Source: Sandaracinus amylolyticus
GTDB lineage: Bacteria > Myxococcota_A > Polyangia > Polyangiales > Sandaracinaceae
Assembly (NCBI RefSeq): GCF_000737325.1
Contig: NZ_CP011125.1
Coordinates: forward strand, 9,610,001 to 9,674,000
Length of the DNA: 64,000 bases
Direction of reading: 5' to 3'
Part shown: one piece after another, positions 1-64,000 of the stretch
Numbering within the stretch: the stretch's first letter is position 1
Layout: each line of letters begins with the position of its first letter
Made by a program: the position numbers and the translations under genes
Notes under the pieces: model-generated
The model's input: only the letters and a program-made list of their open reading frames with translations
Database searches by the model: none
Told to the model about the DNA's origin: nothing

Positions 1-222
1 AGAAACGGCGACTGCTTGCGGTGCACACCGAACACGCACGCGGTGGGCGTCGCGACGTTTGCGCGTGTCGACGCTTTCCGATCCGCTGCGTTCGAATCGA
101 CGAAACGCCCTGCTGCACGCGCCGATGAGCGTTGCCGCCGCGCGGCTCCGCAGGCCCGTCACGACGCATCGTGCCGGGGCCGTCGGTGTCCGCGCGCGTC
201 AACTCTCGAAGGAGCGGGAACA
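1..222. other. Upstream region, no gene recognised
   Basis: No convincing coding region is visible before the first lipoprotein gene. The frame of that gene stays open upstream, but the encoded residues are Arg/Ala-rich and lack a signal peptide, as expected of non-coding GC-rich DNA. A Shine-Dalgarno-like AAGGAG lies about 8 bases before the ATG at 223. The promoter could not be placed. Confidence 0.5.
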
Positions 223-3200
223 ATGCAGCGGGTCGAGTGGAGAAGACGAGCAGCGTGCATCGTCGCGTGCGTCGCGGCGCTCGTCGGCGGGTGTGCGACA
301 GGAGCGTCGTCGAGTGAGCCCGACGCGGGCGCAATCGCGAGCGGCGACGCGAGCGCGACGGATCTCGGCACGAACGGAGGTCGTTCGTTCGAGCCCGTCC
401 GCGGCGGCTTCGCGGTGGTCGACGGAACGACGATGCTGGAGGTGCGTGACGGCACGGTCTCGTTGCGTCCTGTCGGCGAGGACGAGGCGGCGCTGCTGCT
501 GGGAGCGACGCGCATCGAGGGGCTGCACGGCGACATCGCGCGCTTGACGACGCAGGATCCGCAGCGCGTCGAATGGGAGCACGGCGGCTGGGTCGAGCGC
601 TTCGACATCGTGCCGGATGGGCTCGAGCAGACGTGGGTGCTGCGAGACGAGAGCGCATCGGGCTCGTCGGTCCACGTCGAAGTGCCGCTCGAGAGCGGGA
701 CGCGAGTGCTCGGAACGTCTGATTCGGAGATCTGGCTCGCCAACGATCAGCACGTGGTGCGCTACGGCGCACTTCACGCGTTCGACGCGGCGGGGCGCAC
801 GCTGCCCGCCGTGATGAGCGCGAGCGCCGATCATCTGAGCATCGATGTCGACGCGAGTGATGCCGTGTACCCGGTGACAATCGATCCGCTGATCGCAATC
901 GTCGGCGAGGTGCTCGCGCCCGCAGTGGCAGGCGGCAATGGCTCGACGTTCGGCGCCTCCGTGGCCGTCAGCGCGGGTCGCATCGCCGTCGGCGATCCTG
1001 GGTTCGAGCTTCGGACCACGCAGCCCGGAGGCTTCGTCCATCTCTATCAGCGAGATGCGCGGCGGATTCTGGGTGAATGCTCCGGCATCGCACTCCCGAG
1101 CAGCAGCGGGATCGTTGCGGGCGATCAGCTCGGGCACGCCGTGGCGCTCGAGAGCGACCTGCTCGTCGTGAGCACGCCGCGGGCGGGAGGCGGACGCGGC
1201 GGTGTGTGGGTCATCGATCTGTCGGGAGGGTTCGCGCCGGCGGAACGAGCGGCCGGTGAGGCCGTCGCGGCCGCGTGCTCCTATGTGCCGAACCGGTTCG
1301 TGCTCCTCAAGACTCCGGTCGGAGTGCGCGGGTTCGGTCGTCGCGTCGCGATCTCGGGCCGGCGCGTCGCGGTGAGCAGCGACACCGGCAGCGCCGTGTG
1401 GACGTTCGCGGCGAGCGATGGCCGTTGGCAGCCGGAGGCGACGCTCGCGGCGCCCGCGGGCGCCGGCGACTTCGGCGCGTCGCTGTCCCTGCACGACGGT
1501 GTCCTGGCGGTCGGTGCGCCGACGACTGCGGGCGGTGGGAGTGCGTACGTGTTCACGCACGACGGGACCAACTGGAGCGCTCCTGTCCGGATTGCTTCTG
1601 TTGCAGGGGATTCGAGCACTGGACGCGCGGTCGCGGTGGCGTCTCGCGATGTCTGGGTATCGAGCGTCCGGAGCGGCGTGCCCGTGATGGGCCTGTATCG
1701 CATGAAGCCGGTGGGGCTCGGCCGAGTCGCGGAGCTGAGTGGCGTCGCGCAGGGTGCCGTGGCGTCGGCGAGCGCGAGCGCAGGGATGATGATCGCGGGC
1801 GCGCCGAGCGCGAGCAGCGGCGAGCTCCTCGGAAATCGTACGGTGAACGTTCCGAGCGCGGCCGTGCAGCTCGGATCCGCTGTCGCGACGGATGGCGAGC
1901 TCGCCGTGGTGTCGTACCGGACGACCGGAAGCGCGCGTATCACCGGTTCGAGCACGACCGTCGGACGGGTGCTTCTGATGCGCGTGCTGAGCGACCGCGG
2001 TGACAGCTGCGGCAGCGCATCGACGTGTGCATCCGGGTTCTGTGTCGATGGTGTCTGTTGCGAGAGCGCCTGTGGTGGCGGCGCGAATGACTGTCAGGCG
2101 TGCAGCGTGGCGGGCGGTGGAACGCGCAATGGCTCTTGCACCGCGCTGAGCGCGACTGCCGCGCCGCAGGTCGAGTGTCGAGAGGCGGTCGCGTCGTGCG
2201 ATGCGCCCGAGATGTGCGTGGCCGGCTCGACGGTGTGTCCGTCGGATCGTTATGTCGCAGCGGGCGCTATCTGCGGAGCGGCAGATTCCGGCGAAAGCCT
2301 GGCGTGCGGTGGCGACCGTGCGGCGTGCCCGGGCGAGCTGGCACCGGTGGACGACGAGACGGTCGCGCGATTCGGCGAAATGATGGGCGCCGAGGACCAA
2401 GCAGTGGATGCGCTCGTCGCGTTCAACCAGCAGATGAACTCGCTGACGCGCGAGCAGCGCAGTCGCGTGTGGTGCCGGAATGCACGGATCTTCGAGCGCC
2501 GTGCACCGCTCGTCCTGCTCGCGCTGCAGCAGAGTGGTGCGAGCGCTGAGGAAATCGACCATGCGCGCACGACGATTCATGACTCCGCGGAACAAATCTG
2601 CGCCGGTCGCGAGCCCGAGAGCGCGATGCGGGCACTCGGCGTCTTGAGCATGGCGGCCAATCGGCGGATGACGAGTGGCAGCGCGCTCGACGGTCGCGAC
2701 GACGTCTTCCTCGGAAGTCTCGCTGCTCTCCGCGATGAGTTCGGCGAGCTCTGCATGGCGGACGCAATGCCGCGAACGCTCGAAGCGTACGCGGGGATGT
2801 CCGATGCGCAGTTCGACAGGGAGCTCGACACTCTGGCGTTGGGGAGATGCGCCAGCCGTGGCCCGGCAGGCGGCCACTTCGAGATCGTCGCGCCGCGGAC
2901 GTACGGAGACTGCGTCCGCGACGCCATGCGGGCGAGCGCCACGCGCAGCGTCGAGTCGTGCAATAGCCCGGTCGCCGGTGGAGGCTCGGACGATCCCCCG
3001 GAAGACGACGGTGAAGGCGATGGGGGCGACGGCGAAGGCGACGACGCCGAGGAGCCGCATCCGGCACCGAATCCGCCGCCCATGACGCCGAATCCGGCGC
3101 TCGACGAGCAGAACCGACGCGAGGCCGAGACGGCCGTCGGCGAGATGGTCGTCGGAGTCGTGCTCATGGTGGGAGGTGCGGCCGTCATTTTCGTGGGCGC

Positions 3201-3951
3201 GGCAGTGGCCGGCGGGACCCTCGGCGGGGGCACGCCCGTCGCACTGGGGCTCGGAGCCGCTGGCCTCTCGCTCGCTAGCATGGGTCTCGGTATCGCCCGC
3301 GGCGGAATCGATCGCCGCGAGGGCGCGCGGCGAGACTGGGCCGAGCGAAACGGCACGACGCCTCCGTTCCTGTGCCCTACGATGCGCTCTCCCGCGGGTT
3401 TCCTGTCGTTCGCGGCATCTCGCCCTGGCGACGGCTCAGGATCGTCCGGCAGACGGATGTCGGTGCTGGATGCGATGCGGGCCTGTGCCTGCGAAAACAA
3501 TCCGCTGGACGCCATTCTCGCGGGGCTCCCGGGACCGTTCGGCGGAAACAGTTGTGAGCTCGGTGCGCGATTGCGGTGCCTCCGGGAGGAGGACGACGAC
3601 GTCGCGACTCCGATGGATCCTGAATGCGCTCGCCTGCTGGGAGAGGACAATCAGGAATCCCTCTCGTCGCAGCTGCAGCAGTGCGGGATCATCAGCTGTG
3701 GGACGGACTCGTGGGTGACTCCGGATTGTCGCTGTGAGTCGATGAGCGGCGGCGGTCTGGGTGGCGGGTTCGACGCCTGCGAGCACGTGCTCTGTCCCGA
3801 AGGGACGGTGCCGCGGCCCAATGGGTACTCGTGCGCATGCACGCCGCCCGATGAGCACGTCGGTCCGTCGATTCCCGGTGTGGAGTGCATTCCCGGCTTC
3901 CCGTGCGCGGGTGGCGGCGGAGGAACTCCGCCGACCCCTCCTTTTCCCTGA
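223..3951 (+). CDS. Large FG-GAP and Cys-rich lipoprotein
   Basis: A 1242-residue predicted lipoprotein. The start at 223 is chosen because AAGGAG lies 8 bases upstream and the product then begins with an Arg-rich n-region, a hydrophobic stretch and a lipobox ending LVGGC (Cys24). Residues about 220-560 hold FG-GAP/integrin-like blade repeats (FGASVAVS...IAVGDP, LGHAVAL, FGRRVAIS, FGASLSL...LAVGAP). A Cys-rich block follows at about 585-680 (CASGFCVDGVCCE), a style common in myxobacterial surface proteins. Near residue 960 is an acidic Pro/Asn-rich linker, then a Gly/Ala/Val-rich hydrophobic segment that may insert in a membrane, and a Cys-rich tail. It probably sits on the cell surface in binding or adhesion. 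No catalytic motif was seen. Confidence 0.8.
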   Translation: MQRVEWRRRAACIVACVAALVGGCATGASSSEPDAGAIASGDASATDLGTNGGRSFEPVRGGFAVVDGTTMLEVRDGTVSLRPVGEDEAALLLGATRIEGLHGDIARLTTQDPQRVEWEHGGWVERFDIVPDGLEQTWVLRDESASGSSVHVEVPLESGTRVLGTSDSEIWLANDQHVVRYGALHAFDAAGRTLPAVMSASADHLSIDVDASDAVYPVTIDPLIAIVGEVLAPAVAGGNGSTFGASVAVSAGRIAVGDPGFELRTTQPGGFVHLYQRDARRILGECSGIALPSSSGIVAGDQLGHAVALESDLLVVSTPRAGGGRGGVWVIDLSGGFAPAERAAGEAVAAACSYVPNRFVLLKTPVGVRGFGRRVAISGRRVAVSSDTGSAVWTFAASDGRWQPEATLAAPAGAGDFGASLSLHDGVLAVGAPTTAGGGSAYVFTHDGTNWSAPVRIASVAGDSSTGRAVAVASRDVWVSSVRSGVPVMGLYRMKPVGLGRVAELSGVAQGAVASASASAGMMIAGAPSASSGELLGNRTVNVPSAAVQLGSAVATDGELAVVSYRTTGSARITGSSTTVGRVLLMRVLSDRGDSCGSASTCASGFCVDGVCCESACGGGANDCQACSVAGGGTRNGSCTALSATAAPQVECREAVASCDAPEMCVAGSTVCPSDRYVAAGAICGAADSGESLACGGDRAACPGELAPVDDETVARFGEMMGAEDQAVDALVAFNQQMNSLTREQRSRVWCRNARIFERRAPLVLLALQQSGASAEEIDHARTTIHDSAEQICAGREPESAMRALGVLSMAANRRMTSGSALDGRDDVFLGSLAALRDEFGELCMADAMPRTLEAYAGMSDAQFDRELDTLALGRCASRGPAGGHFEIVAPRTYGDCVRDAMRASATRSVESCNSPVAGGGSDDPPEDDGEGDGGDGEGDDAEEPHPAPNPPPMTPNPALDEQNRREAETAVGEMVVGVVLMVGGAAVIFVGAAVAGGTLGGGTPVALGLGAAGLSLASMGLGIARGGIDRREGARRDWAERNGTTPPFLCPTMRSPAGFLSFAASRPGDGSGSSGRRMSVLDAMRACACENNPLDAILAGLPGPFGGNSCELGARLRCLREEDDDVATPMDPECARLLGEDNQESLSSQLQQCGIISCGTDSWVTPDCRCESMSGGGLGGGFDACEHVLCPEGTVPRPNGYSCACTPPDEHVGPSIPGVECIPGFPCAGGGGGTPPTPPFP

Positions 3952-3962
3952 CATGAACTGAG

Positions 3963-3996
3963 CGAGGGCGATCCCGCGCTGTACGCATCGCCCTCG
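3963..3996 (+). terminator. Stem-loop terminator after the FG-GAP lipoprotein
   Basis: CGAGGGCGAT (3963-3972) and ATCGCCCTCG (3987-3996) form a perfect 10-bp stem with a 14-base loop, 11 bases after the stop codon. There is no U-tract, so it is either a weak intrinsic terminator or a stabilising 3' end. Confidence 0.6.
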
Positions 3997-4040
3997 TGTC
4001 CATCTCTCCAGACCTGATTCGCGCCACGTCGGGACACCTC

Positions 4041-4736
4041 ATGACGGCAGACAATCACGACGAGCCCGCGACGCTCGACGCGCGCGTCTTGCAGCTCGAG
4101 CGCGCGATCGCAGCGCGCAGGCAGCGCATTGCGTCGCTGGTGGGGACGCTCGACGCGCGGCAGCGCTCGCTGGCGGAGCGCATTCGTCCGGAGGTCGTGG
4201 TGGCACTTCCACCGCTCGACGTGGAGCGCGCGCGGGTCGAGGTGATGCGCGCGCTGCACGAGGAGCTCGGGCTGCTCGGCGCGGTGACGATCGAGGGCGG
4301 CACGATGCAGTGGAGGCCGCTGCATCGAGTGCTCGGGGCGCGCATCGGGCTCGAGGTGGATCTCGAGACGGGAGCGCAGGGCGCGACGCTGCGGATGCGC
4401 GATACGCCCTTCGCGGGTGTCTCGCCGACGGCGTACGTCGCGGCGACGATGTTCGCGACGATCCCCGTGACGGCCGTCGCGGTCATGTTGGTCCGCGACG
4501 CGCGCGCGCTCCCGACGAGCGCGGTGCTCGCCCTCACGATGTTGACGATCGCGGCGTCGCTCGTGCCGCTTCTCTCGTGGAGCAAGCGGCGTACGCGCGC
4601 CGCGCTGCAGCGATTCGCGGAGCGGGTCGCGGCGCAATTGCCGCGGAAGACCGCGCTGCGCGTGCGGGTGAGCGAGGACGCGGATCTCGAGAACGACCAT
4701 GTGATCGAGAAGGAGGTCGCTCGTGGTCTACCGTGA
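4041..4736 (+). CDS. Small two-helix membrane protein
   Basis: Not recognised as a named family. The 231-residue product begins with a likely coiled coil (LDARVLQLERAIAARRQ, then further heptads) and a mixed alpha/beta stretch. Two hydrophobic segments follow (starting PTAYVAATMFATIPVTAVAV and TSAVLALTMLTIAASLVPLL), and then a basic and an acidic tail. An in-frame GTG at 3996 would add 15 residues but overlaps the upstream hairpin, so the ATG at 4041 is preferred; neither start has a clear Shine-Dalgarno site. The 3' end overlaps the next gene by 14 bases. Three such genes lie in a row and probably act together at the inner membrane. Confidence 0.6.
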   Translation: MTADNHDEPATLDARVLQLERAIAARRQRIASLVGTLDARQRSLAERIRPEVVVALPPLDVERARVEVMRALHEELGLLGAVTIEGGTMQWRPLHRVLGARIGLEVDLETGAQGATLRMRDTPFAGVSPTAYVAATMFATIPVTAVAVMLVRDARALPTSAVLALTMLTIAASLVPLLSWSKRRTRAALQRFAERVAAQLPRKTALRVRVSEDADLENDHVIEKEVARGLP

Positions 4737-5367
4737 CGGCATCGAGCTGCGGCGCGAGCACGTACGACGGCTCGAAGCAGAGCTCGCGCGGCTGGACGAG
4801 GATCTCGCTGCGCTCGCGCGCGCCACGCGCGAGGGCGCGTGGTGGGAGCGACTGCTCGGTGGACCGCGCGCGGTGGAGCGCGTCATCGAGCTCGAAGGGG
4901 AGCGCAGCGACGACGAGCTCGCGGCGGTCTGCGAGCGCGTGTATCGCGTGAACGGTCGCGTGGAGCGCGACGGCGACGTGTGGATCTGGAGAGGCGAGCC
5001 GGATCCGCGGCCACGGCGCGTGGAGGTTCGCGCCGAGCGCGTCGAAGGACGCACCCGCGTGACGACGCGTGACGGCGGCGCTCCGCGCGCGCAGTACTTC
5101 TCGCTGCTCGCGCACGTGATCGTGGCCGTGGCGTCATTCGACTCTCGGTTTCTGGACATCGCGCTCTTCTGGGTCGTGTCGGCGGTCGGGCTCGGCGGGC
5201 TCATGCGGCGTCACACGATGCGCGTGGCGCGTCGCAAAGTGCTCGATGCGCGCGAGCTCGTCCGCGCGCTCGAGGTGGAGACCACGAGCACGACGGCGGT
5301 GCGGATCGACGACCACGAAGAGCACTCGCTCGAGGTGGAGCCGGTGATCGCGAGGGCGTCGCGATGA
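4723..5367 (+). CDS. Coiled-coil membrane protein, second of three
   Basis: A 214-residue protein starting with GTG, overlapping its upstream neighbour by 14 bases and its downstream neighbour by 4 (ATGA). An N-terminal helical coiled coil (HVRRLEAELARLDEDLAALA) is followed by a mixed domain and a short hydrophobic pair near residues 128-165 (FSLLAHVIVAVASFDSRF, then IALFWVVSAVGLGGLM). A soluble acidic tail ends the protein. The layout, coiled coil then domain then hydrophobic pair, parallels the preceding gene. The two may be distant paralogues forming a heteromeric membrane complex. No function can be assigned. Confidence 0.6.
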   Translation: MVYRDGIELRREHVRRLEAELARLDEDLAALARATREGAWWERLLGGPRAVERVIELEGERSDDELAAVCERVYRVNGRVERDGDVWIWRGEPDPRPRRVEVRAERVEGRTRVTTRDGGAPRAQYFSLLAHVIVAVASFDSRFLDIALFWVVSAVGLGGLMRRHTMRVARRKVLDARELVRALEVETTSTTAVRIDDHEEHSLEVEPVIARASR

Positions 5368-5921
5368 CGCGCGAGCTCGATCATCACGCGGAAGTGCGTC
5401 GCGTCGCGGGTCGGCCGGGGCCCGATGCGCTCGCACGGCTCGAGCGTGTGTTCGCCGAGCGTAGGAAGTCGGTGCCCTCCGCGACGCGCATCGGAGAGGC
5501 GTTCGGCGTCGGAGATACACGCTTCTCGGTGCTGGTCGTGCCGGGCAACGACGAGACGGAGATCCGCGTCGCAGGATCGAAGCGCGAGCAGCGGTTGTCC
5601 TCCGTCGCCGCGGTCGTGGCGGGCTTCGGCGCCTTCGTGTGCGGCTCGCTGCTGAGCATCGAGCTCGAGCTCGAGCGCGTGCCGACCATCTTCGAGATCT
5701 CGCTCGCCGCGGCCGCGGTGCCGAGCGTCGTCACGTTCTTCGTCGCTCGATGGATCTCACACCGGCGCGGCGCGCAGACGCGCGCGCTCGCGGACGCGCT
5801 CGTCGACGTCCTCGTCGATCGCGCGCCCGCGGTGCGGGTCGACGTCACGGAAGATGAAGAAGCGCTCGCGCGATCGACAGATAGATCAGAAGACCTACGA
5901 CGTCGCTCAGCGACGCGATGA
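5364..5921 (+). CDS. Small membrane protein, third of three, overlapping mgtE
   Basis: A 185-residue protein coupled to the preceding gene by ATGA. A soluble domain of about 80 residues is followed by two predicted membrane helices (VAAVVAGFGAFVCGSLLSIE and SLAAAAVPSVVTFFVARWI) and a short tail. Its last 77 bases overlap the 3' end of mgtE on the other strand, so the final 25 or so residues are encoded antisense to a real gene. No known family was recognised. The transmembrane pair position and operon link suggest it works with the two genes before it. Confidence 0.55.
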   Translation: MTRELDHHAEVRRVAGRPGPDALARLERVFAERRKSVPSATRIGEAFGVGDTRFSVLVVPGNDETEIRVAGSKREQRLSSVAAVVAGFGAFVCGSLLSIELELERVPTIFEISLAAAAVPSVVTFFVARWISHRRGAQTRALADALVDVLVDRAPAVRVDVTEDEEALARSTDRSEDLRRRSATR

Positions 5922-7215
5922 ACGGGGTCGAGCTCACCGCGGGGTCGAGCCCGACCCGCTGGATCACCAGCGGCAAGAGCGACCCGAGCAGGCTGCCCAC
6001 CGTGACCACCGACACGATGCTGATCGCGACCACGAGCGCGAGCGGCACGCCCGGTCCCTCGGCGGTGAAGAACGCGCGCCCGAACCCCAGCACGCCCACC
6101 ACGAGCCCCAGGCAGAGCCCGACCGCGAGCTCACGCGACGCGACCTTCAGCCAGTCCGCCGGGCGCACCTCTTCGACCGCGAGCGCGCGAATCACCAGCG
6201 TCGCGCTCTGCGATCCCGCGTTGCCGCCGGTCGAGATGATCAGCGGGATGAACATCGCGAGCACGATCGCGCGCTGCAGCTCGTCGGCGAACCCTTCCAT
6301 CACGTTCGCGGTGAGGAACCCGCCGAGGAAGAGCACGACGAGCCACGTCACGCGGCTGCGCCAGTACGCGAGGAACCCGGTGCCGAAGTACGTGTCCTCG
6401 ATCGGCGTGACCGCGCCCATTCGCTGCGCGTCCTCGGTCGCTTCCTCGATGACGACGTCGACCACGTCGTCGACGGTGATGACACCGAGCATCACGCCCT
6501 GCTGATCGACGACCGGCAGCGCCTGGAAGTCGTACTTCGCGATCGTACGCGCGACCTCTTCCTGCTCGTCCATGTCGTGCACGCGCACGACGTTCTCGGT
6601 CATCACGTCCGCGAGCGTCTGGCCGGGATCCGCGAGGATCAGATCGCGCAGCGAGACGACGCCCTGGAGCTTGTCGCCGAAGGCGAGCACGTACACGTAG
6701 TAGACGTTCTCGACCTCTTCCTCGCGCGAGAGCCGACGAACCTCCTCGATCGCCTGCCAGACCTTCGTGTCGGGCGCGAGCCCCACGAAGCCGGTGGTCA
6801 TGATGCCGCCGGCCGTGTGCTCCGGATACGCGGCGAGCTCGCGCGTCTCCTCGGCGACCTCGGGGTCGACCTGGTCGAGGACCTCGAGCAGCGTCTTCTG
6901 CAGATCGAGCTCGAGCGTCTGCACCACGTCGGCGCGATCGTCGGGCTCCATCTCGACGAGGATCGTCGCGGCCTCTTCGGGCTTGAGCTTCTCGAGGATG
7001 TCGGCGCGCCGCTCGTCGGGGATGCGCTCGAGCACGGTCGCGGCGAGCTCGTCGGGCAGCGCGCGCATCAGCGCGACGACGTCGTCGAGCGGGAGGTCCT
7101 CCGCGATCTCCGCGATGTCCTCCTCGTGGAATTCGTCGAGCGCGTCACGTAGCGCCTCGGGCTCCTGCTCGAGCGTCTGCCGCAGGTCGGGGCCGAGGAG
7201 CGTGGAGAGGCGCAT
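5845..7215 (-). CDS. mgtE: Magnesium transporter MgtE
   Basis: A 456-residue homologue of the MgtE Mg2+ channel, the usual family length. The N-terminal helical superfamily domain (about residues 20-135, with repeated acidic EIAEDLPLDD-type motifs) and two CBS domains (about 140-262) form the cytoplasmic Mg2+ sensor. The C-terminal half (about 290-456) has five membrane helices with the family signature ISTGGNAGSQSA and a final TPFIASLSDVVGLL helix that carries the conserved pore Asp. In the known family the sensor closes the pore when cytosolic Mg2+ is high. The ATG at 7215 is divergent from the gene at 7285, so the 69-base gap should hold both promoters. Its 3' end overlaps the convergent gene by 77 bases. 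Confidence 0.95.
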   Translation of the reverse strand: MRLSTLLGPDLRQTLEQEPEALRDALDEFHEEDIAEIAEDLPLDDVVALMRALPDELAATVLERIPDERRADILEKLKPEEAATILVEMEPDDRADVVQTLELDLQKTLLEVLDQVDPEVAEETRELAAYPEHTAGGIMTTGFVGLAPDTKVWQAIEEVRRLSREEEVENVYYVYVLAFGDKLQGVVSLRDLILADPGQTLADVMTENVVRVHDMDEQEEVARTIAKYDFQALPVVDQQGVMLGVITVDDVVDVVIEEATEDAQRMGAVTPIEDTYFGTGFLAYWRSRVTWLVVLFLGGFLTANVMEGFADELQRAIVLAMFIPLIISTGGNAGSQSATLVIRALAVEEVRPADWLKVASRELAVGLCLGLVVGVLGFGRAFFTAEGPGVPLALVVAISIVSVVTVGSLLGSLLPLVIQRVGLDPAVSSTPFIASLSDVVGLLIYLSIARALLHLP

Positions 7216-7284
7216 ACGCGCCGGACTTTACTCTCGACGCGGCGCTCTTGCCCTCCGCGTCGAGCCCGGATACGAGGGAGCCCG

Positions 7285-8253
7285 ATGCAGATCCGGACTC
7301 TCGGTCGGACCTCGGTGCGCGTGTCCGAGATCGCCCTCGGGACGTGGGGGCTCGCGAGCGGCGCGTACGGCGAGAAGGCCGAGCCGTCGCGCTTCGAGTC
7401 GGTCGTGAAAGCAGCGTGGGACGCGGGCGTGACGACGTTCGACGTCGCGCCGCTCTGGGGCGACGGCGAGAGCGAGTGGCGCACCGCCGCCGCGCTCGGC
7501 GATCACCTGAAGGACGCGGTCCTCGTCACGCGCACCGGGCAGGCGAAGATGGGCGATCGCCTGAGCGGTCGCTTCGAGTCGCAGCAGATCATCGACGACG
7601 TCGAGGCCTCGCTGAAGCGCCTCGGGCGCGAGACGATCGACGTCGTGCTGCTGCACAACCCGCCGATGAAGGTGCTGCAGTCGGACCTCTATCGGAAGGG
7701 CGTCGATCACCTGCTCGCGAGCGGCAAGGTGCGCGCGTGGGGCGCGAGCGTGGTGACCGCGGAGGAAGGTCGCGCCGCGCTCGAGGTCGGCGCGCAGGCG
7801 ATCGGCATCGCGCACCACGCGCTCGACCCGCACGTGCTGCACGATCTCACGTCGACGATGAAGCACTACGGGGCCGCGGGCATCGCGCGCTCGCCGCTCT
7901 GCTACGGCCTGCTCGCGGGTCGGTGGACGAGCGAGACGAAGTTCGGCGAGCACGATCACCGCAGCCGCCGGTGGGACGCGACGAGCTTCGCCGAGCGACT
8001 GCGTCAGGTGGAAGAGCTGCGCTTCCTCGTGAGAGACGACGTGCCGGACCTCGCCACCGCGGCGATGCGGTTCGTGCTCTCGAGCCCGTTCGTCGCGACC
8101 GCGTGCGTGGGCGCGCGCAGCGTCGAGCAGATCACGAGCGCGGCCGGCGCGTCGCGCGAGAAGCCGCTCCTGCCGCCCGAGGATCTGAAGCGCGTCGCGT
8201 CGGTGTGGAACGGCGGCGCGGGCGTGTTCGGCGGCGGCATCGCGAAGAAGTGA
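7285..8253 (+). CDS. Aldo/keto reductase-fold protein with altered catalytic residues
   Basis: A 322-residue (alpha/beta)8 aldo/keto reductase family member. The start has GAGGGA just upstream. The family's N-terminal pattern (LGRTSVRVSEIALGTWGLAS) and the VLLHNPP strand are clear. Of the classical Asp-Tyr-Lys-His tetrad, Asp53 and His124 are present. The usual catalytic Tyr (DTAPxYG) reads Trp58 in FDVAPLWGDGESE, and the usual Lys (TKxG) reads Arg83 in VTRTGQ. The protein may therefore be a non-catalytic NADPH-binding protein or use altered chemistry. It is followed by an 18-bp palindrome and is probably a single-gene unit. Confidence 0.85.
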   Translation: MQIRTLGRTSVRVSEIALGTWGLASGAYGEKAEPSRFESVVKAAWDAGVTTFDVAPLWGDGESEWRTAAALGDHLKDAVLVTRTGQAKMGDRLSGRFESQQIIDDVEASLKRLGRETIDVVLLHNPPMKVLQSDLYRKGVDHLLASGKVRAWGASVVTAEEGRAALEVGAQAIGIAHHALDPHVLHDLTSTMKHYGAAGIARSPLCYGLLAGRWTSETKFGEHDHRSRRWDATSFAERLRQVEELRFLVRDDVPDLATAAMRFVLSSPFVATACVGARSVEQITSAAGASREKPLLPPEDLKRVASVWNGGAGVFGGGIAKK

Positions 8254-8258
8254 GAGGA

Positions 8259-8276
8259 CCCGAAGGATCCTTCGGG
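8259..8276. terminator. Perfect palindrome after the aldo/keto reductase gene
   Basis: CCCGAAGGATCCTTCGGG is an 18-bp perfect palindrome 5 bases after the stop codon, followed by TTCG. It could be an intrinsic terminator lacking a long U-tract, or an operator for the next gene. Confidence 0.5.
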
Positions 8277-8411
8277 TTCGTGGGCGCTCGCCAGTATACG
8301 CACGATTCGCGAGGATACGCGTTCGAACCGCGGTTCGTGGTGGCAGGTGGCGCGCATGACGTGCTCCCGTATACACGCGCGCTTGCTCGGAGGTCCTCGC
8401 TCGGGCACGCT

Positions 8412-9275
8412 GTGCGCGCTTTGGCCGACGTCTTCGCGTACCTCGACTACCGCGCGTTCCTGCGCGACGTGTACGCCGAGAAGAAGGCGCTCGGGCGAGG
8501 CTTCTCGTTCCGCGCGTTCTCGCGGCTCGCGGGGCTGCGCTCGCCGAATTACCTGAAGCTCGTGATCGACGGAGAGCGCAACCTCTCGGACCAGATGGCG
8601 CCGCGCTTCGCGACCGCGCTCGGTCTGCGCGACGACGCCGCGCGCTACTTCGTCGATCTCGTCGCGTTCAACCAGGCGAAGGACGCGGCCGCGCGCAACG
8701 CCGCGTATACGCGGCTCACCGGGTTCCGTCGGTATCGCAGCGCGCACCGGCTCGAGCTCGCGCACGCGGCCTATCACTCGACCTGGTACCTGCCCGCGAT
8801 CCGCGAGCTCGCCGCGCGCTGTGACTTCGAGGCGGAGCCCGAGTGGATCGCGCCGCGCCTGCGCCCGCCGATCTCGAAGGACGAGGCGAAGAGCGCGCTC
8901 GCGACGCTCTTCGAGCTCGGCCTGCTCGTCACCGGCGAAGACGGCCGCGTGAGCCAGGGCGAGGCGCTGGTGTCGACGGGCCCCGAGACGCGCGGGCACC
9001 ACATCGGCAACTACCATCGCATGATGATGTCGCGCGCCGCGGCCTCGATCGACGACGTGCCCGCGGCCGAGCGCGACGTCAGCTCGCTCACGCTCTGCGT
9101 CGGCGGCAAGGGCCTCGCGGAGATCAAGGATCGGATCCAGAAGTTCCGCCGCGAGCTGCTCGAGCTCTCGACGCGGGAGAGCGATCCGCGCGAGGTGGTG
9201 CAGATCAATTTCCAGCTCTTCCCGCTGACGAAGGCGGAGAAGACGCCGGCGAGAAAGGCGAAGGCTCCGCGATGA
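8412..9275 (+). CDS. TIGR02147 family protein, putative DNA-binding regulator
   Basis: The product matches the TIGR02147 family, whose typical opening (FAYLDYRAFLRDVYAEKKA) and segment FRAFSRLAGLRSPNYLKLVIDG suggest an N-terminal helix-turn-helix fold. From the GTG at 8412 it is 287 residues long; a TTG at 8421 is an equally good start, and neither has an ideal Shine-Dalgarno site. Family members occur in multiple copies in Fibrobacter and myxobacteria and have no firmly established function. The stop codon overlaps the ATG of the next gene (ATGA), so the two are translated together. The C-terminus is Lys-rich (EKTPARKAKAPR), fitting nucleic acid contact. Confidence 0.8.
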   Translation: MRALADVFAYLDYRAFLRDVYAEKKALGRGFSFRAFSRLAGLRSPNYLKLVIDGERNLSDQMAPRFATALGLRDDAARYFVDLVAFNQAKDAAARNAAYTRLTGFRRYRSAHRLELAHAAYHSTWYLPAIRELAARCDFEAEPEWIAPRLRPPISKDEAKSALATLFELGLLVTGEDGRVSQGEALVSTGPETRGHHIGNYHRMMMSRAAASIDDVPAAERDVSSLTLCVGGKGLAEIKDRIQKFRRELLELSTRESDPREVVQINFQLFPLTKAEKTPARKAKAPR

Positions 9276-9985
9276 TGCGGCGTGCGAAGCTGGCACTCGT
9301 GACGGCGGCGCTCGCGCTCGGCGCAGCACCGTCGTGCGGTGGCACCGAGACCGGCAATCCGCCGTTCGCGCCCGACATGGGCGGCGGAGGCTACGATCCG
9401 ATGGGTCTCTCGCCGGATCCCGCGGTCGAGTCCGCGCTGATCTCCGTCGAGGAAGCGAAGCTCGAGGACTGCGAGGGCGCGCAGGTGCCGCTGCTGCGGC
9501 GCGCGGTGCTCGACGCGGTGGGCGGGCAGCTGCGGGTGCTCGAGCCGCTCGAGGTCCCGGCGGGCCTGTACTGCGCGATCGAGCTGTCGATCGCGGCCTG
9601 CGAAGATCCCGATCGCTGCCGCACCATCTTCGCGCCGTACGCGGTGTCGATCGACGGGACGCGGCGCGCCGACGGTGCGTCGATCGAGGTCCGCGACGCG
9701 ACGCGCTTCGTGGTGCGTCTCGAGGGCTCGTTCGACGTGACGCCCGACGCAGGCGGTCTGCTCCTCGCGGTCGATCGCACGCTGCTCACGTCGGGCCTCT
9801 CGCTCTCGTCGATCCCCGCGGTGGACGGCGTCGTGCTCGTCGACGAGACGACGAACGCGGATCGACTGCCCGCGCTGCGCGCCGGACTGCAGAGCGCGAT
9901 GACGCTGCGCCGCGACCTCGACGGCGACGCGACGCTCGACCCCGAAGAGATCATGGCCGCGCCGCTCGCGCAGCCGCCCGAGTGA
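9272..9985 (+). CDS. GGTETGN-type lipoprotein coupled to TIGR02147
   Basis: A 237-residue predicted lipoprotein. The signal peptide ends APSCGG, and the mature protein starts CGGTETGNPP, a motif I associate with secreted lipoproteins near TIGR02147 genes. The body is beta-rich with two Cys pairs and ends with an EF-hand-like acidic loop (DLDGDATLDPEEI, about residues 216-228), which could bind Ca2+. Two ATG codons lie in tandem (9272, 9275); the first overlaps the upstream stop. Translational coupling suggests the cytoplasmic regulator-like protein and this envelope protein act in one process. Confidence 0.75.
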   Translation: MMRRAKLALVTAALALGAAPSCGGTETGNPPFAPDMGGGGYDPMGLSPDPAVESALISVEEAKLEDCEGAQVPLLRRAVLDAVGGQLRVLEPLEVPAGLYCAIELSIAACEDPDRCRTIFAPYAVSIDGTRRADGASIEVRDATRFVVRLEGSFDVTPDAGGLLLAVDRTLLTSGLSLSSIPAVDGVVLVDETTNADRLPALRAGLQSAMTLRRDLDGDATLDPEEIMAAPLAQPPE

Positions 9986-9988
9986 TCG

Positions 9989-12073
9989 TCAGGGCAGGCC
10001 CATCACGGTCACGGGCGTGAGCTGATCGGTGGAGGTGCCGTCGCCGAGACGGCCGCTCGCGCCGCTGCCCCAGCACTTGGCGGCGCCGTCCTCGCGCACC
10101 GCGCACGTGTGCGACGCGCCGGCCGCGACCGCGACCGCATCGTCGAGGAGGAGGACGACGCGCGGCGCGCCGCCGTCGCGCGTACCGTCTCCGAGCTGGC
10201 CGCTCTCGTTCGCGCCCCAGCACCGCGCGGTGCCGTCGGCGAGGCGCACGCACGCGTGATCGTCGCCGGCGGCGATCCAGCCCGCGGTCGTGATGTCGGG
10301 CACGAGATCCGGGTAGGCGCGATCGAACGTGCCGCCGTCTCCGAGCTGGCCCACCTCCCCCGCGCCCCAGCAGCCCGCGCGGCCATCGGTCGCGACCGCG
10401 CAGGTGAACTCGGCGCCGAGCGCGATCCCGCGCGCGACGGAGATCCCGAGCACCGCGGTGGGCGCGAGCCGCTGCGTCGTGGTGCCGTCGCCGAGCTGAC
10501 CGCGCGCGTTCGCGCCCCAGCACGCGATCTCGCCCGAGCTGCGCACCGCGCAGGTGTGCGCGTCGCCCGCGTCGAGATCGAACACGTCGGCGAGGCCCGC
10601 GACGTTGGTGGGCGCGGAGCGATCACCGGCGCTGCCGATCCCGAGCTGACCGCGATCGTTGCGGCCCCAGCACGCGACCGTGCCGTCACTGCGGCGGGCG
10701 CACGAGTGGGCATCGCCGAGCGCGACCTGTACGGCGCCCACGATGTTTCGGACGAGGACGGGCACGACCTGATCGCTCCCTGCGCCGGAGTTGCCGAGCT
10801 GGCGGAATTCGTTGTCGCCCCAGCACAGCACCTCGCCGGTCTGCCGCACCGCGCACGCGTGGCGCGCACCGGCAGCGAGATCGATCGCGTCGGTGATCCC
10901 GGTGACGAGCATCGCGGTCGCGCTCGCGCCCGCGCTGCCGTTGCCGAGCTGACCGCTCTCGTCGGCGCCCCAGCACGCGACGCGTCCATCGCCGATGCGC
11001 GCGCACGCGAACGCATCGCCGGCGACGACCTCGGCGACGTCGCTCGGCGACACGCAGCTCCCCGCGTCGCACGACGTGCCGGCCTCGCACGTCACGCCGC
11101 ACGCGCCGCACGACTCCTCGCGCGAGAGATCGGTCTCGCATCCCGGCGTCGCGGTGCAGTCGCCGAACCCCGGCTCGCATGCGCCCATCGTGCACGTGCC
11201 GGTCGCGCAGGACGCGGTCGCGTGCTCGAACCCGCACGGAGTGTGGCACGCGCCGCAGTCGTCGAGCGTGCGCAGGCTCGTCTCGCAGCCGTCGGCGGCG
11301 TCGAGGTCGCAGTCGGCCCAGGCGTCCTGGCACGACACGATCTCGCACGCGCCCTCCACGCACGCCGGCGTGGTGTGCTCGGTGACGCACGGCGCGTTGC
11401 ACGCGCCGCACGCCGCGACGGTCGAGACGTCGGTCTCGCAGTCGTGACGGTCGGAGTCGCAGTCGGCGCGCCCCGTCGCGCACGCGTACACGCACGCGCC
11501 GGCGATGCACTGGCTGAGCACACCGGTGCGGAGCTCGCAGGGCTGATCGCAGCCACCGCAGTGCGACACGCTGGTCGCGAGGTCGACGCAGCTCGAGCCG
11601 CACTGCGCGCGATCGGACGCGCACGACTCGGTGCACACGAACGTGCCGTCACCTCCGTCGAGGCAGAGCGGGGTCGGCTCGGCACAGGCGACGTCGCATG
11701 CGCCGCAGCTCGTCACGTCGCCGAGATCGGTCTCGCATCCGTTCGCGACCGCGAGGTCGCAGTCGGCCGCGCCCGAGACGCACGTGAGCACGCACGCGCC
11801 CGAGACGCACTCGACGGTCGCGCGCGCGGGCGTGCCGCACACGTCGGGCCCTTCGTCGACGCGCTCGTCGTCGTCGTCGTCGAGCGCGTTGCACGGATCG
11901 CTCGACGCGCCGGCGTCGGCGACGGGAACGCATCGATCGCGCGCCTCGTCGCAGACCCAACCCACGGTGCACGGACAACGACGGTCCGCGAGGTCGATCG
12001 GCGCGAGCACACATCCCGCGAGCACGATCGACCAGACCCCTGCTCGGAAGCTCCCCCGCACCGCGCCGAGCAT
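9989..12073 (-). CDS. RCC1-repeat, Cys-rich lipoprotein
   Basis: A 694-residue predicted lipoprotein (lipobox IVLAGC near residue 21). Residues about 30-330 are Cys-rich, with at least four repeats of a GCETDL-x(n)-CGAC module, an Asp-rich ALDDDDDE segment, and 'TPC/QPC' Cys pairs likely to be disulphide-bonded. The C-terminal half (about 345-690) holds seven RCC1-type propeller blades, seen as CWGxxxxGQLGDG-like motifs (CWGADESGQLG, CWGDNEFRQLG, CWGRNDRGQLG, CWGANARGQLG and so on). Seven blades would close one beta-propeller. In this lineage the module is common on exported proteins and is unlikely to be a Ran exchange factor. It ends three bases after the convergent upstream gene. Confidence 0.85.
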   Translation of the reverse strand: MLGAVRGSFRAGVWSIVLAGCVLAPIDLADRRCPCTVGWVCDEARDRCVPVADAGASSDPCNALDDDDDERVDEGPDVCGTPARATVECVSGACVLTCVSGAADCDLAVANGCETDLGDVTSCGACDVACAEPTPLCLDGGDGTFVCTESCASDRAQCGSSCVDLATSVSHCGGCDQPCELRTGVLSQCIAGACVYACATGRADCDSDRHDCETDVSTVAACGACNAPCVTEHTTPACVEGACEIVSCQDAWADCDLDAADGCETSLRTLDDCGACHTPCGFEHATASCATGTCTMGACEPGFGDCTATPGCETDLSREESCGACGVTCEAGTSCDAGSCVSPSDVAEVVAGDAFACARIGDGRVACWGADESGQLGNGSAGASATAMLVTGITDAIDLAAGARHACAVRQTGEVLCWGDNEFRQLGNSGAGSDQVVPVLVRNIVGAVQVALGDAHSCARRSDGTVACWGRNDRGQLGIGSAGDRSAPTNVAGLADVFDLDAGDAHTCAVRSSGEIACWGANARGQLGDGTTTQRLAPTAVLGISVARGIALGAEFTCAVATDGRAGCWGAGEVGQLGDGGTFDRAYPDLVPDITTAGWIAAGDDHACVRLADGTARCWGANESGQLGDGTRDGGAPRVVLLLDDAVAVAAGASHTCAVREDGAAKCWGSGASGRLGDGTSTDQLTPVTVMGLP

Positions 12074-12160
12074 GAGCGCCGGTGCGCGCGGCCCAACGCC
12101 GCGGCGCGGGGTCGTCCCGCCGCGGAGCGCCGATGCGCGCCATCACGACGCGGACGTCGA

Positions 12161-12559
12161 TCACTCGCGGCCGAGCTTCTTCTTCAGCGCGGCGAGTTCG
12201 TCCTCGACGTCGCGATCGCGCTGCTCCTGCTCGGCCTCGCGCGCCTTCGCGCGAGCCGCGCGTTCCGCCTCGAGCGCGGCGCGCTGCTTCGCGAGCGCCT
12301 TCGGATCCGGCGCGTCGAGCGCGGCGAGCGCTGCGACCGCCTCGTCGGAATCGGCGTCGAGGATCTCTCCGCACTCGGTGCACCCGAACGCACGATCCTT
12401 CGAGGTCCAGAGATCGATCATCACGTACGCGGTGTACGTGCGCTCGAGCTCGACCTCGACGAAGACGCGCGGCTTCTCGCAGTGCGGGCAGCGCACCGTG
12501 ATCGCACGCGCACCCGCGATCCTCTTGGCGCGCTTCTTCTGGCCGAAGAGGAAGAACAC
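12161..12559 (-). CDS. Zinc-ribbon protein with charged coiled coil
   Basis: A 132-residue protein starting with GTG one base past the stop of the cysQ-like gene, so co-transcribed with it. Residues about 24-65 carry two Cys pairs, CPHCEK and CTEC, typical of a zinc ribbon. The remainder is a highly charged Ala/Arg/Glu helix (residues about 80-132) ending in LAALKKKLGRE. The function is unknown; a small nucleic-acid or protein adaptor is possible. The basic N-terminus (GQKKRAKRIAGAR) could contact RNA. Confidence 0.7.
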   Translation of the reverse strand: MFFLFGQKKRAKRIAGARAITVRCPHCEKPRVFVEVELERTYTAYVMIDLWTSKDRAFGCTECGEILDADSDEAVAALAALDAPDPKALAKQRAALEAERAARAKAREAEQEQRDRDVEDELAALKKKLGRE

Positions 12560-12560
12560 G

Positions 12561-13382
<822 letters not shown>

Positions 13383-13469
13383 TCCGCTGCGGAACGTAGC
13401 TGGGACGGGGCTGCGACGTCCAGTAGACGCGTGGGTGGCTGGTGCTGGACGTCGCGATCGGTCTCGCGC

Positions 13470-14216
13470 TCAGAGCTGCGTCAGGCCGCCGTCGACCGCG
13501 AGCTCCGAGCCGAGCACGAACGACGAGTCGGTCGACGCGAGGAAGAGCGTCGCGCGCGCGACCTCGTCGGCGGTGCCGAGGCGCTTCATCGGTACCGCGT
13601 CGCTCATGCTCTGCTTCATCACCGCGATCACGTCGGCGTCGGCGCCGGTCTTGCCGAAGATCGGCGTCTCGATCGGGCCGGGGCTGATCGCGTTGACGCG
13701 GATGCCGCGCGGCGCGAGCTCGGTCGAGAGGGTGCGCGCGAGCGAGCGCAGTCCCGCCTTCGAGAGCGCGTAGATCGTCGCGTTCGCGGGGCCACGCACG
13801 CCGGCGACCGACGTGTTGAGCACGACCGACGCGCCGTCGCGGAGGATCGGCGCGAAGCGCTGCACCGTGAAGAACGCGCCCTTGAGGTTCACGCCGACGA
13901 GCTCGTCGAAGAAGCGCTCGTCGACGGCTTCGAAGGGGCGGAACTTCGCGATGCCCGCGTTCACGAAGAGCACGTCGACGCGGCCGTGACGCGCCCGGAC
14001 GTGCTCGACGAGACGATCGACGTCGGCGAGCGACGACTGGTCCGCAGCGAGCACGTCGGCGCGCGGCAGCTCGCGGCGTGCGCTCTCGATCGCGGCCGCG
14101 TCGCGGCCGGTGAGCACGAGCGACGCGCCCTCTGCGTCGAAGAGCTTCGCGGTCGCCAGGCCGATCCCAGTGGTGCCTCCGGTGATGACGGCGACCTTGT
14201 TCGCGAGCTTGGTCAT
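13470..14216 (-). CDS. Short-chain dehydrogenase/reductase
   Basis: A 248-residue classical SDR oxidoreductase. The N-terminal cofactor motif is TGGTTGIG (residues about 13-20). The conserved NAG strand appears as VNAGIAKF, followed by the catalytic Ser on NTSVAGV and Tyr/Lys in YALSKAG. The tail includes FVLGSELAVDGG, the usual family end. TGRDA after beta-strand 2 suggests NADP(H) preference. AGGAGA lies 8 bases before the ATG. The gene lies 84 bases downstream of a TetR gene on the same strand, and an 18-bp site in the gap matches two sites upstream of tetR. It is probably the target of that regulator; the substrate is unknown. Confidence 0.9.
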   Translation of the reverse strand: MTKLANKVAVITGGTTGIGLATAKLFDAEGASLVLTGRDAAAIESARRELPRADVLAADQSSLADVDRLVEHVRARHGRVDVLFVNAGIAKFRPFEAVDERFFDELVGVNLKGAFFTVQRFAPILRDGASVVLNTSVAGVRGPANATIYALSKAGLRSLARTLSTELAPRGIRVNAISPGPIETPIFGKTGADADVIAVMKQSMSDAVPMKRLGTADEVARATLFLASTDSSFVLGSELAVDGGLTQL

Positions 14217-14232
14217 GTTGCGATCTCCTGTT

Positions 14233-14250
14233 CTTGACTGGTCGTTCCAG
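14233..14250 (-). promoter_or_regulatory. Putative TetR operator upstream of the SDR gene
   Basis: CTTGACTGGTCGTTCCAG lies 16 bases before the SDR start codon. It shares the ends CTTGAC...CCAG with 14901-14918 (reverse strand) and 13 of 18 bases with 14924-14941 (reverse strand). Its position between tetR and the SDR gene suggests repression of SDR transcription. Confidence 0.5.
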
Positions 14251-14300
14251 AATGAGGCGCACGAACGACGCGCGGCGCGGGCCGAGCGTCGTCGAGGGAG

Positions 14301-14879
14301 TCAGGCGATGCGCGCGAGCGCGTCGTCGAGGATGTCGGCGAGCATGCGCGCGTCGCCGGTCGGGCGCGTGACGAGCCGGAGCCCGCTCACCGTCGCGACG
14401 AGGCCGCGCGCCTTGGCGCGGAGGTTCTGGTCGGGCCGGATCTCGCCCGCTTCTTCGGCTCGCTCGAGCAGCGTGCGGATGGTCTTCTCGAGCACCTTCG
14501 CGCCGCGCGCGATGCACTGCTGCACGGCCTCGTCGTCGACGCACGCATCGGCGGCGGCATCGGTGAGCATGCATCCCGGCTGCGCGGGATCGCCGATCGT
14601 CTTCGCGAGGTTGCGGAGGAGCGCGACGAGCGCGGCGCGCGGGCTGCCGGGCGCATCGAGCGCGTCGCGCAGCAGCTGCGCGCGCTGCGTCGCGTAGAGG
14701 TCCAGCGCGGCGAGATAGAGCGCGCGCTTGTCGCCGAACGTGTCGTAGAGGCTCTGCTTGCCGACCCCGCTGGCGCGAACGATGTCGTCCATCGACGTCG
14801 CGTCGTACCCGCGCTGCCAGAAGACGTTCATGACCGTCTCCAGCGCCTGATCGCGATCGAATGCCTTGGGGCGAGCCAC
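14301..14879 (-). CDS. TetR/AcrR family transcriptional repressor
   Basis: A 192-residue TetR-type regulator starting at GTG 14879 (MARPKAFDRDQALE). An upstream in-frame start would add 47 residues with no family resemblance and would cover the operator-like sites. Residues about 8-52 form the helix-turn-helix (ALETVMNVFWQRGYDATS, then GVGKQSLYDTFGDKRALY). The C-terminal ligand domain (about 60-190) matches the subfamily with a PGCMLTDAA segment, like regulators that control neighbouring SDR or isoprenylcysteine genes. Autoregulation and control of the downstream SDR are inferred from the shared sites. The Cys residues in the ligand pocket may permit thiol sensing. Confidence 0.9.
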   Translation of the reverse strand: MARPKAFDRDQALETVMNVFWQRGYDATSMDDIVRASGVGKQSLYDTFGDKRALYLAALDLYATQRAQLLRDALDAPGSPRAALVALLRNLAKTIGDPAQPGCMLTDAAADACVDDEAVQQCIARGAKVLEKTIRTLLERAEEAGEIRPDQNLRAKARGLVATVSGLRLVTRPTGDARMLADILDDALARIA

Positions 14880-14900
14880 GATGTTCCTGATATGGGCGTT

Positions 14901-14941
14901 CTGGACTGTGTGGTCAAGAAGTTTTGGAATGGTCAGTCTAG
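14901..14941 (-). promoter_or_regulatory. Two putative operators upstream of tetR
   Basis: CTGGACTGTGTGGTCAAG (14901-14918) and TTGGAATGGTCAGTCTAG (14924-14941) lie 23 bp apart centre to centre, about two helical turns. On the minus strand they read CTTGACCACACAGTCCAG and CTAGACTGACCATTCCAA, both resembling the site at 14233-14250. They lie 22-62 bases upstream of tetR, where a repressor would block its promoter. Confidence 0.5.
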
Positions 14942-15153
14942 AACGCGGGCCGGCTGGCGCCCTGCTGGTAAGGCCTCGGCATGCGGATTCGGAACATCTC
15001 TTTGGGTGGGCGGGGGTCACGACCGAGTCGCGCTGTTCGCGCGCCTCGGACGTTCGCGCGTGGCAGCGCGCTTCGCGCGACTGCGGATCGATTGGTCTCG
15101 GTCAGCATGATGGGCGGCGTCGAGAACGGGCTCGTCCGCGCGCCTTCGGCATA

Positions 15154-15813
15154 TCAGTCTCGGATCACTTCCACCGTCGACTCCCCGCTCTCCATCCCCG
15201 AGGGCAGCCCCATCTCGCGCGCTTCGCAGAACGCCACGAAGTGCCTCATCGACTCCGGCTCTCGAGCGTTCGCCGCGCATGCTCGATACGCGCGGCGCGC
15301 GGTCTCGAGCCACGGTCGCGCTTGGCTCTCCAGCGAGTCGCGATAGACGTCGAGGATCTCCGGCTCGTCCTCGAGATCGTCGGGCATCGGACGCCTGCGC
15401 AGCACACGCAGCACGTCCTCGTAGAGCAGCCCGACCAGCGCGCCCGCGAGGATGCGCTGTCGATGCTGCTCCTCCGCCGCCGCGTCGAGCTCGGTGCGTG
15501 CAGCCTCGATCGCGGCCGTCTTGCGCTCGAGCCACTCGCGCAGCGCGCCCTCGCTCCACTCGGTCAGATCGAGCGCCGCGCGGCTCCGCGCCGGCTCGGG
15601 CGCCGCGATGTCGAGCGCGTCGCGCGCGAGCTCCATCGCGCGGCGCATGCGCGGGCTCAGCTCCTCGTCGACGACGTCGGGATCGGGCATCGACGCCATG
15701 CTCGGCGGGCCCGAAGGCCGCCCCGCGAAGAGCTCGCCCTCGCGCATCCGCGGACCACCGCACGCGATCGAGAGCACCACCGCGAGCACCACGAGCAGCG
15801 ACGAGCAGCGCAT
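15154..15813 (-). CDS. Alpha-helical lipoprotein
   Basis: A 219-residue predicted lipoprotein. The ATG at 15813 gives a short n-region and the hydrophobic stretch LLVVLAVVLSIAC (lipobox SIAC). The open frame upstream of this start encodes residues with no signal peptide. The mature part is almost entirely helical and charged, with Arg/Ala/Glu-rich amphipathic helices and a conserved-looking Cys pair near the C-terminus (YRACAANARE, FVAFCEARE). No family was recognised. It lies 16 bases downstream of another exported protein gene and is probably co-expressed with it. Confidence 0.65.
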   Translation of the reverse strand: MRCSSLLVVLAVVLSIACGGPRMREGELFAGRPSGPPSMASMPDPDVVDEELSPRMRRAMELARDALDIAAPEPARSRAALDLTEWSEGALREWLERKTAAIEAARTELDAAAEEQHRQRILAGALVGLLYEDVLRVLRRRPMPDDLEDEPEILDVYRDSLESQARPWLETARRAYRACAANAREPESMRHFVAFCEAREMGLPSGMESGESTVEVIRD

Positions 15814-15829
15814 GCGATCGCAGTGTCGT

Positions 15830-16603
15830 TCAGAACGCGAGCTGGAGCGACACGCCGACGCCACCCGGGCCCGGCACCGACGGGCTCACCGCGAGGCGCG
15901 GCCCCGGCGCCGACGCGACCGGCGCGTCGCTCTCGCAGCCCGCATCGGCGTGACGCGCTGCGTACGTGCGCCACGCGTCGATCGCGCCCGTCGGATGCAA
16001 GAGCAGTCGACCTTGCCCGAGCACCACGCCGCCGCCCGCCAGCAAGAACGCGCCGCTCGTACGTCCGAGGAAGAGCAGTGTGAGGCTCGCCGCCTCCACG
16101 TAGAGCGCCGATGCGAGCGCCGAGAGCTCGCTGCGCACGAACCCCGAGGCCTCCGCGCTCTGCTGCAGCCTGCGCTCCGCCGCGCGCATCGCGTCGAGCC
16201 GCGCCTCCGGCGTGTCGCGCGGCAGACCGCGCACGAAGTCCCCCGCGCCGAGGATCGGCGGCGTCGTGATCGCCATCGTGATCAGGCCGAGCCCCGAGCT
16301 GATGGAGTTCACGATGAAGTCGGGGCGCGCGTCGTCGTCGGGCGTCGAGATCGCGAGCGTGAGCTGCACGCCCGTGAGCAAGCCGTGCAGCACGAGGAAC
16401 CCGGTGAACCACCAGCGCGTGTCGCGCTCGGTCGGCGCGATCTGGCGCTCGATCCACGCGAGCCTGCGCTGCACCTCGGCGTCGCTCGGTGGATCCGCGG
16501 GGCACGCCGGTGGATCGGCACGCACGGCGCATGGATTCGTGAAACACAGCGCCGACGCGACGAGCGAGACGGCGAGCCCGGAAGCGATCGTACGCAAGCT
16601 CAC
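15830..16603 (-). CDS. Exported membrane-associated protein
   Basis: A 257-residue product from GTG 16603, chosen because it places a signal peptide (LRTIASGLAVSLVASALCF) at the N-terminus; the longer open frame upstream is Arg-rich and unlikely to be translated. The mature part has three hydrophobic segments (WFTGFLVLHGLLTGVQLTLA; SSGLGLITMAITTPPILGAG; LGRTSGAFLLAGGGVVLGQG), so it is likely embedded in the membrane. No named family was seen. It forms a two-gene unit with the downstream lipoprotein. Confidence 0.65.
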   Translation of the reverse strand: MSLRTIASGLAVSLVASALCFTNPCAVRADPPACPADPPSDAEVQRRLAWIERQIAPTERDTRWWFTGFLVLHGLLTGVQLTLAISTPDDDARPDFIVNSISSGLGLITMAITTPPILGAGDFVRGLPRDTPEARLDAMRAAERRLQQSAEASGFVRSELSALASALYVEAASLTLLFLGRTSGAFLLAGGGVVLGQGRLLLHPTGAIDAWRTYAARHADAGCESDAPVASAPGPRLAVSPSVPGPGGVGVSLQLAF

Positions 16604-16713
16604 GGGCGGGGAACGTACCCGATCTCGCCACAATTCGCGCGGATTTCGACGCGCTGCGTCGTTGCGAGCGATGCGCGCGTCGGGTAGAGGCGCGCGCTCG
16701 CGAGGAGTCAATC

Positions 16714-17760
16714 GTGAACGTCTTCGAGCACCTCCAGCAGCACGACTACGGAGAGGTCCACTTCGCACGCGACGCCGCGACGGGCCTGCAGGCGATCGTC
16801 GCGATCCACGACACCCGCCTCGGCCCGGCGCTCGGCGGGTGTCGCTTCATCCACTACCCGCACGAAGAGCTCGCGCTGATCGACGCGCTCCGCCTCGCGC
16901 GCGGCATGACCTACAAGGCCGCGATCACCGGCATCCCGCACGGTGGCGGCAAGAGCGTGATCATCCGTCCGCCGCGCGCGTTCGATCGCGGCGCGCTCTT
17001 CCGCGCGTTCGGGCGCTTCGTCGACGGGCTCGGCGGTCGCTACATCACGGCCGAGGACAGCGGCACGTCGATGGAGGACATGGAGACGATCCGCTCGGTC
17101 ACGAAGCACGTGACCGGCGTGAAGCCGGAGCACGGCGGCTCGGGCGATCCGTCGCCGTACACCGCGCTCGGCGTGCGCCGCGGGATCGAGGCGTGCGTGA
17201 AGTTCGTCTACAAGCGCGACTCGATCGAGGGCCTCCACGTCGCGGTGCAGGGTGTCGGTCACGTCGGCTACTGGCTGTGCAAGCAGCTCCACGATCTCGG
17301 GGCGAAGCTCACGGTCGCCGACATCGATCCGCTCAAGGCCGAGCGCGCGCACCGCGAGCTCGGCGCGGAGGTCGTGCCGCTCGATCAGATCTTCTCGGTC
17401 GACTGCGAGGTGTTCGCGCCGTGCGCGCTCGGCTCGGCGCTGAACGACGACTCGATCCCGAAGCTCAAGTGCAAGATCGTCGCGGGCGCGGCGAACAACC
17501 AGCTGGCGGAGACGCGCCACGGCGACGCGCTGATGCACCGCGGGATCCTCTACGCGCCCGACTACGCGATCAACGCGGGTGGCCTCGTGAACGTCGCGCA
17601 GGAGCACGCGGGCTACGACGAGCAGAAGTCGCGCGAGCGCGTGCTGAAGATCTACGACACGATCCTCGAGATCGCGGAGCGCGCGGAGCGCGCGATGCAG
17701 CCGACCTATCGCATCGCGGACACGATCGTCGAAGAGAAGCTGGCGCGCGCGGCCCGTTGA
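16714..17760 (+). CDS. ldh: Leucine/branched-chain amino acid dehydrogenase
   Basis: A 348-residue NAD+-dependent amino acid dehydrogenase of the Glu/Leu/Phe/Val family, which deaminates L-leucine and related amino acids to 2-oxo acids. The key residues fall at the positions known for Bacillus leucine dehydrogenase: Lys68 in MTYKAA, Lys80 in PHGGGKS and Asp115 in TAEDSGT. The ALGGCRF substrate loop and a Rossmann GVGHVGYW motif (from about residue 180) are also present. The GTG start has GAGGAG about 10 bases upstream. It may supply branched starters for myxobacterial iso-fatty acids or degrade amino acids from prey; that is an inference. Confidence 0.93.
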   Translation: MNVFEHLQQHDYGEVHFARDAATGLQAIVAIHDTRLGPALGGCRFIHYPHEELALIDALRLARGMTYKAAITGIPHGGGKSVIIRPPRAFDRGALFRAFGRFVDGLGGRYITAEDSGTSMEDMETIRSVTKHVTGVKPEHGGSGDPSPYTALGVRRGIEACVKFVYKRDSIEGLHVAVQGVGHVGYWLCKQLHDLGAKLTVADIDPLKAERAHRELGAEVVPLDQIFSVDCEVFAPCALGSALNDDSIPKLKCKIVAGAANNQLAETRHGDALMHRGILYAPDYAINAGGLVNVAQEHAGYDEQKSRERVLKIYDTILEIAERAERAMQPTYRIADTIVEEKLARAAR

Positions 17761-17775
17761 CGACAAGACGGGGGC

Positions 17776-18396
17776 ATGGCGCGGATGCGATGGGGGCTCG
17801 CGATGTTCGTGATCGCGGCGGTGAGCGCGTGCGGAGCGCGCTCACCGTATCGCGTGCTCCCGCGCAACGTGCGCGCGTCGGTGGAGCGCGATTTCCCCGA
17901 CTGTCGTGGTCGTGAGGTGCGCGGGGTCGATCTCGGCGGCAGTCGCTACCAGGTGGTCGCGTGCGGGCTCGACGTCGTGTACGCGTGCGCGGCCGATCGT
18001 CGGCGCGACTGCCAGATGGAGGGCACCGGCGTGGTCGCGGTGAGCGGCGGCGGTGAGGTGCCCGCGGCGTACGCGCAGCCCCAGCCGCAGCCGGTGCAGG
18101 TTCTCCAGACGACGCCGACGCAGACCGCCGAGCCCGCGCCCGCGCAGCCCTCGCGCGAGCAGGTCGAGCAGGTGATCCGCACGTGGCTCGACACCCAGCG
18201 CGCGACGATCCTCGGGTGCACCCAGACCCAGGCCGCGCTCGTCGAGGTGCAGTGGACCGCGGAGGGCGCACCGACGATCGCGCTCGGCGGCGAGATGCAC
18301 GGCTCCCCGGGCGAAACCTGCGTCGTGCAGCGCCTCGCCGGCGTGCAGTTCCAGAACGTCGGCACCGCCGGCGAATTGCGGCACGTGATCCAGTGA
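17776..18396 (+). CDS. Lipoprotein with Pro/Gln linker
   Basis: A 206-residue predicted lipoprotein (lipobox AVSAC, Cys19). An N-terminal domain of about 80 residues has paired Cys (DCRGRE, VVACGL, YACAADRRRDC). A Pro/Gln/Thr linker at about 98-125 (QPQPQPVQVLQTTPTQTAEP) could cross the periplasm, and a C-terminal domain has two Cys (ILGCTQTQ, GETCVVQ). No family was recognised. It begins 15 bases after the leucine dehydrogenase gene. Its stop overlaps the GTG of the ADP-ribosylglycohydrolase gene, so those two are coupled. Confidence 0.65.
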   Translation: MARMRWGLAMFVIAAVSACGARSPYRVLPRNVRASVERDFPDCRGREVRGVDLGGSRYQVVACGLDVVYACAADRRRDCQMEGTGVVAVSGGGEVPAAYAQPQPQPVQVLQTTPTQTAEPAPAQPSREQVEQVIRTWLDTQRATILGCTQTQAALVEVQWTAEGAPTIALGGEMHGSPGETCVVQRLAGVQFQNVGTAGELRHVIQ

Positions 18397-19289
18397 TCGC
18401 CGATCACGACGCGCGCATCGCGCGCGCACGGGTCGCGCTCGATGGCCTCTCGATCGGCGACGCGTTCGGTGAGCGCTTCTTCGGCGCGCCGGAGACGGTC
18501 GACACGCGCCTCGCATACCGCGCGGTCCCGAGCGGCACCTGGCGCTGGACCGACGACACGCACATGGCGCTCTCGATCGTCGACGAGCTCGCGGCGCGCG
18601 GGACGATCGATCCGAGCGCGATCGCCGCGCGCTTCGCGGTGCGATTCGCGCGCGATTCATGGCGCGGCTACGGCGCGATGGCGCGGCGCGTCCTCACCGA
18701 GATCGGCGAGGGCACACCGTGGGACCTCGCGAGCCGCGCGATCTTCGATGGCACGGGCAGCAAGGGGAACGGCGCGGCGATGCGAGCCGCGCCGATCGGC
18801 GCGTACTTCGCGGGCGATCTCGAGCGTGTGATCGACGAAGCGCGGCGATCGGCGCTCCCGACCCACGCGCATCCCGAGGGCATCGCGGGCGCGATCGCGA
18901 TCGCGGTGCTCGCGGCGATCGCGACCCGCCGAGAGGAACGGCGGTCGCCGAGCGCGATCATCGCGGAGGTCGCGACCTCGGTGCCGCCCGGCGAGACCCG
19001 CGCGCGTCTCGAGCAGCTCGTCGCGATGCCGCACCTCGACGACGTGCGCACGATCGCGAGCATCGTCGGCAACGGCACGTACGTGCTCGCGGAGGACACG
19101 GTGCCGCTCAGCGTCTGGTGCGCCGCGCGGCACCTCGACGACTTCGTCGCGGCGATGTGGACGACCGTGAGCGCGCTCGGTGATCGCGACACGACGTGCG
19201 CGATCGTCGGCGGCGTGGTCGCGCTCGCGGCGCCGATGACGGTGCCCGCCGAATGGCGTGCCGCGCGCGAGCCGCTCGACGGCGCGTGA
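18393..19289 (+). CDS. ADP-ribosylglycohydrolase family protein
   Basis: A 298-residue member of the ADP-ribosylglycohydrolase family, which removes ADP-ribose from proteins or small molecules using two Mg2+ ions. Conserved features seen are GLSIGDAFGERF (residues about 13-24), WTDDTHMALS (about 51-60, the first metal motif), GNGAAMRAAPIGAYF (about 126-140), and a GDRDTTCAIVGG segment near 265, where family enzymes have GGDTDT. The change of that segment to GDRDTT keeps the two acidic positions with altered spacing of Gly. The GTG start overlaps the preceding lipoprotein's stop. Confidence 0.9.
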   Translation: MIADHDARIARARVALDGLSIGDAFGERFFGAPETVDTRLAYRAVPSGTWRWTDDTHMALSIVDELAARGTIDPSAIAARFAVRFARDSWRGYGAMARRVLTEIGEGTPWDLASRAIFDGTGSKGNGAAMRAAPIGAYFAGDLERVIDEARRSALPTHAHPEGIAGAIAIAVLAAIATRREERRSPSAIIAEVATSVPPGETRARLEQLVAMPHLDDVRTIASIVGNGTYVLAEDTVPLSVWCAARHLDDFVAAMWTTVSALGDRDTTCAIVGGVVALAAPMTVPAEWRAAREPLDGA

Positions 19290-19293
19290 TCGC

Positions 19294-19586
19294 TCAGCGC
19301 GGCAGCGCGCCGTCGATCGGATCCGCGCGGAACCCGACGTCGTCGAAGTCGTCGGTGCCCGCCCAGATCTTCGCGGTGCCCTGACGCAGCTCGGCGTTCT
19401 CGGGCAGCGCGAGCGCTTCGACCGTGAGCGGTACGTCGCGATCGCGCGTGCGCAGCGTGCCCACCACGCGCGTTGCTCGCTGCCGGTGGTCGTCGCGCCG
19501 TCGTGCATCGAGAGCGTCGCGTCGGGCGCGCGATCACTGCCGCAGCCCGCGAGCGCGACGACCAGCACCATCATCGGAGTGCGCAT
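19294..19586 (-). pseudogene. Lipoprotein gene with an apparent frameshift
   Basis: The ATG at 19586 encodes a clear lipoprotein signal peptide (MRTPMMVLVVALAGCGSD) and about 38 residues (to about GATTTGS). After that the frame becomes Arg/Trp-rich and runs on antisense into the ADP-ribosylglycohydrolase gene. The -1 frame instead encodes VVGTLRTRDRDVPLTVEALA, continues acidic and protein-like (WAGTDDFDDVGF) and stops neatly at 19294 just after the convergent gene. The total length (293 bases) is not a multiple of three. The best reading is one ~97-residue lipoprotein gene with a one-base indel near 19465-19480, either real or an assembly error. Confidence 0.6.
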
Positions 19587-19642
19587 GATCGACGAGTCTC
19601 CGCGGCGCGCCTCGATCGCACAACCCGGTCTACGATGCTCTC

Positions 19643-22600
19643 GTGGTCTATCGCGAGAGCCCCTCCACGATCGAGCGACGCGAGCCCGAAGGCGACGTGC
19701 TGTTGCGCGTCGACGCATCGGGCCGCGCGGGCGCGCCGGGCGCGCGCGGGCACGACGGCAGCGACGGCAGCGGCGCGGGCGAGGACGGATCGCCGGGTGG
19801 TCACGCGAGCGCACCTTCGCCCGGTGAGAACGGCGGCTTCGTCGCGGTCACGATGCGGCCCGAGGGCGCGACGATGGCGCGCGTCGAGGGCACGCGACGT
19901 TTCGCGGACGGTCGCGCCCACGCCGTGCGCGAGCTCGTGACGATCGGCGACTACGGCTTCGTCGACGTCGTCGCGCGCGGCGGTGCCGGCGGGCACGGCG
20001 GCGACGGAGGACGCGGCGGCGACGGCGCGACCGGACGTCGCGGGAGCGACGCGACGCGCTACTCGTCGGGCGGCGACGGTGGGCGCGGCGGCGATGGTGG
20101 GCGCGGCGGGCGCGCGTCGAGCGGTGCGAACGGTGGCGCGGGCGGGCGCGTCGTGGTGCAGGTCGACGACGCCGACACGCACCTCGTGATGTTGATCCGC
20201 ACGGGCGTCGACGGAGGGATCGGCGGACAGCCCGGTCGACACGGCGCGGGGGGATCGGGCGGCGCGGGGGGCCGCGGCGGATCGAGCCACACGTGGACCG
20301 AGACCGAGCACTACACCGACTCGCAGGGCAAGCCCCAGACGCGCACGAGCTTCCACTCGAGCCCCGGTGGATCACGCGGCCCGAGCGGCGCGTCCGGCGC
20401 GAGCGGATCGGGCCCGCTCTACGCCGGGCACGACGGCGCGGACGGCGCGTTCGCGATCGAGGTGCTCACCGCGACGGGCCCGAAGCAGTACCCCGGCCGC
20501 TACGAGCTGATGCTCTCGGGCATCACCCTGCGCACCGACGATCGCGACGGAGTCTTCGAGCCGGGCGAGCTCGTGCGCGTCGACGGCCTCCGCGTGCGCA
20601 ACGTGGGCGCGATGCCCTCGCCCTCGTCGCGCGCGATCACGCTCGAGGTGCGCGACTCGAAGTGGTGCGGCGCGCTCGCGAACGAAGTGCTCGAGATCCC
20701 GCGCTCGGTGCCCGCCGGCGCGGAGATCGACGTGCCGGGCACGCTCACGTTCGAGCTGCGCGATCACGCGCCGAGCGATCCCGCCGATCCGCTCGCGGAG
20801 CACGAGCGCGTCCTGCTGCGCGCGCACGTCGTCGACGTGAGCCGCTCGTTCGAGCGCTTCGAGCCCGACGCGATGGCCCCGCCCGCGACCATGCTGGTGC
20901 GCTTTCCGATCGCGGCCTCGATCGTCGAGGGGCTCGTCGCGCTCGCGCCCGGCGAGGTGACGCGATTGCGCTTCGCGATCCGCAACCAGTCGAAACTGGC
21001 ACTCGGTGCCAAATCTTCGAGCCGTCGCCGCGTGCGCGCGCGCCTCGCGCTCTTCGAGAGCGAGCTCGCCGACGACGCCGCGCTCCTCATCGACGAGCAC
21101 GGCCAGCCGGTCCCGATGCGCGGTGAGGGCCTGGTGCGCGAGCTCGATCTGCTCGAGCCGGGCGCCGACTGGGTCTTCGAGGGCGCGCTCGGCATTCGCG
21201 AGAGCGCACCCTCGTATCGCGAGCTGCGGCTTCGTCTGACGCTCGAGATCGGTCGGCTCGACATGCCCGACGTGCTGCGCGTCGTGCAGCACCGCGAGCT
21301 CCGGGTGCGCTGCGTGCGCACGCTCGCGCCCGACGCGCGGATGGACTGGCTCCTCGTCGCGCACCACCGCACGTCGCGCGAGGAGATCGACGCGTGGGAG
21401 GCGCTCGCGACGCGTCACGAGCGGCGTCTCGCGGTGTGGGACCTCTCGCGCGAAGGACACCTCGAGCTCGGCAGCTCGGTGATCGAGCGGCTCGGCGGCG
21501 GGCTCGTGATCGTGCTCGGGCACCCGATGTCGAGCGCGGGGCGCGAGGTGCGCGCGGCCGAGATGCTCTCGCACGCGACGATGTCGCAGCTCGCCGAGGC
21601 GGGCGCCGACGTGCTGCTGGCGGGCGGCACCGCCGATCTGCGCGCGCTGCTCGCGCCCGCGATCGTCGATCGCGACGTCGCGCCCGCCGGCGGAGAGGAC
21701 GCGCTCGTCGAGCGGCTCGCATCGCGCGTCGAGAACGAAGGCGCGCTCGTCGAGACGGCGGAGCTGCACGAGATCGGGATGTTCTTCGAGTCGCCGCGCG
21801 AGGCACGGCTCGAGGCGCGCGCCCGCGCGCTCGCCGAGCGGCTCGCGACGCGCTTTCCGCAGCGCCGCTTCACGATCGTGTGGGAGCTCGCGCCCGCGCC
21901 GCGCGGCTCGTGGCTGCTCGTCCATCGTTATCGCCTCGGGCGCATCCGCGTGCTCGCGCGACCCGCCGCGCGATGCGGCGTCGCGCACGTCGCCCTCAGC
22001 GATCACGCGCTCGCCGATCCGCGCACGATCGCGTCGAACGAGTGCGCGACCGCGATCGCCGTCGCATCGGGGCCCGACGATCAGGTCGATGCGCTGGTGC
22101 GCGCGATCGAGGCGAGCGACGGAGCGCGCGCGCGCGTGTGGAGCGACGCGATCCTGGTGGGCCTCGCGAGCGAGCAGCTCGCGGTGCTGCGCCGCACTCG
22201 TTCGCGCGCCGGGCTCTCGCGCGCTCGGATGCGCGAAGCGCTGCCGCGTCTGGTCCGGCTCGCGCACACGCCGCTCGTGCCCGACGGGCGGGAGGACGCG
22301 ATCGCGATCGTCGCCGAGCTCGCGGCGAAGCTGCGCTTCTTCGCGGACGCGCAGGTGCGGCTCTGGGAGCGCATCCCGGGGATCGCGTGGGCGCGACGCG
22401 CCGCGATGCTCGACGCGCTCACCGAGACGCTGATCGACGAGATGCTCGATGCACAGTCGAGCGACGAGCTCGTGCGGCGCGCGCTGCGGGATCGCACGCG
22501 CGAGCTCGAGAAGACGCTGCGCCAGCGCTGGAAGGACGCACGCGCGACCGACCTCACCGCGCGAGATCGCGGCGCCTGGTCGCGCGCGATGGTGCTCGCG

Positions 22601-22879
22601 CCGGTGGAGCGCGAAGGAGTGACCACCGACGACGAGCTGCTCGTCGCGGACGACGGCGACCTCGTGGAGCACGCCGCGTGGAGCGCGCGTCTCCGCGTCG
22701 CGCACGCGAGCGAGCAAGCGCGGACCGCCCTCGTCGCGAGCGCGGAGCGCGAGCGCAGCGAGCTGCTCCTGATGGTCCGCACCGCCGAGCTGATCGGTCC
22801 GCGCGCCCGCGTCGAGGTCGCGGACGTCGACGAGCCGGTCGAAAATGAGTCCGGCTCACTTCTGCGCGCGAACGGATGA
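19643..22879 (+). CDS. Collagen-like Gly-rich protein with a large alpha/beta C-terminal region
   Basis: A 1078-residue protein with no signal peptide. Gly-rich collagen-like segments occur at about residues 28-60 (GAPGARGHDGSDGSG), 110-165 (GGAGGHGGDGGRGGDGATG) and 190-220, interleaved with short beta-rich segments. From about 245 onward is ordinary sequence: a beta-sandwich-like stretch to about 560, then a Rossmann-like region at about 565-700 (MDWLLVAHHRTSREEID, VWDLSREGH, GGGLVIVLGHPMS, GADVLLAGG). A second alpha/beta region lies at about 700-830, and a long helical C-terminus ends the protein. The GTG start at 19643 follows the frameshifted lipoprotein's promoter region. No known enzyme motif was found. 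Its apparent cytoplasmic location and its length make it a good candidate for a new family. Confidence 0.75.
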   Translation: MVYRESPSTIERREPEGDVLLRVDASGRAGAPGARGHDGSDGSGAGEDGSPGGHASAPSPGENGGFVAVTMRPEGATMARVEGTRRFADGRAHAVRELVTIGDYGFVDVVARGGAGGHGGDGGRGGDGATGRRGSDATRYSSGGDGGRGGDGGRGGRASSGANGGAGGRVVVQVDDADTHLVMLIRTGVDGGIGGQPGRHGAGGSGGAGGRGGSSHTWTETEHYTDSQGKPQTRTSFHSSPGGSRGPSGASGASGSGPLYAGHDGADGAFAIEVLTATGPKQYPGRYELMLSGITLRTDDRDGVFEPGELVRVDGLRVRNVGAMPSPSSRAITLEVRDSKWCGALANEVLEIPRSVPAGAEIDVPGTLTFELRDHAPSDPADPLAEHERVLLRAHVVDVSRSFERFEPDAMAPPATMLVRFPIAASIVEGLVALAPGEVTRLRFAIRNQSKLALGAKSSSRRRVRARLALFESELADDAALLIDEHGQPVPMRGEGLVRELDLLEPGADWVFEGALGIRESAPSYRELRLRLTLEIGRLDMPDVLRVVQHRELRVRCVRTLAPDARMDWLLVAHHRTSREEIDAWEALATRHERRLAVWDLSREGHLELGSSVIERLGGGLVIVLGHPMSSAGREVRAAEMLSHATMSQLAEAGADVLLAGGTADLRALLAPAIVDRDVAPAGGEDALVERLASRVENEGALVETAELHEIGMFFESPREARLEARARALAERLATRFPQRRFTIVWELAPAPRGSWLLVHRYRLGRIRVLARPAARCGVAHVALSDHALADPRTIASNECATAIAVASGPDDQVDALVRAIEASDGARARVWSDAILVGLASEQLAVLRRTRSRAGLSRARMREALPRLVRLAHTPLVPDGREDAIAIVAELAAKLRFFADAQVRLWERIPGIAWARRAAMLDALTETLIDEMLDAQSSDELVRRALRDRTRELEKTLRQRWKDARATDLTARDRGAWSRAMVLAPVEREGVTTDDELLVADDGDLVEHAAWSARLRVAHASEQARTALVASAERERSELLLMVRTAELIGPRARVEVADVDEPVENESGSLLRANG

Positions 22880-22900
22880 GCGCGTGGTAGAACGGCGCGC

Positions 22901-23704
22901 ATGAGCGAAGCGCGCGTCGTCACCACGATCACCGATCACGTCGCCCACGTCCGGCTCAACCGTCCCGACAAGCGGAACGGTCTCGACCTCGCGATGTTCG
23001 AGGCGATCGTCGCCGCGGGCCAGCAGGTGATCGCGGATCGCAGCGTGCGCGCCGTCGTGCTCTCGGGCGAGGGCAAGGCGTTCTGCGCGGGGCTCGACTG
23101 GATGGCGTTCCTCCAGATGGGCGCCGACGCCGCGCAGACGCTGCTCTCGCGCGACGAGCAGCAGAGCCCGGCGAACCTCGCGCAGCGCGTGGGCTGGATC
23201 TGGACCGAGGTGCCGGTGCCGGTGATCGCCGCGGTGCACGGCGTCGCGTTCGGCGGTGGTCTCCAGATCGCGCTCGGCGCGGATCTGCGCATCGTCTCGC
23301 CCGACGCGCAGCTCTCGGTGATGGAGATCAAGTACGGGCTGATCCCCGACATGGGCGCGTCGAAGACGCTGCTGCGCGTGGTGCGTCACGACATCGCGAA
23401 GGAGCTCACGTACACCGGGCGCGTCGTCGGCGCGGAAGAAGCGGTGCGCATCGGCCTCGCGACGCGCGTCGAGACGGATCCGCTCGCGGCCGCGATCGAG
23501 CTCGCGAGAACGATCGCGTCGCAGTCCCCGCACGCGATCCGCGCGGGCAAGGCGCTGCTCGATCAGGCGCCCGCGCTCTCGACGCTCGACGCGTTCCGGC
23601 TCGAGAGCGACCTCCAGGTCGGCCTGCTCGGATCGCCGAACCAGATGGAAGCGGTCCAGGCCGTGATGGCGAAGCGCGCCGCGTCGTTCCGCGATCCGGA
23701 GTGA
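22901..23704 (+). CDS. Crotonase (enoyl-CoA hydratase/isomerase family)
   Basis: A 267-residue crotonase-fold protein acting on an acyl-CoA. The oxyanion-hole elements are FCAGLDW (about residue 61) and the helix GVAFGGGLQIALGADLRI (about 112-129). The first catalytic Glu of enoyl-CoA hydratase reads Gln in GGGLQIA. In VMEIKYGLIPDMG a Glu and an Asp are eight residues apart, the spacing used by delta3,5-delta2,4-dienoyl-CoA isomerases. An isomerase in unsaturated fatty acid oxidation is therefore more likely than a hydratase. It starts 21 bases after the collagen-like gene but looks unrelated to it. Confidence 0.88.
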   Translation: MSEARVVTTITDHVAHVRLNRPDKRNGLDLAMFEAIVAAGQQVIADRSVRAVVLSGEGKAFCAGLDWMAFLQMGADAAQTLLSRDEQQSPANLAQRVGWIWTEVPVPVIAAVHGVAFGGGLQIALGADLRIVSPDAQLSVMEIKYGLIPDMGASKTLLRVVRHDIAKELTYTGRVVGAEEAVRIGLATRVETDPLAAAIELARTIASQSPHAIRAGKALLDQAPALSTLDAFRLESDLQVGLLGSPNQMEAVQAVMAKRAASFRDPE

Positions 23705-23739
23705 GTGGTCACCTGTGCTCGCTGGCGGAGGGCCCGCTC

Positions 23740-25620
23740 TCAGCGGTCGAGCGCGCGCCGGAAGGCGCGGTACTGCGTGCGTCGGGGGCGCAGGTCGATC
23801 GCACGATCGATCCACCGGCGCGCGAGATCGATGCGCCCCTCGTCGGCGTAGATGCGCGCGAGCGCGGCCGAAGGATGCGGGTTGAACGGCGCGATGCGGT
23901 GCGCCTCGAGCAAGCGCGACTCGGCACCGTCGCGGTCGCCGTCGTCGAGGTGACGCCGCGCCGCGGCGACGAGCGCGTCGGATCGCCGGCGACGCTCGGT
24001 GAGATCCTGATCGAGCGCGACCTCTTGCTCCGGGGCGGGCGCCGCGATCGCAGGACGTCGCGGCTCGACGCGCCGCGGCGGAGAGACGACCGGAGCTCGC
24101 TCGGGCGGCGCGACGACCGCGGTCGGCGCGGGCGCCGCGGGCGGCGGAGGCGCGCTGGTGCGCGTCGCGAGCGCGATCCCGGTCGCGACGATCACCGGCG
24201 TCGCGAGCGCGCCGACGCACGTGATCCCGATCGCGAGCGCGGAACGTCGCCGCGTGCGCGCGTCGTCGCGCGGGCGCGGAGGCTCGGGCAGGAGCTCGCT
24301 CTCCGGCGGGACGTCCGGTGTCGTCGCCTCCTCGACCGGCGCAGCAGGCGGCGCCGCGAGCGTGTCCTCCTCGGCGATCCGCGCGGTCAGCGCGTCGCGC
24401 ATCGCGCTCGCGATCGGCGTGGTCGCGTCCTCGTCGACCGTGCGCGCCGCGAGCGCCTGGCGCGCCGAGCTCGCGATCGGCGTCGTCGGATCGTCGTCGC
24501 CGACGAGCACGAGCATGCGCCGTGTCGCCTGCGCCTCGACGCCGAGCCACGGCTCGTCACGGCTCGCGCGCAGGCGTGTCCCGCTCGCGACGCGCCGCGG
24601 CTTGCGCCCTTCCGCGGCATCGTCGGCCTCGTCGTGCTCGACGCCGGGCGCGCCCTGGCGCCGCAACGCGTCGTGCGGCAGCTCCTCGCGCGTCGCCTCG
24701 TCCCCGCGCGCCTGCCCGCGCAGCAGCTCCGCGAGCTGCTCGCGCGAGGGCCGAGGCGGTGGTCGCGACGAAGCGCGGCGCGGCGGCTCGGAGCGCGCGC
24801 CCCGCGGCTCGATCAGCGGGCTCGTCCGCGCGAGATCGATCCCGTCGCCCACCGCGCTGCGCGCCCGCGCGATCGCCTCGTCGACCGGTAGCACCACGTT
24901 CGCCTCGAACGGGCGCTCGAGGCGATCGACCGCGACGATCCCGTGCTCCACGTCGAGCGCGATCGCGAGCGCGGCGAGCCCTTCGAGCGACGCGCCTTCG
25001 CCGTGCGGCGTCCATCGCGCCGCGACCACGAGCCCATCGACCGCGACGATCTCCGCGTCGCCCGCGACCGACGCGATCACCCCGCGCAGCGTGCCCGCGC
25101 CCGACGCGAGCAGCCGCACGAGCGAGCCCACCGACCCGATGCGATCGAGCGCCGCCTCGAACCCGTGCCCCGCCGCCGCCGAGCGCCAGAACGCGTGGTG
25201 CGTCTGCATCACCGGCGCGATGCGCAGCGCGATCGCCTCGACGTCGAGCGGCGCGCTCGCGGTGCGTCGCAGCTGCGCCCAGCGGAACCGCACCGGCCGC
25301 GCACCGCGCAACGCCGGCTCGCGCCCGAGCCGCTCCCACAGATCCTGCGACGACCCATCGGGCGTCTCGTCGAGGAGCACGACCTGGGGGTCGAGCGCCG
25401 TCGCGCGCGTCAGGCCATCGCCCTCGCGACCACACACCACGACGAGCGATCCCCGCGCGCGCAGCTCCTGCGCGAGCTCGTCGGCGTGGCCTGGACAGCC
25501 GCTGACGAGCACGCAGCGCAGCCCTTCGAACACCGCCCCGCGGCCCAGCCCCGAGTCGGTGCTCTCCGTGAGACGCACCCACGAGTCGAAGAGCACCACG
25601 GGACGCGAGACTTCGGGCAC
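23740..25620 (-). CDS. Receiver-like/TPR membrane protein
   Basis: A 626-residue protein with no close named family. Residues about 30-120 resemble a degenerate response-regulator receiver: a CVLVSGCPGHADEL strand-helix, VVVCGREGDG, and a PQVVLLDETPD strand where the phospho-acceptor would sit. A second domain follows (about 130-280), with VDGLVVAARW, similar in style to DUF4388-type signalling domains. There is a long Pro/Arg/Glu-rich disordered stretch, a single membrane helix at about 470-490 (LAIGITCVGALATPVIVATG), a Pro-rich linker and two TPR-like repeats at the C-terminus (about 555-620). The architecture suggests a signalling scaffold linking cytoplasm and periplasm. Confidence 0.6.
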   Translation of the reverse strand: MPEVSRPVVLFDSWVRLTESTDSGLGRGAVFEGLRCVLVSGCPGHADELAQELRARGSLVVVCGREGDGLTRATALDPQVVLLDETPDGSSQDLWERLGREPALRGARPVRFRWAQLRRTASAPLDVEAIALRIAPVMQTHHAFWRSAAAGHGFEAALDRIGSVGSLVRLLASGAGTLRGVIASVAGDAEIVAVDGLVVAARWTPHGEGASLEGLAALAIALDVEHGIVAVDRLERPFEANVVLPVDEAIARARSAVGDGIDLARTSPLIEPRGARSEPPRRASSRPPPRPSREQLAELLRGQARGDEATREELPHDALRRQGAPGVEHDEADDAAEGRKPRRVASGTRLRASRDEPWLGVEAQATRRMLVLVGDDDPTTPIASSARQALAARTVDEDATTPIASAMRDALTARIAEEDTLAAPPAAPVEEATTPDVPPESELLPEPPRPRDDARTRRRSALAIGITCVGALATPVIVATGIALATRTSAPPPPAAPAPTAVVAPPERAPVVSPPRRVEPRRPAIAAPAPEQEVALDQDLTERRRRSDALVAAARRHLDDGDRDGAESRLLEAHRIAPFNPHPSAALARIYADEGRIDLARRWIDRAIDLRPRRTQYRAFRRALDR

Positions 25621-25832
25621 CAGCTCCCCCCGAGCAGCGAGGGCGCCATCCTATCTCTTCGGGTCACGGAGAGAACGGGTCAGGTAGGATCCGGACGTCG
25701 AATTCTGGCGCGACGACGGAGCACGCTGCGCGCATTTCCAGTCCTTGCGGGAGTGCTCGTCCCGCCGGTCCCGGACGGGAGCGCGCGAAGCGCGCGTACG
25801 GCAGGGCCCGGCGGGCGAGCCGTTGTTTCCAG
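25621..25832. other. Intergenic, short hairpins only
   Basis: No gene is seen. It contains GCGCGC-GAA-GCGCGC (25781-25795), able to form a tight hairpin, which probably lies between the promoter of the receiver-like gene and the downstream genes. TTTCCAGTC occurs near both ends of the stretch. Confidence 0.4.
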
Positions 25833-26423
25833 TCATTCGCCGGGGTCGCGCCCGCTCACGGCGGTGATCACGAACGCGATCGGGCTCCACACGACGAATT
25901 CGAGATCGACCTCGACGCCGATCACCGCCTCCCACGACTCCCATCGTGCGAACGCCGCGCGCCCGCTCGCGTAGAGCGAGACGCCGTGCCCGTACACGTC
26001 GAAGTGATCGTAGGGGCGGTACGCGAGCGCCAGCGTCGCGAGCGCGATCGCGCCGTGCCGATCCTGCATCGGCTCGTAGGGATCCCGCAGCGCGTATCCC
26101 GCGCCGGCCATCAGCGTGATCCCGAAGTCGCTCCCGATCGGCAGGAGCGCCATCGCGCCGCCCGCGAGCTCGATCGACCGGAAATTGGCGGCGCGCACGT
26201 CGATCGCCGGACCGATGCGCGCGCGATCGGCGATCGCGTCGCCGAAGAGCGCCTCGGCGCGCAGCGCGAGCTCGAAGAGCGCACCGGGATCGGCGTCCTC
26301 GGTCTGCGCGAATTCCGCGCCTCCACCGAGCGCGAGCCGCGACGAGATCTGCACGTCGGGCTGCGCCTCCGCGCGCGCGGCGAGACCGAAGATCAGCGCC
26401 GCGGTCGCGACGCGCGCGATCAC
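25833..26423 (-). CDS. Exported beta-barrel-like protein
   Basis: A 196-residue protein with a signal peptide (ATAALIFGLAARAEAQ, likely cleaved after AEA). It has an alternating hydrophobic/polar pattern of amphipathic beta strands (VQISSRLALGGGAEF, FELALRAEALFG, MALLPIGSDFGITLMAGAGY, IALATLALAYRP), suggesting an outer-membrane beta-barrel of about eight strands. Its GTG start overlaps the stop of the upstream C2/PDZ lipoprotein gene (GTGA), so the two are made together. No named family was recognised. Confidence 0.65.
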   Translation of the reverse strand: MIARVATAALIFGLAARAEAQPDVQISSRLALGGGAEFAQTEDADPGALFELALRAEALFGDAIADRARIGPAIDVRAANFRSIELAGGAMALLPIGSDFGITLMAGAGYALRDPYEPMQDRHGAIALATLALAYRPYDHFDVYGHGVSLYASGRAAFARWESWEAVIGVEVDLEFVVWSPIAFVITAVSGRDPGE

Positions 26424-27190
26424 ATCGTGAGCCAGGTGAAGCCCTGATCGAGCTCCACCTCGCGCGTGTCGCCGCGCTCGCCGCGCACCCGCAGTCGCTC
26501 GCGTCGCTCGGCCGCCATCGAGAGCGCGCCCGGCGCGCGCTGCGAGCCGAGCCCCGACACGCTCTGCCCACCGATCGCGACGATCGCGTCGCCGGGGCGC
26601 AGCCCCGCGCGGCCCGCGGGCGAGTGGGTCTCGACCTCGACCACGACCAGCGCGTCACCGCGCACCTCGTAGAGCCGCACGCCCACGCCGTGGTGCGCCT
26701 GCGGCGCGGCGAGACGCAGCGCGAGCTGCGCGCCGCTGTCGAGCAGCACGCGCGCATCCGCGCCCGGCACCACGTTCGGCGGCAGCCCGCGATGGCGGAA
26801 GATCCCGATCGGATCGGCGCCGACCTCGTCGCGGTCCCACACCTCGAAGCGGAACATCGCGTCGCTCGGCGCATACACGTTGCGCGGCAGCACGACGTTC
26901 CACTCCGGCGTCAGCGTGTCGTTCCGCGTCTCCGACTCGTAGATGAGCTCGTCGTTGCGGTAGATGCGCACGAAGGGGTCGGGCAATCCGTCCGTGCCGT
27001 CCCACGCGAGCGCGCCGCGGCTGCGCGGAGGCACGCTCGCCGAGGCCACCGTCAGCGACCAGACGTCGCTCGGGCTGCTGGTCGAGGTGACCGTGTTGCG
27101 CACCGGCGAGAGCGAGGTGGTGCGGCGCGGATACGCGCATCCGACGGCCAGGAGCAGGAAGAAAGCGAGAACGAGACGTCCAGGTCGCAT
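26420..27190 (-). CDS. C2-PDZ lipoprotein
   Basis: A 256-residue predicted lipoprotein (lipobox AVGC, Cys18). The ATG at 27190 is the first start that gives a signal peptide; the long open frame upstream is antisense to the pyruvate kinase gene. Residues about 42-160 form a C2-like beta-sandwich (DPFVRIYRNDELIYESET, DTLTPEWN, FRFEVWDRDEVGADPIG), the pattern of Ca2+-dependent C2 domains. Residues about 165-250 form a PDZ domain (GVGVRLYEV, VVVVEVETHSPAGRAGLRPG). It has no protease domain, so it may be an adaptor at the envelope. It is coupled to the beta-barrel-like gene downstream. Confidence 0.8.
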   Translation of the reverse strand: MRPGRLVLAFFLLLAVGCAYPRRTTSLSPVRNTVTSTSSPSDVWSLTVASASVPPRSRGALAWDGTDGLPDPFVRIYRNDELIYESETRNDTLTPEWNVVLPRNVYAPSDAMFRFEVWDRDEVGADPIGIFRHRGLPPNVVPGADARVLLDSGAQLALRLAAPQAHHGVGVRLYEVRGDALVVVEVETHSPAGRAGLRPGDAIVAIGGQSVSGLGSQRAPGALSMAAERRERLRVRGERGDTREVELDQGFTWLTM

Positions 27191-27314
27191 CTCCGGCGCG
27201 AGGGTAGTCCGATCCTCTGCGCCCTCGCCAGCTCTCGGCCCATGGAACGGTGCGTCACGACTCTCTGCGTGTCGCCACTCGTCGGCACCGGGTCGGTCGT
27301 GGTAGGAGCCTCGT

Positions 27315-28721
27315 ATGCGACGCGCCAAGATCGTGTGCACGCTCGGCCCGGCCTCGAGCACGCCCGAGATGATCGACAAGCTCGTGGCGGCAGGCATGGA
27401 CTGCGCGCGGCTGAACTTCTCGCACGGCTCGCACGAGAACCACGCGAAGAGCGCGCAGATGGTCCGCGAGGCCGCGGCGCGCGCGGGGCGACCGCTCGCG
27501 ATCCTCGCCGATCTCTGCGGCCCGAAGATGCGCATCGGGCGCTTCGTCGAGGGCAAGATCCTGCTCGAGCCGGGGCAGCGCTTCACGCTGACGACCCGCG
27601 ACGTCCCGGGCACGAAGGACATCGTCAACCAGATCTACGAGCCGCTCCCGCGCGACGTCGGCCCGGGCACGCACATCCTGCTCGACGACGGATTGCTGCG
27701 GCTGCGCGTGATCGAGACGACCGACACCGACGTGGTCACCGAGGTCGAGATCGGCGGCGAGCTGAGCGATCGCAAGGGCCTCAACGTGCCCGGCGCCGCG
27801 CTCTCGACCCCCGCGGTGACCGACAAGGATCGCAAGGACCTCGAGTTCGCGGTCGAGACGCTGAAGGTCGACTACGTCGCGCTCTCGTTCGTGCGACGCG
27901 CCGAGGACGTGCTCGACGCGAAGGCGCTCGCGCGCGGCACCCCGCTGATCGCGAAGATCGAGAAGCCCGAGGCGATGGAGAACCTCGAGGCGATCCTCGA
28001 CGTGTCCGACGGCGCGATGGTCGCGCGCGGCGATCTCGGCGTGGAGGTCGGCGCGGAGTTCGTGCCGCTCATGCAGAAGCGGATCATCCGCGAGGTCAAC
28101 AAGCGCGGGAAGGTCGTCATCACCGCGACGCAGATGCTCGACTCGATGATCCGCAACCCGCGCCCGACGCGCGCGGAGGCGGCGGACGTCGCGAACGCGG
28201 TGCTCGACGGGACCGACGCGGTGATGCTCAGCGGCGAGAGCGCGAGCGGCAAGTACCCGGTCGAGTCCGTGCAGATGATGGACGCGATCGTTCGCGAGGT
28301 GGAGCGCGAGTCGCTGAAGGAGCTGCGCACCGCGACCGACCTCGCGCCGCTCAGCGACGAGAAGTGGACCTTCACCGAGGCCGCGGCGCGCGCCGCGGCG
28401 CGACTCACGTACATCATGCCGCTCGAGGCGATCGTCGTGTTCACGCGCGACGGGCGCACCGCGCGCGTGCTGAGCGAGAACCGCCCGCGCTCGCCGGTGA
28501 TCGCGGTGACGTCGCGGCCCGAGGTCGCGACGCGCCTCGCGCTCGAGTGGGGCGTGTTCCCGCGCGTCGAGATCCCGCCCGACGATCTCGAGGAGACGCT
28601 GCGCATCGCGACGTCGCTCCTGGTGCGCGAGAAGATGTGCAAGCAGGGCGGGGAATTCGCGCTGGTCACGGGTTGGCCGCTCTCGGGCGGCACCAACACG
28701 ATCAAGCTGCATCGGCTCTGA
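27315..28721 (+). CDS. pyk: Pyruvate kinase
   Basis: A 468-residue pyruvate kinase, the last step of glycolysis (phosphoenolpyruvate + ADP to pyruvate + ATP). The family motifs are all present: KIVCTLGPASS and RLNFSHGSHE near the N-terminus, IAKIEKPEAMENL (active-site Lys), GAMVARGDLGVE (metal and substrate binding), and TQMLDSMIRNPRPTRAEAADV followed by DGTDAVMLSGESA. The C-terminal effector domain (about 345-468) is complete. Length is usual for bacteria. No partner gene lies adjacent, and the promoter must lie in the 124-base gap shared with the divergent lipoprotein gene. Confidence 0.97.
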   Translation: MRRAKIVCTLGPASSTPEMIDKLVAAGMDCARLNFSHGSHENHAKSAQMVREAAARAGRPLAILADLCGPKMRIGRFVEGKILLEPGQRFTLTTRDVPGTKDIVNQIYEPLPRDVGPGTHILLDDGLLRLRVIETTDTDVVTEVEIGGELSDRKGLNVPGAALSTPAVTDKDRKDLEFAVETLKVDYVALSFVRRAEDVLDAKALARGTPLIAKIEKPEAMENLEAILDVSDGAMVARGDLGVEVGAEFVPLMQKRIIREVNKRGKVVITATQMLDSMIRNPRPTRAEAADVANAVLDGTDAVMLSGESASGKYPVESVQMMDAIVREVERESLKELRTATDLAPLSDEKWTFTEAAARAAARLTYIMPLEAIVVFTRDGRTARVLSENRPRSPVIAVTSRPEVATRLALEWGVFPRVEIPPDDLEETLRIATSLLVREKMCKQGGEFALVTGWPLSGGTNTIKLHRL

Positions 28722-28733
28722 TTCCAGACGGCC

Positions 28734-28800
28734 GACCACGACCACGTTCGCGCGCGCGACCGCCTCACGTGATCGTGGGCGTCGACGTGGTCGTGGTCGT
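28734..28800. terminator. 15-bp inverted repeat after pyk
   Basis: CGACCACGACCACGT (28734-28748) is repeated as its exact reverse complement at 28786-28800, with 37 bases between. It starts 13 bases after the pyk stop. It could form a large stem-loop ending the pyk transcript; the arms are too far apart for a classical intrinsic terminator. Confidence 0.45.
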
Positions 28801-28901
28801 GATCGGTCGCTGGTCCCGCCCCCGATGAGTGCTCTGCGCACCCACCCTCCGATCCTCTTTGGCGCGCGGCCGGAATCCGCGACACTCTCCCCGCCCTCAG
28901 G

Positions 28902-30248
28902 ATGCACGGGAAGATCCCGGAGAAGATCGGACGCTACGTCGTCGACCGCCTGCTCGGGCAGGGCGCGATGGGCTCCGTCTACCTCGGGCGCGATCCCGCG
29001 CTCGATCGCAAGGTCGCGATCAAGACGGTCCGCGACCTCGATCTCGACGAGAAGCACAAGAAGAGCTTCCTCGAGCGCTTCAAGAACGAGGCGCGCGCCG
29101 CCGCGCGGCTCTCGCACCCGTCGATCGTCGCGGTGTACGACGTCGGCGAGGAGGACGGGCTCGGGCCCTTCCTGGTGCTCGAGTACGTCCCGGGCTCGAC
29201 GCTCAAGCACATCCTGCGGAGCCGCGGCGCGCTGCCGCCGGCCGAGGTGATCGACGTCGCGGCGCAGATCGCGGGCGCGATCGACGTCGCGCACGCAGCC
29301 GGGATCATCCACCGCGACGTGAAGCCCGACAACATCCTCGTCGCGGAGGACGGGCGCGCGAAGCTCGCGGACTTCGGCGTCGCGCGGGTGCCCGATGCCG
29401 CGCTCACGAAGGAAGGGCAGTTCCTCGGCACGCCGTGCTACGCGGCGCCCGAGACGCTCGCGAAGGGCAGCTACTCGGCGCGCAGCGATCTCTTCTCGTT
29501 CGCGGCGGTCGTCTACGAGCTGGTGAGCGGCGTGCGCGCGTTCCCGGGCGACGACGCGATCTCGGTCGCGCACGCCGTCGTGCACGAGACGCCGCCGCCG
29601 CCGAGCGAAGCGGGCACGCGCTCGCTGCCCAAGCAGGTCGACGCGGTCGTGCTGCGCGGGCTCGCGAAGGATCCCGAGGCGCGCTTCGGCTCGGCGATCG
29701 AGATGGTCGAGGCGCTCGATCACGCGTTCGTCGAGGCGGGGCTGATCGAAGAGGGCAGCGCGACGATGCCCGCGCGCCCGGCGCGTCGCGGCGGCGGCGC
29801 GTGGGTGTTCGGCGGCGTGCTGATCGGCGGCGCGGTGATCGGCGTCGCGCTGGTGCTCGGGCTGGGCGGGCTGCCGGCGCTCGGAGTCGGTGAGGACGCG
29901 GGTGACGCCGCGATCGCCGACGAGGACGCGGGCGCAGGTGGCGGCATCGTGGTGCGCGCCGCGCGCGAGGCGGGCGCCGAGCTCGACGTCGACGCGGGCA
30001 TCGTCGTGATCGACGCGGGCGCGAGCGTCGACGCCGGCGCTGCGGGACGCGACTCGGGCATCGCGAGCATGACGCGGCTCGAGCGCGAGGACGCCGCGAA
30101 GGACGCGATCGATCGCGCGCGCGATCACCTCGAGCGGCGGCGCTTCGACGACGCGGAGCGCGAGCTCGCGCGGGCACGCGAGCTCGACCCCGAGAGCTCG
30201 GACCTCGAAGAGGTCGAGGCCGCGCTGCGCGCCGCGCGCGCGCAGTGA
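28902..30248 (+). CDS. Membrane-bound Ser/Thr protein kinase
   Basis: A 448-residue Hanks-type kinase. The N-terminal domain (about residues 11-270) has the Gly-rich loop GQGAMGSVY (19-27), ATP Lys41, catalytic HRD with Asp139 in HRDVKPDN, DFG Asp157 and an APE motif in YAAPETLAKGSY. It should be active. A membrane helix lies at about 297-325 (VFGGVLIGGAVIGVALVLGL). The outer part is an Asp/Gly/Ala-rich segment, then a helical, TPR-like C-terminus (about 385-448). Myxobacteria have many such kinases; substrates are unknown here. The next gene lies 96 bases downstream behind a palindrome array. Confidence 0.93.
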   Translation: MHGKIPEKIGRYVVDRLLGQGAMGSVYLGRDPALDRKVAIKTVRDLDLDEKHKKSFLERFKNEARAAARLSHPSIVAVYDVGEEDGLGPFLVLEYVPGSTLKHILRSRGALPPAEVIDVAAQIAGAIDVAHAAGIIHRDVKPDNILVAEDGRAKLADFGVARVPDAALTKEGQFLGTPCYAAPETLAKGSYSARSDLFSFAAVVYELVSGVRAFPGDDAISVAHAVVHETPPPPSEAGTRSLPKQVDAVVLRGLAKDPEARFGSAIEMVEALDHAFVEAGLIEEGSATMPARPARRGGGAWVFGGVLIGGAVIGVALVLGLGGLPALGVGEDAGDAAIADEDAGAGGGIVVRAAREAGAELDVDAGIVVIDAGASVDAGAAGRDSGIASMTRLEREDAAKDAIDRARDHLERRRFDDAERELARARELDPESSDLEEVEAALRAARAQ

Positions 30249-30259
30249 TGCGCGTCTCC

Positions 30260-30319
30260 AGTGCCAACGCTGGCACTCGCAGTGCCAGCGTTGGCACTGG
30301 CAGTGCCAGCGCTGGCACT
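30260..30319. repeat. Three 18-bp palindromes at an exact 21-bp period
   Basis: AGTGCCAACGCTGGCACT (30260-30277), AGTGCCAGCGTTGGCACT (30281-30298) and AGTGCCAGCGCTGGCACT (30302-30319) start exactly 21 bp apart. The outer bases are conserved and changes fall only at the central R and Y, keeping the dyad. Sites on one face of the helix suggest cooperative dimer binding upstream of the SMP-30-like gene (start 30345). The array is also 12 bases past the kinase stop and could act as a terminator. Confidence 0.65.
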
Positions 30320-30344
30320 GGCGCGCACCGGTAGACTCTCGTCC

Positions 30345-31394
30345 ATGCTCGACTGGAAAGCACGAATCGCGGTCGCGACGATCGCAGGCGTGATGCTCGG
30401 CTGCGGGGACGACGACACGACCGCCGCGCTCGATGGCGGTCCACGCCAGGACGGTTCGGCGCCGATCGATGCGTCGGCGCCGCTCGATGCGTCGACACCG
30501 ATCGACGCGCTCGTCGCGATGCCCGATGCGTTCACGCCGGTCGACGCGGGCCCGCCGGTCGATCCGCTCGGCGGCTCGGTCGAGGTCACGCGCGTGCAGG
30601 GCGGCTTCGGCTTCGTGGAAGGCCCGCAGTGGCTCCCCGAGCGCGGCGTGCTGATCTTCAGCGACATCCCGCGCAATCGCATCCACCAGCTCGCGCCCCC
30701 CTCGACGATCACGTTGTTCGCCATGCCGAGCGGCGGCTCGAACGGGCTCGCGATCGACGGCGAAGGACGCGTGCTGCGCGCCGAGCACGTCGGCCGTCGC
30801 GTCGCGCGCGAGCAGAGCCCGGGCAGCACGACGTGGGTCCCGCTCGCGACCGAGATCGACGGGGACACGCTGAGCTCGCCGAACGATCTGATCGTCGCGC
30901 GCGACGGCACGATCTACTTCACCGATCCGCCCTACGGGCTCGAGGGTCGCGCGCAGGAGACCGACTTCCACGGCGTCTACCGCATCGATCCGAGCGGCAC
31001 GCTGCACGTCGAGGATCGCGGCGCGCTCGACACCCGCCCCAACGGCATCGCGCTCTCGCCCGACGAGTCGCTGCTCTACGTCGCCGACAGCCAGCACGGT
31101 CGCGTGCGCGTCTTCGACGTCGAGGACGACGGCTCGCTCTCGCCGCCGCGCGTGCTGACCGACGACACGCCGGGCAGCGACGGCCTCGCGGTCGACGTCG
31201 CGGGCAACCTCTACGTCACGAGCAGCCGAGGCGTGATGGTGCTGCGCCCCGACGGCAGCGAGTGGGGCACGATCGAGATCGACGAGCAGCCCGCGAACTG
31301 CGCGTTCGGCGACGCCGATCGACGCACGCTCTACGTCACCGCGCGCACCGGGCTCTACCGAGTGAGTGGCCTCGTGATCGCGGGGATCCCGTGA
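30345..31394 (+). CDS. SMP-30/gluconolactonase-type propeller lipoprotein
   Basis: A 349-residue predicted lipoprotein; the ATG at 30345 is the start that gives a signal peptide (lipobox MLGC, Cys19). A frame running through the upstream palindromes is open but encodes only PALALAV repeats. After an Asp/Ala-rich linker with DAS/DAF repeats (about 28-65), residues about 75-345 form a six-bladed SMP-30/lactonase propeller. Likely metal ligands are Glu in FVEGPQW, Asn in SPNDLIVAR and RPNGIALS, and Asp in LYVADS. It probably hydrolyses a sugar lactone or similar ester outside the cytoplasm. Its stop overlaps the GTG of the next gene. Confidence 0.85.
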   Translation: MLDWKARIAVATIAGVMLGCGDDDTTAALDGGPRQDGSAPIDASAPLDASTPIDALVAMPDAFTPVDAGPPVDPLGGSVEVTRVQGGFGFVEGPQWLPERGVLIFSDIPRNRIHQLAPPSTITLFAMPSGGSNGLAIDGEGRVLRAEHVGRRVAREQSPGSTTWVPLATEIDGDTLSSPNDLIVARDGTIYFTDPPYGLEGRAQETDFHGVYRIDPSGTLHVEDRGALDTRPNGIALSPDESLLYVADSQHGRVRVFDVEDDGSLSPPRVLTDDTPGSDGLAVDVAGNLYVTSSRGVMVLRPDGSEWGTIEIDEQPANCAFGDADRRTLYVTARTGLYRVSGLVIAGIP

Positions 31395-31840
31395 AGACGA
31401 CGGTGCTCGCCGCGACGCTCGCGCTCTTCGTCGCGATCACGCCGGGCCTCGCGCGCGCGGATGGCGGCGTCTCGGGCCCGCAGCTTTCGTCGGCGCTCGT
31501 GCTGATCCCGATCGCGCCCGGTGAGATCACGTTCCTGATCGCCGACATCGTCTACGCGGCCGAGCGGCGCTCGATGCCCGAGGGCTGGGCGTTCGCCGAG
31601 ATCGCGTGGGCGACGCTCGAGCTCGCGTGGGCGGGGACCTACGCCGCGACGGCGGCGACCTCGGACCACCAGGTCCCGTGGTTCGACGTGACGTACGTGC
31701 TCGGGTTCGCGCTCGCGGGCACGTTCCACCTCGTGCACGCGATCGTCGCGCTCTCCGACGCGATCCACGACCAGCCCCCGAACGTCGCGCTCACGATCGC
31801 GCCGACGCCCGGGGGCATCCGCATCGACGGCGTGTTCTGA
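31391..31840 (+). CDS. Small exported membrane protein
   Basis: A 149-residue protein translated from a GTG overlapping the preceding lactonase-like gene's stop. It has a signal peptide (TTVLAATLALFVAITPGLARA) followed by hydrophobic segments (LVLIPIAPGEITFLIADIVY; AFAEIAWATLELAWAGTYAA; YVLGFALAGTFHLVHAIVAL). Translational coupling suggests it assists or anchors the propeller protein. No named family was recognised. Confidence 0.65.
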   Translation: MKTTVLAATLALFVAITPGLARADGGVSGPQLSSALVLIPIAPGEITFLIADIVYAAERRSMPEGWAFAEIAWATLELAWAGTYAATAATSDHQVPWFDVTYVLGFALAGTFHLVHAIVALSDAIHDQPPNVALTIAPTPGGIRIDGVF

Positions 31841-32839
31841 TCAGCGCCCGTCGTCGTCGCTTTCGCCGATCGCGCTGGTGTCGATCGTCGCGAGCTCGGC
31901 GAGGCGCGCGCGGATCTCGAGCGCGTGCCGCTCGTGCGGGTGCTGGCGCACCCAGCGGCTCCACACGCGCTCCGCCGAGCGCGGCCAGCCGAGCGCGAGG
32001 TACACGTGACCGAGCGCGAGCGTCGCGGCGTTGGCCTCGCTGCGGCGCGGCCAGCGGCGCGAGATCGAGCGAAGGACGCGCGTGGCGCGCGCGAGCTCGC
32101 CGCGCTCGATCAGACGACGCGCGCCCTCGAGGCGGCGCGACGACGCGTGATCGCCCGACTCGACCTCGAGGATCGCGAGCGCGTCCTCGACCGCGACCTC
32201 GCGCGGATCGCGCGGCGGAGGCGGTGCCTCGCGAGGCTCGCGGCGCGCGTCGATCGCCGCGCTGCGGGGCGCGGTGCCGTGATCGGGATCGGGCGCGATG
32301 CGGACCCCGAAGCCCTCGACCGCGACGAACGCGATCAGCGCGCCGAGCGCGATGCCCGCGCTGAGCGTGCCCGCGACCCGCGCGATGCCCACGCCGCGCA
32401 GCGGCTTGCGCTCGATCTGCAGCGCCTGCTGCGGCCCCGGCGTCGCGATCGCGTTCGCGACGCGCGGTCCCTCGGCGAGCGCGCGCTCTTCCTCGGCGCG
32501 GCGTCGCGCTTCGGCCTCGGCGCGCTCGGTCTCGACCCGCAGCCGATCGGCCGCGGACGGCGGGCGCAGCCGCTCGCTGCTGCGGCGCATCCGCGCGGCC
32601 ATCACCTTCGCGACGACGTCGTCGACGATCTTCTCGTCGCCCTCGCGCGGCGCGCGCGCCGCGTCGAAGTCGGACATCAGCGTCGACTCGAGCTTCGCCT
32701 CGCGATGCGACGCGACGAGCATGCGCGCACGGCGCGTCTCGGCCGCGTCGGGATCGCCGCGGCGTGCCACGTCGACCCAGCCCTCCACCGTGCTGCGCTC
32801 CGGCGACGGCGTGCCGTTCCCGCGATCCGTGGGCTTCAT
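31841..32839 (-). CDS. Probable transmembrane anti-sigma factor
   Basis: A 332-residue protein whose ATG overlaps the stop of the ECF sigma gene (ATGA), the usual arrangement of sigma/anti-sigma pairs. The N-terminal part is cytoplasmic and highly helical, with an Arg/Glu-rich coiled coil at about 105-140. A single membrane helix follows (VAGTLSAGIALGALIAFVAVEGF, about 178-200). The outer C-terminal part, about 130 residues, has TPR-like helices (LIERGELARATRVLRSISRRW, ALGHVYLALGWPRSAERVW). The zinc HxxxCxxC motif of ZAS anti-sigmas was not seen, so it would belong to another type. The operon also encodes a secreted protease that could release it. Confidence 0.65.
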   Translation of the reverse strand: MKPTDRGNGTPSPERSTVEGWVDVARRGDPDAAETRRARMLVASHREAKLESTLMSDFDAARAPREGDEKIVDDVVAKVMAARMRRSSERLRPPSAADRLRVETERAEAEARRRAEEERALAEGPRVANAIATPGPQQALQIERKPLRGVGIARVAGTLSAGIALGALIAFVAVEGFGVRIAPDPDHGTAPRSAAIDARREPREAPPPPRDPREVAVEDALAILEVESGDHASSRRLEGARRLIERGELARATRVLRSISRRWPRRSEANAATLALGHVYLALGWPRSAERVWSRWVRQHPHERHALEIRARLAELATIDTSAIGESDDDGR

Positions 32840-33639
32840 CGGGCCCCTCCGAGCAGCTCGGCCAACGTGGGATCGGACTCGATGCGATGCCGCAGCGACT
32901 CGCGCGCGAGACGCACCCGGCTGCGCACCGTGTTGAGCGGCGCGCCGGTCACCTCGGCGACCTCTTCGAGCGAGAGGCCGAGGCACACCCGCAGCGCGAG
33001 CGTCTCGGCCTGGACCTCGGGCAGCTGCTCGAGCAGCCCGCGCAGCGCCTCGCGACGGCGCGACGCCTCGCCGTCGTCCTCGCCGATCGCGGCGAGCGCG
33101 TCGATCTCCTCGACGAGCGCGACCTGCTGGCGGTAGCGCTGGGCGCGCTTGCGGCGCTCGAGGCAGAGGCGCAGCGCGATGCGGCTCGCGTAGCGCGTGA
33201 TGCTGCTGCGCCCTTCGAAGGCCGGCAGGGCGTCGACGACCGCCATCATCGACTCCTGCAGCGCGTCGTCGCGATCCGGGTGCCCGACGCCGAGCACCGC
33301 GCGCACGACCGCGAGCAGCGTGGGCGCCAGGTCGCGCAGCAGCGCCTCGAGCGCGTCGGAGTCGCCCTGCATCGCCGCGAACGCGAGCACCGTCGAGGGA
33401 TCACGCGCTCGCATGCCGGACTCGGTGCGCTCGCGTGGCGGGAACGCGCGCTCTCGCGCGCCGTCGCCCGCGCCCTCGTCGATGACCCGCAGAAGCCCCG
33501 AGTCGCTCATTCCGCCGTCCTGCTGCATCACCCGCGGGGAGCTCCCGGGGCGACACTCTAGGGGATGCATCCCGGCCCGAGCGATCACTCGGGGCCGTGA
33601 GACCTCGCTTTTTCGTGAGAGATCGACGTACATCCCCAT
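32836..33639 (-). CDS. ECF-type RNA polymerase sigma factor
   Basis: Region 2 (DALQESMMAVVDALPAFEG, then SSITRYASRIALRLCLERRK) and region 4 (LEQLPEVQAETLALRVCLGL, then LEEVAEVTGAPLNTVRSRV, a helix-turn-helix) mark an ECF sigma factor. The start is uncertain. AGGAGG overlaps the upstream gene's stop region, giving 33639 (267 residues; MGMYVDL) or 33633 with better spacing. A shorter start at 33510 (MSDSGLL) fits the average family length. With the long start, residues 1-60 are an Arg/Pro-rich extension of unknown role. It is coupled to the putative anti-sigma gene, and both follow the protease and lipoprotein genes. Confidence 0.85.
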   Translation of the reverse strand: MGMYVDLSRKSEVSRPRVIARAGMHPLECRPGSSPRVMQQDGGMSDSGLLRVIDEGAGDGARERAFPPRERTESGMRARDPSTVLAFAAMQGDSDALEALLRDLAPTLLAVVRAVLGVGHPDRDDALQESMMAVVDALPAFEGRSSITRYASRIALRLCLERRKRAQRYRQQVALVEEIDALAAIGEDDGEASRRREALRGLLEQLPEVQAETLALRVCLGLSLEEVAEVTGAPLNTVRSRVRLARESLRHRIESDPTLAELLGGAR

Positions 33640-33647
33640 GTACCTCC

Positions 33648-34297
33648 TCACATCGCGGGTGTCGACTCGGAGCACTCACCGGTCTCCCCGCCGCCGATGC
33701 ACACGCCGTCGACGCAGCGCGCGCCGCCCGGCCCGACGCAGTCCTCGTCGCCGCGGCACACGCACTCGCCGAGCACCGCGTCGCACCACGGCGCGCCCGG
33801 GCGCGTGCACTGCGCGTCGCTCTCGCAGCCCTCGCTGCAGGAGCCGCCGCGGCACGTCGCGCCGCCCTCGACGCACACCCGCACCGCGGCGCCGCCGGCG
33901 ATCGGCGCGAGATCGATCTCCATCCCGAACCCGTCGCATGCGACGCCCGGGTCCTGCACCCACGCGCAGCGCCCGACGCCGCCGCCGGGATCCACGCAGA
34001 CCTCACCGACCGCGCAGTCGTCGTTCGTGCCGCAGATCGAGCGCGTGGTGCCGCACTCGAGATCGACGGTGCAGCGATCGCGCAGCGCCCATCCGACGCA
34101 GCGCCCCGCGACGCAACGCGTCCCCGGTGAGCACGCAGTGCTGCCGTCGGAAGACGCAGCGTCGTCGCAGATCGGAGCGCACGCGAGCGCGCCGCCGGCG
34201 CGGCGCGAGCCACCCTCGAGCGCGGCGCCCTCGCACGCCGAAGCGGCGATCACCAGCGTGATCGCCGCCACGATGCGAGCGCCGTGGGCCGCGCTGC

Positions 34298-34301
<4 letters not shown>
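33648..34301 (-). CDS. Cys-rich lipoprotein
   Basis: A 217-residue predicted lipoprotein starting with a GTG that overlaps the subtilase stop (GTGA). The signal peptide is IVAAITLVIAASACEG. The mature protein has more than 25 Cys in short, regularly spaced groups (SPGTRCVAGRCVGW, TVDLECGTTRSICG, GEVCVDPGGGVGRC), like EGF/follistatin-style disulphide-rich modules on myxobacterial surface proteins. Eight bases separate its stop from the sigma gene. It could be a substrate, inhibitor or partner of the upstream protease. This placement is inferred from the operon. Confidence 0.75.
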
Positions 34302-35977
<1,676 letters not shown>

Positions 35978-36117
35978 GCGCTCCTCCTCGCCTTCTCGCG
36001 CGACGCGTGGTGCATCGCGGCCCCGGCGTGTTGTGGACGACCCTCTAGGGGCCGAGCGCACCGCGAAACGATCAACGCACCGACGAGATCGGTGTCAGGG
36101 TGTGAGACACGCGCGTG

Positions 36118-36434
36118 CGGCGCTCGACGTGCCCGACAGCACGACCACCGCCACGCACGGCGTTCGGCGTGCCCATCGGGCACCCACCATCGCGACGAAC
36201 GGCGCTCGGCGTGCCCATCGGGCACGAACCATCGCTGCGAGCAGCGTTCGGCGTGCCCGACAGGCACCCACCACCGCGACGAACGGCGTTCGGCGTGCCC
36301 ATCAGGCACCCACCACCGCGACGAGCAGCGTTCGGCGTGCCCGACAGGCACCCACCATCGCTGCGAGCAGCGCTCGGCATGCCCATCAGGCACCCACCAC
36401 CGCGACGAACAGCGTTCGGCGTGCCCGACAGGCA
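36118..36434. repeat. 42-bp tandem array with internal hairpins
   Basis: Six full 42-bp units (starts 36158, 36200, 36242, 36284, 36326, 36368), one degenerate 40-bp unit before them (36118) and a partial unit after (from 36410). Each has GTGCCC-x3-GGGCAC or GTGCC-x5-GGCAC, which can fold as a stem-loop, within a conserved CGTTCGGC...CACCCACCA frame. Two spacer types (CATCG/CATCA and CGACA) mostly alternate. The period is a multiple of 3, so reading frames stay open on both strands. The array lies between the pstS terminator and the subtilase gene. The bases 35978-36117 hold no gene and should contain the subtilase promoter. Confidence 0.8.
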
Positions 36435-36464
36435 GACGAACCTCACGCGCGGCGATCTCGCGAC

Positions 36465-36506
36465 AAAAAGGAGAAGCCGACGCACCTCGCGGCGCGTCGG
36501 CTCCTC
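36465..36506 (-). terminator. Intrinsic terminator after pstS
   Basis: On the minus strand AGCCGACGC and GCGTCGGCT form a perfect 9-bp stem with a 10-base loop, extended by flanking GGAG/CTCC, and followed by TTTTT. It is 29 bases or so past the pstS stop and is the strongest intrinsic terminator in the window. Confidence 0.85.
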
Positions 36507-36530
36507 TCTCTCCCGACGGCGATGGGGCGA

Positions 36531-37421
36531 TCAGCTCGAGGGCAGCGGGTAGAACCCGGCCTGCTCGACCAGCGCCTGACCGTCGGGGGATCGCACCCAG
36601 TCGAGGAACTCGCGCGACGTCCCGCTCGGCTCGCCGCGCGTGATCATCAGCAGGAAGCGCGCGAGCGGATAACGACCCGACGTCGCGTTCTCCATCGTCG
36701 GCGTGACCGGCTGTCGGTCCTCGCCCGCGATCGCGACGGTGCGCACGCCCGACGCGTAGCCGATGCCGCCGTAGCCGATCCCACCCGCGTCGCGCGACAC
36801 CGCGTTGATCACCGCGGCGGTGCCGGGGAGCGTCTGCGCGGTCACCGCGAAGTCGGCGTCGTCGAGCACGTGCTCCTTGAAGTACGCGTAGGTGCCCGAG
36901 TTGTTCTCGCGGCTGTAGAGCACGATCGGGCGATCGGGCCCGCCCACCGCCGACCAGCTCGTGATCTGTCCGCGATAGATCTGCGCGAGCTGATCCATCG
37001 TGAGCGACTGCACCGGGTTGTCCTGGTGCACGTAGACCGCGAGCGCGTCGAGCGCGACGCGCGTCTCGGTCGGCGCCACGCCGTTCTGAGTGAGCTGCGT
37101 GCGCTCCGACTCGCGCAGCGGGCGGCTCGCGTTCGCGATGTCGGTCGTGCCGTTGAGCAGCGCCGCGATGCCGGTGCCGCTGCCGCCGCCCGAGACCTCG
37201 ACGGTGTTGCCCGGATGACTGCGCGAGTAGCCCTCGGCCCAGCGCTGCGCGAGCACGACCATCGTGTCCGAGCCCTTCAAGCTCAGCCGCGCGCCCGCGC
37301 CCTCGGTGGTCGCCGCGCCTTCCTCTTGGCCACGGCCGCGATCACGATGACCTCCGCTGCACGCGGCGAGCGCCAGAGCGAGCGCGCACGCGCTCGCGAG
37401 AGAGACGTTGAGAGCACGCAT
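36531..37421 (-). CDS. pstS: Phosphate-binding lipoprotein PstS
   Basis: A 296-residue periplasmic phosphate-binding protein of the high-affinity Pst transporter. The signal peptide has a lipobox (LAAC, Cys21). The mature part opens LSLKGSDTMVVLAQRW, and the phosphate-binding segments GSGTGIAAL (about 81-89) and SRENNSGTYAYF (about 169-180) are clear. The later segment DAGGIGYGGIGYA is also typical. It lies 24 bases downstream of the OprP-like porin gene, so phosphate captured outside would reach PstS and then PstCAB. In most bacteria pstS is first in the operon; here it is last, behind the porin. Confidence 0.95.
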   Translation of the reverse strand: MRALNVSLASACALALALAACSGGHRDRGRGQEEGAATTEGAGARLSLKGSDTMVVLAQRWAEGYSRSHPGNTVEVSGGGSGTGIAALLNGTTDIANASRPLRESERTQLTQNGVAPTETRVALDALAVYVHQDNPVQSLTMDQLAQIYRGQITSWSAVGGPDRPIVLYSRENNSGTYAYFKEHVLDDADFAVTAQTLPGTAAVINAVSRDAGGIGYGGIGYASGVRTVAIAGEDRQPVTPTMENATSGRYPLARFLLMITRGEPSGTSREFLDWVRSPDGQALVEQAGFYPLPSS

Positions 37422-37445
37422 CGTTTCGATCCTCCCCGAGCCCGA

Positions 37446-38879
37446 TCAGAAGTAGAGCTGCGCCTGCAGGCGCACCTGATGACGCTCCGCGCGCGGGTCG
37501 TCGCCGAAGTAGTAGAAGTAGTCGAGCTGCACCTTCAGCGCGTGCTGCGCGATGTAGTAGCTGACCGCGCCGCCGAGCTCGCGGAGCAAGAAGAACTCGG
37601 CAGCCGGGTCGTTCTGATCGAGCGGGCGCGTCTCGCCGTAGCGCGCGGCGAACTCGATCGGGATCGGCGGCAGCACGTAGCCCGCCTGCGCGAACCAGCC
37701 CCACGCCGAGCGGCTGTACTCGGTCACGTCTTCGCCGTCGACGGTGCCGGTCGCCGAGGGCTGGTTCGCCTCGCGGTACATGATCTCCGAGAGGAACGAG
37801 AAGCCCGCCCACTTGAAGTGCACGTCGGCGTCGAGGTGCAGGTAGTCGAAGCGCGCGACCTGCAGCACGTTCTCGTGGGTGCTGCGCGCGCGGTTCGAGT
37901 CGATGTTGTACGCGGCGCTCGCGCCGATCGAGAGACGCGGCTGCATGCTGCGCGAGATGTCGCCCTCGGAGAGGTGATCGAACGAGCCGAACGGATTCAC
38001 GCGCACCATGCCGGCGACGAGCGCCGAGTCGAGGCCACCGAAACGATTGCGCCCACGACCGCCGAAGAGGCCCGCCTGGTACTGCAGGAGACCGTTCAGG
38101 CCCAGGAAATCCTCGGAGATCAGCGTGACGCCGATGTCACGGTCGAGGTTCAGCTCGGCGACGACGCTCGAGCGATCGACGAACTGCAGCGCCGACGACG
38201 AGACCACGCGCTGCAGGCCGTAGGGCACCTTCATCTGGCCGAAGCGCACGCCGATGTCGCGGTGCGCCTGCCAGTTGAGATACGCGTCGCGCACCGGCAC
38301 GAGCAGGTCGCGCTCCATGTCGCGCGGCGAGAAGCCGAGCTGGATGTAGTAGCGGAGGTCGCGCGTGAGCGCGTGGCCCGCGAACACGAGCCGCATTCGG
38401 CGGATCTGGAAGTCGAGCGCCCAGTGCTCGTCGGCGCCGGCGTCGATCGCGGTCTGCGTCGCGTGCGCGAGCGCGGCCTGCACCTGCACGCGCGCGCGGA
38501 GCTGGAGCGAGAACGCGTCACCGGCCGAGATCTCCACGCCGCGGCCGAGCTCGGCCGTCACCTCGACGTCGGGCTCCTCCGCCTCGGGCGACGACTCTTC
38601 TTCTTCGTCGGCCTCCTCCTCGGCTTCGGCCGCGGGCTCGGTGGTGGGCGCGGGCGCGCTCTCCGCGGGCGGCTCGGTGCTCCCGGCGGGCGGCGGCGGG
38701 ATCTCCTCGGGCGGTCGCTCGGACGTGTCGGTGTCGGGCGCGACCGGAGCGGCCGCGGCCTCGGTCGTCACAGTCGTGTCGCTCTCTTGGGCCTCCGCCG
38801 TCGTGCCCCCGACGACGAAGGGCATCGTGATCGTCGCGATCGCGACGAGCCCGACCGCCATGCTCCTGTGGCGTGACAT
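37446..38879 (-). CDS. Phosphate-selective porin, OprP/OprO-like
   Basis: A 477-residue outer-membrane protein of the OprP/OprO phosphate-selective porin family. The ATG at 38879 has GGGAGG about 8 bases upstream and opens a signal peptide (MAVGLVAIATITMPFVVGG...AEA). A Pro/Thr/Glu-rich acidic segment (about 30-115, with EEEADEEEESS) precedes the barrel. From about 120 the sequence shows alternating beta strands with family signatures such as RRMRLVFAGHAL, DAYLNWQAHRDIGVRFGQ and KVPYGLQRV. The barrel ends in aromatic LQAQLYF, the usual C-terminal sorting residue. The acidic extension is unusual. Operon linkage with pstS supports phosphate uptake. Confidence 0.88.
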   Translation of the reverse strand: MSRHRSMAVGLVAIATITMPFVVGGTTAEAQESDTTVTTEAAAAPVAPDTDTSERPPEEIPPPPAGSTEPPAESAPAPTTEPAAEAEEEADEEEESSPEAEEPDVEVTAELGRGVEISAGDAFSLQLRARVQVQAALAHATQTAIDAGADEHWALDFQIRRMRLVFAGHALTRDLRYYIQLGFSPRDMERDLLVPVRDAYLNWQAHRDIGVRFGQMKVPYGLQRVVSSSALQFVDRSSVVAELNLDRDIGVTLISEDFLGLNGLLQYQAGLFGGRGRNRFGGLDSALVAGMVRVNPFGSFDHLSEGDISRSMQPRLSIGASAAYNIDSNRARSTHENVLQVARFDYLHLDADVHFKWAGFSFLSEIMYREANQPSATGTVDGEDVTEYSRSAWGWFAQAGYVLPPIPIEFAARYGETRPLDQNDPAAEFFLLRELGGAVSYYIAQHALKVQLDYFYYFGDDPRAERHQVRLQAQLYF

Positions 38880-39015
38880 CCGTGAACCTCCCGCGACGAG
38901 CCAGGCTCGTTCGCGCGGCTTCGTACTCGCGCTGCGTGTCACGTGGGTGACGACACCGCGACGGAGCAGACAATCGGTGACGCGCACCGCGCGCGAGGGC
39001 CTCGGCGTCGCATCG

Positions 39016-39037
39016 ACGTCACACTGCCGTCACCCCC
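39016..39037 (+). promoter_or_regulatory. Pho-box-like repeat upstream of the porin gene
   Basis: Two CGTCAC elements start at 39017 and 39028, exactly 11 bases apart (CGTCACACTGCCGTCAC). They match the pstC upstream element and resemble the CTGTCAT-N4 direct repeat bound by PhoB. The orientation is opposite to the porin gene and the site is about 140 bases upstream of it, so the call is less sure than for pstC. Confidence 0.45.
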
Positions 39038-39336
39038 GAGGCGCGCTGGGGCACGCGGCGCGCGCAGGCGCGTGACGAGACGATGGGGCAGCCGATGATG
39101 CACCCCTAGGACGTCGACACGTCGGACAGGGCACACAGCCCCTGGCTCGAGACATCGCCGACGATGTCACCCGAACCCGAACGTCAGCCGAACGAGCGTC
39201 GACGCGAGCGGGTCGCCGACGGCGTTCCGGCGCGCGGCGGCCGATCCGGCTCTCGGTCGCAATCAGCCTCCACGCCGCGACCCGAACGAGAAGCAAGCGG
39301 AGCTGGGGCCCCGCGCGCAGTGTTCGGGGAGGGGGG

Positions 39337-39385
39337 CCCCGATCCGGCTTCGCCGGTCGGGGGGAGGGGTCTTCCAAGACCCCTC
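39337..39385 (-). terminator. Double stem-loop after pstB
   Basis: GAGGGGTCTT (39364-39373) and AAGACCCCTC (39376-39385) are perfect complements separated by CC, starting 7 bases beyond the pstB stop. A second hairpin (CCCCGA, CCGGC, loop TTC, GCCGG, TCGGGG; 39337-39362) follows. Neither has a U-tract. Together they should reduce read-through from pstCAB to the porin gene. Confidence 0.65.
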
Positions 39386-39392
39386 CGGAACC

Positions 39393-40208
39393 TCAGCCGA
39401 AGCGGCCCGTGATGTAGTCCTCGGTCCGCTGCTCGCGCGGCTTCGTGAACATGCGCTTGGTCTCGCCGTACTCGACGAGCTCGCCCATGTAGAAGAACGC
39501 GGTGAAGTCGCTGACGCGCGCGGCCTGCTGCATCGAGTGCGTCACGATCACGATCGTGTAGCGCTCGCGCAGCTCGCGGATGAGCTCCTCGATGCGCGCG
39601 GTCGCGATCGGATCGAGCGCCGACGCGGGCTCGTCCATCAGGATCACCTCGGGCTCGACCGCGAGCGCGCGCGCGATGCAGAGGCGCTGCTGCTGACCGC
39701 CCGAGAGCGCGAGCGCGGAGGTGTCGAGGCGATCCTTCACCTCGTCCCAGATCGCCGCGTTGCGCAGGCTCTTCTCGACCTTCTCGTCGAGCACGCGCGT
39801 GTTCTTCTCGCCCGCGATCCGCAGCCCGAAGGCGACGTTCTCGTAGATGCTCTTCGGGAACGGGTTCGACTTCTGGAACACCATCCCGACGCGTCGCCGC
39901 ACCTCGACGGGATCGACGCCGCGCGCGTACACGTCCTGCCCGTCGAGCACGACCTTGCCGTCGACGCGCGTGCCCGAGATCAGATCGTTCATGCGGTTGA
40001 GCGTCCGCAGGAACGTCGACTTGCCGCAGCCCGAGGGACCGATCAGCGCGGTCACCTCGTTGCGCAGCACCGGCAGCGAGACCTTGTTGATCGCCGGCTT
40101 CGCGCCGTAGAAGACGCTGAGCTCGGTCGCCTGCATCTTCACCGCTTCGGGCGACGGCGGCGTCCACGACGACGTGCTCGAGGGGACCGACGAAGTCTGT
40201 TCAGGCAT
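39393..40208 (-). CDS. pstB: Phosphate ABC transporter ATP-binding protein PstB
   Basis: A 271-residue ATPase of the Pst phosphate importer. It has a Walker A motif (GPSGCGKST), Q-loop ([11 protein letters not shown]), ABC signature (LSGGQQQRL), Walker B ([13 protein letters not shown]) and H-loop His in IVTHSMQQ. The family mark FGLRIAG and the [12 protein letters not shown] segment are typical of PstB. The first 20 residues are a Ser/Pro-rich extension before [13 protein letters not shown]. Its ATG lies inside the end of pstA (8-base overlap). Together with PstA, PstC and PstS it imports phosphate using ATP. Confidence 0.97.
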
Positions 40209-41106
40209 AGGTCTTCGAGCGCGTGCGGATGCGCAGCACGATCGCGATCAGGTTGAGCGCGAACGTGAGCGCGAGCAGCACTGCGACGGTCGCGAAGAGC
40301 GTGGGGCGCGCGAGATCGACGTTCGGCGACTGCGTCGAGAGCGCGAAGACGTGGTAGCCGAGGTGCATGTACATGTCGCGCAGATCGGTCGGCAGGTACG
40401 GCAGGAAGTTCGCCGCGCCCGTGAAGATGATCGGCGCGACCTCGCCCGCACCGCGGCTCACCGCGAGCACCACGCCGGTGAGGATGCCGCCCGTCGCGTT
40501 GGGCAGCACGACGCGCCAGATCGTCTGGAAGCGCGTCGCGCCGAGGCCCATCGACGCGAGGCGTAGATCGTGCGGCACCGCGCGCAGCGCCTCCTCGGTG
40601 GTCACGATCACGACCGGCAGCGTGAGCACCGCGAGCGTGAGCGCCGACCAGATCACCGCGGGCTGGCCCCACACCGGAGGCCCGCCGTCGTCGCCGTAGA
40701 TCGCGCTGTCGAGCCCGCGTCCGATGAACAGCACGAAGAAGCCGAGCCCGAACAGGCCGAACACGATCGACGGCACACCCGCGAGGTTGTGCACCGCGGC
40801 GCGCACCATCTTCGCGAGAACGCCGGTGCGCGTCGCGTACTCCGAGAGGTAGATCCCGGTCGCGACGCCGATCGGCACCACCGCGATCGTCATCAGCAGC
40901 GTCAGCAGCATCGTGCCGAAGATCGCGGGCCAGATGCCGCCGCCCACGAGATCCGAGCTCGGCGCCTCGCTGAGGAACCCCGCGTCGATGCGCGGAACGC
41001 CCTCGACCGCGACCGGTCCGAGGATCGCGAACAGCGCGCCGATCAGGATCGCGAGCGCGAGCCCGGAGAGCCCCGCGAGCACCCAGTCCGCGGTGCCGTA
41101 CCTCAT
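40201..41106 (-). CDS. pstA: Phosphate ABC transporter permease PstA
   Basis: A 301-residue inner-membrane permease with about six helices, starting [20 protein letters not shown]. The binding-protein-dependent transport signature ([20 protein letters not shown]) is the EAA-type loop that contacts PstB. The ATG overlaps the pstC stop (ATGA), giving tight co-translation. A Gly/Val-rich helix with [14 protein letters not shown] marks the PstA/PstC family. Only one PstA is seen. Confidence 0.96.
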
Positions 41107-42194
41107 TGCTGCCCGCCCGCGGTGAGGCGCTTGTGCAGGCGCTCGACGACGACGACCGCGAAGCGGTTGAGCACGAACGTGACGACGAAGAGCATCGCGC
41201 CGAGCAGGAAGAGCACGCGCCAGTGCGCGTCGCCCTGCGCGACCTCGCCGAGCTCGCTCGCGATCGTCGCGGTCACGGTGCGCGCGCTCGTCGTCGGGTC
41301 GAAGATCTCCATGACCGCGGCGTTGCCCGACGCCATGAGCACGACCATCGTCTCGCCGATCGCGCGGCCGAAGCCGAGGATGATCGCGGCCGCGATCCCG
41401 GGAAGCGCGGCGGGCAGCACGACGCGCAGCACGACCTGGTGCTTGCGCGCGCCGAGCGCGAGCGCGGCGGCTTCGTAGTGCTTGGGCACCGACGTGATCG
41501 CGTCCTCGGCGACCGTGAACACGACCGGCGCGATCGCGAGCCCGAGCGCGATGCCCGCCACGATCGCGTTCAAGCGATAGGTGAGCGCGAACGCGTCCTG
41601 CACGAACGTCGCGAGGAGCATCAGCGCGAAGAACCCGAGCACGACCGAGGGCACGCTCGCGAGCAGCTCGATCGCGGGCTTGAGCACGTCGCGCCAGCGC
41701 GGCGACACGTACTGCGACACGAACACCGCCGCGAGCACCGCGAGCGGCACCGCGAAGACCATCCCGACGAACGTGATCTTCAGCGTGCCGACGAAGAGCG
41801 GGACGATGTTGTACTTCGGCGTCCCGCCGACCGGCTGCCACACGTAGACCGCTTCCTCGTACCCCGGCCACTGGTGCGGCACGAAGAGCGAGAGCAGCCC
41901 CGAGATCTCCTCCTGGGCCTCGGGCTCGAAGAAGATCGGGATCGCTTCCTTCGCGACGAAGATGAAGATCAGCGCGATCGCGAGCACCGCCACCGTCGCG
42001 AGCACGAGGATCACGCGCTCCGCGATGCGGTCCATCAGCGGCGCGCGATATCCGCGCCCGAGCGGCGGCTTGGGGGTCATCGTCGCCACCTCGGGCACCC
42101 GCTTCGGGACGGCCGCCACGGCCGGCGCGGCCGTCGTCGGCGGGGCCACGGCGGCGGACGCCGCGACGATCACCTCGTCACGCGACTGGCTCAC
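41103..42194 (-). CDS. pstC: Phosphate ABC transporter permease PstC
   Basis: A 363-residue permease, partner of PstA. The GTG start at 42194 has GGGAGG just upstream; an ATG at 42227 would add 11 residues without a ribosome-binding site. An Ala/Pro/Val-rich N-terminal tail of about 50 residues precedes the first helix (VILVLATVAVLAIALIFIFV). A periplasmic insert of about 50 residues (about 90-130) follows, then the core helices with VPLAVLAAVFVSQY, VPSVVLGFFALML and the EAA-like KHYEAAALALGA loop. It is the first gene of the pstC-pstA-pstB operon. Confidence 0.95.
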   Translation of the reverse strand: MSQSRDEVIVAASAAVAPPTTAAPAVAAVPKRVPEVATMTPKPPLGRGYRAPLMDRIAERVILVLATVAVLAIALIFIFVAKEAIPIFFEPEAQEEISGLLSLFVPHQWPGYEEAVYVWQPVGGTPKYNIVPLFVGTLKITFVGMVFAVPLAVLAAVFVSQYVSPRWRDVLKPAIELLASVPSVVLGFFALMLLATFVQDAFALTYRLNAIVAGIALGLAIAPVVFTVAEDAITSVPKHYEAAALALGARKHQVVLRVVLPAALPGIAAAIILGFGRAIGETMVVLMASGNAAVMEIFDPTTSARTVTATIASELGEVAQGDAHWRVLFLLGAMLFVVTFVLNRFAVVVVERLHKRLTAGGQQ

Positions 42195-42269
42195 GAGGCC
42201 TCCCGCGAAAGCAGGCCGGGGATGCATGCCGGCGTGGACATCGACGCGCGGCCCTCTCCTACCGGACCT

Positions 42270-42291
42270 CTGTGACGGCCGTGTGACGGCC
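42270..42291 (-). promoter_or_regulatory. Pho-box-like direct repeat upstream of pstC
   Basis: On the minus strand the sequence reads CCGTCACACGGCCGTCACAG: two CCGTCAC elements starting 11 bases apart, matching the PhoB pattern CTGTCAT-N4-CTGTCAT in spacing and strand. It ends about 76 bases upstream of the pstC start, suitable for activation under phosphate limitation. A PhoB/PhoR pair is not in the window. Confidence 0.6.
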
Positions 42292-42425
42292 CCGGATCCG
42301 AGCCGTGTCGGGCTGGGAGGAAGTGACGAACATCGCGTTTCGAGGGCCCGTTTGCGCGCGGCGTGCCTACGCCGACCACCAAGCGCGGTCTCCGCGCCGG
42401 GACGTGACCGAGCGGGGACGGGCGA

Positions 42426-43472
42426 TCAGGCCGCGGCGGCGGGCGATTCGAGCCGCGCGCGCGCCTCGAGCCGCTCGAACAGCGCGAGCACGCCCTCGAC
42501 GGTGTCCGTCGTGTTCAGCTCGCGACGGGCGACTGCGCCACCGTGCACCCCGTGCAGATAGCCCGGGTAATAACGCCGCATCGCGCGCACGGCGCGCGCC
42601 TCACCGCGCTCGGCCACCATCGCGGCCAGGTGCTCGCGACAGGTCGCGAAGCGCTCGACGATCGTCGGGGGCGCGACCGTTTCCCCGCGATCCAGGCGAG
42701 CCCGGACCTCCCGGAAGATCCAGGGATGGTCGATCGCGTGACGACCGATCATCACGCCCTCGCACCCGGTCTCGCGCATCGCGCGCTCGGCGTCGTCCGC
42801 GCTCTTCACGTCGCCGTTGACCAGCACCGGCATCGAGACGACCTCGCGCACCCGGCGCGCCCAGCTCCAGTCCGCCTGGCCCGAGTGCCCCATGCGCGCA
42901 GTCCGGCAGTGCAGCGTCAGCGCGCGCACTCCGACGTCCTCGAGGCGACGCGCGAGCTCGAGGATCGGCGGATTCTCCGGAGACGCAGTGCCCACGATCA
43001 TCCCGGTGCCCGCGTGGACCTCGCCCTCGTACCCGATGCGCGTCTTCACCGTCACCGGCAGCGACACGCGCTCGACGAGCATCTTCGCCATCGCGACCAT
43101 CGCGTCGGGATCGCGCAGCCACCCCGCGCCCGCGCCGCGACGCGCGATCTTCGGGACCCAGCACCCGCAGTTCACGTCGATCCAGACCGGCTGCGCGCGC
43201 TCGGCGACCTCGGCCGCTTCGGCGAGGCGCTCGGCATCCGCGCCGTAGATCTGGATGACGGTCGGGTGGTCGCCCGGCTCGAGATCGATCTTGTGCGCCG
43301 CGTTCTTGCACCCGCGGAGCAGCCCCTCGACGTTCACGAACTCGGTGAAGCAGAGGTCCGCGCCGCGATCGCGACAGATCTTGCGGAACACCGCGTCCGT
43401 CACGTCCTCCATCGGCGCGAGGATGGCGGGCTTGGAGCGGAAGTAGGCGTCGAAGTCGAACTGCGCGGACAT
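42426..43472 (-). CDS. dus: tRNA-dihydrouridine synthase
   Basis: A 348-residue flavoenzyme of the Dus family, reducing specific uridines in the tRNA D-loop with FMN and NADPH. The N-terminal barrel opens with ILAPMEDVTDAVFRKICR. The catalytic Cys is in the VNCGCWVPKI segment; the usual motif there is NxGCPxxK, so here the Pro is replaced by Trp. The FMN-binding segments VNGDVKS and EGVMIGRHA are clear, followed by a C-terminal helical domain. Which uridine it modifies (DusA, DusB or DusC type) cannot be decided. Confidence 0.92.
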   Translation of the reverse strand: MSAQFDFDAYFRSKPAILAPMEDVTDAVFRKICRDRGADLCFTEFVNVEGLLRGCKNAAHKIDLEPGDHPTVIQIYGADAERLAEAAEVAERAQPVWIDVNCGCWVPKIARRGAGAGWLRDPDAMVAMAKMLVERVSLPVTVKTRIGYEGEVHAGTGMIVGTASPENPPILELARRLEDVGVRALTLHCRTARMGHSGQADWSWARRVREVVSMPVLVNGDVKSADDAERAMRETGCEGVMIGRHAIDHPWIFREVRARLDRGETVAPPTIVERFATCREHLAAMVAERGEARAVRAMRRYYPGYLHGVHGGAVARRELNTTDTVEGVLALFERLEARARLESPAAAA

Positions 43473-43520
43473 GGGAGCCCGTGTTTGTGAAGCAGAGCGG
43501 GGCAGGCGTCGAGCGCCCCG

Positions 43521-43557
43521 AAAACGAAACGGGGGACCGGCTCGCGCCGATCCCCCG
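43521..43557 (-). terminator. Intrinsic terminator after the 43.6-kb lipoprotein gene
   Basis: On the minus strand CGGGGGA and TCCCCCG form a 7-bp stem, with an inner CGG/CCG pair closing the loop, followed by TTTCGTTTT. It begins 34 bases after the lipoprotein gene stop and would end its transcript before dus. Confidence 0.8.
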
Positions 43558-43590
43558 CCTCGTCGTGCGTCTCTCTCGAGACGCTCGGGC

Positions 43591-44484
43591 TCAGCTGCCC
43601 GAGACCGTCGCCTCGACGCCGCTGAACAGGATGCCCACCGAGAGCGACTCGCAGGTCAGCGGGTCGTCGGCCGTCGGCTCGAGGTCGGCGATGTTGCCCA
43701 GGATGTCGAGCACGGTGCCGCCGAGGCCGGCCATGATCTCCTCGGCCGCCTCCGCGACTTCCTCGACGCGGACCGAGCCGCCGATCGCGCCGTTCGCGAG
43801 CGCGGTCGGGGTGATGTTCGCGCGGACCTGCGCGTCACGGATGTTGAGGTCGAGCGCGACGTCACCGGTGTTGATCGCGATCGTGAGGAGCTCGGTCTCG
43901 ACGCGCAGGCGGCCGTTCACGATCGAGCCGGTCTGCACGCCGCCGATCGCCATGCCGTCGAAGGTCTGGCCGGGCGCGAGCGTCGAGCCCGAGACCATCG
44001 GCGCGCCGCCACCGGGCACGCTGCCGAGGTACAGCTGCACCTGGACGCTCGAGTCGTTGGTGTAGCTGTTGATGTCGCGGACCTGCATCATGATCAGCAG
44101 GCTGCCCTCGGTGATCTGCTCCGCGAGCGTCGAGTCGATGTCGCCATCGCCGAGCAGCGAGCCGATCGTGTCGACGAGACCGCCGAGCGCGTTGTCGACG
44201 CCGCTCTCGCCGGGATCGTTCTGCGAGGTGTAGTCGGGCGAGCGCTCGACGCAGGTCGCGCCCGTCGCCGAGCCGTCGGAGTCCACGCCATCGAGGTTGA
44301 AGCCCGGCGCGGGATCGTTGTGCCGCGACGTCGTCATCGGGATGGAGATGGTCGAGACCACGTACGAGCGTGTCACCGGGTCCATCGTGTCGTCGCCGCC
44401 GTCGTCACCGCCGCAGGCGACCAGGCTCATCGACGAGCCAGCGAGCGCAGCGCACCAAGCCAACTTCTTCCAGTCCATCCCCAT
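43591..44484 (-). CDS. Beta-rich lipoprotein
   Basis: A 297-residue predicted lipoprotein (lipobox LVAC after WCAALAGSSMS, Cys24). AGGAGG lies 3 bases before the ATG at 44484 and 9 before the next ATG (44478), so either may be used. The mature protein begins CGGDDGGDDTMD and has an Asp/Gly-rich, beta-strand-heavy body (VVSTISIPMTTS, LLIMMQVRDINSY, VQVQLYLGSVPGGG, LTIAINTGDVALDLNI). A two-Cys C-terminal segment (TCESLSVG) ends it. No named family was recognised. A terminator follows, so it is a single-gene unit. Confidence 0.75.
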   Translation of the reverse strand: MGMDWKKLAWCAALAGSSMSLVACGGDDGGDDTMDPVTRSYVVSTISIPMTTSRHNDPAPGFNLDGVDSDGSATGATCVERSPDYTSQNDPGESGVDNALGGLVDTIGSLLGDGDIDSTLAEQITEGSLLIMMQVRDINSYTNDSSVQVQLYLGSVPGGGAPMVSGSTLAPGQTFDGMAIGGVQTGSIVNGRLRVETELLTIAINTGDVALDLNIRDAQVRANITPTALANGAIGGSVRVEEVAEAAEEIMAGLGGTVLDILGNIADLEPTADDPLTCESLSVGILFSGVEATVSGS

Positions 44485-44755
44485 GTGCCTCCTGATGAGA
44501 GCCACGAACGCGACGCCCCGGGATTTCCAGGTCCCGTAAGCCGGCGGCGCTTGTAACACGGCGCCGTTTTCGCGTTCAAGAAGCGCGAGCCTAACATTCG
44601 ACGGGATTTCTCCGCGCCCCCCGCGCGTGCGATTCCGCCAGCGCATCGCACCCTTGAACACGACGCCCTCCGCGCGCGTCCTCCCCTCGCGCGGATGTGC
44701 CCGGCGTGTCGCGCTTGAACCCTCGGAACGTGCTGATATAAGAGGCATTCCGTCG

Positions 44756-45958
44756 ATGGGATTCACCCCTCTACCCATCACCGCCTGGAGCGCCGTCAAC
44801 GCGCTGGGCACCACGACGCGCGACGTGCTGGCCAGCCTCGACGCGGGCAGGACCGGTCTCGCCCCGCCGCCCTTCGAGCTGCCGTTCCCCACGTTCGTGG
44901 GCGCCACGCCGGACCCGCTCCCGCCGCTCCCGCGCGGTCAGGAGGCGTACGACTGCCGGCTCGCGCGGCTCGGCATGCTCGCGCTCGACGACGTGAAGGA
45001 CGCGGTGGATCGCTCGATCGCGCGCTGGGGCGCCAAACGCGTCGCGATCCTGATCGGGACCAGCACCGGCGGGCTCGACGCCACCGAGCTCGCGTTCCGC
45101 CACTGGGTCACCGAAGGCCGTCTTCCCGAGAGCTTCTCGCTGCGCACCCAGCACGGCTTCGACGCGCTCGGCGAGCTCTACGCGCGCGTGACCGGCATCG
45201 AAGGTCCGACCTACGTCGTGAGCACCGCGTGCTCGTCGAGCGGCAAGGTGCACGCGTCCGCGGCGCGCCTCATCCGCGCCGGGCTCGTCGACGCCGCGCT
45301 CGTCGGCGGCATCGACTCGCTCTGCCGCATGACGCTCCACGGCTTCAAGGGCCTCGGGATCCTCAGCGAGCAGCGGTGCCGCCCGTTCGCGAAGGGGCGC
45401 GACGGCATCAACATCGGTGAGGGCGCCGCGCTCATGCTCCTCGAGCGCGACGACGCGCATCAGGTCTCGGATCCGCTGCGCGTGCACCTGCTCGGCGTCG
45501 GCGAGTCGAGCGACGCGTACAACATGAGCTCGCCCGAGCCCCAGGGACGCGGCGCGCGCGAGGCGATGCAGCGCGCGATGGAGCAGGCGGGCATGCTCCC
45601 CGAGCACGTCGATCACCTCAACGCGCACGGCACGGCGACGCAGCAGAACGACATGTCCGAGTCGCTCGCGATCGCTTCGCTCTTCGGGGATCGCGTCCCG
45701 GTCGTGTCGACCAAGGGCTACACCGGCCATCTTCTCGGCGCCGCGGGCGCGACCGAGGGCGTGTTCGCGATCCACGCCGTGCGCACCCAGCGGCTCCCGC
45801 GCGCGCTCGGCTCGGAGGAGCTCGACCCCGAGATCCGCATCCAGGTGCCGCTCGAAGGCCCGGAGCGCTCGATCAAGCGCGTGCTGAGCAACTCGTTCGC
45901 GTTCGGCGGCAGCAACGTGTGCCTCGCGATCGGGATCCCGATGGAGCGCGTCTCGTGA
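44756..45958 (+). CDS. Beta-ketoacyl-ACP synthase of an aryl-polyene-like cluster
   Basis: A 400-residue ketosynthase (FabF/KAS II type) that condenses an acyl chain with malonyl-ACP. The ATG at 44756 is the first start giving an N-terminal KS pattern; the open frame upstream has no family match. The catalytic triad is complete: Cys159 (STACSSS), His291 (NAHGTATQQND) and His325 (KGYTGHLLGAAG). The end FAFGGSNVCL is also typical. Its stop overlaps the GTG of the next gene. Its neighbours, a KS-like chain-length factor, ACP and halogenase-like oxidoreductase, resemble aryl polyene or flexirubin pigment clusters. Confidence 0.9.
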   Translation: MGFTPLPITAWSAVNALGTTTRDVLASLDAGRTGLAPPPFELPFPTFVGATPDPLPPLPRGQEAYDCRLARLGMLALDDVKDAVDRSIARWGAKRVAILIGTSTGGLDATELAFRHWVTEGRLPESFSLRTQHGFDALGELYARVTGIEGPTYVVSTACSSSGKVHASAARLIRAGLVDAALVGGIDSLCRMTLHGFKGLGILSEQRCRPFAKGRDGINIGEGAALMLLERDDAHQVSDPLRVHLLGVGESSDAYNMSSPEPQGRGAREAMQRAMEQAGMLPEHVDHLNAHGTATQQNDMSESLAIASLFGDRVPVVSTKGYTGHLLGAAGATEGVFAIHAVRTQRLPRALGSEELDPEIRIQVPLEGPERSIKRVLSNSFAFGGSNVCLAIGIPMERVS

Positions 45959-46755
45959 GGCCGCTCTATCTCACCGGGATCTCGCTCTGGTCGCCGGGGT
46001 ACCGCGATCTCGCGGCGTTCGTCGACGACGCGCGCGATGCGAGCGTGACCGACTGCAGCGCGCGATGGGTGCCGCCGCGCCTGGCCCGCGGGACCTCGCG
46101 CCTCACGCGCATGCTCGGCGAAGCGGCCGCGGCGGCGTGCGAGGCGGGCGGCGCGGATCCCAGGACGGTCGCGACGATCTACACGTCGGGCTACGGCGAG
46201 ATCGAGACGATGATCGTCCAGCTGCAGACGATCTTCGCGGGCGACGGACAGCTCTCGCCGATGCGGTTCAAGAACAGCGTGCACAACTCGGCGAGCGGCC
46301 TCGGCTCGATCGGTCAGGGCAACCAGGGGTTCTCGACTGCGATCGCCGCCGGTGATCGCAGCGTCGAGGCCGCGCTGATCGAGACCTGGACGCTGCTCGA
46401 CGAGCGCGGCGGCGACGCGGTGATCAGCGCCGCCGACGACGCGCTGCCGGCGCCGCTCGACGCGCAGTGCGCGCGCGAAGGGCTCGCGATCGGGCTCTGC
46501 CTCGCGAGCGAGCAGCCCGCGCGCGGCGCGCTCGCGATCCTCGACGGACTGCGCATGGACGACGAGGCGCTCCCGCTGCCCGACGCGTTCCGCGGCCGCG
46601 CGCTCTCGCGCGAGCTCGCGACGAACCCCGTCGCGACGGTGCTCCCGCTGATCGACGCGGTGCTCGAGCGTCGCGAAGGGCGCGTGCCGCTCGCGTTCGG
46701 CGTGGCGCGCCCGTGGTCGATGCACGTGCGCCCGCTCGCGCCCGTGCGTACGTGA
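45955..46755 (+). CDS. Ketosynthase-like chain-length-factor protein
   Basis: A 266-residue protein with the ketosynthase N-terminal fold but shorter than a full KS. Where a KS has the catalytic Cys, it reads FKNSVHNSASGLGSI, the form seen in chain-length-factor-like proteins of aryl polyene clusters (Ketoacyl-synt_2 type). No NxHGT or KxxxGH motif is seen, so it is not catalytic on its own. Its GTG overlaps the KS gene's stop (GTGA), and the two products probably form a heterodimer that sets chain length. It is followed 55 bases later by the flavin enzyme gene. Confidence 0.82.
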   Translation: MRPLYLTGISLWSPGYRDLAAFVDDARDASVTDCSARWVPPRLARGTSRLTRMLGEAAAAACEAGGADPRTVATIYTSGYGEIETMIVQLQTIFAGDGQLSPMRFKNSVHNSASGLGSIGQGNQGFSTAIAAGDRSVEAALIETWTLLDERGGDAVISAADDALPAPLDAQCAREGLAIGLCLASEQPARGALAILDGLRMDDEALPLPDAFRGRALSRELATNPVATVLPLIDAVLERREGRVPLAFGVARPWSMHVRPLAPVRT

Positions 46756-46810
46756 GACGAAGCCTGGACGGCCCGCGCGGCGCGACCCCAGAGATCGCCG
46801 ACTCCAACCC

Positions 46811-48031
46811 ATGCAGCACGACGTCATCGTGATCGGCGGTGGTCCCTCCGGGTCGACCACCGCGAACCTCCTCGCCCAGGCGGGCTTCCGCGTGCTGGTG
46901 CTCGAGCGCGAGGTGTTCCCGCGCTTCCACATCGGCGAGAGCCTCCTGCCCTGTGACCTCGAGGTGTTCCGCCGGCTCGGCGTCGATCCCGACCAGCACG
47001 GCTTCCTCTACAAAGCGGGCGCCGAGTTCCTCGACGAGCGCATCGGCGGCCACACCGAGTACCTCTTCGCCGACGCGCTGCCCGGCACCGCGGATCACGC
47101 GTACCAGGTCGAGCGCGCGAAGTTCGATCACGTGCTGCTCCAGCGCGCCGAGGAAGTCGGCGCCGAGGTGCACCAGGGCGAGCGCGCGCTCGAGATCGCG
47201 ATCGAGGCCGATCGTGTGCTCGTGAAGAGCGATCGCGCGAGCTACGAGGCGCGTTATCTCGTCGACGCGACGGGCCAGGACGCGGTGCTCGGCCGTCGCG
47301 CCAAGACGACGAAGCAGCTCGTCGACTTCGGTCTCGCCGCGACGTTCTCGCACTTCGAGGAGCTCGATCCCGCGATCGATCGCGAGCTCTGCGAGACGAC
47401 GAAGGGCAACATCAAGGTCCTCTTCGTCGACGACGGCTGGTGCTGGGCGATCCCGCTCGGCGGTCGTCGCATCTCGATCGGGCTCGTCTCGCGCCGCAAG
47501 GGCATCCAGAGCGCGTGGCTCGAGGAGACGATCGCGCGCTCCCCGTTCCTCTCGCGCGTCACGAAGGGCGCGACGCGCCACCGTCGCCCCGGGATGCTCG
47601 CGAGCTTCTCGTTCCACAACGAGAAGCAGCACGGCGCGCGATGGTCGTGCACCGGTGATGCGGCCTGTTTCCTCGACCCGGTGTTCTCGAGCGGCGTGTC
47701 GCTCGGCATGGTCGGCGCGTCGCACCTCGTCGACGCGCTCGTCGCCGCGCTGCGCGAAGGGCGCGAGGCCGATCCCGCGCTGATGGACGCGCACGCGAAG
47801 CACGTGGGGCACGCCTACGACGTCTTCGCGACGCTGATCAACAGCTTCTATCACACGGGTCTGCTGCACGGGCTCTTCTTCGCGCCCGAGCAGGACCCGA
47901 TGCTGCGCAAGGGGCTCACGAGCGTGCTCGCGGGCGACGTGTGGCGCGACGACAACCCGTTCCAGCAGAAGCTCATGAGCAGCAAGCGCCGCGTGATCTC
48001 GCTGCCGCCCACGGTGAACGGTCCGGCTTGA
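46811..48031 (+). CDS. Flavin-dependent halogenase-fold oxidoreductase
   Basis: A 406-residue FAD enzyme. The dinucleotide motif is GGGPSG (residues 9-14), the next motif is FPRFHIGESLLP, and a WxWxIP motif is seen at residues 210-215 (GWCWAIPL), the mark of the flavin-dependent halogenase family. A later GDAACFLDPVFSSGVSLG segment binds FAD. It is shorter than tryptophan halogenases (about 520) and closer in length to phenolic halogenases and geranylgeranyl-reductase-type enzymes. Xanthomonadin-like pigments carry bromine, so halogenation of an aryl head group is possible; simple oxidation is the alternative. The lysine needed for hypohalous acid activation could not be identified. Confidence 0.82.
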   Translation: MQHDVIVIGGGPSGSTTANLLAQAGFRVLVLEREVFPRFHIGESLLPCDLEVFRRLGVDPDQHGFLYKAGAEFLDERIGGHTEYLFADALPGTADHAYQVERAKFDHVLLQRAEEVGAEVHQGERALEIAIEADRVLVKSDRASYEARYLVDATGQDAVLGRRAKTTKQLVDFGLAATFSHFEELDPAIDRELCETTKGNIKVLFVDDGWCWAIPLGGRRISIGLVSRRKGIQSAWLEETIARSPFLSRVTKGATRHRRPGMLASFSFHNEKQHGARWSCTGDAACFLDPVFSSGVSLGMVGASHLVDALVAALREGREADPALMDAHAKHVGHAYDVFATLINSFYHTGLLHGLFFAPEQDPMLRKGLTSVLAGDVWRDDNPFQQKLMSSKRRVISLPPTVNGPA

Positions 48032-48193
48032 GAGCCGTCCGAATCGGCTCGGCCACGGAGAGCCCTCCCGTCCGCGTGCTGCGCACGCTCCCGTGCGGGC
48101 CCTCCGAGGCCGAGCACTCCTGCTGGCACTGAGTTGCAACGCCGCCCCGATGGGGCCACTGTTGCGCGCTTTTTCACGTCGGGGACGCGTCAG

Positions 48194-48454
48194 ATGAGCG
48201 AACTGGAACAGCAGATCAAGGAGCTGATCGTCGAGGCCCTGATGCTCGACGACGTGCGTCCCGAGGACATCGACAGCGACGCGCCGCTCTTCGTGACCGG
48301 CCTCGGCCTCGACTCGATCGACGCGCTCGAGCTCGCGATGGCGATCGACAAGAAGTTCGGCGTTCGCATCCGCGCCGACGACGAGCAGAACAAGCACATC
48401 TTCGCGAACGTGAAGAACCTCGCGGGGTACGTGCAGCAGCACAAGTCGAAGTGA
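48194..48454 (+). CDS. Acyl carrier protein
   Basis: An 86-residue ACP. The phosphopantetheine site is Ser41 in GLGLDSIDALELA, with the usual acidic helix II after it and a hydrophobic helix before (IKELIVEALML). Position 48194 is chosen as the start because it gives the usual ACP length. It lies within the ketosynthase cluster and presumably carries the growing polyene. The next gene starts at a GTG overlapping its stop. Confidence 0.93.
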   Translation: MSELEQQIKELIVEALMLDDVRPEDIDSDAPLFVTGLGLDSIDALELAMAIDKKFGVRIRADDEQNKHIFANVKNLAGYVQQHKSK

Positions 48455-49023
48455 CGCGCGCGCTGCGCGTCGCCCTCGTCGTGCTCAACGCGATCCTGGT
48501 GATCGCGTACCCGCTCGCGGTGTTCTACGGGCTGACGCACTTCGGCGCGCGCGCGGTCTCGATCATGGTGCTCGGGCTGATGGTGCCCGGGCTCGCGTGG
48601 CGGTTCCGCAAGGCCGATCGCGCGACGTTCTGGTCGGTGGTGCGGGTGCCCATCGCGATGCTGCTGCTGATCTTCGGCGGCATCGCGACCGACGATCGGC
48701 GCTTCCTGCTCGCGCTGCCGGTGATGATCAACGCGGTGCTGCTCGTGGAGTTCGGCAGCACGCTGCGCGCGGGCGCGACGCCGATGATCGAGCGCTTCGC
48801 GCGCATGCAGGAGCCCGAGCTCGACGAGGCGAAGCAGCGCCACTGTCGCCAGTGGACCTGGGCGTGGTGTGTCTTCTTCCTGCTCAACGGCGGCACGGCG
48901 GCCGCGCTCGCGCTGCTGGCACCCGTCTGGTGGTGGACGGTCTACACCGGGGGCCTCGCGTACGGGCTGATGGGCCTGATGTTCGCGGCCGAGTACCTCG
49001 TCCGCCGCCGGAAATTCGGGTGA
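48451..49023 (+). CDS. Polytopic membrane protein (COG4648-like)
   Basis: A 190-residue inner-membrane protein with about five hydrophobic helices (VALVVLNAILVIAYPLAVFY; AVSIMVLGLMVPGLAW; VVRVPIAMLLLIFGGIA; RRFLLALPVMINAVLLVEF; WCVFFLLNGGTAAALALLAP). It ends WWWTVYTGGLAYGLMGLMFA. It starts with GTG inside the end of the ACP gene. The size, helices and position next to ACP and KS genes resemble a membrane protein found in aryl polyene clusters, probably involved in moving or anchoring the pigment. The 'gyrase inhibitor' annotation used for this COG is not supported here. Confidence 0.75.
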   Translation: MTRALRVALVVLNAILVIAYPLAVFYGLTHFGARAVSIMVLGLMVPGLAWRFRKADRATFWSVVRVPIAMLLLIFGGIATDDRRFLLALPVMINAVLLVEFGSTLRAGATPMIERFARMQEPELDEAKQRHCRQWTWAWCVFFLLNGGTAAALALLAPVWWWTVYTGGLAYGLMGLMFAAEYLVRRRKFG

Positions 49024-49060
49024 GGCGCGGCCGGGATCGGCGCGCCGGGAGCCGGACACG

Positions 49061-49380
49061 GCCCCCGGAGCGCTCGAGATCGCGCGTCGGGATCCCGGAA
49101 TCGACCCCCAGAGCGTTCTGCGAGTCGTTTCCGAGGGTTGGACACGTCCTCCCGAACGCTCGGGGGGAACTGTCCGGATCTCGGAATCGTCCCCCCGAGC
49201 GCTCGGGGGGAACTGTCCGGATCTCGGAATCGTCCCCCCGAGCGCTCGGGGGGAACTGTCCGGATCTCGGAATCGGTGCCCCGAGCGCTCGGGGGGAACT
49301 GTCGGCGACCCGGACGGGAGCGCCCGAACGTTCGGTCCGTCGAGTCCGGGACCCGGACGAGCGATCGTGTTCGCTCTGGG
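49061..49380. repeat. 43-bp tandem array built on a 20-bp palindrome
   Basis: Units recur every 43 bp with palindrome centres starting at 49148, 49191, 49234, 49277 and 49320; units at 49191 and 49234 carry the perfect CCCCCCGAGCGCTCGGGGGG. The rest of each unit is GAACTGTCCGGATCTCGGAATCGT-like. More diverged copies lie at 49061 and 49102, and another near 49358. It fills the gap between two convergent genes and could terminate transcription from both sides. There is no spacer diversity, so it is not CRISPR. Confidence 0.8.
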
Positions 49381-49383
49381 GCC

Positions 49384-50745
49384 CTATTCCGACTGGAAGA
49401 GCGCTCTCAGGGACTCGCGGCGGAGCTTGCCCGTGCCGGGGTCGCGCGGGAGCGCGTCGACGATGCGGATGCGCCGCGGGATCACCACCGGATCGAGCCA
49501 CGGCAGGAGCGCGGCGCGGATCGTCTGCGCGGTGTGATCGGGCGCGACGACCGCGGCCCAGCTCTCCCAGCCGCGCGCACCGCCGACCTCGATCGCGAGC
49601 GCGGCCGCGTCGGACACGCCGGGGATCGCGAGCAGGCGCGCCTCGAGCTCCGCGATCGACACGCGCGTGCTGCCGACCTTGAGCACTCCGTCGACGCGAC
49701 CGAGGTGGTGGAAGCGCCCTTCGTCGAGCACCGCGACACGATCGCCGCCGACGTACGGGCGCGACACGCCGGGGTCGAGGAACGGCGAGTCGATCAGCAT
49801 CCGACCGCCCTCGCCTTCGCGCACCTTCACGCCCTCGAGCGGCGTCCACGGCGCCCCGGCACGATCACGCCACGCGATGCCGCCGGTCTCGCTCGAGCCG
49901 AGCACCTCGGTGACGCTCCACCCGAAGCGCTCGCGCAGATCCTCGGAGGTGTCGGCGGGCAGCGGCGCGCCCGAGCTGAAGACGCGCGCGACGCCCTCGA
50001 TGCGGCCCGGCTCGAGCACGCGCAGCGCGCGCAGGTGCGCGGGCACGCTGACGAGCACGCGCGTCTGATCGCGCGCGATCAGCTCGGCGAGCGGCTCGGC
50101 GTGGAGCACGGTCTCGCGCGCGAACGACGCGCCCGACACCAGCGGCACCAGCACGCCGAAGAGCAAGCCGTAGATGTGGTGCGGCGGCACCGTCGCGAGC
50201 ACGCGATCCCCGCGGCCGATCGCGAAGGTGCGCGCGAGGGTGCGCGCTTCGCCGACGAGCTGGCCCGCGGTCTTCGGGCACGCGGTCGGCGCACCGGTGG
50301 TGCCCGACGTGTAGACGACGACGATGCGGCGATCGCTCGCGAGCGGCGCGGGCGGCGCGTAGACCTCGCCGTTCGGCTCGGGGCGCGACGCCACGATCGC
50401 GCGCACGTCGAGGCCCGCCATGTCGTCGACGTCGTGCAGCACGGTCTGCACGGTGCCGCTCTTGCGCAGCGCGGTGACCATCGCGGGCTGCGCGTTCGGC
50501 GGCAGCGCGACGACGTAGCCGCGCTCCCACGCCGCGAGCATCGACGCCGCGAACAGATAGCGATCGTGGCAGACGAGCACGAGCTCGCTGCGCCCACCGC
50601 GATCGCCGCGCCCGAGCTCGGGCAGGTGCGCTGCGATCGCGCGCACGTCGGCCCAGAAGCGCGCGGCGCTGCGGGGCTCGGGACCGGTCGTGACGGGGTC
50701 GTGCGCCTGATGGCGTCCGAGCAGCGCCGGGAGCGAGTGGGTCAC
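49384..50745 (-). CDS. AMP-dependent acyl/aryl-CoA ligase (ANL superfamily)
   Basis: A 453-residue adenylating enzyme. The phosphate loop is VYTSGTTGAPTACPKT, followed by FSSGAPLP, SSETGGIAWR, the Asp-containing YVGGDRVAVL and the hinge region GRVDGVLKVGSTRVS. The C-terminal catalytic Lys is in DPGTGKLRRESL. It is shorter than typical CoA ligases (about 520) and resembles the ligase of aryl polyene clusters, which activates an aryl starter acid. The GTG at 50745 gives the usual start; the open frame upstream is Arg-rich. It converges on the KS-ACP operon across the 43-bp array. Confidence 0.88.
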   Translation of the reverse strand: MTHSLPALLGRHQAHDPVTTGPEPRSAARFWADVRAIAAHLPELGRGDRGGRSELVLVCHDRYLFAASMLAAWERGYVVALPPNAQPAMVTALRKSGTVQTVLHDVDDMAGLDVRAIVASRPEPNGEVYAPPAPLASDRRIVVVYTSGTTGAPTACPKTAGQLVGEARTLARTFAIGRGDRVLATVPPHHIYGLLFGVLVPLVSGASFARETVLHAEPLAELIARDQTRVLVSVPAHLRALRVLEPGRIEGVARVFSSGAPLPADTSEDLRERFGWSVTEVLGSSETGGIAWRDRAGAPWTPLEGVKVREGEGGRMLIDSPFLDPGVSRPYVGGDRVAVLDEGRFHHLGRVDGVLKVGSTRVSIAELEARLLAIPGVSDAAALAIEVGGARGWESWAAVVAPDHTAQTIRAALLPWLDPVVIPRRIRIVDALPRDPGTGKLRRESLRALFQSE

Positions 50746-50849
50746 GGGACGCGCGAACCATAGCAGGCGCGCGCGACGCGCCACGTGCCCGCACGCACGG
50801 CGACGCATCGGCACAACACGCGCGCAGACGAGCCGACATCGGGCGCTGC

Positions 50850-51497
50850 ATGGACGCCAGGATCTTGGTCGAGGTCACGGTCGCGCTCGTCGTGTCGAGC
50901 ATCGCGGGCGCGATCGCGTTCGTCTCGCGGCTGAGCTACGCGGGCACCGGTCGCTGGCTCGTCGCGCGCTTCGACGTGCTGAAGCCGCTCGGCGAGCTCG
51001 CGGCGAGCTCGAACGACGGCTCGGCGCTGCCGCGCGCGCTCGATGCGTGGGCGCGCTGCGCGATCGCGCCGATCATGGGCGACGACGAGTGGCTCGCGTC
51101 GTTGCCGGGCGAGACGCGGGTGATGCTCGCGCGCTGGTGGCGGATCGCGAACGGCCACGACGCCGTCGCGCGCGTGCAGGCGCTGCTCGCGACGCGATGC
51201 TGCGCGTGGGATCGAGTGCGCGCGATCCACGTCGTGATCGCGGCGAACCGCGCGGGCTACGTGACGCGGGAGTACACGCGCAGCGCGGTGCTGCACGCGT
51301 GCCGCGAGCTCCAGGCGGCGTATCCGTCGTTCGATGCGATCGCGTCGGAGTACCTCGTCGCGCGGCGGCGCTGGGCGCAGCTGCCCGCGGACGGCTCGGG
51401 CGACGACGCGTCCCAGCAGCGGTGCGTCGCGAACGTCGCGACGTTCCAGCGGCGCGACTGGGACGCCGTGCCCTTCCACCTGTTCTTGTGCGCGTGA
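50850..51497 (+). CDS. DUF1266-like protein with N-terminal membrane helix
   Basis: A 215-residue protein. The N-terminal segment VEVTVALVVSSIAGAIAFVS is a membrane anchor. Residues about 112-175 match the DUF1266 pattern (CAWDRVRAIHVVIAANRAGYV, ACRELQAAYPSFDAIASEYL, ARRRWAQL), a helical domain of unknown function often found in Gram-negative bacteria. The final segment has two conserved-looking Cys. It starts 105 bases from the ligase gene, divergent from it. No function can be given. Confidence 0.7.
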   Translation: MDARILVEVTVALVVSSIAGAIAFVSRLSYAGTGRWLVARFDVLKPLGELAASSNDGSALPRALDAWARCAIAPIMGDDEWLASLPGETRVMLARWWRIANGHDAVARVQALLATRCCAWDRVRAIHVVIAANRAGYVTREYTRSAVLHACRELQAAYPSFDAIASEYLVARRRWAQLPADGSGDDASQQRCVANVATFQRRDWDAVPFHLFLCA

Positions 51498-51508
51498 GGA
51501 GGTCGGTG

Positions 51509-51946
51509 ATGGCTCGAGCTCTCGTGATCGCGGCGATCGCCGCGAGTCTCTTCGTCGCGTCGAGCGCGATGGCGCAGCACAGCGGCGGCAGCTTCGGCGG
51601 CGGGCACTGGCACGGTGGCGGCGGACACCACGGCGGTGGCGGCGGCTATCACGGCGGTGGCTATCACGGCGGTGGCTTCCACGGCGGCGGCTTTCACGGC
51701 GGTGGCTTTCACGGCGGTGGTGTGCACGGAGGAGGCGGCGGCGGATCGGGCGCGGGCTCGCTGTACGGGATCGTCACGATCATCGGGGTGATCGGGCTCG
51801 GCCTGGTCGGCGTCGTCGCGGGAGGGATCGTCGAGCGCCGCTGCCGGGAGAGCGCGCCGCGAGCGCGCTGTCGCTTCCGGACGTGCGCGCACTGCGGCGC
51901 GGTGATCGACGCATCGCTCGAGCGGTGCCCGCGCTGCGGTGGCTGA
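51509..51946 (+). CDS. His/Gly-repeat protein with membrane helix and zinc ribbon
   Basis: A 145-residue protein. GAGGAGG about 6 bases upstream supports the ATG at 51509. A signal peptide (IAAIAASLFVASSAMAQ) is followed by about 60 residues of (Y/F/V/H)HGGG repeats (about 27-80), with many His able to bind Zn, Cu or Ni. A membrane helix (LYGIVTIIGVIGLGLVGVVAG, about 86-106) leads to a short tail with Cys pairs CAHC and CPRC (about 125-145), a zinc ribbon. The repeats are encoded by near-identical 15-bp DNA units. A metal-sensing or metal-transfer role is likely but unproven. Confidence 0.75.
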   Translation: MARALVIAAIAASLFVASSAMAQHSGGSFGGGHWHGGGGHHGGGGGYHGGGYHGGGFHGGGFHGGGFHGGGVHGGGGGGSGAGSLYGIVTIIGVIGLGLVGVVAGGIVERRCRESAPRARCRFRTCAHCGAVIDASLERCPRCGG

Positions 51947-52090
51947 CGGCCGCGTGAGCCGCGCTGCGGCTGGCCCGAGATCGTGATCGGCGCGGGCCGA
52001 GCGCGATCGCGCGCGCGGTCACGCGCTGTCGTGGTGGTGTGTGCACGAGCCGACCGAACTGAGTGCTCCGATCGGGGCGTGCGTGCGTGC

Positions 52091-55000
52091 TCAGCGTGGT
52101 GTGATCGAGAAGAAGCGGATCTCGCCGGTGTTCGCCGTAACGCTGTCGATCACCCGGAGATGCCACGTCCCGTTCGCGCCGGGCGAGCCGAGGCGCAGCG
52201 CGCCCCGCCAAGTGAAGTCGCGCGCAGTGCTACTGCTCGGGCTCGTGAGCGTGCGTGTCGCGCCCGAGGGCGTGACGAGCACGACGCGCAGGTCGCCACG
52301 GCGCCGGTGCGCCACCTCGACCGCCACGCCCACCTCGATCGAGCCCTCGCCACCGATGACGTCGATTTCGGTCGTAACGCCGGTCGTGCTCGCATCGGGG
52401 ATCGCGAGTGCGAGATCGCAGCGACCGTCGTGCTCGATGCCGACCTCCTCCGCGAGCTCGCATCGATCGACGAACGTCTGTCCGTTCGTGCCGCACACCG
52501 TCGGGTCGGGCTCGCCGCGCCAGCACGCGTCGTCGCGCGCGGGCGCCGGCGCGCTCACGGCGAGCCACACCGTGGTGTGGTCGTTCGACGCGACGTCGTC
52601 CGAGGAGAGCGTGATGCCAATCTCGTGCTCGCCTTCTGCGCTCGGCTGCACGCGAATCGTGTACGCGACGCGCTCGCCCGGCGCGATCACGCGTGCGTCG
52701 AACCATGCGACGCCCGCCGAGTCGGGCGCCCATGCGGCGCCGACGACGTCGAGAATCGCGATCGACTTCGGCGTGGACACGAGGACGTTTCCGACCTCGG
52801 TGCCGACGGTTCCGACGTTCACGACCTCGAGCGTGATCGTGCGTACCTCGTCGATCACGCCCGTGGGCTGCGCGACCGACCCGAACGCGATGCGATCACG
52901 GGTCGGACCGTGGAGCTCGACGGCACGACCCCACACGACGCCATTGGTCCACGTCGACATCCACGACGACGCCGACGACGCGCTCACCGGCGTGCGCAGC
53001 ACGAGCCGCAGCGACGGAAGGGACGCCCCGGGCGCGACGGCGCTCGAGTGGACGCACACGACGCTCGTCGCAGCGCGACACACCCACCCAGCGCCCGCGC
53101 TCGACTCGAGCACGAACGGAGCGGGCAGTGCGTGCTCGAACACGACCCCGCTCCCCTCGCTCGTGCCGTCGTTCGTGACCACGACGTCGACGGCGAAGGG
53201 CTCGCCTCCGGTCGTGGAGCTCGGGCTCGAGACCGTCGCGCGGAAGAGCGGCGCGGTCGCGTCGGCGATCACGGTGATCCGACCGCTCGCCGAGAGCCCG
53301 GAGGGATCGCGGACCGCGTAGTACACGGTGTCGCTTCCCGCCGACGCGCGCGAGCGATAGGAGCACTCGCTCTGCGCGCAGCGGATGTCTCCCATCGACG
53401 GAGTGAGCGTCGTGACGGTGAGCGGGTCTCCGTCCGGGTCGCTCGCGTTCGAGAGCACGTCGAGACGCACCGCGCCGAACGGCGCGACGCGCACGACGAA
53501 GTCGCGCGCGCTCGGCGCGCGGTTCGTGTCGATCGACACGCTCACGCGCGCCCGCGCGCGGAGCCCGTACGCGTCGGTGATCTCGTACTCGAACGAGTCC
53601 TCGCGAACGTCGCTGCGCGTCGTCGAGTACTGGCACTGGCCAGCGGGATCGCACGCCACGGTGCCGTGCGCGGGCTGCGTCCACGACACGACACGGAGCG
53701 CATCGCCGTCATCGTCGCGATCGTTCAAGAGCACCCGCACGGACCCGATTCGCTGAACGACCGCGATCGCATCGTCGGCGGCGCTCGGCGCGCGATTGCC
53801 GCGCACCGTGCTCGTGGTGGTCGCTTCGCGACCCGACGTGGTGCGCGCGAACGCGGTCACCTGGTGTGTCCCGCCCGGCACGCTCGGAAACGTCGCGCGG
53901 AAACGGCCCGAGCCATCGAGCGTCGCGAGCACGCGCTGATCCCCGAGCGCGAGCTCGACCTGCTCCACGTGATCTCGCCCGTCACGGTCCGTCCAGGGCA
54001 GGAACGGGATCGCGGGCGCAGCCCAGTCGATCGTCTGACAGCGCCCTCCGGTCGCGTCGGTGATGTGGCGCAGCGGGCTCGATGGATCGCACTCCGAGAT
54101 CGCGTCGATCGCGCCGCGATCGAGCAACGCCTCGATCGCGGGCGTGAAGTCGTCGCGACAGATCGACGTCCGGCGGCCTCCGGTGATGCTGGCTATCTCG
54201 TAGAGATTCGCCGCGCGACCGAACGGCGCGAGCTGCGTATCGCACGGGGACGACTCGGGACGCCCGGGCGCGCCCTCGGGGGCGATCACGTGCACCTCGG
54301 CGGCACGACCGAAGACGCGATCGAGGTCGTGAAGCACCGTGACGACACCGAGGGGCCTCACGTCGTGATCGGTCACGACGAGCACGCGCAGCGCGCTGTC
54401 GCGTCGTGCCCACGCCGCGAGCTCGAGCTGCCGCGAGCTGATCGCGCGCATCGGAGACTCGCCGCCGAACGAGTGCTGCAGATGTGTCGCGCGCGGATCT
54501 GCGCTCAGGGCCGTGCCGGCGAGCCAGCTCTCACCCGACACCAAGAGGACGCGCGTGTGCGCCTCGTTCGACGCTGCGAGAATCGTCATCGCGCGCGCGA
54601 GCGCCTCGCGCGCGCGACCGAGCCGGTCGTCGACGATGATGACGAGATCCAGCGCCGCCGGCTGCGCGGCTCGTCCGACGCCGTGCACGACCGTGCCGGC
54701 GCGGATGGCCGCGGCGAGCGGCGAGTCGCCATCCTCGCTCACGTGATCGCGGCCAGACGACACGAGGTACGCGACGCGTCGTCCTTCGGGCTGCGCCGCG
54801 AAATGCGTGTTCATCGCGGCGAGCACGTCGTCGTACGTGAGTTGCGCGTTCTCGACCCGGCACGTCATGCCCGCGCTGGGCAGTGGCGCGAACGCCGTGG
54901 AGCGGCCGCCGTAGCCGGAGTCGGAGCACGCGGTGGTCGCGACGAGCGCGATCGTCTCGTCGGGATCGGCGAGCCCATCCGCGTCCAGATCGGCCGCGGG

Positions 55001-58000
55001 TGTGGTGACCGACTGCACGCCCTCCGCGGGCCCGACATCCTCGATGAAGACGCTCGGGATGTAGGGTTGCGACGGCGCTCGGTGCTGCATGTCGGCGCCG
55101 AACGTCATCACCGAGACATCGAGCTCCGGCACGTCTCGCAGCCCACGCACGAGCGCGACCGACTGGCACCGTGACAGGTCGAGCGATCGCGAGACGTCGC
55201 AGAACGCGGGATGGACGGCGCGCGGCGCCCAGTCGGGTGGAACCTCGCGCGCCGCGCGTCGCGTCAGCCCGCGGCGGGTACGGCGATCCGCGGATGGCAG
55301 CGAGAGCTGATCGACGATCGCGAGCGCATGCACCGGACCGTCTAGCGCGACGTCAGCAGCGACCGACCCGACGATCTCGAGGGATCCGCCTTCCGGCACG
55401 ACCAACGCGCTCGGCGACGTCTCGATGCGGATCGCCGGCGGTGCGATCGGAGGAGCCGCGGCGACCGGAAGCGAGGTCGGGATTGCCGCGAGGGCGCGCT
55501 CGGGGCCCCAGCTCGGGTGTCGACCGCGCGCGATCAGCCGAGGCACTCCGCCCTCGACGGGAAGCGCGAAGATGCCGTGCTCGAACGGCAAGAAGACGGT
55601 GCCGAGGATCCGACGGCGATGACGCCAGTTCTCCGGCTTCCGCGCCGGGTCCTCCACGAACCCTTCGCGCGGCCCGCGCTCGAACGCGATCCAGCGGCCG
55701 TCGGGCGAGAACGTCGGACGACCATCGGCTTCGCCGCGCACAGCGTGCGTGAGCAGCCGCTCGGTGCCATCGGTCAGCGACCGCAGCACGATCCCATCGT
55801 CGGTCGCGAACGCGACGCAGCTGCCATCGGGGGAGTACTCGGGCGCCGTCTCACGACGCCCGGCCGCGTCGGTCAGTCGTCGCGGCTCGCTGGTCGGGCT
55901 CCAGGTGCCATCCGAGCTGCGCTCGACGTCGATGGTCCAGATCTGCGCGGGCATGCCGCGCTGAAACGCGATCTGCCGCGCATCGGGCGAGAACGCGGGT
56001 TGCAGCGCGAGCGCGTCGACGTCGTTCTGACGGTCGATGTCCCACGGCAACAGAGCCGACCCGCTGACGGGAAGCGTCATGGAGCCGCCGAGCACGACTG
56101 CTCCACCGTCGGCCGAGTACGCGCCAGAGCCGAGAGATTCCGGCCCCCCGACATAGCGAGTCGACAAACGGCCGTCGGGCTCACGCCGATCGAGCGAGAC
56201 CTCGTAGAGGGTCTCGGTGTCGCGAGTCAGGACTGCGAGCACACGATCGCCGGTCGGCGAGAGCGTCGTCTCCGAGGCCCACGCGAGGCGCTCCGTGCCC
56301 GCGAAGCTGCGCGCGAACGGGACCTCCTCGCGGATCCGCCGCGCGAGGTCGAGCAGCTGCACGCGAGGCATGCGCTCGCCGTCGTCCGTCGACTCGGGAT
56401 CGTGGAGCGGCCGACAGTCGGAGTCCGGTGGACACGCAGAATACACGAGCGTGCCAGTCAGGTCCCAATCCGACTCGTGCACGTCGATGCTCGTCGACTG
56501 CCACACTCGGCGGGTGTCGTCGGTTCGCGCCGAAACGGAGATCGGCATCACTCCGTCCTCGTCGGGCCCCGCCGCGACGCGCGCGGTGATCGGAGGAAGT
56601 GTAGCCCCCGGCTCGAGCGCGCCGGCATCGGCTCGACGGCAGGTCGCGCTGCCCCAGCGCGCGTCACACGACCAGCCGTCGCCACCCACGCTCTCGACGA
56701 CGACGAGCGTCTCGCCGCGGAACAGCTCGACCTCGATCGCACGCGCGACGAGCGGAGATGAGCTCGTGCTGCTGACCGCGACGGCGACATCGAGCGCGCT
56801 CGCTTCGTGCACGCTGGTGCGCGACGTCGTGAGATCGATCGCGAGCGGCGCTGGGGGAAGATGATCCTCGGCACGCTCGCGCATCGTGGGGCCCCAGGGC
56901 TGATGCACGTCGTACAGCCGGTCGTGCACGACGTCGTTGCTCGCGTCGACGTCGCCCGGAACGCGCACCACGACGTCGATCGGCTGGACGCGATCCGCAT
57001 CGAGCTCGACGCGCAAACGGATCGGGAGCACGACGCCACGCCGCTGCATCGCCGGGAGCCCTTCGGCGCGCGTGCAGGTCAGCACTGGATCCGCGAGCAC
57101 ACAGCTCCAGCCCTCCGGGACGCTCGATTGCCCGGTGAGCGCGACCGTCGGATCGAATCGGACGCCGGGCGGGAGCGTGAGCGCGACCTCGATCGGACCC
57201 AGCGTCGGGGCGTCGCCGACGTTGCGTAGATAGACGTCGTAGTGCCAATACCCGCCCTGGACGGGCTGGTGGTACGACCGATAGACCTGGTTCGGCGGCG
57301 CCGGAGGCGCGTCGAGCACCTCCGTCCCATCGCCGTAGTCGGTTCCACCCGACGCGGGGATCAGCGTGTTGATGCGTCGCCCCGGCCGGAACGGGTACTC
57401 GTAGTCGTACCACAAGCCATCGGACACGCCGGAGAGCCGGAATCCGGGATCGGCGAGCGAGGGGTCCCGATCCACCGCACGAACATCGCCAGCCCTCACC
57501 GAGACATCGACTCCGCGCGTCCAGGTCGGGCCGGAATCGCGCGCCGCGTCGATCGAAGCACCGGAGTCGGAGACTGGCGTCCCGCCGTCGAGATCGGGCT
57601 GACCCGCGTCGAGCTCACCGAACGCCTCCGCGCGCACGGTCACGCGCAAGAGCGGCAGTGCTTCGCCCGAGACGATGTGCGTGTCCGAGTGCGCGCAGTC
57701 GATCGAGTGCGCGTCCGTGGTGCAGCGCCAGCCGTCGCCGGACGAGGCCTCGACGGTCTCGCTCGAAGGAAAGGCCGCGCTCACCGTGGCAGTCCCGTAG
57801 AACGTGCCGACTCCGACGTTCTCCACACGAACGACGTAGTCGGCAGCCGCGCCCGGCGTCAGCGCGTCGGGTGGCGTCGTGGTGATGCGCAGGTCACCGG
57901 GCGCATCACGGCGCACCCGGACCAAGATCGGCGCGAGCGTCACGCCCGCAGGAACTTCGGCTTCGCGATGACAGGTGATCGCGTTCACTCGCGCCGCGCA

Positions 58001-61000
58001 CGCGAACGCGTCGCTCCGCACCGACACGACGAGGTGCGCGTCGGGCCACGCGAGCTCGACGTGCACCGGGCCCGGATGAGGTCCGGTACCGTGGTTCGTG
58101 CCGGTGATGCGATATTCGCCCTCCTCGCCTGGTGCCAGCGAAGCGGGACCGTCGACGTCCAGGCGCCAGTCGCTCGATACGACCGCGCCGCGACGCACGC
58201 GCGCACGCACGACGATCGGAGCCGCGCTCTCGTTCCCCGGCAGGGCGTCGCGCACTTGATCGCAGCGCAGCGAGCTCGCGACGTGCACGCACGACCAGCC
58301 GGGCCCACTCGCGTCGAGGATGTCGAGCCGCGCGTCGAGCGTGGTCTCCACCGCGAACGGGGCCTCTACCACGCCGCTCGAACGATTGGTGACGTCGACC
58401 GCGCCCGAGAGCTCGGCGCCCGGTGCCACACCCTCGGGATCGAGGTCGCGCGCGACCACGTCGAGCGCGCTCACGGCGAGGCCCCACTCGACTTCGTCGT
58501 TGCGGTCGTCGACGTCGCCTGCGGCGGTGAGGCGCGCGACGGCGATCGCTTCGTAAGAGCCTTCTCCGCGATCGGCCGCGCCGACGATCAATCGAACTGC
58601 GGTGCTCCAGTGCGGCTCGATGATCAGCGAGTCGGCCGTACAGCGCGCGGCGGCGTCGACCATGGTGCACGCGAGATCTTCGGCGTGGATCTCATGAATC
58701 GAGATCCCCGCGGGCATCGTGATCGCGAGATCGACGTCGCCACTGGTGGAAGTGCCGCCGACGTTCGTGATGACCGCTTCGACCTCCGCAGTCTCTCCGA
58801 TCTGGATCGCATCCGGAAGAACCGTTCGCAGTGCGAGGTCAGCGCCCGCCGGGCGCGGCGAGCGAACGGTGATTCGACTCGAGGATTGGCTCTGATTGCC
58901 GGCGCTGTCGGTTGCGGTGACCGTGATGACGTGTTCGCCAGCGGAAAGCTCCGACACATTCACGTCGGGAGATCCGGTCCCGAGGAGACCGTCGCGGTCC
59001 GACGACCAGACGAGTGCTCGAGCTCCGAGGCCATCGTCTTCTCGATCGAGCGCGTACGCGCGGAAGTGAACAGTCTCGTGCCGTCCAATCACGGCATCGG
59101 CGCGAGGCTCGATGATGGATGCAAACGGCGGTTGGTTCGGAACGACGAATCCGTCGGAGACGACGGCAGTCGATGAGAAGCCGTCGCTCACGCTGACTCG
59201 AAGGCGCCCGTTCGAGCTCCCGTGGAGGTAGCGGAACGGAACGTGGAACGTCTCGGTGGACGGGCCGACTCCGACGACCTGCCAGCGTGTACCGTCTGGA
59301 CTGTACTCGAGGATGGCAGTCAGTGAATCGTGGTCGGCGTCGGACGCGTCGAGCTGCACGCGCGCTGCCGACGATGACGTCGTGACCCGCAGCTGCGCCG
59401 AAGGGACGTTCGGGCTCGCCTCGAGGGTACCGAGCACGTGTCCCCCTCGGACGATGTGGACCCGCTGCGCATCGGGAAGAACGGGCACGAATGCGGCGAA
59501 GATCGACGGCGCGTCATCGCCCTGTTCTTCGGGCTCGATGAGCGGCACTCCGCCTTCGAAGAGCACGGTGCCGTCCGACGCCTCGATCCTCGCGCTGGTG
59601 CCATCGGGATCCAACGCGGTGATACGGGTGACGTGGCGGTCGCGGTGCACGGACGGAAGGAATACGACATGGCCGCTCTCATCGACCCATCCGGCGATCA
59701 AGCGGCGCGGGCTCGGCACGGCATAGGGTGGCTCGAGCGGCGAGAAATCTGGCTTCGACTCGTCACAGGGCTCGAGGAGGTCCCATTCGACCGGTTCCCA
59801 AGGAGCTCGCGTGAATCGAGCGATGTTGTCGCCATGCGCGCCGCCTTCCACGGGACGCAGCAGTCGCTCGTACTCGAACCACGACGTCCATCTCGCGGGC
59901 GCCGAGCAATAGCTCATGTAGTCCCATGCATCGCCGGTAGCGTGGATCAGGCCCTCGCGGAGGTCACAGCCGAAAATCTCGCGGTCGAGGCCTTGGGTGA
60001 GCGGGCCGAGCGCCGGTCTGAGCTGCGGATTCGCCCACGCAGGATCGTCGAGGCCGGCCGCTAGGAACATCCAGGGGTACGGCTCGGGACACGCACTGGC
60101 GCGCTGCGGCGTCATGCAGAAGTTCACGTGATGGCGGCCCAACGCGTGACTGAGCTCGTGTGCGGCCGTGGTCGTACTGTTCATGCTGAACGTGGCGACA
60201 CCGTCGGCGCCCACGCCTGCGGCGACGTCGCGGGCCTCCGCGGAGACCGCCGCGACGACGACACCGACGTCGCAATTCGCAGCGTCACATTCGTACTGGC
60301 GCAAGTAGTACGCATACGTGTGGACGAGGTGCAGGTAGTTCGCGTCGTTCGCGTTCATGCCGAGCCCCGGGAACGCAACCGCGCGTGGCGTGCGGAGCTG
60401 CGCGGTCCGCATGTCGTATCGCTCCTGGCCAGAAGAGACGGGCAGGATCTCGGTCGCGAATCCGATCACGTTCCACCACTCATCCGTCTCGGGCACGTCG
60501 AGCTGTGGATGACCGGTGTCGAATCGCAGCGGCGAGATCGCCAGCATCGGCCCGTCGTGCCGCACGAATGACAGTCGAGCCCGACAGTCCCCCGGCACGC
60601 CGGGAGTCTCGGCGTCCGCATGCTCGCGGCATCGAAGCTGTCCCCCGATCAGCGCAGCCTCGATCTCGATGTGTCCACGGAGCCATTCCGCCGGTAGTCG
60701 GAAGTGGAGTGGAAATGCGTATGCTGCGCGATGTGCGCGGCCGGCGACGCGAGGGACGGCGGCGTCCTGCGTCCCAATCATCGGCGCGAACGTCTCGACC
60801 CGGTCGCACGGAGCCGGTGCGGGCTCACTGCATCGATACCCGTGGAGTCGCACCGTGACGGTCGGTCCGTGCGCCGCGCTGCTCCGCTGCCGCTCCTCAC
60901 GCGAGAGCTGCATGAACAAACGCACGAGTGTCGCCTTGCCTTCGATCAATGGCACGGTGTTGTGCCAATCCTGGATGATCTGATTGGCTTCGATTGCCGC

Positions 61001-62290
61001 GAGCTCGATGTCGGGGATGATGCAGGACCCGAATCCCCGTTCCCACGACTCGGGATCATCGCCCACCACCATCCGCCCGTTCGTGAGTCGAGTCGCCGCG
61101 CCCCACTGCGAGACTGCGCGGGCGCCAGTCACGGCCGCCGGGAACGGCTCCAGCCGGAGCTGATTCGTCGCGACCGCATCGAGCTCCAGCGTGATGGGTT
61201 CATCGACCTCCGAAGAGACGTAGCGCTGCGCGATGAAGCCGTCCGAGCTCGCTTCGGCGTCGAAGATGCCGGGCACGTCGACGGCTTCGTTGATCGCGTC
61301 GACGATTGCGACTGCGACCTGATCAGCCCCCCACCGCGGGTCGAGCGCGATGGTCAGGTCGCGCGCCACGGGCACCTCGTGGAGGCCGTCCCAGCCACGC
61401 CAACGGAGGCGGATTTCGGACGGCAGATCGCCCTCGGAGGTCCAGTGGACTCGCGTGAGCAGGTCGACTGGCTGCGCCCATTCTCGGTCCGATTCGACAG
61501 CAACGACCGAGACGCGATCGATCGGATTGCTCAGCTCGCGCGCGGACGCAAACGCCACGGATGGCGCGAACGCCTCCCTGGGGTAGTTGGGTACGTAAGG
61601 CCGTGTGTGGCCGAGGTCGGTGCGCGCGTTGGGCATCCACAGCGGATCGAGACGGCCGACGGCCAGGCAGATCTCTTGGCGTACCTGCGGCAGGGCGCGT
61701 TCCCCGATGTGCTCCGCAGCGACGTGGAACCCCCAAGCGGGATCTGCAGGTGGGGTGCACTCGCCCCCGGGATAGCCAGGCAGGCATTGATCCCGCGCGG
61801 GCGGCAGGTGGCGCACGACGGGCAGATCGAGCGCTCGGATCTCCGCGATCAACGCTGCTCGCGCCTGCGCGCCGCGGATCACCCGGTACGGGATCGCGAC
61901 ACGGCTGCCCTCGAGGTGCTCCACGCCGTCCGAGTCGGACGACATCTGGCCGACCGTCGCGAGCACGACCGATACGGCGACGCTTCCGTCGACCGGAAGA
62001 TAGGACGCAATCGCGTTGATCAAGCCCTCGCGCTGCAAGGCCCACGGTCGCGGGCCACCGCTGCGGCAACGATAGGATGCGAAGAGAACCTCCGGGGGCC
62101 CGTCGGGTACGCAGTCTTCCCCTTCGGATGCGCCAGGATGGAGGACGAACGCAATCTGCCGAACGGGTCTGCCCGCCTCACGGCCCGCAGCGGAGGCACT
62201 GGCAACGTCTGCGTTCGTCGATGTGCACGCGCTCCACCACAACGAGAACGCGGAGAAGGATGTCGCTATCCAACGGGATCGCCGAGTCAT
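52091..62290 (-). CDS. Giant multidomain lipoprotein with metzincin-type site
   Basis: A 3399-residue predicted lipoprotein (signal ends LWWSAC). A zinc-protease site HELSHALGRHH (His711, Glu712, His715, His721) is followed by a Met-turn-like WDYMSYCSAP near residue 790, the metzincin pattern. After it come beta-rich modules: a PKD/Ig-like domain (about 1050-1140), DUF11-like repeats (about 1140-1600 and on to about 1900), a TolB/PD40-like propeller (about 1980-2210: SPTGDRVLAVL, FSPDARQIAFQ, YSPDGSCVAFA, FSPDGRWIAFE), and VWA-like regions (about 2250-2680). Cadherin-type NRAPSAxDD repeats (about 2840-2990), a Kazal-like module (VCGTNGQTFVDRCELAEE, about 3255-3285) and a proprotein-convertase P domain (about 3295-3399) end it. 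It probably degrades proteins outside the cell. Confidence 0.88.
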   Translation of the reverse strand: MTRRSRWIATSFSAFSLWWSACTSTNADVASASAAGREAGRPVRQIAFVLHPGASEGEDCVPDGPPEVLFASYRCRSGGPRPWALQREGLINAIASYLPVDGSVAVSVVLATVGQMSSDSDGVEHLEGSRVAIPYRVIRGAQARAALIAEIRALDLPVVRHLPPARDQCLPGYPGGECTPPADPAWGFHVAAEHIGERALPQVRQEICLAVGRLDPLWMPNARTDLGHTRPYVPNYPREAFAPSVAFASARELSNPIDRVSVVAVESDREWAQPVDLLTRVHWTSEGDLPSEIRLRWRGWDGLHEVPVARDLTIALDPRWGADQVAVAIVDAINEAVDVPGIFDAEASSDGFIAQRYVSSEVDEPITLELDAVATNQLRLEPFPAAVTGARAVSQWGAATRLTNGRMVVGDDPESWERGFGSCIIPDIELAAIEANQIIQDWHNTVPLIEGKATLVRLFMQLSREERQRSSAAHGPTVTVRLHGYRCSEPAPAPCDRVETFAPMIGTQDAAVPRVAGRAHRAAYAFPLHFRLPAEWLRGHIEIEAALIGGQLRCREHADAETPGVPGDCRARLSFVRHDGPMLAISPLRFDTGHPQLDVPETDEWWNVIGFATEILPVSSGQERYDMRTAQLRTPRAVAFPGLGMNANDANYLHLVHTYAYYLRQYECDAANCDVGVVVAAVSAEARDVAAGVGADGVATFSMNSTTTAAHELSHALGRHHVNFCMTPQRASACPEPYPWMFLAAGLDDPAWANPQLRPALGPLTQGLDREIFGCDLREGLIHATGDAWDYMSYCSAPARWTSWFEYERLLRPVEGGAHGDNIARFTRAPWEPVEWDLLEPCDESKPDFSPLEPPYAVPSPRRLIAGWVDESGHVVFLPSVHRDRHVTRITALDPDGTSARIEASDGTVLFEGGVPLIEPEEQGDDAPSIFAAFVPVLPDAQRVHIVRGGHVLGTLEASPNVPSAQLRVTTSSSAARVQLDASDADHDSLTAILEYSPDGTRWQVVGVGPSTETFHVPFRYLHGSSNGRLRVSVSDGFSSTAVVSDGFVVPNQPPFASIIEPRADAVIGRHETVHFRAYALDREDDGLGARALVWSSDRDGLLGTGSPDVNVSELSAGEHVITVTATDSAGNQSQSSSRITVRSPRPAGADLALRTVLPDAIQIGETAEVEAVITNVGGTSTSGDVDLAITMPAGISIHEIHAEDLACTMVDAAARCTADSLIIEPHWSTAVRLIVGAADRGEGSYEAIAVARLTAAGDVDDRNDEVEWGLAVSALDVVARDLDPEGVAPGAELSGAVDVTNRSSGVVEAPFAVETTLDARLDILDASGPGWSCVHVASSLRCDQVRDALPGNESAAPIVVRARVRRGAVVSSDWRLDVDGPASLAPGEEGEYRITGTNHGTGPHPGPVHVELAWPDAHLVVSVRSDAFACAARVNAITCHREAEVPAGVTLAPILVRVRRDAPGDLRITTTPPDALTPGAAADYVVRVENVGVGTFYGTATVSAAFPSSETVEASSGDGWRCTTDAHSIDCAHSDTHIVSGEALPLLRVTVRAEAFGELDAGQPDLDGGTPVSDSGASIDAARDSGPTWTRGVDVSVRAGDVRAVDRDPSLADPGFRLSGVSDGLWYDYEYPFRPGRRINTLIPASGGTDYGDGTEVLDAPPAPPNQVYRSYHQPVQGGYWHYDVYLRNVGDAPTLGPIEVALTLPPGVRFDPTVALTGQSSVPEGWSCVLADPVLTCTRAEGLPAMQRRGVVLPIRLRVELDADRVQPIDVVVRVPGDVDASNDVVHDRLYDVHQPWGPTMRERAEDHLPPAPLAIDLTTSRTSVHEASALDVAVAVSSTSSSPLVARAIEVELFRGETLVVVESVGGDGWSCDARWGSATCRRADAGALEPGATLPPITARVAAGPDEDGVMPISVSARTDDTRRVWQSTSIDVHESDWDLTGTLVYSACPPDSDCRPLHDPESTDDGERMPRVQLLDLARRIREEVPFARSFAGTERLAWASETTLSPTGDRVLAVLTRDTETLYEVSLDRREPDGRLSTRYVGGPESLGSGAYSADGGAVVLGGSMTLPVSGSALLPWDIDRQNDVDALALQPAFSPDARQIAFQRGMPAQIWTIDVERSSDGTWSPTSEPRRLTDAAGRRETAPEYSPDGSCVAFATDDGIVLRSLTDGTERLLTHAVRGEADGRPTFSPDGRWIAFERGPREGFVEDPARKPENWRHRRRILGTVFLPFEHGIFALPVEGGVPRLIARGRHPSWGPERALAAIPTSLPVAAAPPIAPPAIRIETSPSALVVPEGGSLEIVGSVAADVALDGPVHALAIVDQLSLPSADRRTRRGLTRRAAREVPPDWAPRAVHPAFCDVSRSLDLSRCQSVALVRGLRDVPELDVSVMTFGADMQHRAPSQPYIPSVFIEDVGPAEGVQSVTTPAADLDADGLADPDETIALVATTACSDSGYGGRSTAFAPLPSAGMTCRVENAQLTYDDVLAAMNTHFAAQPEGRRVAYLVSSGRDHVSEDGDSPLAAAIRAGTVVHGVGRAAQPAALDLVIIVDDRLGRAREALARAMTILAASNEAHTRVLLVSGESWLAGTALSADPRATHLQHSFGGESPMRAISSRQLELAAWARRDSALRVLVVTDHDVRPLGVVTVLHDLDRVFGRAAEVHVIAPEGAPGRPESSPCDTQLAPFGRAANLYEIASITGGRRTSICRDDFTPAIEALLDRGAIDAISECDPSSPLRHITDATGGRCQTIDWAAPAIPFLPWTDRDGRDHVEQVELALGDQRVLATLDGSGRFRATFPSVPGGTHQVTAFARTTSGREATTTSTVRGNRAPSAADDAIAVVQRIGSVRVLLNDRDDDGDALRVVSWTQPAHGTVACDPAGQCQYSTTRSDVREDSFEYEITDAYGLRARARVSVSIDTNRAPSARDFVVRVAPFGAVRLDVLSNASDPDGDPLTVTTLTPSMGDIRCAQSECSYRSRASAGSDTVYYAVRDPSGLSASGRITVIADATAPLFRATVSSPSSTTGGEPFAVDVVVTNDGTSEGSGVVFEHALPAPFVLESSAGAGWVCRAATSVVCVHSSAVAPGASLPSLRLVLRTPVSASSASSWMSTWTNGVVWGRAVELHGPTRDRIAFGSVAQPTGVIDEVRTITLEVVNVGTVGTEVGNVLVSTPKSIAILDVVGAAWAPDSAGVAWFDARVIAPGERVAYTIRVQPSAEGEHEIGITLSSDDVASNDHTTVWLAVSAPAPARDDACWRGEPDPTVCGTNGQTFVDRCELAEEVGIEHDGRCDLALAIPDASTTGVTTEIDVIGGEGSIEVGVAVEVAHRRRGDLRVVLVTPSGATRTLTSPSSSTARDFTWRGALRLGSPGANGTWHLRVIDSVTANTGEIRFFSITPR

Positions 62291-62374
62291 GGCGCGATGA
62301 TGCGCGAAACGCGGACGCGCTCAATCCGGCGATCGATGTTCGAATGAGGACGGATGTTTGGATGACCCGACTGG

Positions 62375-63310
62375 TCACCGACCGCGGCTAGCCGCGGTCA
62401 GCGACACATCGACGCTCACGACGCGCGCCCCACCCGCGCCAAGGGCTCGTCGGACGTCGGCCGGCCACGCGCTCGCACGAGATCTCGCTTCGATGCACGT
62501 CGCGATCTCCGCGCGGGGCCCAGCGAAGGAGTGCAGCTCGGCGCGCGTCAGGGCGGCGTCAGCGCCCAGCATCATCGTGAGCGACAGGCTGACGTCTTCT
62601 CGCAACCCATCGAAGCAGTCGGACGCTCCCCACTCGCTCACGATCGTGTTGGGTCCGGTGCGAATCAGGTCCCAACCGATCATGTCTCGCACGGTGCGGA
62701 CGAACGCGGCGAGCGAAGCGTTCGTCTCGGTGCACGCTCCGGGCGCGATCTCGAGGCGACGCGCGCGACCTTCTGCGCGGATCTCGATCGTGCGGGTCGC
62801 GGAGCCCAGGTCGGCAGGGATGCGGCAGTCACTCGCGTCCGGTACTGCGCTCCAGACGTCGGCGCGATCCATCACGCAGAGCAGACGCGACAGTGCATGA
62901 CGATCGAGCAACCCACGGATCTTCGCTCGCCACCAGAGCGTGCCTCCGTCGGGCGCCCAAGGGGGTCCCGCGTGCGGATGGACACTGGGATCCACTGCTG
63001 TCCAGGCACCGTCGCTTCTGATGATGATGTGAGCTCCCGATCGCGCGCGACGCGCCCCGACGACCTCTCCGATCATCAATGTGAAATCGGACGGAGGAGC
63101 CCGGGATGCGCAGTCGTCGGCCGCGCGTCCGTCGCTCGGGAAGCTCGCCGAGGAGACGTCGGTCGGAGCGACGATCGACGGCGCTTCGCCGGCTAGGGCG
63201 GGTGGGCTCGGGAGCTCCTGCGGCTCGGCGCTCCGCCCCTCGCAAGCTCCCGCGACGCCCGCAAGAGCGACGAGCGCACACAGCGATCGCGATGTCCCCA
63301 CGTCGGACAT
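62375..63310 (-). CDS. Lipoprotein upstream of the giant protease
   Basis: A 311-residue predicted lipoprotein (lipobox AGAC after LVALAGV, Cys23). The mature protein is Pro/Ala/Ser-rich to about residue 60, then has one mixed domain with several Cys (ADDCASRAP, RLLCVMDRADVW, DASDCRIPADLG, APGACTE, ASDCFDGLRED, IATCIEARS). No family was recognised. It ends 84 bases before the giant protease gene on the same strand and may be co-transcribed with it, as a partner or inhibitor. Confidence 0.65.
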   Translation of the reverse strand: MSDVGTSRSLCALVALAGVAGACEGRSAEPQELPSPPALAGEAPSIVAPTDVSSASFPSDGRAADDCASRAPPSDFTLMIGEVVGARRARSGAHIIIRSDGAWTAVDPSVHPHAGPPWAPDGGTLWWRAKIRGLLDRHALSRLLCVMDRADVWSAVPDASDCRIPADLGSATRTIEIRAEGRARRLEIAPGACTETNASLAAFVRTVRDMIGWDLIRTGPNTIVSEWGASDCFDGLREDVSLSLTMMLGADAALTRAELHSFAGPRAEIATCIEARSRASAWPADVRRALGAGGARVVSVDVSLTAASRGR

Positions 63311-63456
63311 GTACCATGTGTGTGGGGCGGCCGTTCGCGGCTGGGATCGTCGGTTCGCGGTAGCGCATGCCTGCGAGCAGTGCGCGGCAGACGTTCACGC
63401 CAATGCAGATCGGGCGCGTCGCGATCGTCGCCGGACTTCGGGCATCATCGTCCGCG

Positions 63457-64000
63457 ATGCGTCCATCGCACTTCTCGGTCCCGCCCGAGCCGCCGACGAT
63501 GCCTGCTGCGCCCGGGCCCAGCGTGATCCGGCTCGATCGCTCGGAGCTGCGCACGTTCGAGGCGATCGCGGATGCGTTCTTTCCTTCGCTCGCCTCCGAT
63601 CGCCCCGGGGATCGTCTCTCGGCGCGCGATCTCGGGCTCGCCGCGCGACTGCCCGGGCTGCTCGCCGAGCTGCCGCACGACGCCGATCGTCTCGCGATCA
63701 AAGCGCTGCTGAGGCTCTTCGGATCACGCACCGGCGGATACGCGCTCTTCGGTCGGGCGCGCGCGTTCGACTCGCTCTCGTCGCTCGAGGGAGAAGCGGT
63801 GTTGCTCGAGATGGGGCGCTCTCCGCGTCTCTTCGTGCGACAGGCGTTCAAGACGATGCGTCAGCTCGTCTTCGCGCTGATCACGAGCTCCGAGGCCGGG
63901 CACTCGCGCGCTCCGATCTGGGACGCGATGCAGTACCCCGGGCCGCTCTCTCCGCCGCCCGACGTGCCGCGTCGTCTGTCGCCGATCTCCGTCGAGCGGC
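63457..64000 (+). CDS. GMC-type oxidoreductase, N-terminal part (runs off the window)
   Basis: The frame from the ATG at 63457 has no stop to the end of the window (about 181 codons). It encodes an N-terminal helical region (LRTFEAIADAFFPSL, LAARLPGLLAELP, LAIKALLRLFGSRTGGYALF, RQAFKTMRQLVFAL) followed by IWDAMQYPGPL. This matches the N-terminal extension of long-chain alcohol oxidase/FAD-dependent GMC oxidoreductases, which precedes the FAD domain. The FAD motif would lie just beyond the window. It is divergent from the lipoprotein gene. Confidence 0.7.
   Translation, partial: MRPSHFSVPPEPPTMPAAPGPSVIRLDRSELRTFEAIADAFFPSLASDRPGDRLSARDLGLAARLPGLLAELPHDADRLAIKALLRLFGSRTGGYALFGRARAFDSLSSLEGEAVLLEMGRSPRLFVRQAFKTMRQLVFALITSSEAGHSRAPIWDAMQYPGPLSPPPDVPRRLSPISVER

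Follow-up and report, generated by a model that had tools for sequence, protein, structure and literature searches.

A 42-bp tandem array beside a subtilase gene of Sandaracinus amylolyticus belongs to a dispersed intergenic class with a period of 41–43 bp

The window, i.e. the whole stretch of 64,000 nucleotides that was analyzed, stems from the genome of Sandaracinus amylolyticus, which consists of one contig of 10,327,335 bp, and contains a 42-bp tandem array in the spacer between a pstS-like gene and a gene for an S8 subtilase. As outlined in Table 1, the pstS-like gene ends in an intrinsic terminator, and an earlier note on this DNA had placed the array between a strong terminator and the subtilase gene. 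This placement is confirmed by the 16-pair stem with its T run on one side and by the Peptidase_S8 match on the other. In the interior of the subtilase gene an 18-bp exact repeat (window 34609–34661) encodes a DPDPEP-like linker.

Table 1 Features of the window discussed in the text (window positions).
Feature	Position	Strand	Remarks
S8 subtilase gene, likely ATG at ~35977	34298..35977	-	Peptidase_S8, E 2.3e-40
Conserved sequence preceding the subtilase gene	36040..36104	-	94% identical in the sister species G008, there after the pstS terminator without intervening array
42-bp tandem array	36118..36434	.	Six full units (36154–36405) and two partial units; TRF and shuffles
Main inverted repeat of a unit (example), GTGCCC-ATC-GGGCAC	36169..36183	.	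Sequence; not unusual compared with shuffles
Second inverted repeat of a unit (example), CGAAC-GGC-GTTCG	36280..36292	.	Sequence
Intrinsic terminator of pstS, 16-pair stem followed by CTTTTTG	36471..36506	-	
pstS-like phosphate-binding protein gene (PBP_like_2), upstream	36531..37421	-	Pfam; protein 94% identical in G008
Second array of the class, period 43	49086..49335	.	Unit with TCCCCCCGA-GCGC-TCGGGGGGA and TCCG-N5-CGGA; TRF

TRF reports the array from 36113 or 36118 to 36434 with a period of 42, 6.9 copies and a score of 386, and longer registers of 84 bp and 126 bp score 445 and 469, respectively. When the spacer was shuffled 300 times with its dinucleotides preserved, the score never rose above 64 and so never came to 386. 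The in-register full units begin at 36154, 36196, 36238, 36280, 36322 and 36364 with partial units on both sides, which corroborates the six full and two partial units that had been counted before. The units fall into two subtypes, CATC(A/G) and CGACA, whose succession reads B A A B A B A B, and the earlier description as mostly alternating therefore stands. The remark that the period equals about four helical turns is likewise correct, as 42 bp correspond to four turns at 10.5 bp. With head-to-tail tandem units in the range of ~10–100 bp the array has the build of a minisatellite or VNTR. A reading as CRISPR array was rejected, since there are no unique spacers and the entire 42-bp unit repeats. 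Plasmid records that were searched for relatives of the array contained none.

Every unit of the array carries a CGARC-RGC-GYTCG-like and a GTGCC-N5-GGCAC-like inverted repeat, the latter being present in most units as GTGCC/GGCAC only. The earlier note had claimed a stem-loop per unit whose stems still pair despite base changes. For this array, the second part of the claim fails. The difference between GTGCCC/GGGCAC and GTGCC/GGCAC is a single G-to-A change at the loop-closing pair, by which the sixth pair is lost, and represents no compensation. Among the cells formed by 10 stem pairs in 7 units, 94.3% pair compared with 94.2% in shuffles. A both-sided change is found in just one cell, a count which was reached in 344 of 500 shuffles, and in 2 of the 7 units the main stem has lost its outer pair. 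Compensatory stems were consequently rejected for this array, covariation being no better than in shuffles. An unusual hairpin was rejected as well: the unit's best hairpin is ordinary compared with shuffled units (p = 0.29), the fold of the doubled unit is unremarkable (z −0.49) and the unit lacks dyad symmetry (p = 0.71). The claim of a stem-loop per unit is thus not borne out for this array, whereas it is, on average, over the 41–43 bp class described below.

For comparison, the same site was inspected in the sister species G008, which shows about 89–97% identity to the window genome in most aligned stretches and is broadly colinear with it in inverted order. As read from the letters, the pstS site of G008 is devoid of the array, the conserved pre-subtilase sequence standing directly 3′ of the terminator, and the flank-to-flank distance amounts to 172 bp compared with 426 bp in the window genome. 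At six other pstS loci of the family no period-42 array was observed within ~1.5 kb, a comparison which rests on the pstS loci themselves, conservation of the adjoining gene aside. Since the array is missing both in G008 and at these six loci, a gain in the lineage of the window genome would be the simpler reading of the sequences. Furthermore, the adjoining protease gene seems incidental to the array, because G008 keeps the same gene pair without it. Between pstS and its terminator G008 carries an element (GGAGTGCTCGTCCCGC...) of a dispersed kind of ~85–100 bp, and the window genome has none there. Well-conserved dispersed repeats of ~85–100 bp are located at 48029–48136 of the window and at about 4690–5060 of the sampled stretch L145, with dozens of matches in G008, and a further dispersed family of ~115 bp (L160, about 9904–10020) has more than 30 matches in G008, mostly with at least 90% identity.

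In total nine array sites were compared between the two species; the gap letters were read at the pstS site of the window, while six length pairs and the G008 array at L082 were evaluated from positions alone. The six pairs differ in both directions, with 393 bp in the window genome and 688 bp in G008 at L145:3287, 390 and 137 bp at L145:15580, 1565 and 62 bp at L160:6109, 310 and 98 bp at L160:9783, 348 and 148 bp at L036, and 399 and 569 bp at window position 49086. The G008 array at L082 lies within 467 bp, the counterpart of which measures 2548 bp in the window genome. The G008 array at L069 is kept at the orthologous site, where the alignment runs on unbroken at nearly equal length (3718 versus 3700 bp); turnover is therefore not universal.

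Of all leads the remark on four helical turns proved the strongest, as a period of 41–43 bp recurs in 29 of the 67 non-coding arrays sampled in the window genome. In this genome the window and 80 stretches of 20 kb each were sampled (together 1.664 Mb, 16% of the genome). Outside it, the analysis covered 400 kb of G008, another 400 kb from four genomes that belong to other genera of the same family, and 371 kb from ten genomes that belong to the same order but to other families. Arrays were called by TRF at a score of at least 90 and a period of at least 15, and were regarded as non-coding if their overlap with gene calls, which were derived from simple codon composition, was below 0.3. Two of the 29 arrays are supplied by the window, which had been picked for the finding. 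The corresponding count for G008 is 5 of 12, biased upward by two because two stretches were placed over arrays already seen. The other genera gave 0 of 2 and the other families 2 of 13. Among coding arrays the period was found in 4 of 74 (window genome), 0 of 17 (G008), 0 of 8 (other genera) and 0 of 7 (other families). Neighboring periods are rare in the non-coding DNA of the window genome, with 5 arrays at 30–40 and 3 at 44–54 (8 over 22 periods), and on this local background the Poisson probability of 29 arrays at 41–43 is ~5e-31. One array of period 45 was kept out of the class count. At the same cut-off, 203 kb of intergenic DNA yielded zero arrays in each of three shuffles. Extrapolation of 29 arrays in 1.66 of 10.33 Mb results in a total of ~180 class arrays in the window genome. 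The array at 36118–36434 is a non-coding member of a dispersed intergenic class which occurs in two species of the genus and combines a period of 41–43 bp with units that are mostly unrelated in sequence. Among open-licence PMC papers no description of this class was found; in the main text of the genome paper of S. amylolyticus DSM 53668 (PMC5010890) the word "tandem" is absent and "repeat" appears only within CRISPR.

Several individual arrays should be mentioned. At 49086–49335 of the window worn edge units stay in register, and some retain their palindromes by paired changes, e.g. GAGCGCTC to GAACGTTC. Tandem palindromes of 21 bp, corresponding to two helical turns or half the class period, are found at 30259–30322 of the window and at 15585–15647 of L042 (CAGTGCCAGCGCTGGCACTGG and CAGTGCCAATGCTGGCACTGG, respectively). 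The class array at 8422–8634 of L156 contains CTGGATTTCAAATCCAG in its unit, which is reminiscent of a tRNA T-arm, and has related arrays at non-orthologous places of G008. Finally, two non-coding arrays of 43 and 41 bp (L117 7588–7714 and L125 2004–2141) both belong to one other family of the order, hinting that the class may be wider than the genus.

The period is tightly held. Over 34 arrays of both species it averages 42.0 with a standard deviation of 0.69, and 127 of 136 single units measure 41–43 bp, as counted in 25 of these arrays after leaving out 7 with fewer than 3 copies and 2 with a mismatched consensus. Suppressed indels as a proof of length selection were found to be unsupported: relative to substitutions, indels are commoner in arrays (0.20–0.24, one of the two counts being inflated by two arrays with a consensus length unequal to the period, which the other count omits) than in other non-coding DNA (0.136). 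Length is therefore not strictly guarded copy by copy. A free drift to unrecognizable sequence would be expected to widen the spread of the period. From the narrow period together with the frequent one-base indels we conclude that the period is either restored or selected at the level of the array or fixed by the process which makes the arrays. Non-coding arrays of 31–32 or 52–53 bp, which pure phasing would permit, were absent from the samples of the window genome and of G008, which would be somewhat more in line with a ruler of fixed length than with phasing. Intrinsic bending via a 10.5-bp base periodicity within units was rejected, as no such signal was observed, and so was a 42-bp unit composed of two diverged 21-bp halves, there being no half-unit similarity.

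In terms of sequence, the majority of the 36 class units has no recognizable relative. Nevertheless, 13 unit pairs reach a similarity score of at least 30 compared with 0.5 per shuffle set, and small subfamilies therefore exist. In the best related pairs the match spans the arrays and ends at or near their limits, and the flanks are not shared. A motif common to the class units was not detected beyond 7-8-mers at the level of subfamilies, the counts of which serve for ranking only, as words were counted per strand form and may exceed the number of units. The unit consensuses are GC-rich (0.693 GC). A DNA search of the own genome with the array at 36118–36434 returned the array alone; it is, however, a distant relative of two G008 arrays and, via one of them, of an array at 6492658 of the own genome, which was found later through this G008 relative. 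Related arrays, the absence of which was one of three results that were to count against the earlier reading, are thus present in both genomes.

Folding was analyzed for 34 of the 36 units, two outgroup arrays being left out. Doubled class units fold at a mean z of −1.38 compared with −0.23 for 123 intergenic 42-mers (p 1.4e-5), and a coding control of 82 doubled 42-mers gave a mean z of −0.19. Dyad symmetry at p<0.05 was observed in 12 of the 36 class units and in 16 of 246 controls. Complementary double changes make up 49 of 90 cells in the class stems but 105 of 388 cells when the stem partners are slid by 2–4 columns (Fisher p 1.4e-6); the cells share descent and the p values serve as a guide only. 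Shuffles within arrays gave a mean of 24.1 against the 49 and were set aside for the slid-partner control, because the worn edge units make this shuffle too lenient. Restricted to rows of 60% identity or more, the count was 32 of 50 cells versus 50 of 166 in the slid control, and at stricter identity the count falls to 9 of 19 (at least 70%) and 2 of 8 (at least 80%), so the signal stems from the more diverged copies. On the whole, class units show more self-complementarity than DNA from elsewhere in the genome, and where both sides of a stem pair have changed, the changes tend to be complementary.

With respect to these results, we tentatively prefer, at something short of an even chance, a BIME-like dispersed element which acts, if at all, as helically phased DNA. 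The conserved property would be a geometry on the DNA level, with dyads every four helical turns that all face one side of the duplex. Between transcription units, such an array may serve as a BIME-like landing strip for a putative dimeric nucleoid or topology protein or, alternatively, as cruciform-prone DNA that would absorb supercoiling. Arrays would spread and vanish without the help of the Y1/RAYT transposase, and unequal exchange would homogenize the copies and leave worn units at the edges. Points against this reading are the ordinary hairpin, covariation and dyad symmetry of the array at 36118–36434, the missing 10.5-bp signal and half-unit similarity, the frequent indels, the lack of arrays of 31–32 or 52–53 bp, the shared descent of the cells in the covariation count and the array kept at L069. 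The further-reaching version, in which geometry and not sequence sets the whole class, so that ~180 (extrapolated) intergenic arrays of four-turn dyads across the chromosome are read via shape and phase by a protein or by supercoiling and are propagated without a REP transposase, appears rather unlikely to us. Nearly as likely as the preferred phased-DNA reading is a functionless dispersed minisatellite. It would have arisen either from a single ancestral 42-bp array by spread and diversification or from an amplification process with an inherent step of ~42 bp, with unequal exchange homogenizing the copies and nothing depending on them. The existence of subfamilies, the empty site in G008 and the unequal lengths at other sites, the worn edge units which suggest exchange, the unsuppressed indels and the ordinary hairpin of the array at 36118–36434 are all consistent with it, whereas the spread of the period of less than 1 bp, though most units have diverged beyond recognition, and the excess of complementary double changes over controls argue against it.

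An element on the RNA level, i.e. an array expressed as a small RNA or as the 3′ tail of a transcript, with tandem hairpins that stop, shield or stabilize transcripts, is improbable in our view. The median distance from class arrays is indeed 71 bp to a gene 3′ end compared with 195 bp to a 5′ end (p 2e-4), which could reflect a role at 3′ ends or mere promoter avoidance, and stem changes that result in G-U pairing on what is presumably the sense strand are slightly favored compared with unpaired columns (36:34 versus 66:114, p 0.044). However, the array at 36118–36434 sits past a strong terminator, six class arrays are flanked by convergent genes and three by divergent ones, and in Rfam no family near the array exceeds its gathering score (best 25.1 bits versus 80). 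Hairpins in RNA would, moreover, need no spacing within 1 bp, and for this reason phased dyads on the DNA level are favored. A protein-coding repeat of 14 codons is very improbable. Open frames do run across the array, and two frames, one per strand, show 14 and 13 synonymous changes out of 25 (expected 24% and 23%), but this weak signal on both strands was judged to be chance: the variable columns are distributed 7/3/3 over the codon phases without clear bias, the two array ORFs that were searched gave no match in Pfam, 15 of the 29 class members of the window genome have a period of 41 or 43, and the G008 site has no array. The lowest probability, close to none, falls to a REP/BIME element mobilized by a RAYT (Y1 transposase). 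It would agree with the intergenic placement, the palindromic units in part of the class and the tandem runs; against it, the units run head-to-tail and form no single sequence family, and the profile of Y1_Tnp (PF01797) has 0 matches in all three members of the genus (the window genome, G008 and G009), whereby RAYT mobility was rejected, a Y1 enzyme too diverged for the profile aside. The profile is positive in 5 of 7 other genomes of the family (5 of 10 of the family in all) and in 5 of 14 control genomes, and a Y1 enzyme is present in each of the four genomes sampled from other genera, whose 400 kb contain zero class arrays.

Bacterial repeat families are normally known by a common sequence. 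In the present class the common property is the period, the units being largely unconstrained in sequence, and this points towards a ruler that is either physical or enzymatic. If the period results from the phasing of a bound protein or of supercoiled DNA, the class would be a test bed for DNA geometry alone organizing a bacterial chromosome; if it reflects an amplification step, a duplication mechanism with a fixed stride, so far unknown, would be exposed. Either way many sites with and without array can be compared in two broadly colinear genomes.

Among known systems, bacterial minisatellites and VNTRs share with the class the head-to-tail imperfect units of tens of bp, the worn edges and the differences between relatives, but differ from it by the narrow period of 41–43 bp across mostly unrelated units at ~180 extrapolated loci. 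The LTRR of Anabaena/Nostoc PCC 7120 has a unit of 37 bp and, as opposed to the class, represents one named sequence at several loci. Like the class, it forms dispersed intergenic tandem repeats with hairpin potential (PMC2408588). The tandem repeats of archaeal Borgs are also fast-evolving and partly intergenic and have partial end units; their units are perfect and A-rich and are found in genes as well (PMC9879509), whereas the class units are imperfect and GC-rich. According to PMC2817692, the spread of REP/BIME elements is ascribed to a Y1 transposase (RAYT, TnpA-REP) and their palindromes are maintained by complementary mutations, and like the class they are intergenic, dispersed, palindromic and often tandem. 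The extragenic location is shared by the class with 29 non-coding versus 4 coding arrays in the window genome. In place of one conserved palindrome at many loci, however, the class presents 36 mostly unrelated units, arranged head-to-tail and not as alternating REPs, at a fixed 42-bp period in a genus without a detected Y1 transposase.

What the first reader, a model, noticed from the sequence alone, without database searches (positions are those of the whole stretch)
52091..62290. 3399-residue lipoprotein protease combining metzincin, propeller, VWA-like, Kazal and P-domain modules
A HExxHxxGxxH site with a following Met-turn-like segment sits near residue 711 in a protein otherwise built from adhesive modules. 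The combination of a protease, an inhibitor-type Kazal module and a C-terminal P domain in one lipoprotein is unusual and suggests a self-controlled surface protease for prey.
Basis: partly seen in the sequence, partly recalled or inferred. Interest (0 to 1): 0.68.

Follow-up and report, generated by a model that had tools for sequence, protein, structure and literature searches.

The report
Giant StcE-like surface zinc protease
A soil myxobacterium encodes a single 3,399-residue predicted outer-membrane lipoprotein that carries an intact zinc protease, distantly related to the bacterial mucin-cutting enzyme StcE, in front of a long string of binding modules; the protease belongs to a widespread family that public libraries do not yet recognise, but the module-string design itself is a familiar one.

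Summary
One uninterrupted ORF (minus strand, 62290-52091, 3,399 aa, on a single 10.33 Mb contig) has HELSHALGRHH at 711-721 and a Met-turn (YMSYC, M792). The zinc site lies in a metzincin fold: an AlphaFold model of residues 424-962 matches StcE (3ujz) over the whole Ig-metzincin-Ig unit (VIA Z 13.8, 353 residues), ahead of adamalysins (Z ~11, metzincin only). By sequence the core is M66-related (profile-profile E 8.5e-20 to myxococcal M66 proteins), but no Pfam or NCBIfam model reaches its cut-off. It sits in a separate clade with Myxococcota, Actinomycetota and Verrucomicrobiota members. The N-terminus is a VWA domain with a broken metal site.

A colinear homologue in another Myxococcota MAG rules out an assembly fusion. 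Its tail is EGF repeats, not Kazal + P, so the tail is a swappable cassette. The Kazal module is a weak, two-disulphide serine-protease-inhibitor type; nothing supports it restraining a zinc protease.

Best reading: a surface-tethered, active zinc endopeptidase with substrate-binding modules, probably against (glyco)proteins of matrix, prey or rivals. New variant of a known kind; moderate interest. Substrate, activity and the VWA-like region at 2310-2760 are untested.

The parts
52091..62290 (-). whole gene, 3,399 aa predicted lipoprotein
62225..62290 (-). signal peptide with lipobox LWWSA-C22 (residues 1-22)
   Evidence: sequence; PROSITE rule from memory
61022..62161 (-). N-terminal VWA domain (44-423), DUF1194-like, metal site degenerate (H51-P-G-A-S in place of D-G-S-G-S)
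60566..61021 (-). N-terminal Ig-like domain of the protease unit (424-575), motif IEANQIIQ
59801..60565 (-). metzincin catalytic domain (about 576-830)
60128..60160 (-). zinc motif HELSHALGRHH (711-721)
59906..59923 (-). Met-turn DYMSYC (790-795)
59405..59713 (-). C-terminal Ig-like domain of the protease unit (860-962)
58856..59404 (-). two Ig/PKD-like domains (963-1145)
   Evidence: sub-threshold PKD, Big_13; conserved in L021
56486..58843 (-). DUF11-type repeats, each with a Cys pair (about 1150-1935)
55436..56473 (-). TolB/PD40-type beta-propeller (about 1940-2285)
54011..55363 (-). VWA-like region, one or two copies (about 2310-2760)
   Evidence: similarity to L021; no Pfam hit, so tentative
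53267..53797 (-). two Big_9/cadherin-like domains (2832-3008)
52556..53251 (-). DUF11-type domains (3014-3245)
52418..52525 (-). Kazal_2 module with four of six cysteines (3256-3291)
52100..52333 (-). P domain (3320-3397)

Best explanation
A surface-tethered, catalytically competent zinc endopeptidase of the metzincin clan, distantly related to peptidase M66 (StcE). The protease is packed between two Ig-like domains as in StcE and preceded by a VWA domain that has lost its metal site and probably only binds protein. The 2,400 residues behind it form a long stalk of DUF11, Ig and cadherin-like modules with a beta-propeller and a VWA-like region, ending in an exchangeable tail (here Kazal + P). 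Lipidation of Cys22 would anchor the protein to the outer membrane; the modules would hold polymeric or cell-surface substrates while the protease cuts exposed (possibly glycosylated) proteins. Shown: intact catalytic signature, predicted fold, homology, colinearity with a homologue. Inferred: anchoring, activity, substrate class.
For: All catalytic and structural signature residues are kept. The model's best match is StcE 3ujz by Foldseek (E 1.5e-5) and by VIA-align (Z 13.8, rmsd 5.7, 353 residues across the whole unit), with adamalysins next (Z ~11, metzincin only). hhalign of the four closest rows against myxococcal proteins, three of them above the Pfam M66 cut-off: probability 99.2, E 8.5e-20, colinear. 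A profile of the family finds such proteins in whole genomes (E down to 1e-44). Tree: the window groups with L021, L010, L011, L007-L009 (95/95), apart from the M66 group. L021 is colinear from the VWA to the last DUF11, so the architecture is inherited as a unit. N-terminus: the listed fold matches are dominated by VWA and integrin I domains, best Z 13.2.
Against: Model confidence is moderate (mean pLDDT 67, pTM 0.65), and the N-terminal model is low overall (46.5). No curated family model reaches its cut-off on the core. The StcE alignment has high rmsd (5.7) and 12% identity. The tree joins the window and L021 by long branches. The lipobox has Trp at -3. No expression or activity data.
Confidence: 0.72

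Rival explanations
1. One reading: a surface protease for prey that is held in check by its own Kazal module.
For: Kazal_2 reaches its cut-off when scored alone; the protease signature is intact; myxobacteria of the suborder are reported as predators (PMC5010890).
Against: Kazal modules inhibit serine proteases by a canonical loop, not zinc proteases (general knowledge); the module has four of six cysteines; it lies about 2,500 residues from the active site; the colinear homologue has EGF repeats there; the same module type is used elsewhere in the genome.
Confidence: 0.05
2. A strict O-glycoprotease (mucinase-like) working as StcE does, cutting next to O-glycans.
For: Closest solved fold is StcE over the full Ig-metzincin-Ig unit; other O-glycopeptidases (Amuc_1438, OgpA, CpaA) are in the same list.
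Against: Glycoproteases cannot be assigned from sequence homology (stated in PMC7542363). Adamalysins, which are not glycan-dependent, match nearly as well on the catalytic domain alone. Glycan-contact residues were not compared here.
Confidence: 0.25
3. A non-catalytic adhesin whose protease domain is only a binding module.
For: Most of the protein is adhesive modules; the VWA metal site is lost; two aligned relatives (L015, L020) have Gln in place of the first zinc His.
Against: In this protein every catalytic and Met-turn residue is present.
Confidence: 0.1
4. Assembly or annotation fusion of two genes.
For: GC3 is slightly lower over the first 1,200 residues than after.
Against: Single-contig genome, no stop or frame break, colinear homologue spanning the joint in an unrelated assembly.
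Confidence: 0.01

Closest known systems
StcE (peptidase M66), structure 3ujz
   Same: Ig-like domain, metzincin catalytic domain with HExxHxxGxxH, C-terminal Ig-like domain in the same order
   Different: 12% identity; window core not recognised by the Pfam M66 model; has a Met-turn Met where one paper says M66 lacks it (PMC7518263); embedded in a 3,399-aa modular lipoprotein instead of a secreted enzyme
Myxococcal M66-type lipoproteins of 500-700 aa (three in this genome)
   Same: homologous over Ig + metzincin + C-terminal domain
   Different: separate, fully supported clade; short, without the stalk modules
L021, about 2,690-aa ORF (open at the contig end) of Deltaproteobacteria MAG M1802
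   Same: colinear VWA-Ig-metzincin-Ig-DUF11-propeller-VWA-like-cadherin-DUF11
   Different: VWA metal-site Asp kept (DGTAT); tail of EGF repeats in place of Kazal + P; lacks part of the second VWA-like region
L010, Salsipaludibacter albus (Actinomycetota), 1,008 aa
   Same: VWA (Pfam DUF1194 2e-15) directly before Ig-metzincin
   Different: short, with Ig-type domains behind and none of the long stalk

Membership tests
Metzincin clan | HExxHxxGxxH zinc motif | tested here: met
   HELSHALGRHH 711-721, conserved in relatives
Metzincin clan | Met-turn after the motif | tested here: met
   M792 in 20/21, Y794 in 21/21 rows; the turn's geometry was not measured
Metzincin clan | metzincin fold | tested here: met
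   AF2 model matches StcE and many adamalysins/ADAMs, Z 9-14
Metzincin clan | bound catalytic zinc and peptidase activity | not testable with these tools
   needs purified protein
Peptidase M66 | Pfam PF10462 score above its cut-off | tested here: not met
   no hit on the protein or core; the genome search gives only the three paralogues
Peptidase M66 | Ig-catalytic-Ig order of StcE | tested here: met
   VIA-align covers model 5-539
Peptidase M66 | homology to M66 members by profile | tested here: met
   hhalign E 8.5e-20; but separate clade in the tree
Peptidase M66 | mucin/O-glycoprotein cleavage | not testable with these tools
   no assay
VWA domain (DUF1194 type), N-terminal | VWA fold | tested here: met
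   best Z 13.2 to VWA/I domains; low overall pLDDT; blastp to L010 E 4e-5
VWA domain (DUF1194 type), N-terminal | MIDAS DxSxS | tested here: not met
   HPGAS at 51-55
Kazal inhibitor | Kazal_2 score above cut-off | tested here: inconclusive
   19.7 bits in whole protein, 23.6 in tail alone, 26.4 in genome search; cut-off 22.8
Kazal inhibitor | six cysteines, three disulphides | tested here: not met
   four Cys: 3256, 3266, 3277, 3291
P domain (P_proprotein) | Pfam PF01483 above cut-off | tested here: met
   44.6-50.7 bits vs 21

The most novel reading that the evidence does not exclude
The core belongs to an unrecognised sister family of M66 metzincins, found here in six phyla, in which a VWA or propeller domain directly before the Ig-metzincin unit selects the substrate; the giant form is a surface-tethered protease whose exchangeable tail sets the target.
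Probability: 0.3. Interest if true: 0.55.

Novelty: new variant of a known kind. Interest (0 to 1): 0.42.

Why it matters
It links a large, uncurated group of bacterial zinc proteases to the StcE/M66 glycoprotease fold outside animal pathogens and gut symbionts. Enzymes of that fold are used as tools for glycoprotein analysis, and environmental relatives with other specificities could be useful. It also shows that the catalytic unit is inherited together with a long, ordered set of binding modules, with only the tail exchanged.

Tried and rejected
Assembly fusion: rejected (single contig, colinear homologue). Kazal self-control: rejected as the main reading. Pfam for the core: only sub-threshold Reprolysin_4 (E 0.004 for the core); NCBIfam none on the window's core. 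Isolated Pfam scans of residues 2310-2560 and 2546-2770: nothing, so the second VWA-like region rests on similarity to L021 and on the look of the sequence. Operon partners: downstream genes are a ketoacyl-synthase/FAD-halogenase-like/ACP/AMP-ligase set, and the next gene upstream (from 63367) runs the other way; no functional link was seen. The VWA-type N-terminus as a common partner in Myxococcota: only 2 of 377 genomes. The StcE sequence itself was not fetched, because it lies on a virulence plasmid; only the fold match was used.

Full report
What is there. The finding's interval is one ORF on the minus strand, ATG at 62290 to stop at 52091, 3,399 aa without interruption. Codon-position GC is that of coding DNA throughout (third position 0.75-0.89). 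The window lies at 9610001-9674000 of a single-contig 10,327,335-base genome; the size fits the 10.33 Mb genome of Sandaracinus amylolyticus DSM 53668 (PMC5010890), a match by size only.

The protease. HELSHALGRHH is at 711-721. Searches of Myxococcota with the core gave three relatives, and a scan of 84,980 species' contigs with their alignment gave 22 loci in Verrucomicrobiota, Planctomycetota, Chloroflexota, Actinomycetota, Pseudomonadota and Myxococcota. Aligned over the core (21 rows), Glu712, His715, His721, Gly774 and Tyr794 are invariant, Met792 is kept in 20 rows, His711 in 19. They share an N-terminal signature [AG][IL]E[VA][NT]Q..Q before the catalytic domain. No Pfam or NCBIfam model reaches its cut-off on the window's core, and no model is a consistent strong hit across the 21 members.

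Fold. The AlphaFold model of 424-962 (mean pLDDT 67, pTM 0.65) is best matched by StcE, 3ujz: Foldseek E 1.5e-5, well ahead of the next rows; VIA-align Z 13.8 over 353 residues spanning both Ig-like domains and the protease. Adamalysins and ADAMs follow at Z 9-11 on the protease alone.

Family placement. A profile of the 21 rows finds many 500-700-aa myxococcal proteins (192 of 377 genomes have some match at E <= 0.001, though many are weak); three of those tested are above the Pfam M66 cut-off. Profile-profile comparison of the closest four rows with six such proteins gives E 8.5e-20. In the tree the window sits with L021, L010, L011 and L007-L009 (95/95), apart from the M66 group, which is itself fully supported. 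Branches are long and the window-L021 pairing (89/84) could be drawn by that, but it is independently backed by colinearity. The core is therefore M66-related and built like an StcE-type metzincin, but it is not filed as M66, because the family model does not score it.

The rest of the chain. Residues 44-423 fold as a VWA domain (best Z 13.2; low overall confidence) and are related to a Pfam-positive DUF1194 VWA in L010 (E 4e-5) and to L021 (E 1.4e-11). The metal-site residues DGSGS are HPGAS here. Behind the protease come Ig/PKD-like domains, DUF11-type repeats, a TolB/PD40 propeller, a VWA-like region (unproven), two Big_9/cadherin-like domains, more DUF11-type sequence, a Kazal module and a P domain.

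Unity of the gene. L021 aligns with the window colinearly from residue 44 to about 3108, with propeller, cadherin and DUF11 models hit in the same order; it then goes into EGF repeats. The order is inherited, the tail is exchanged. A lipoprotein in a genome of the same family ends in a Kazal-like cysteine-rich stretch plus a P domain (Pfam confirms the P domains but names a pacifastin module, not Kazal). The genome has eight P-domain hits in about six ORFs and seven Kazal_2 hits in five ORFs. The full VWA-led form is rare: 2 of 377 Myxococcota genomes, and the sampled congener lacks it.

Mechanism. Most likely a surface-held zinc endopeptidase whose modules bind polymers or cells. Shown: frame, catalytic signature, predicted fold, homology, architecture. 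Inferred: lipid anchoring, surface exposure, activity, substrate. Kazal control is not supported: wrong protease class, incomplete cysteine set, absent from the colinear homologue.

Verdict. A real, well-formed protein. Its length and combination are unusual, but mixing such modules is ordinary in myxobacteria (general knowledge). The more interesting part is the uncurated metzincin family.

Noticed in passing
L015, L020, L023 (QE..H at the first zinc ligand): Some Chloroflexota and Planctomycetota relatives have QELAH in place of HExxH, so they may be inactive or altered.
   Followed up: partly
L109, L110, L111 (G000:C1 near 8705819, 8872074, 264004): Three shorter M66-type proteins in the same genome, above the Pfam cut-off.
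   Followed up: partly
window 44627-50814: Ketoacyl synthases, FAD-dependent halogenase-like enzyme, acyl carrier protein and AMP ligase: a probable polyene or fatty-acid-type cluster beside the gene.
   Followed up: no
L108:2328-4379:-: Lipoprotein with two P-domain stretches and a pacifastin-type inhibitor module in a genome of the same family.
   Followed up: partly
L007, L008, L009: Verrucomicrobial members of the clade carry other N-terminal modules in place of the VWA; L007 has NHL propeller repeats.
   Followed up: partly
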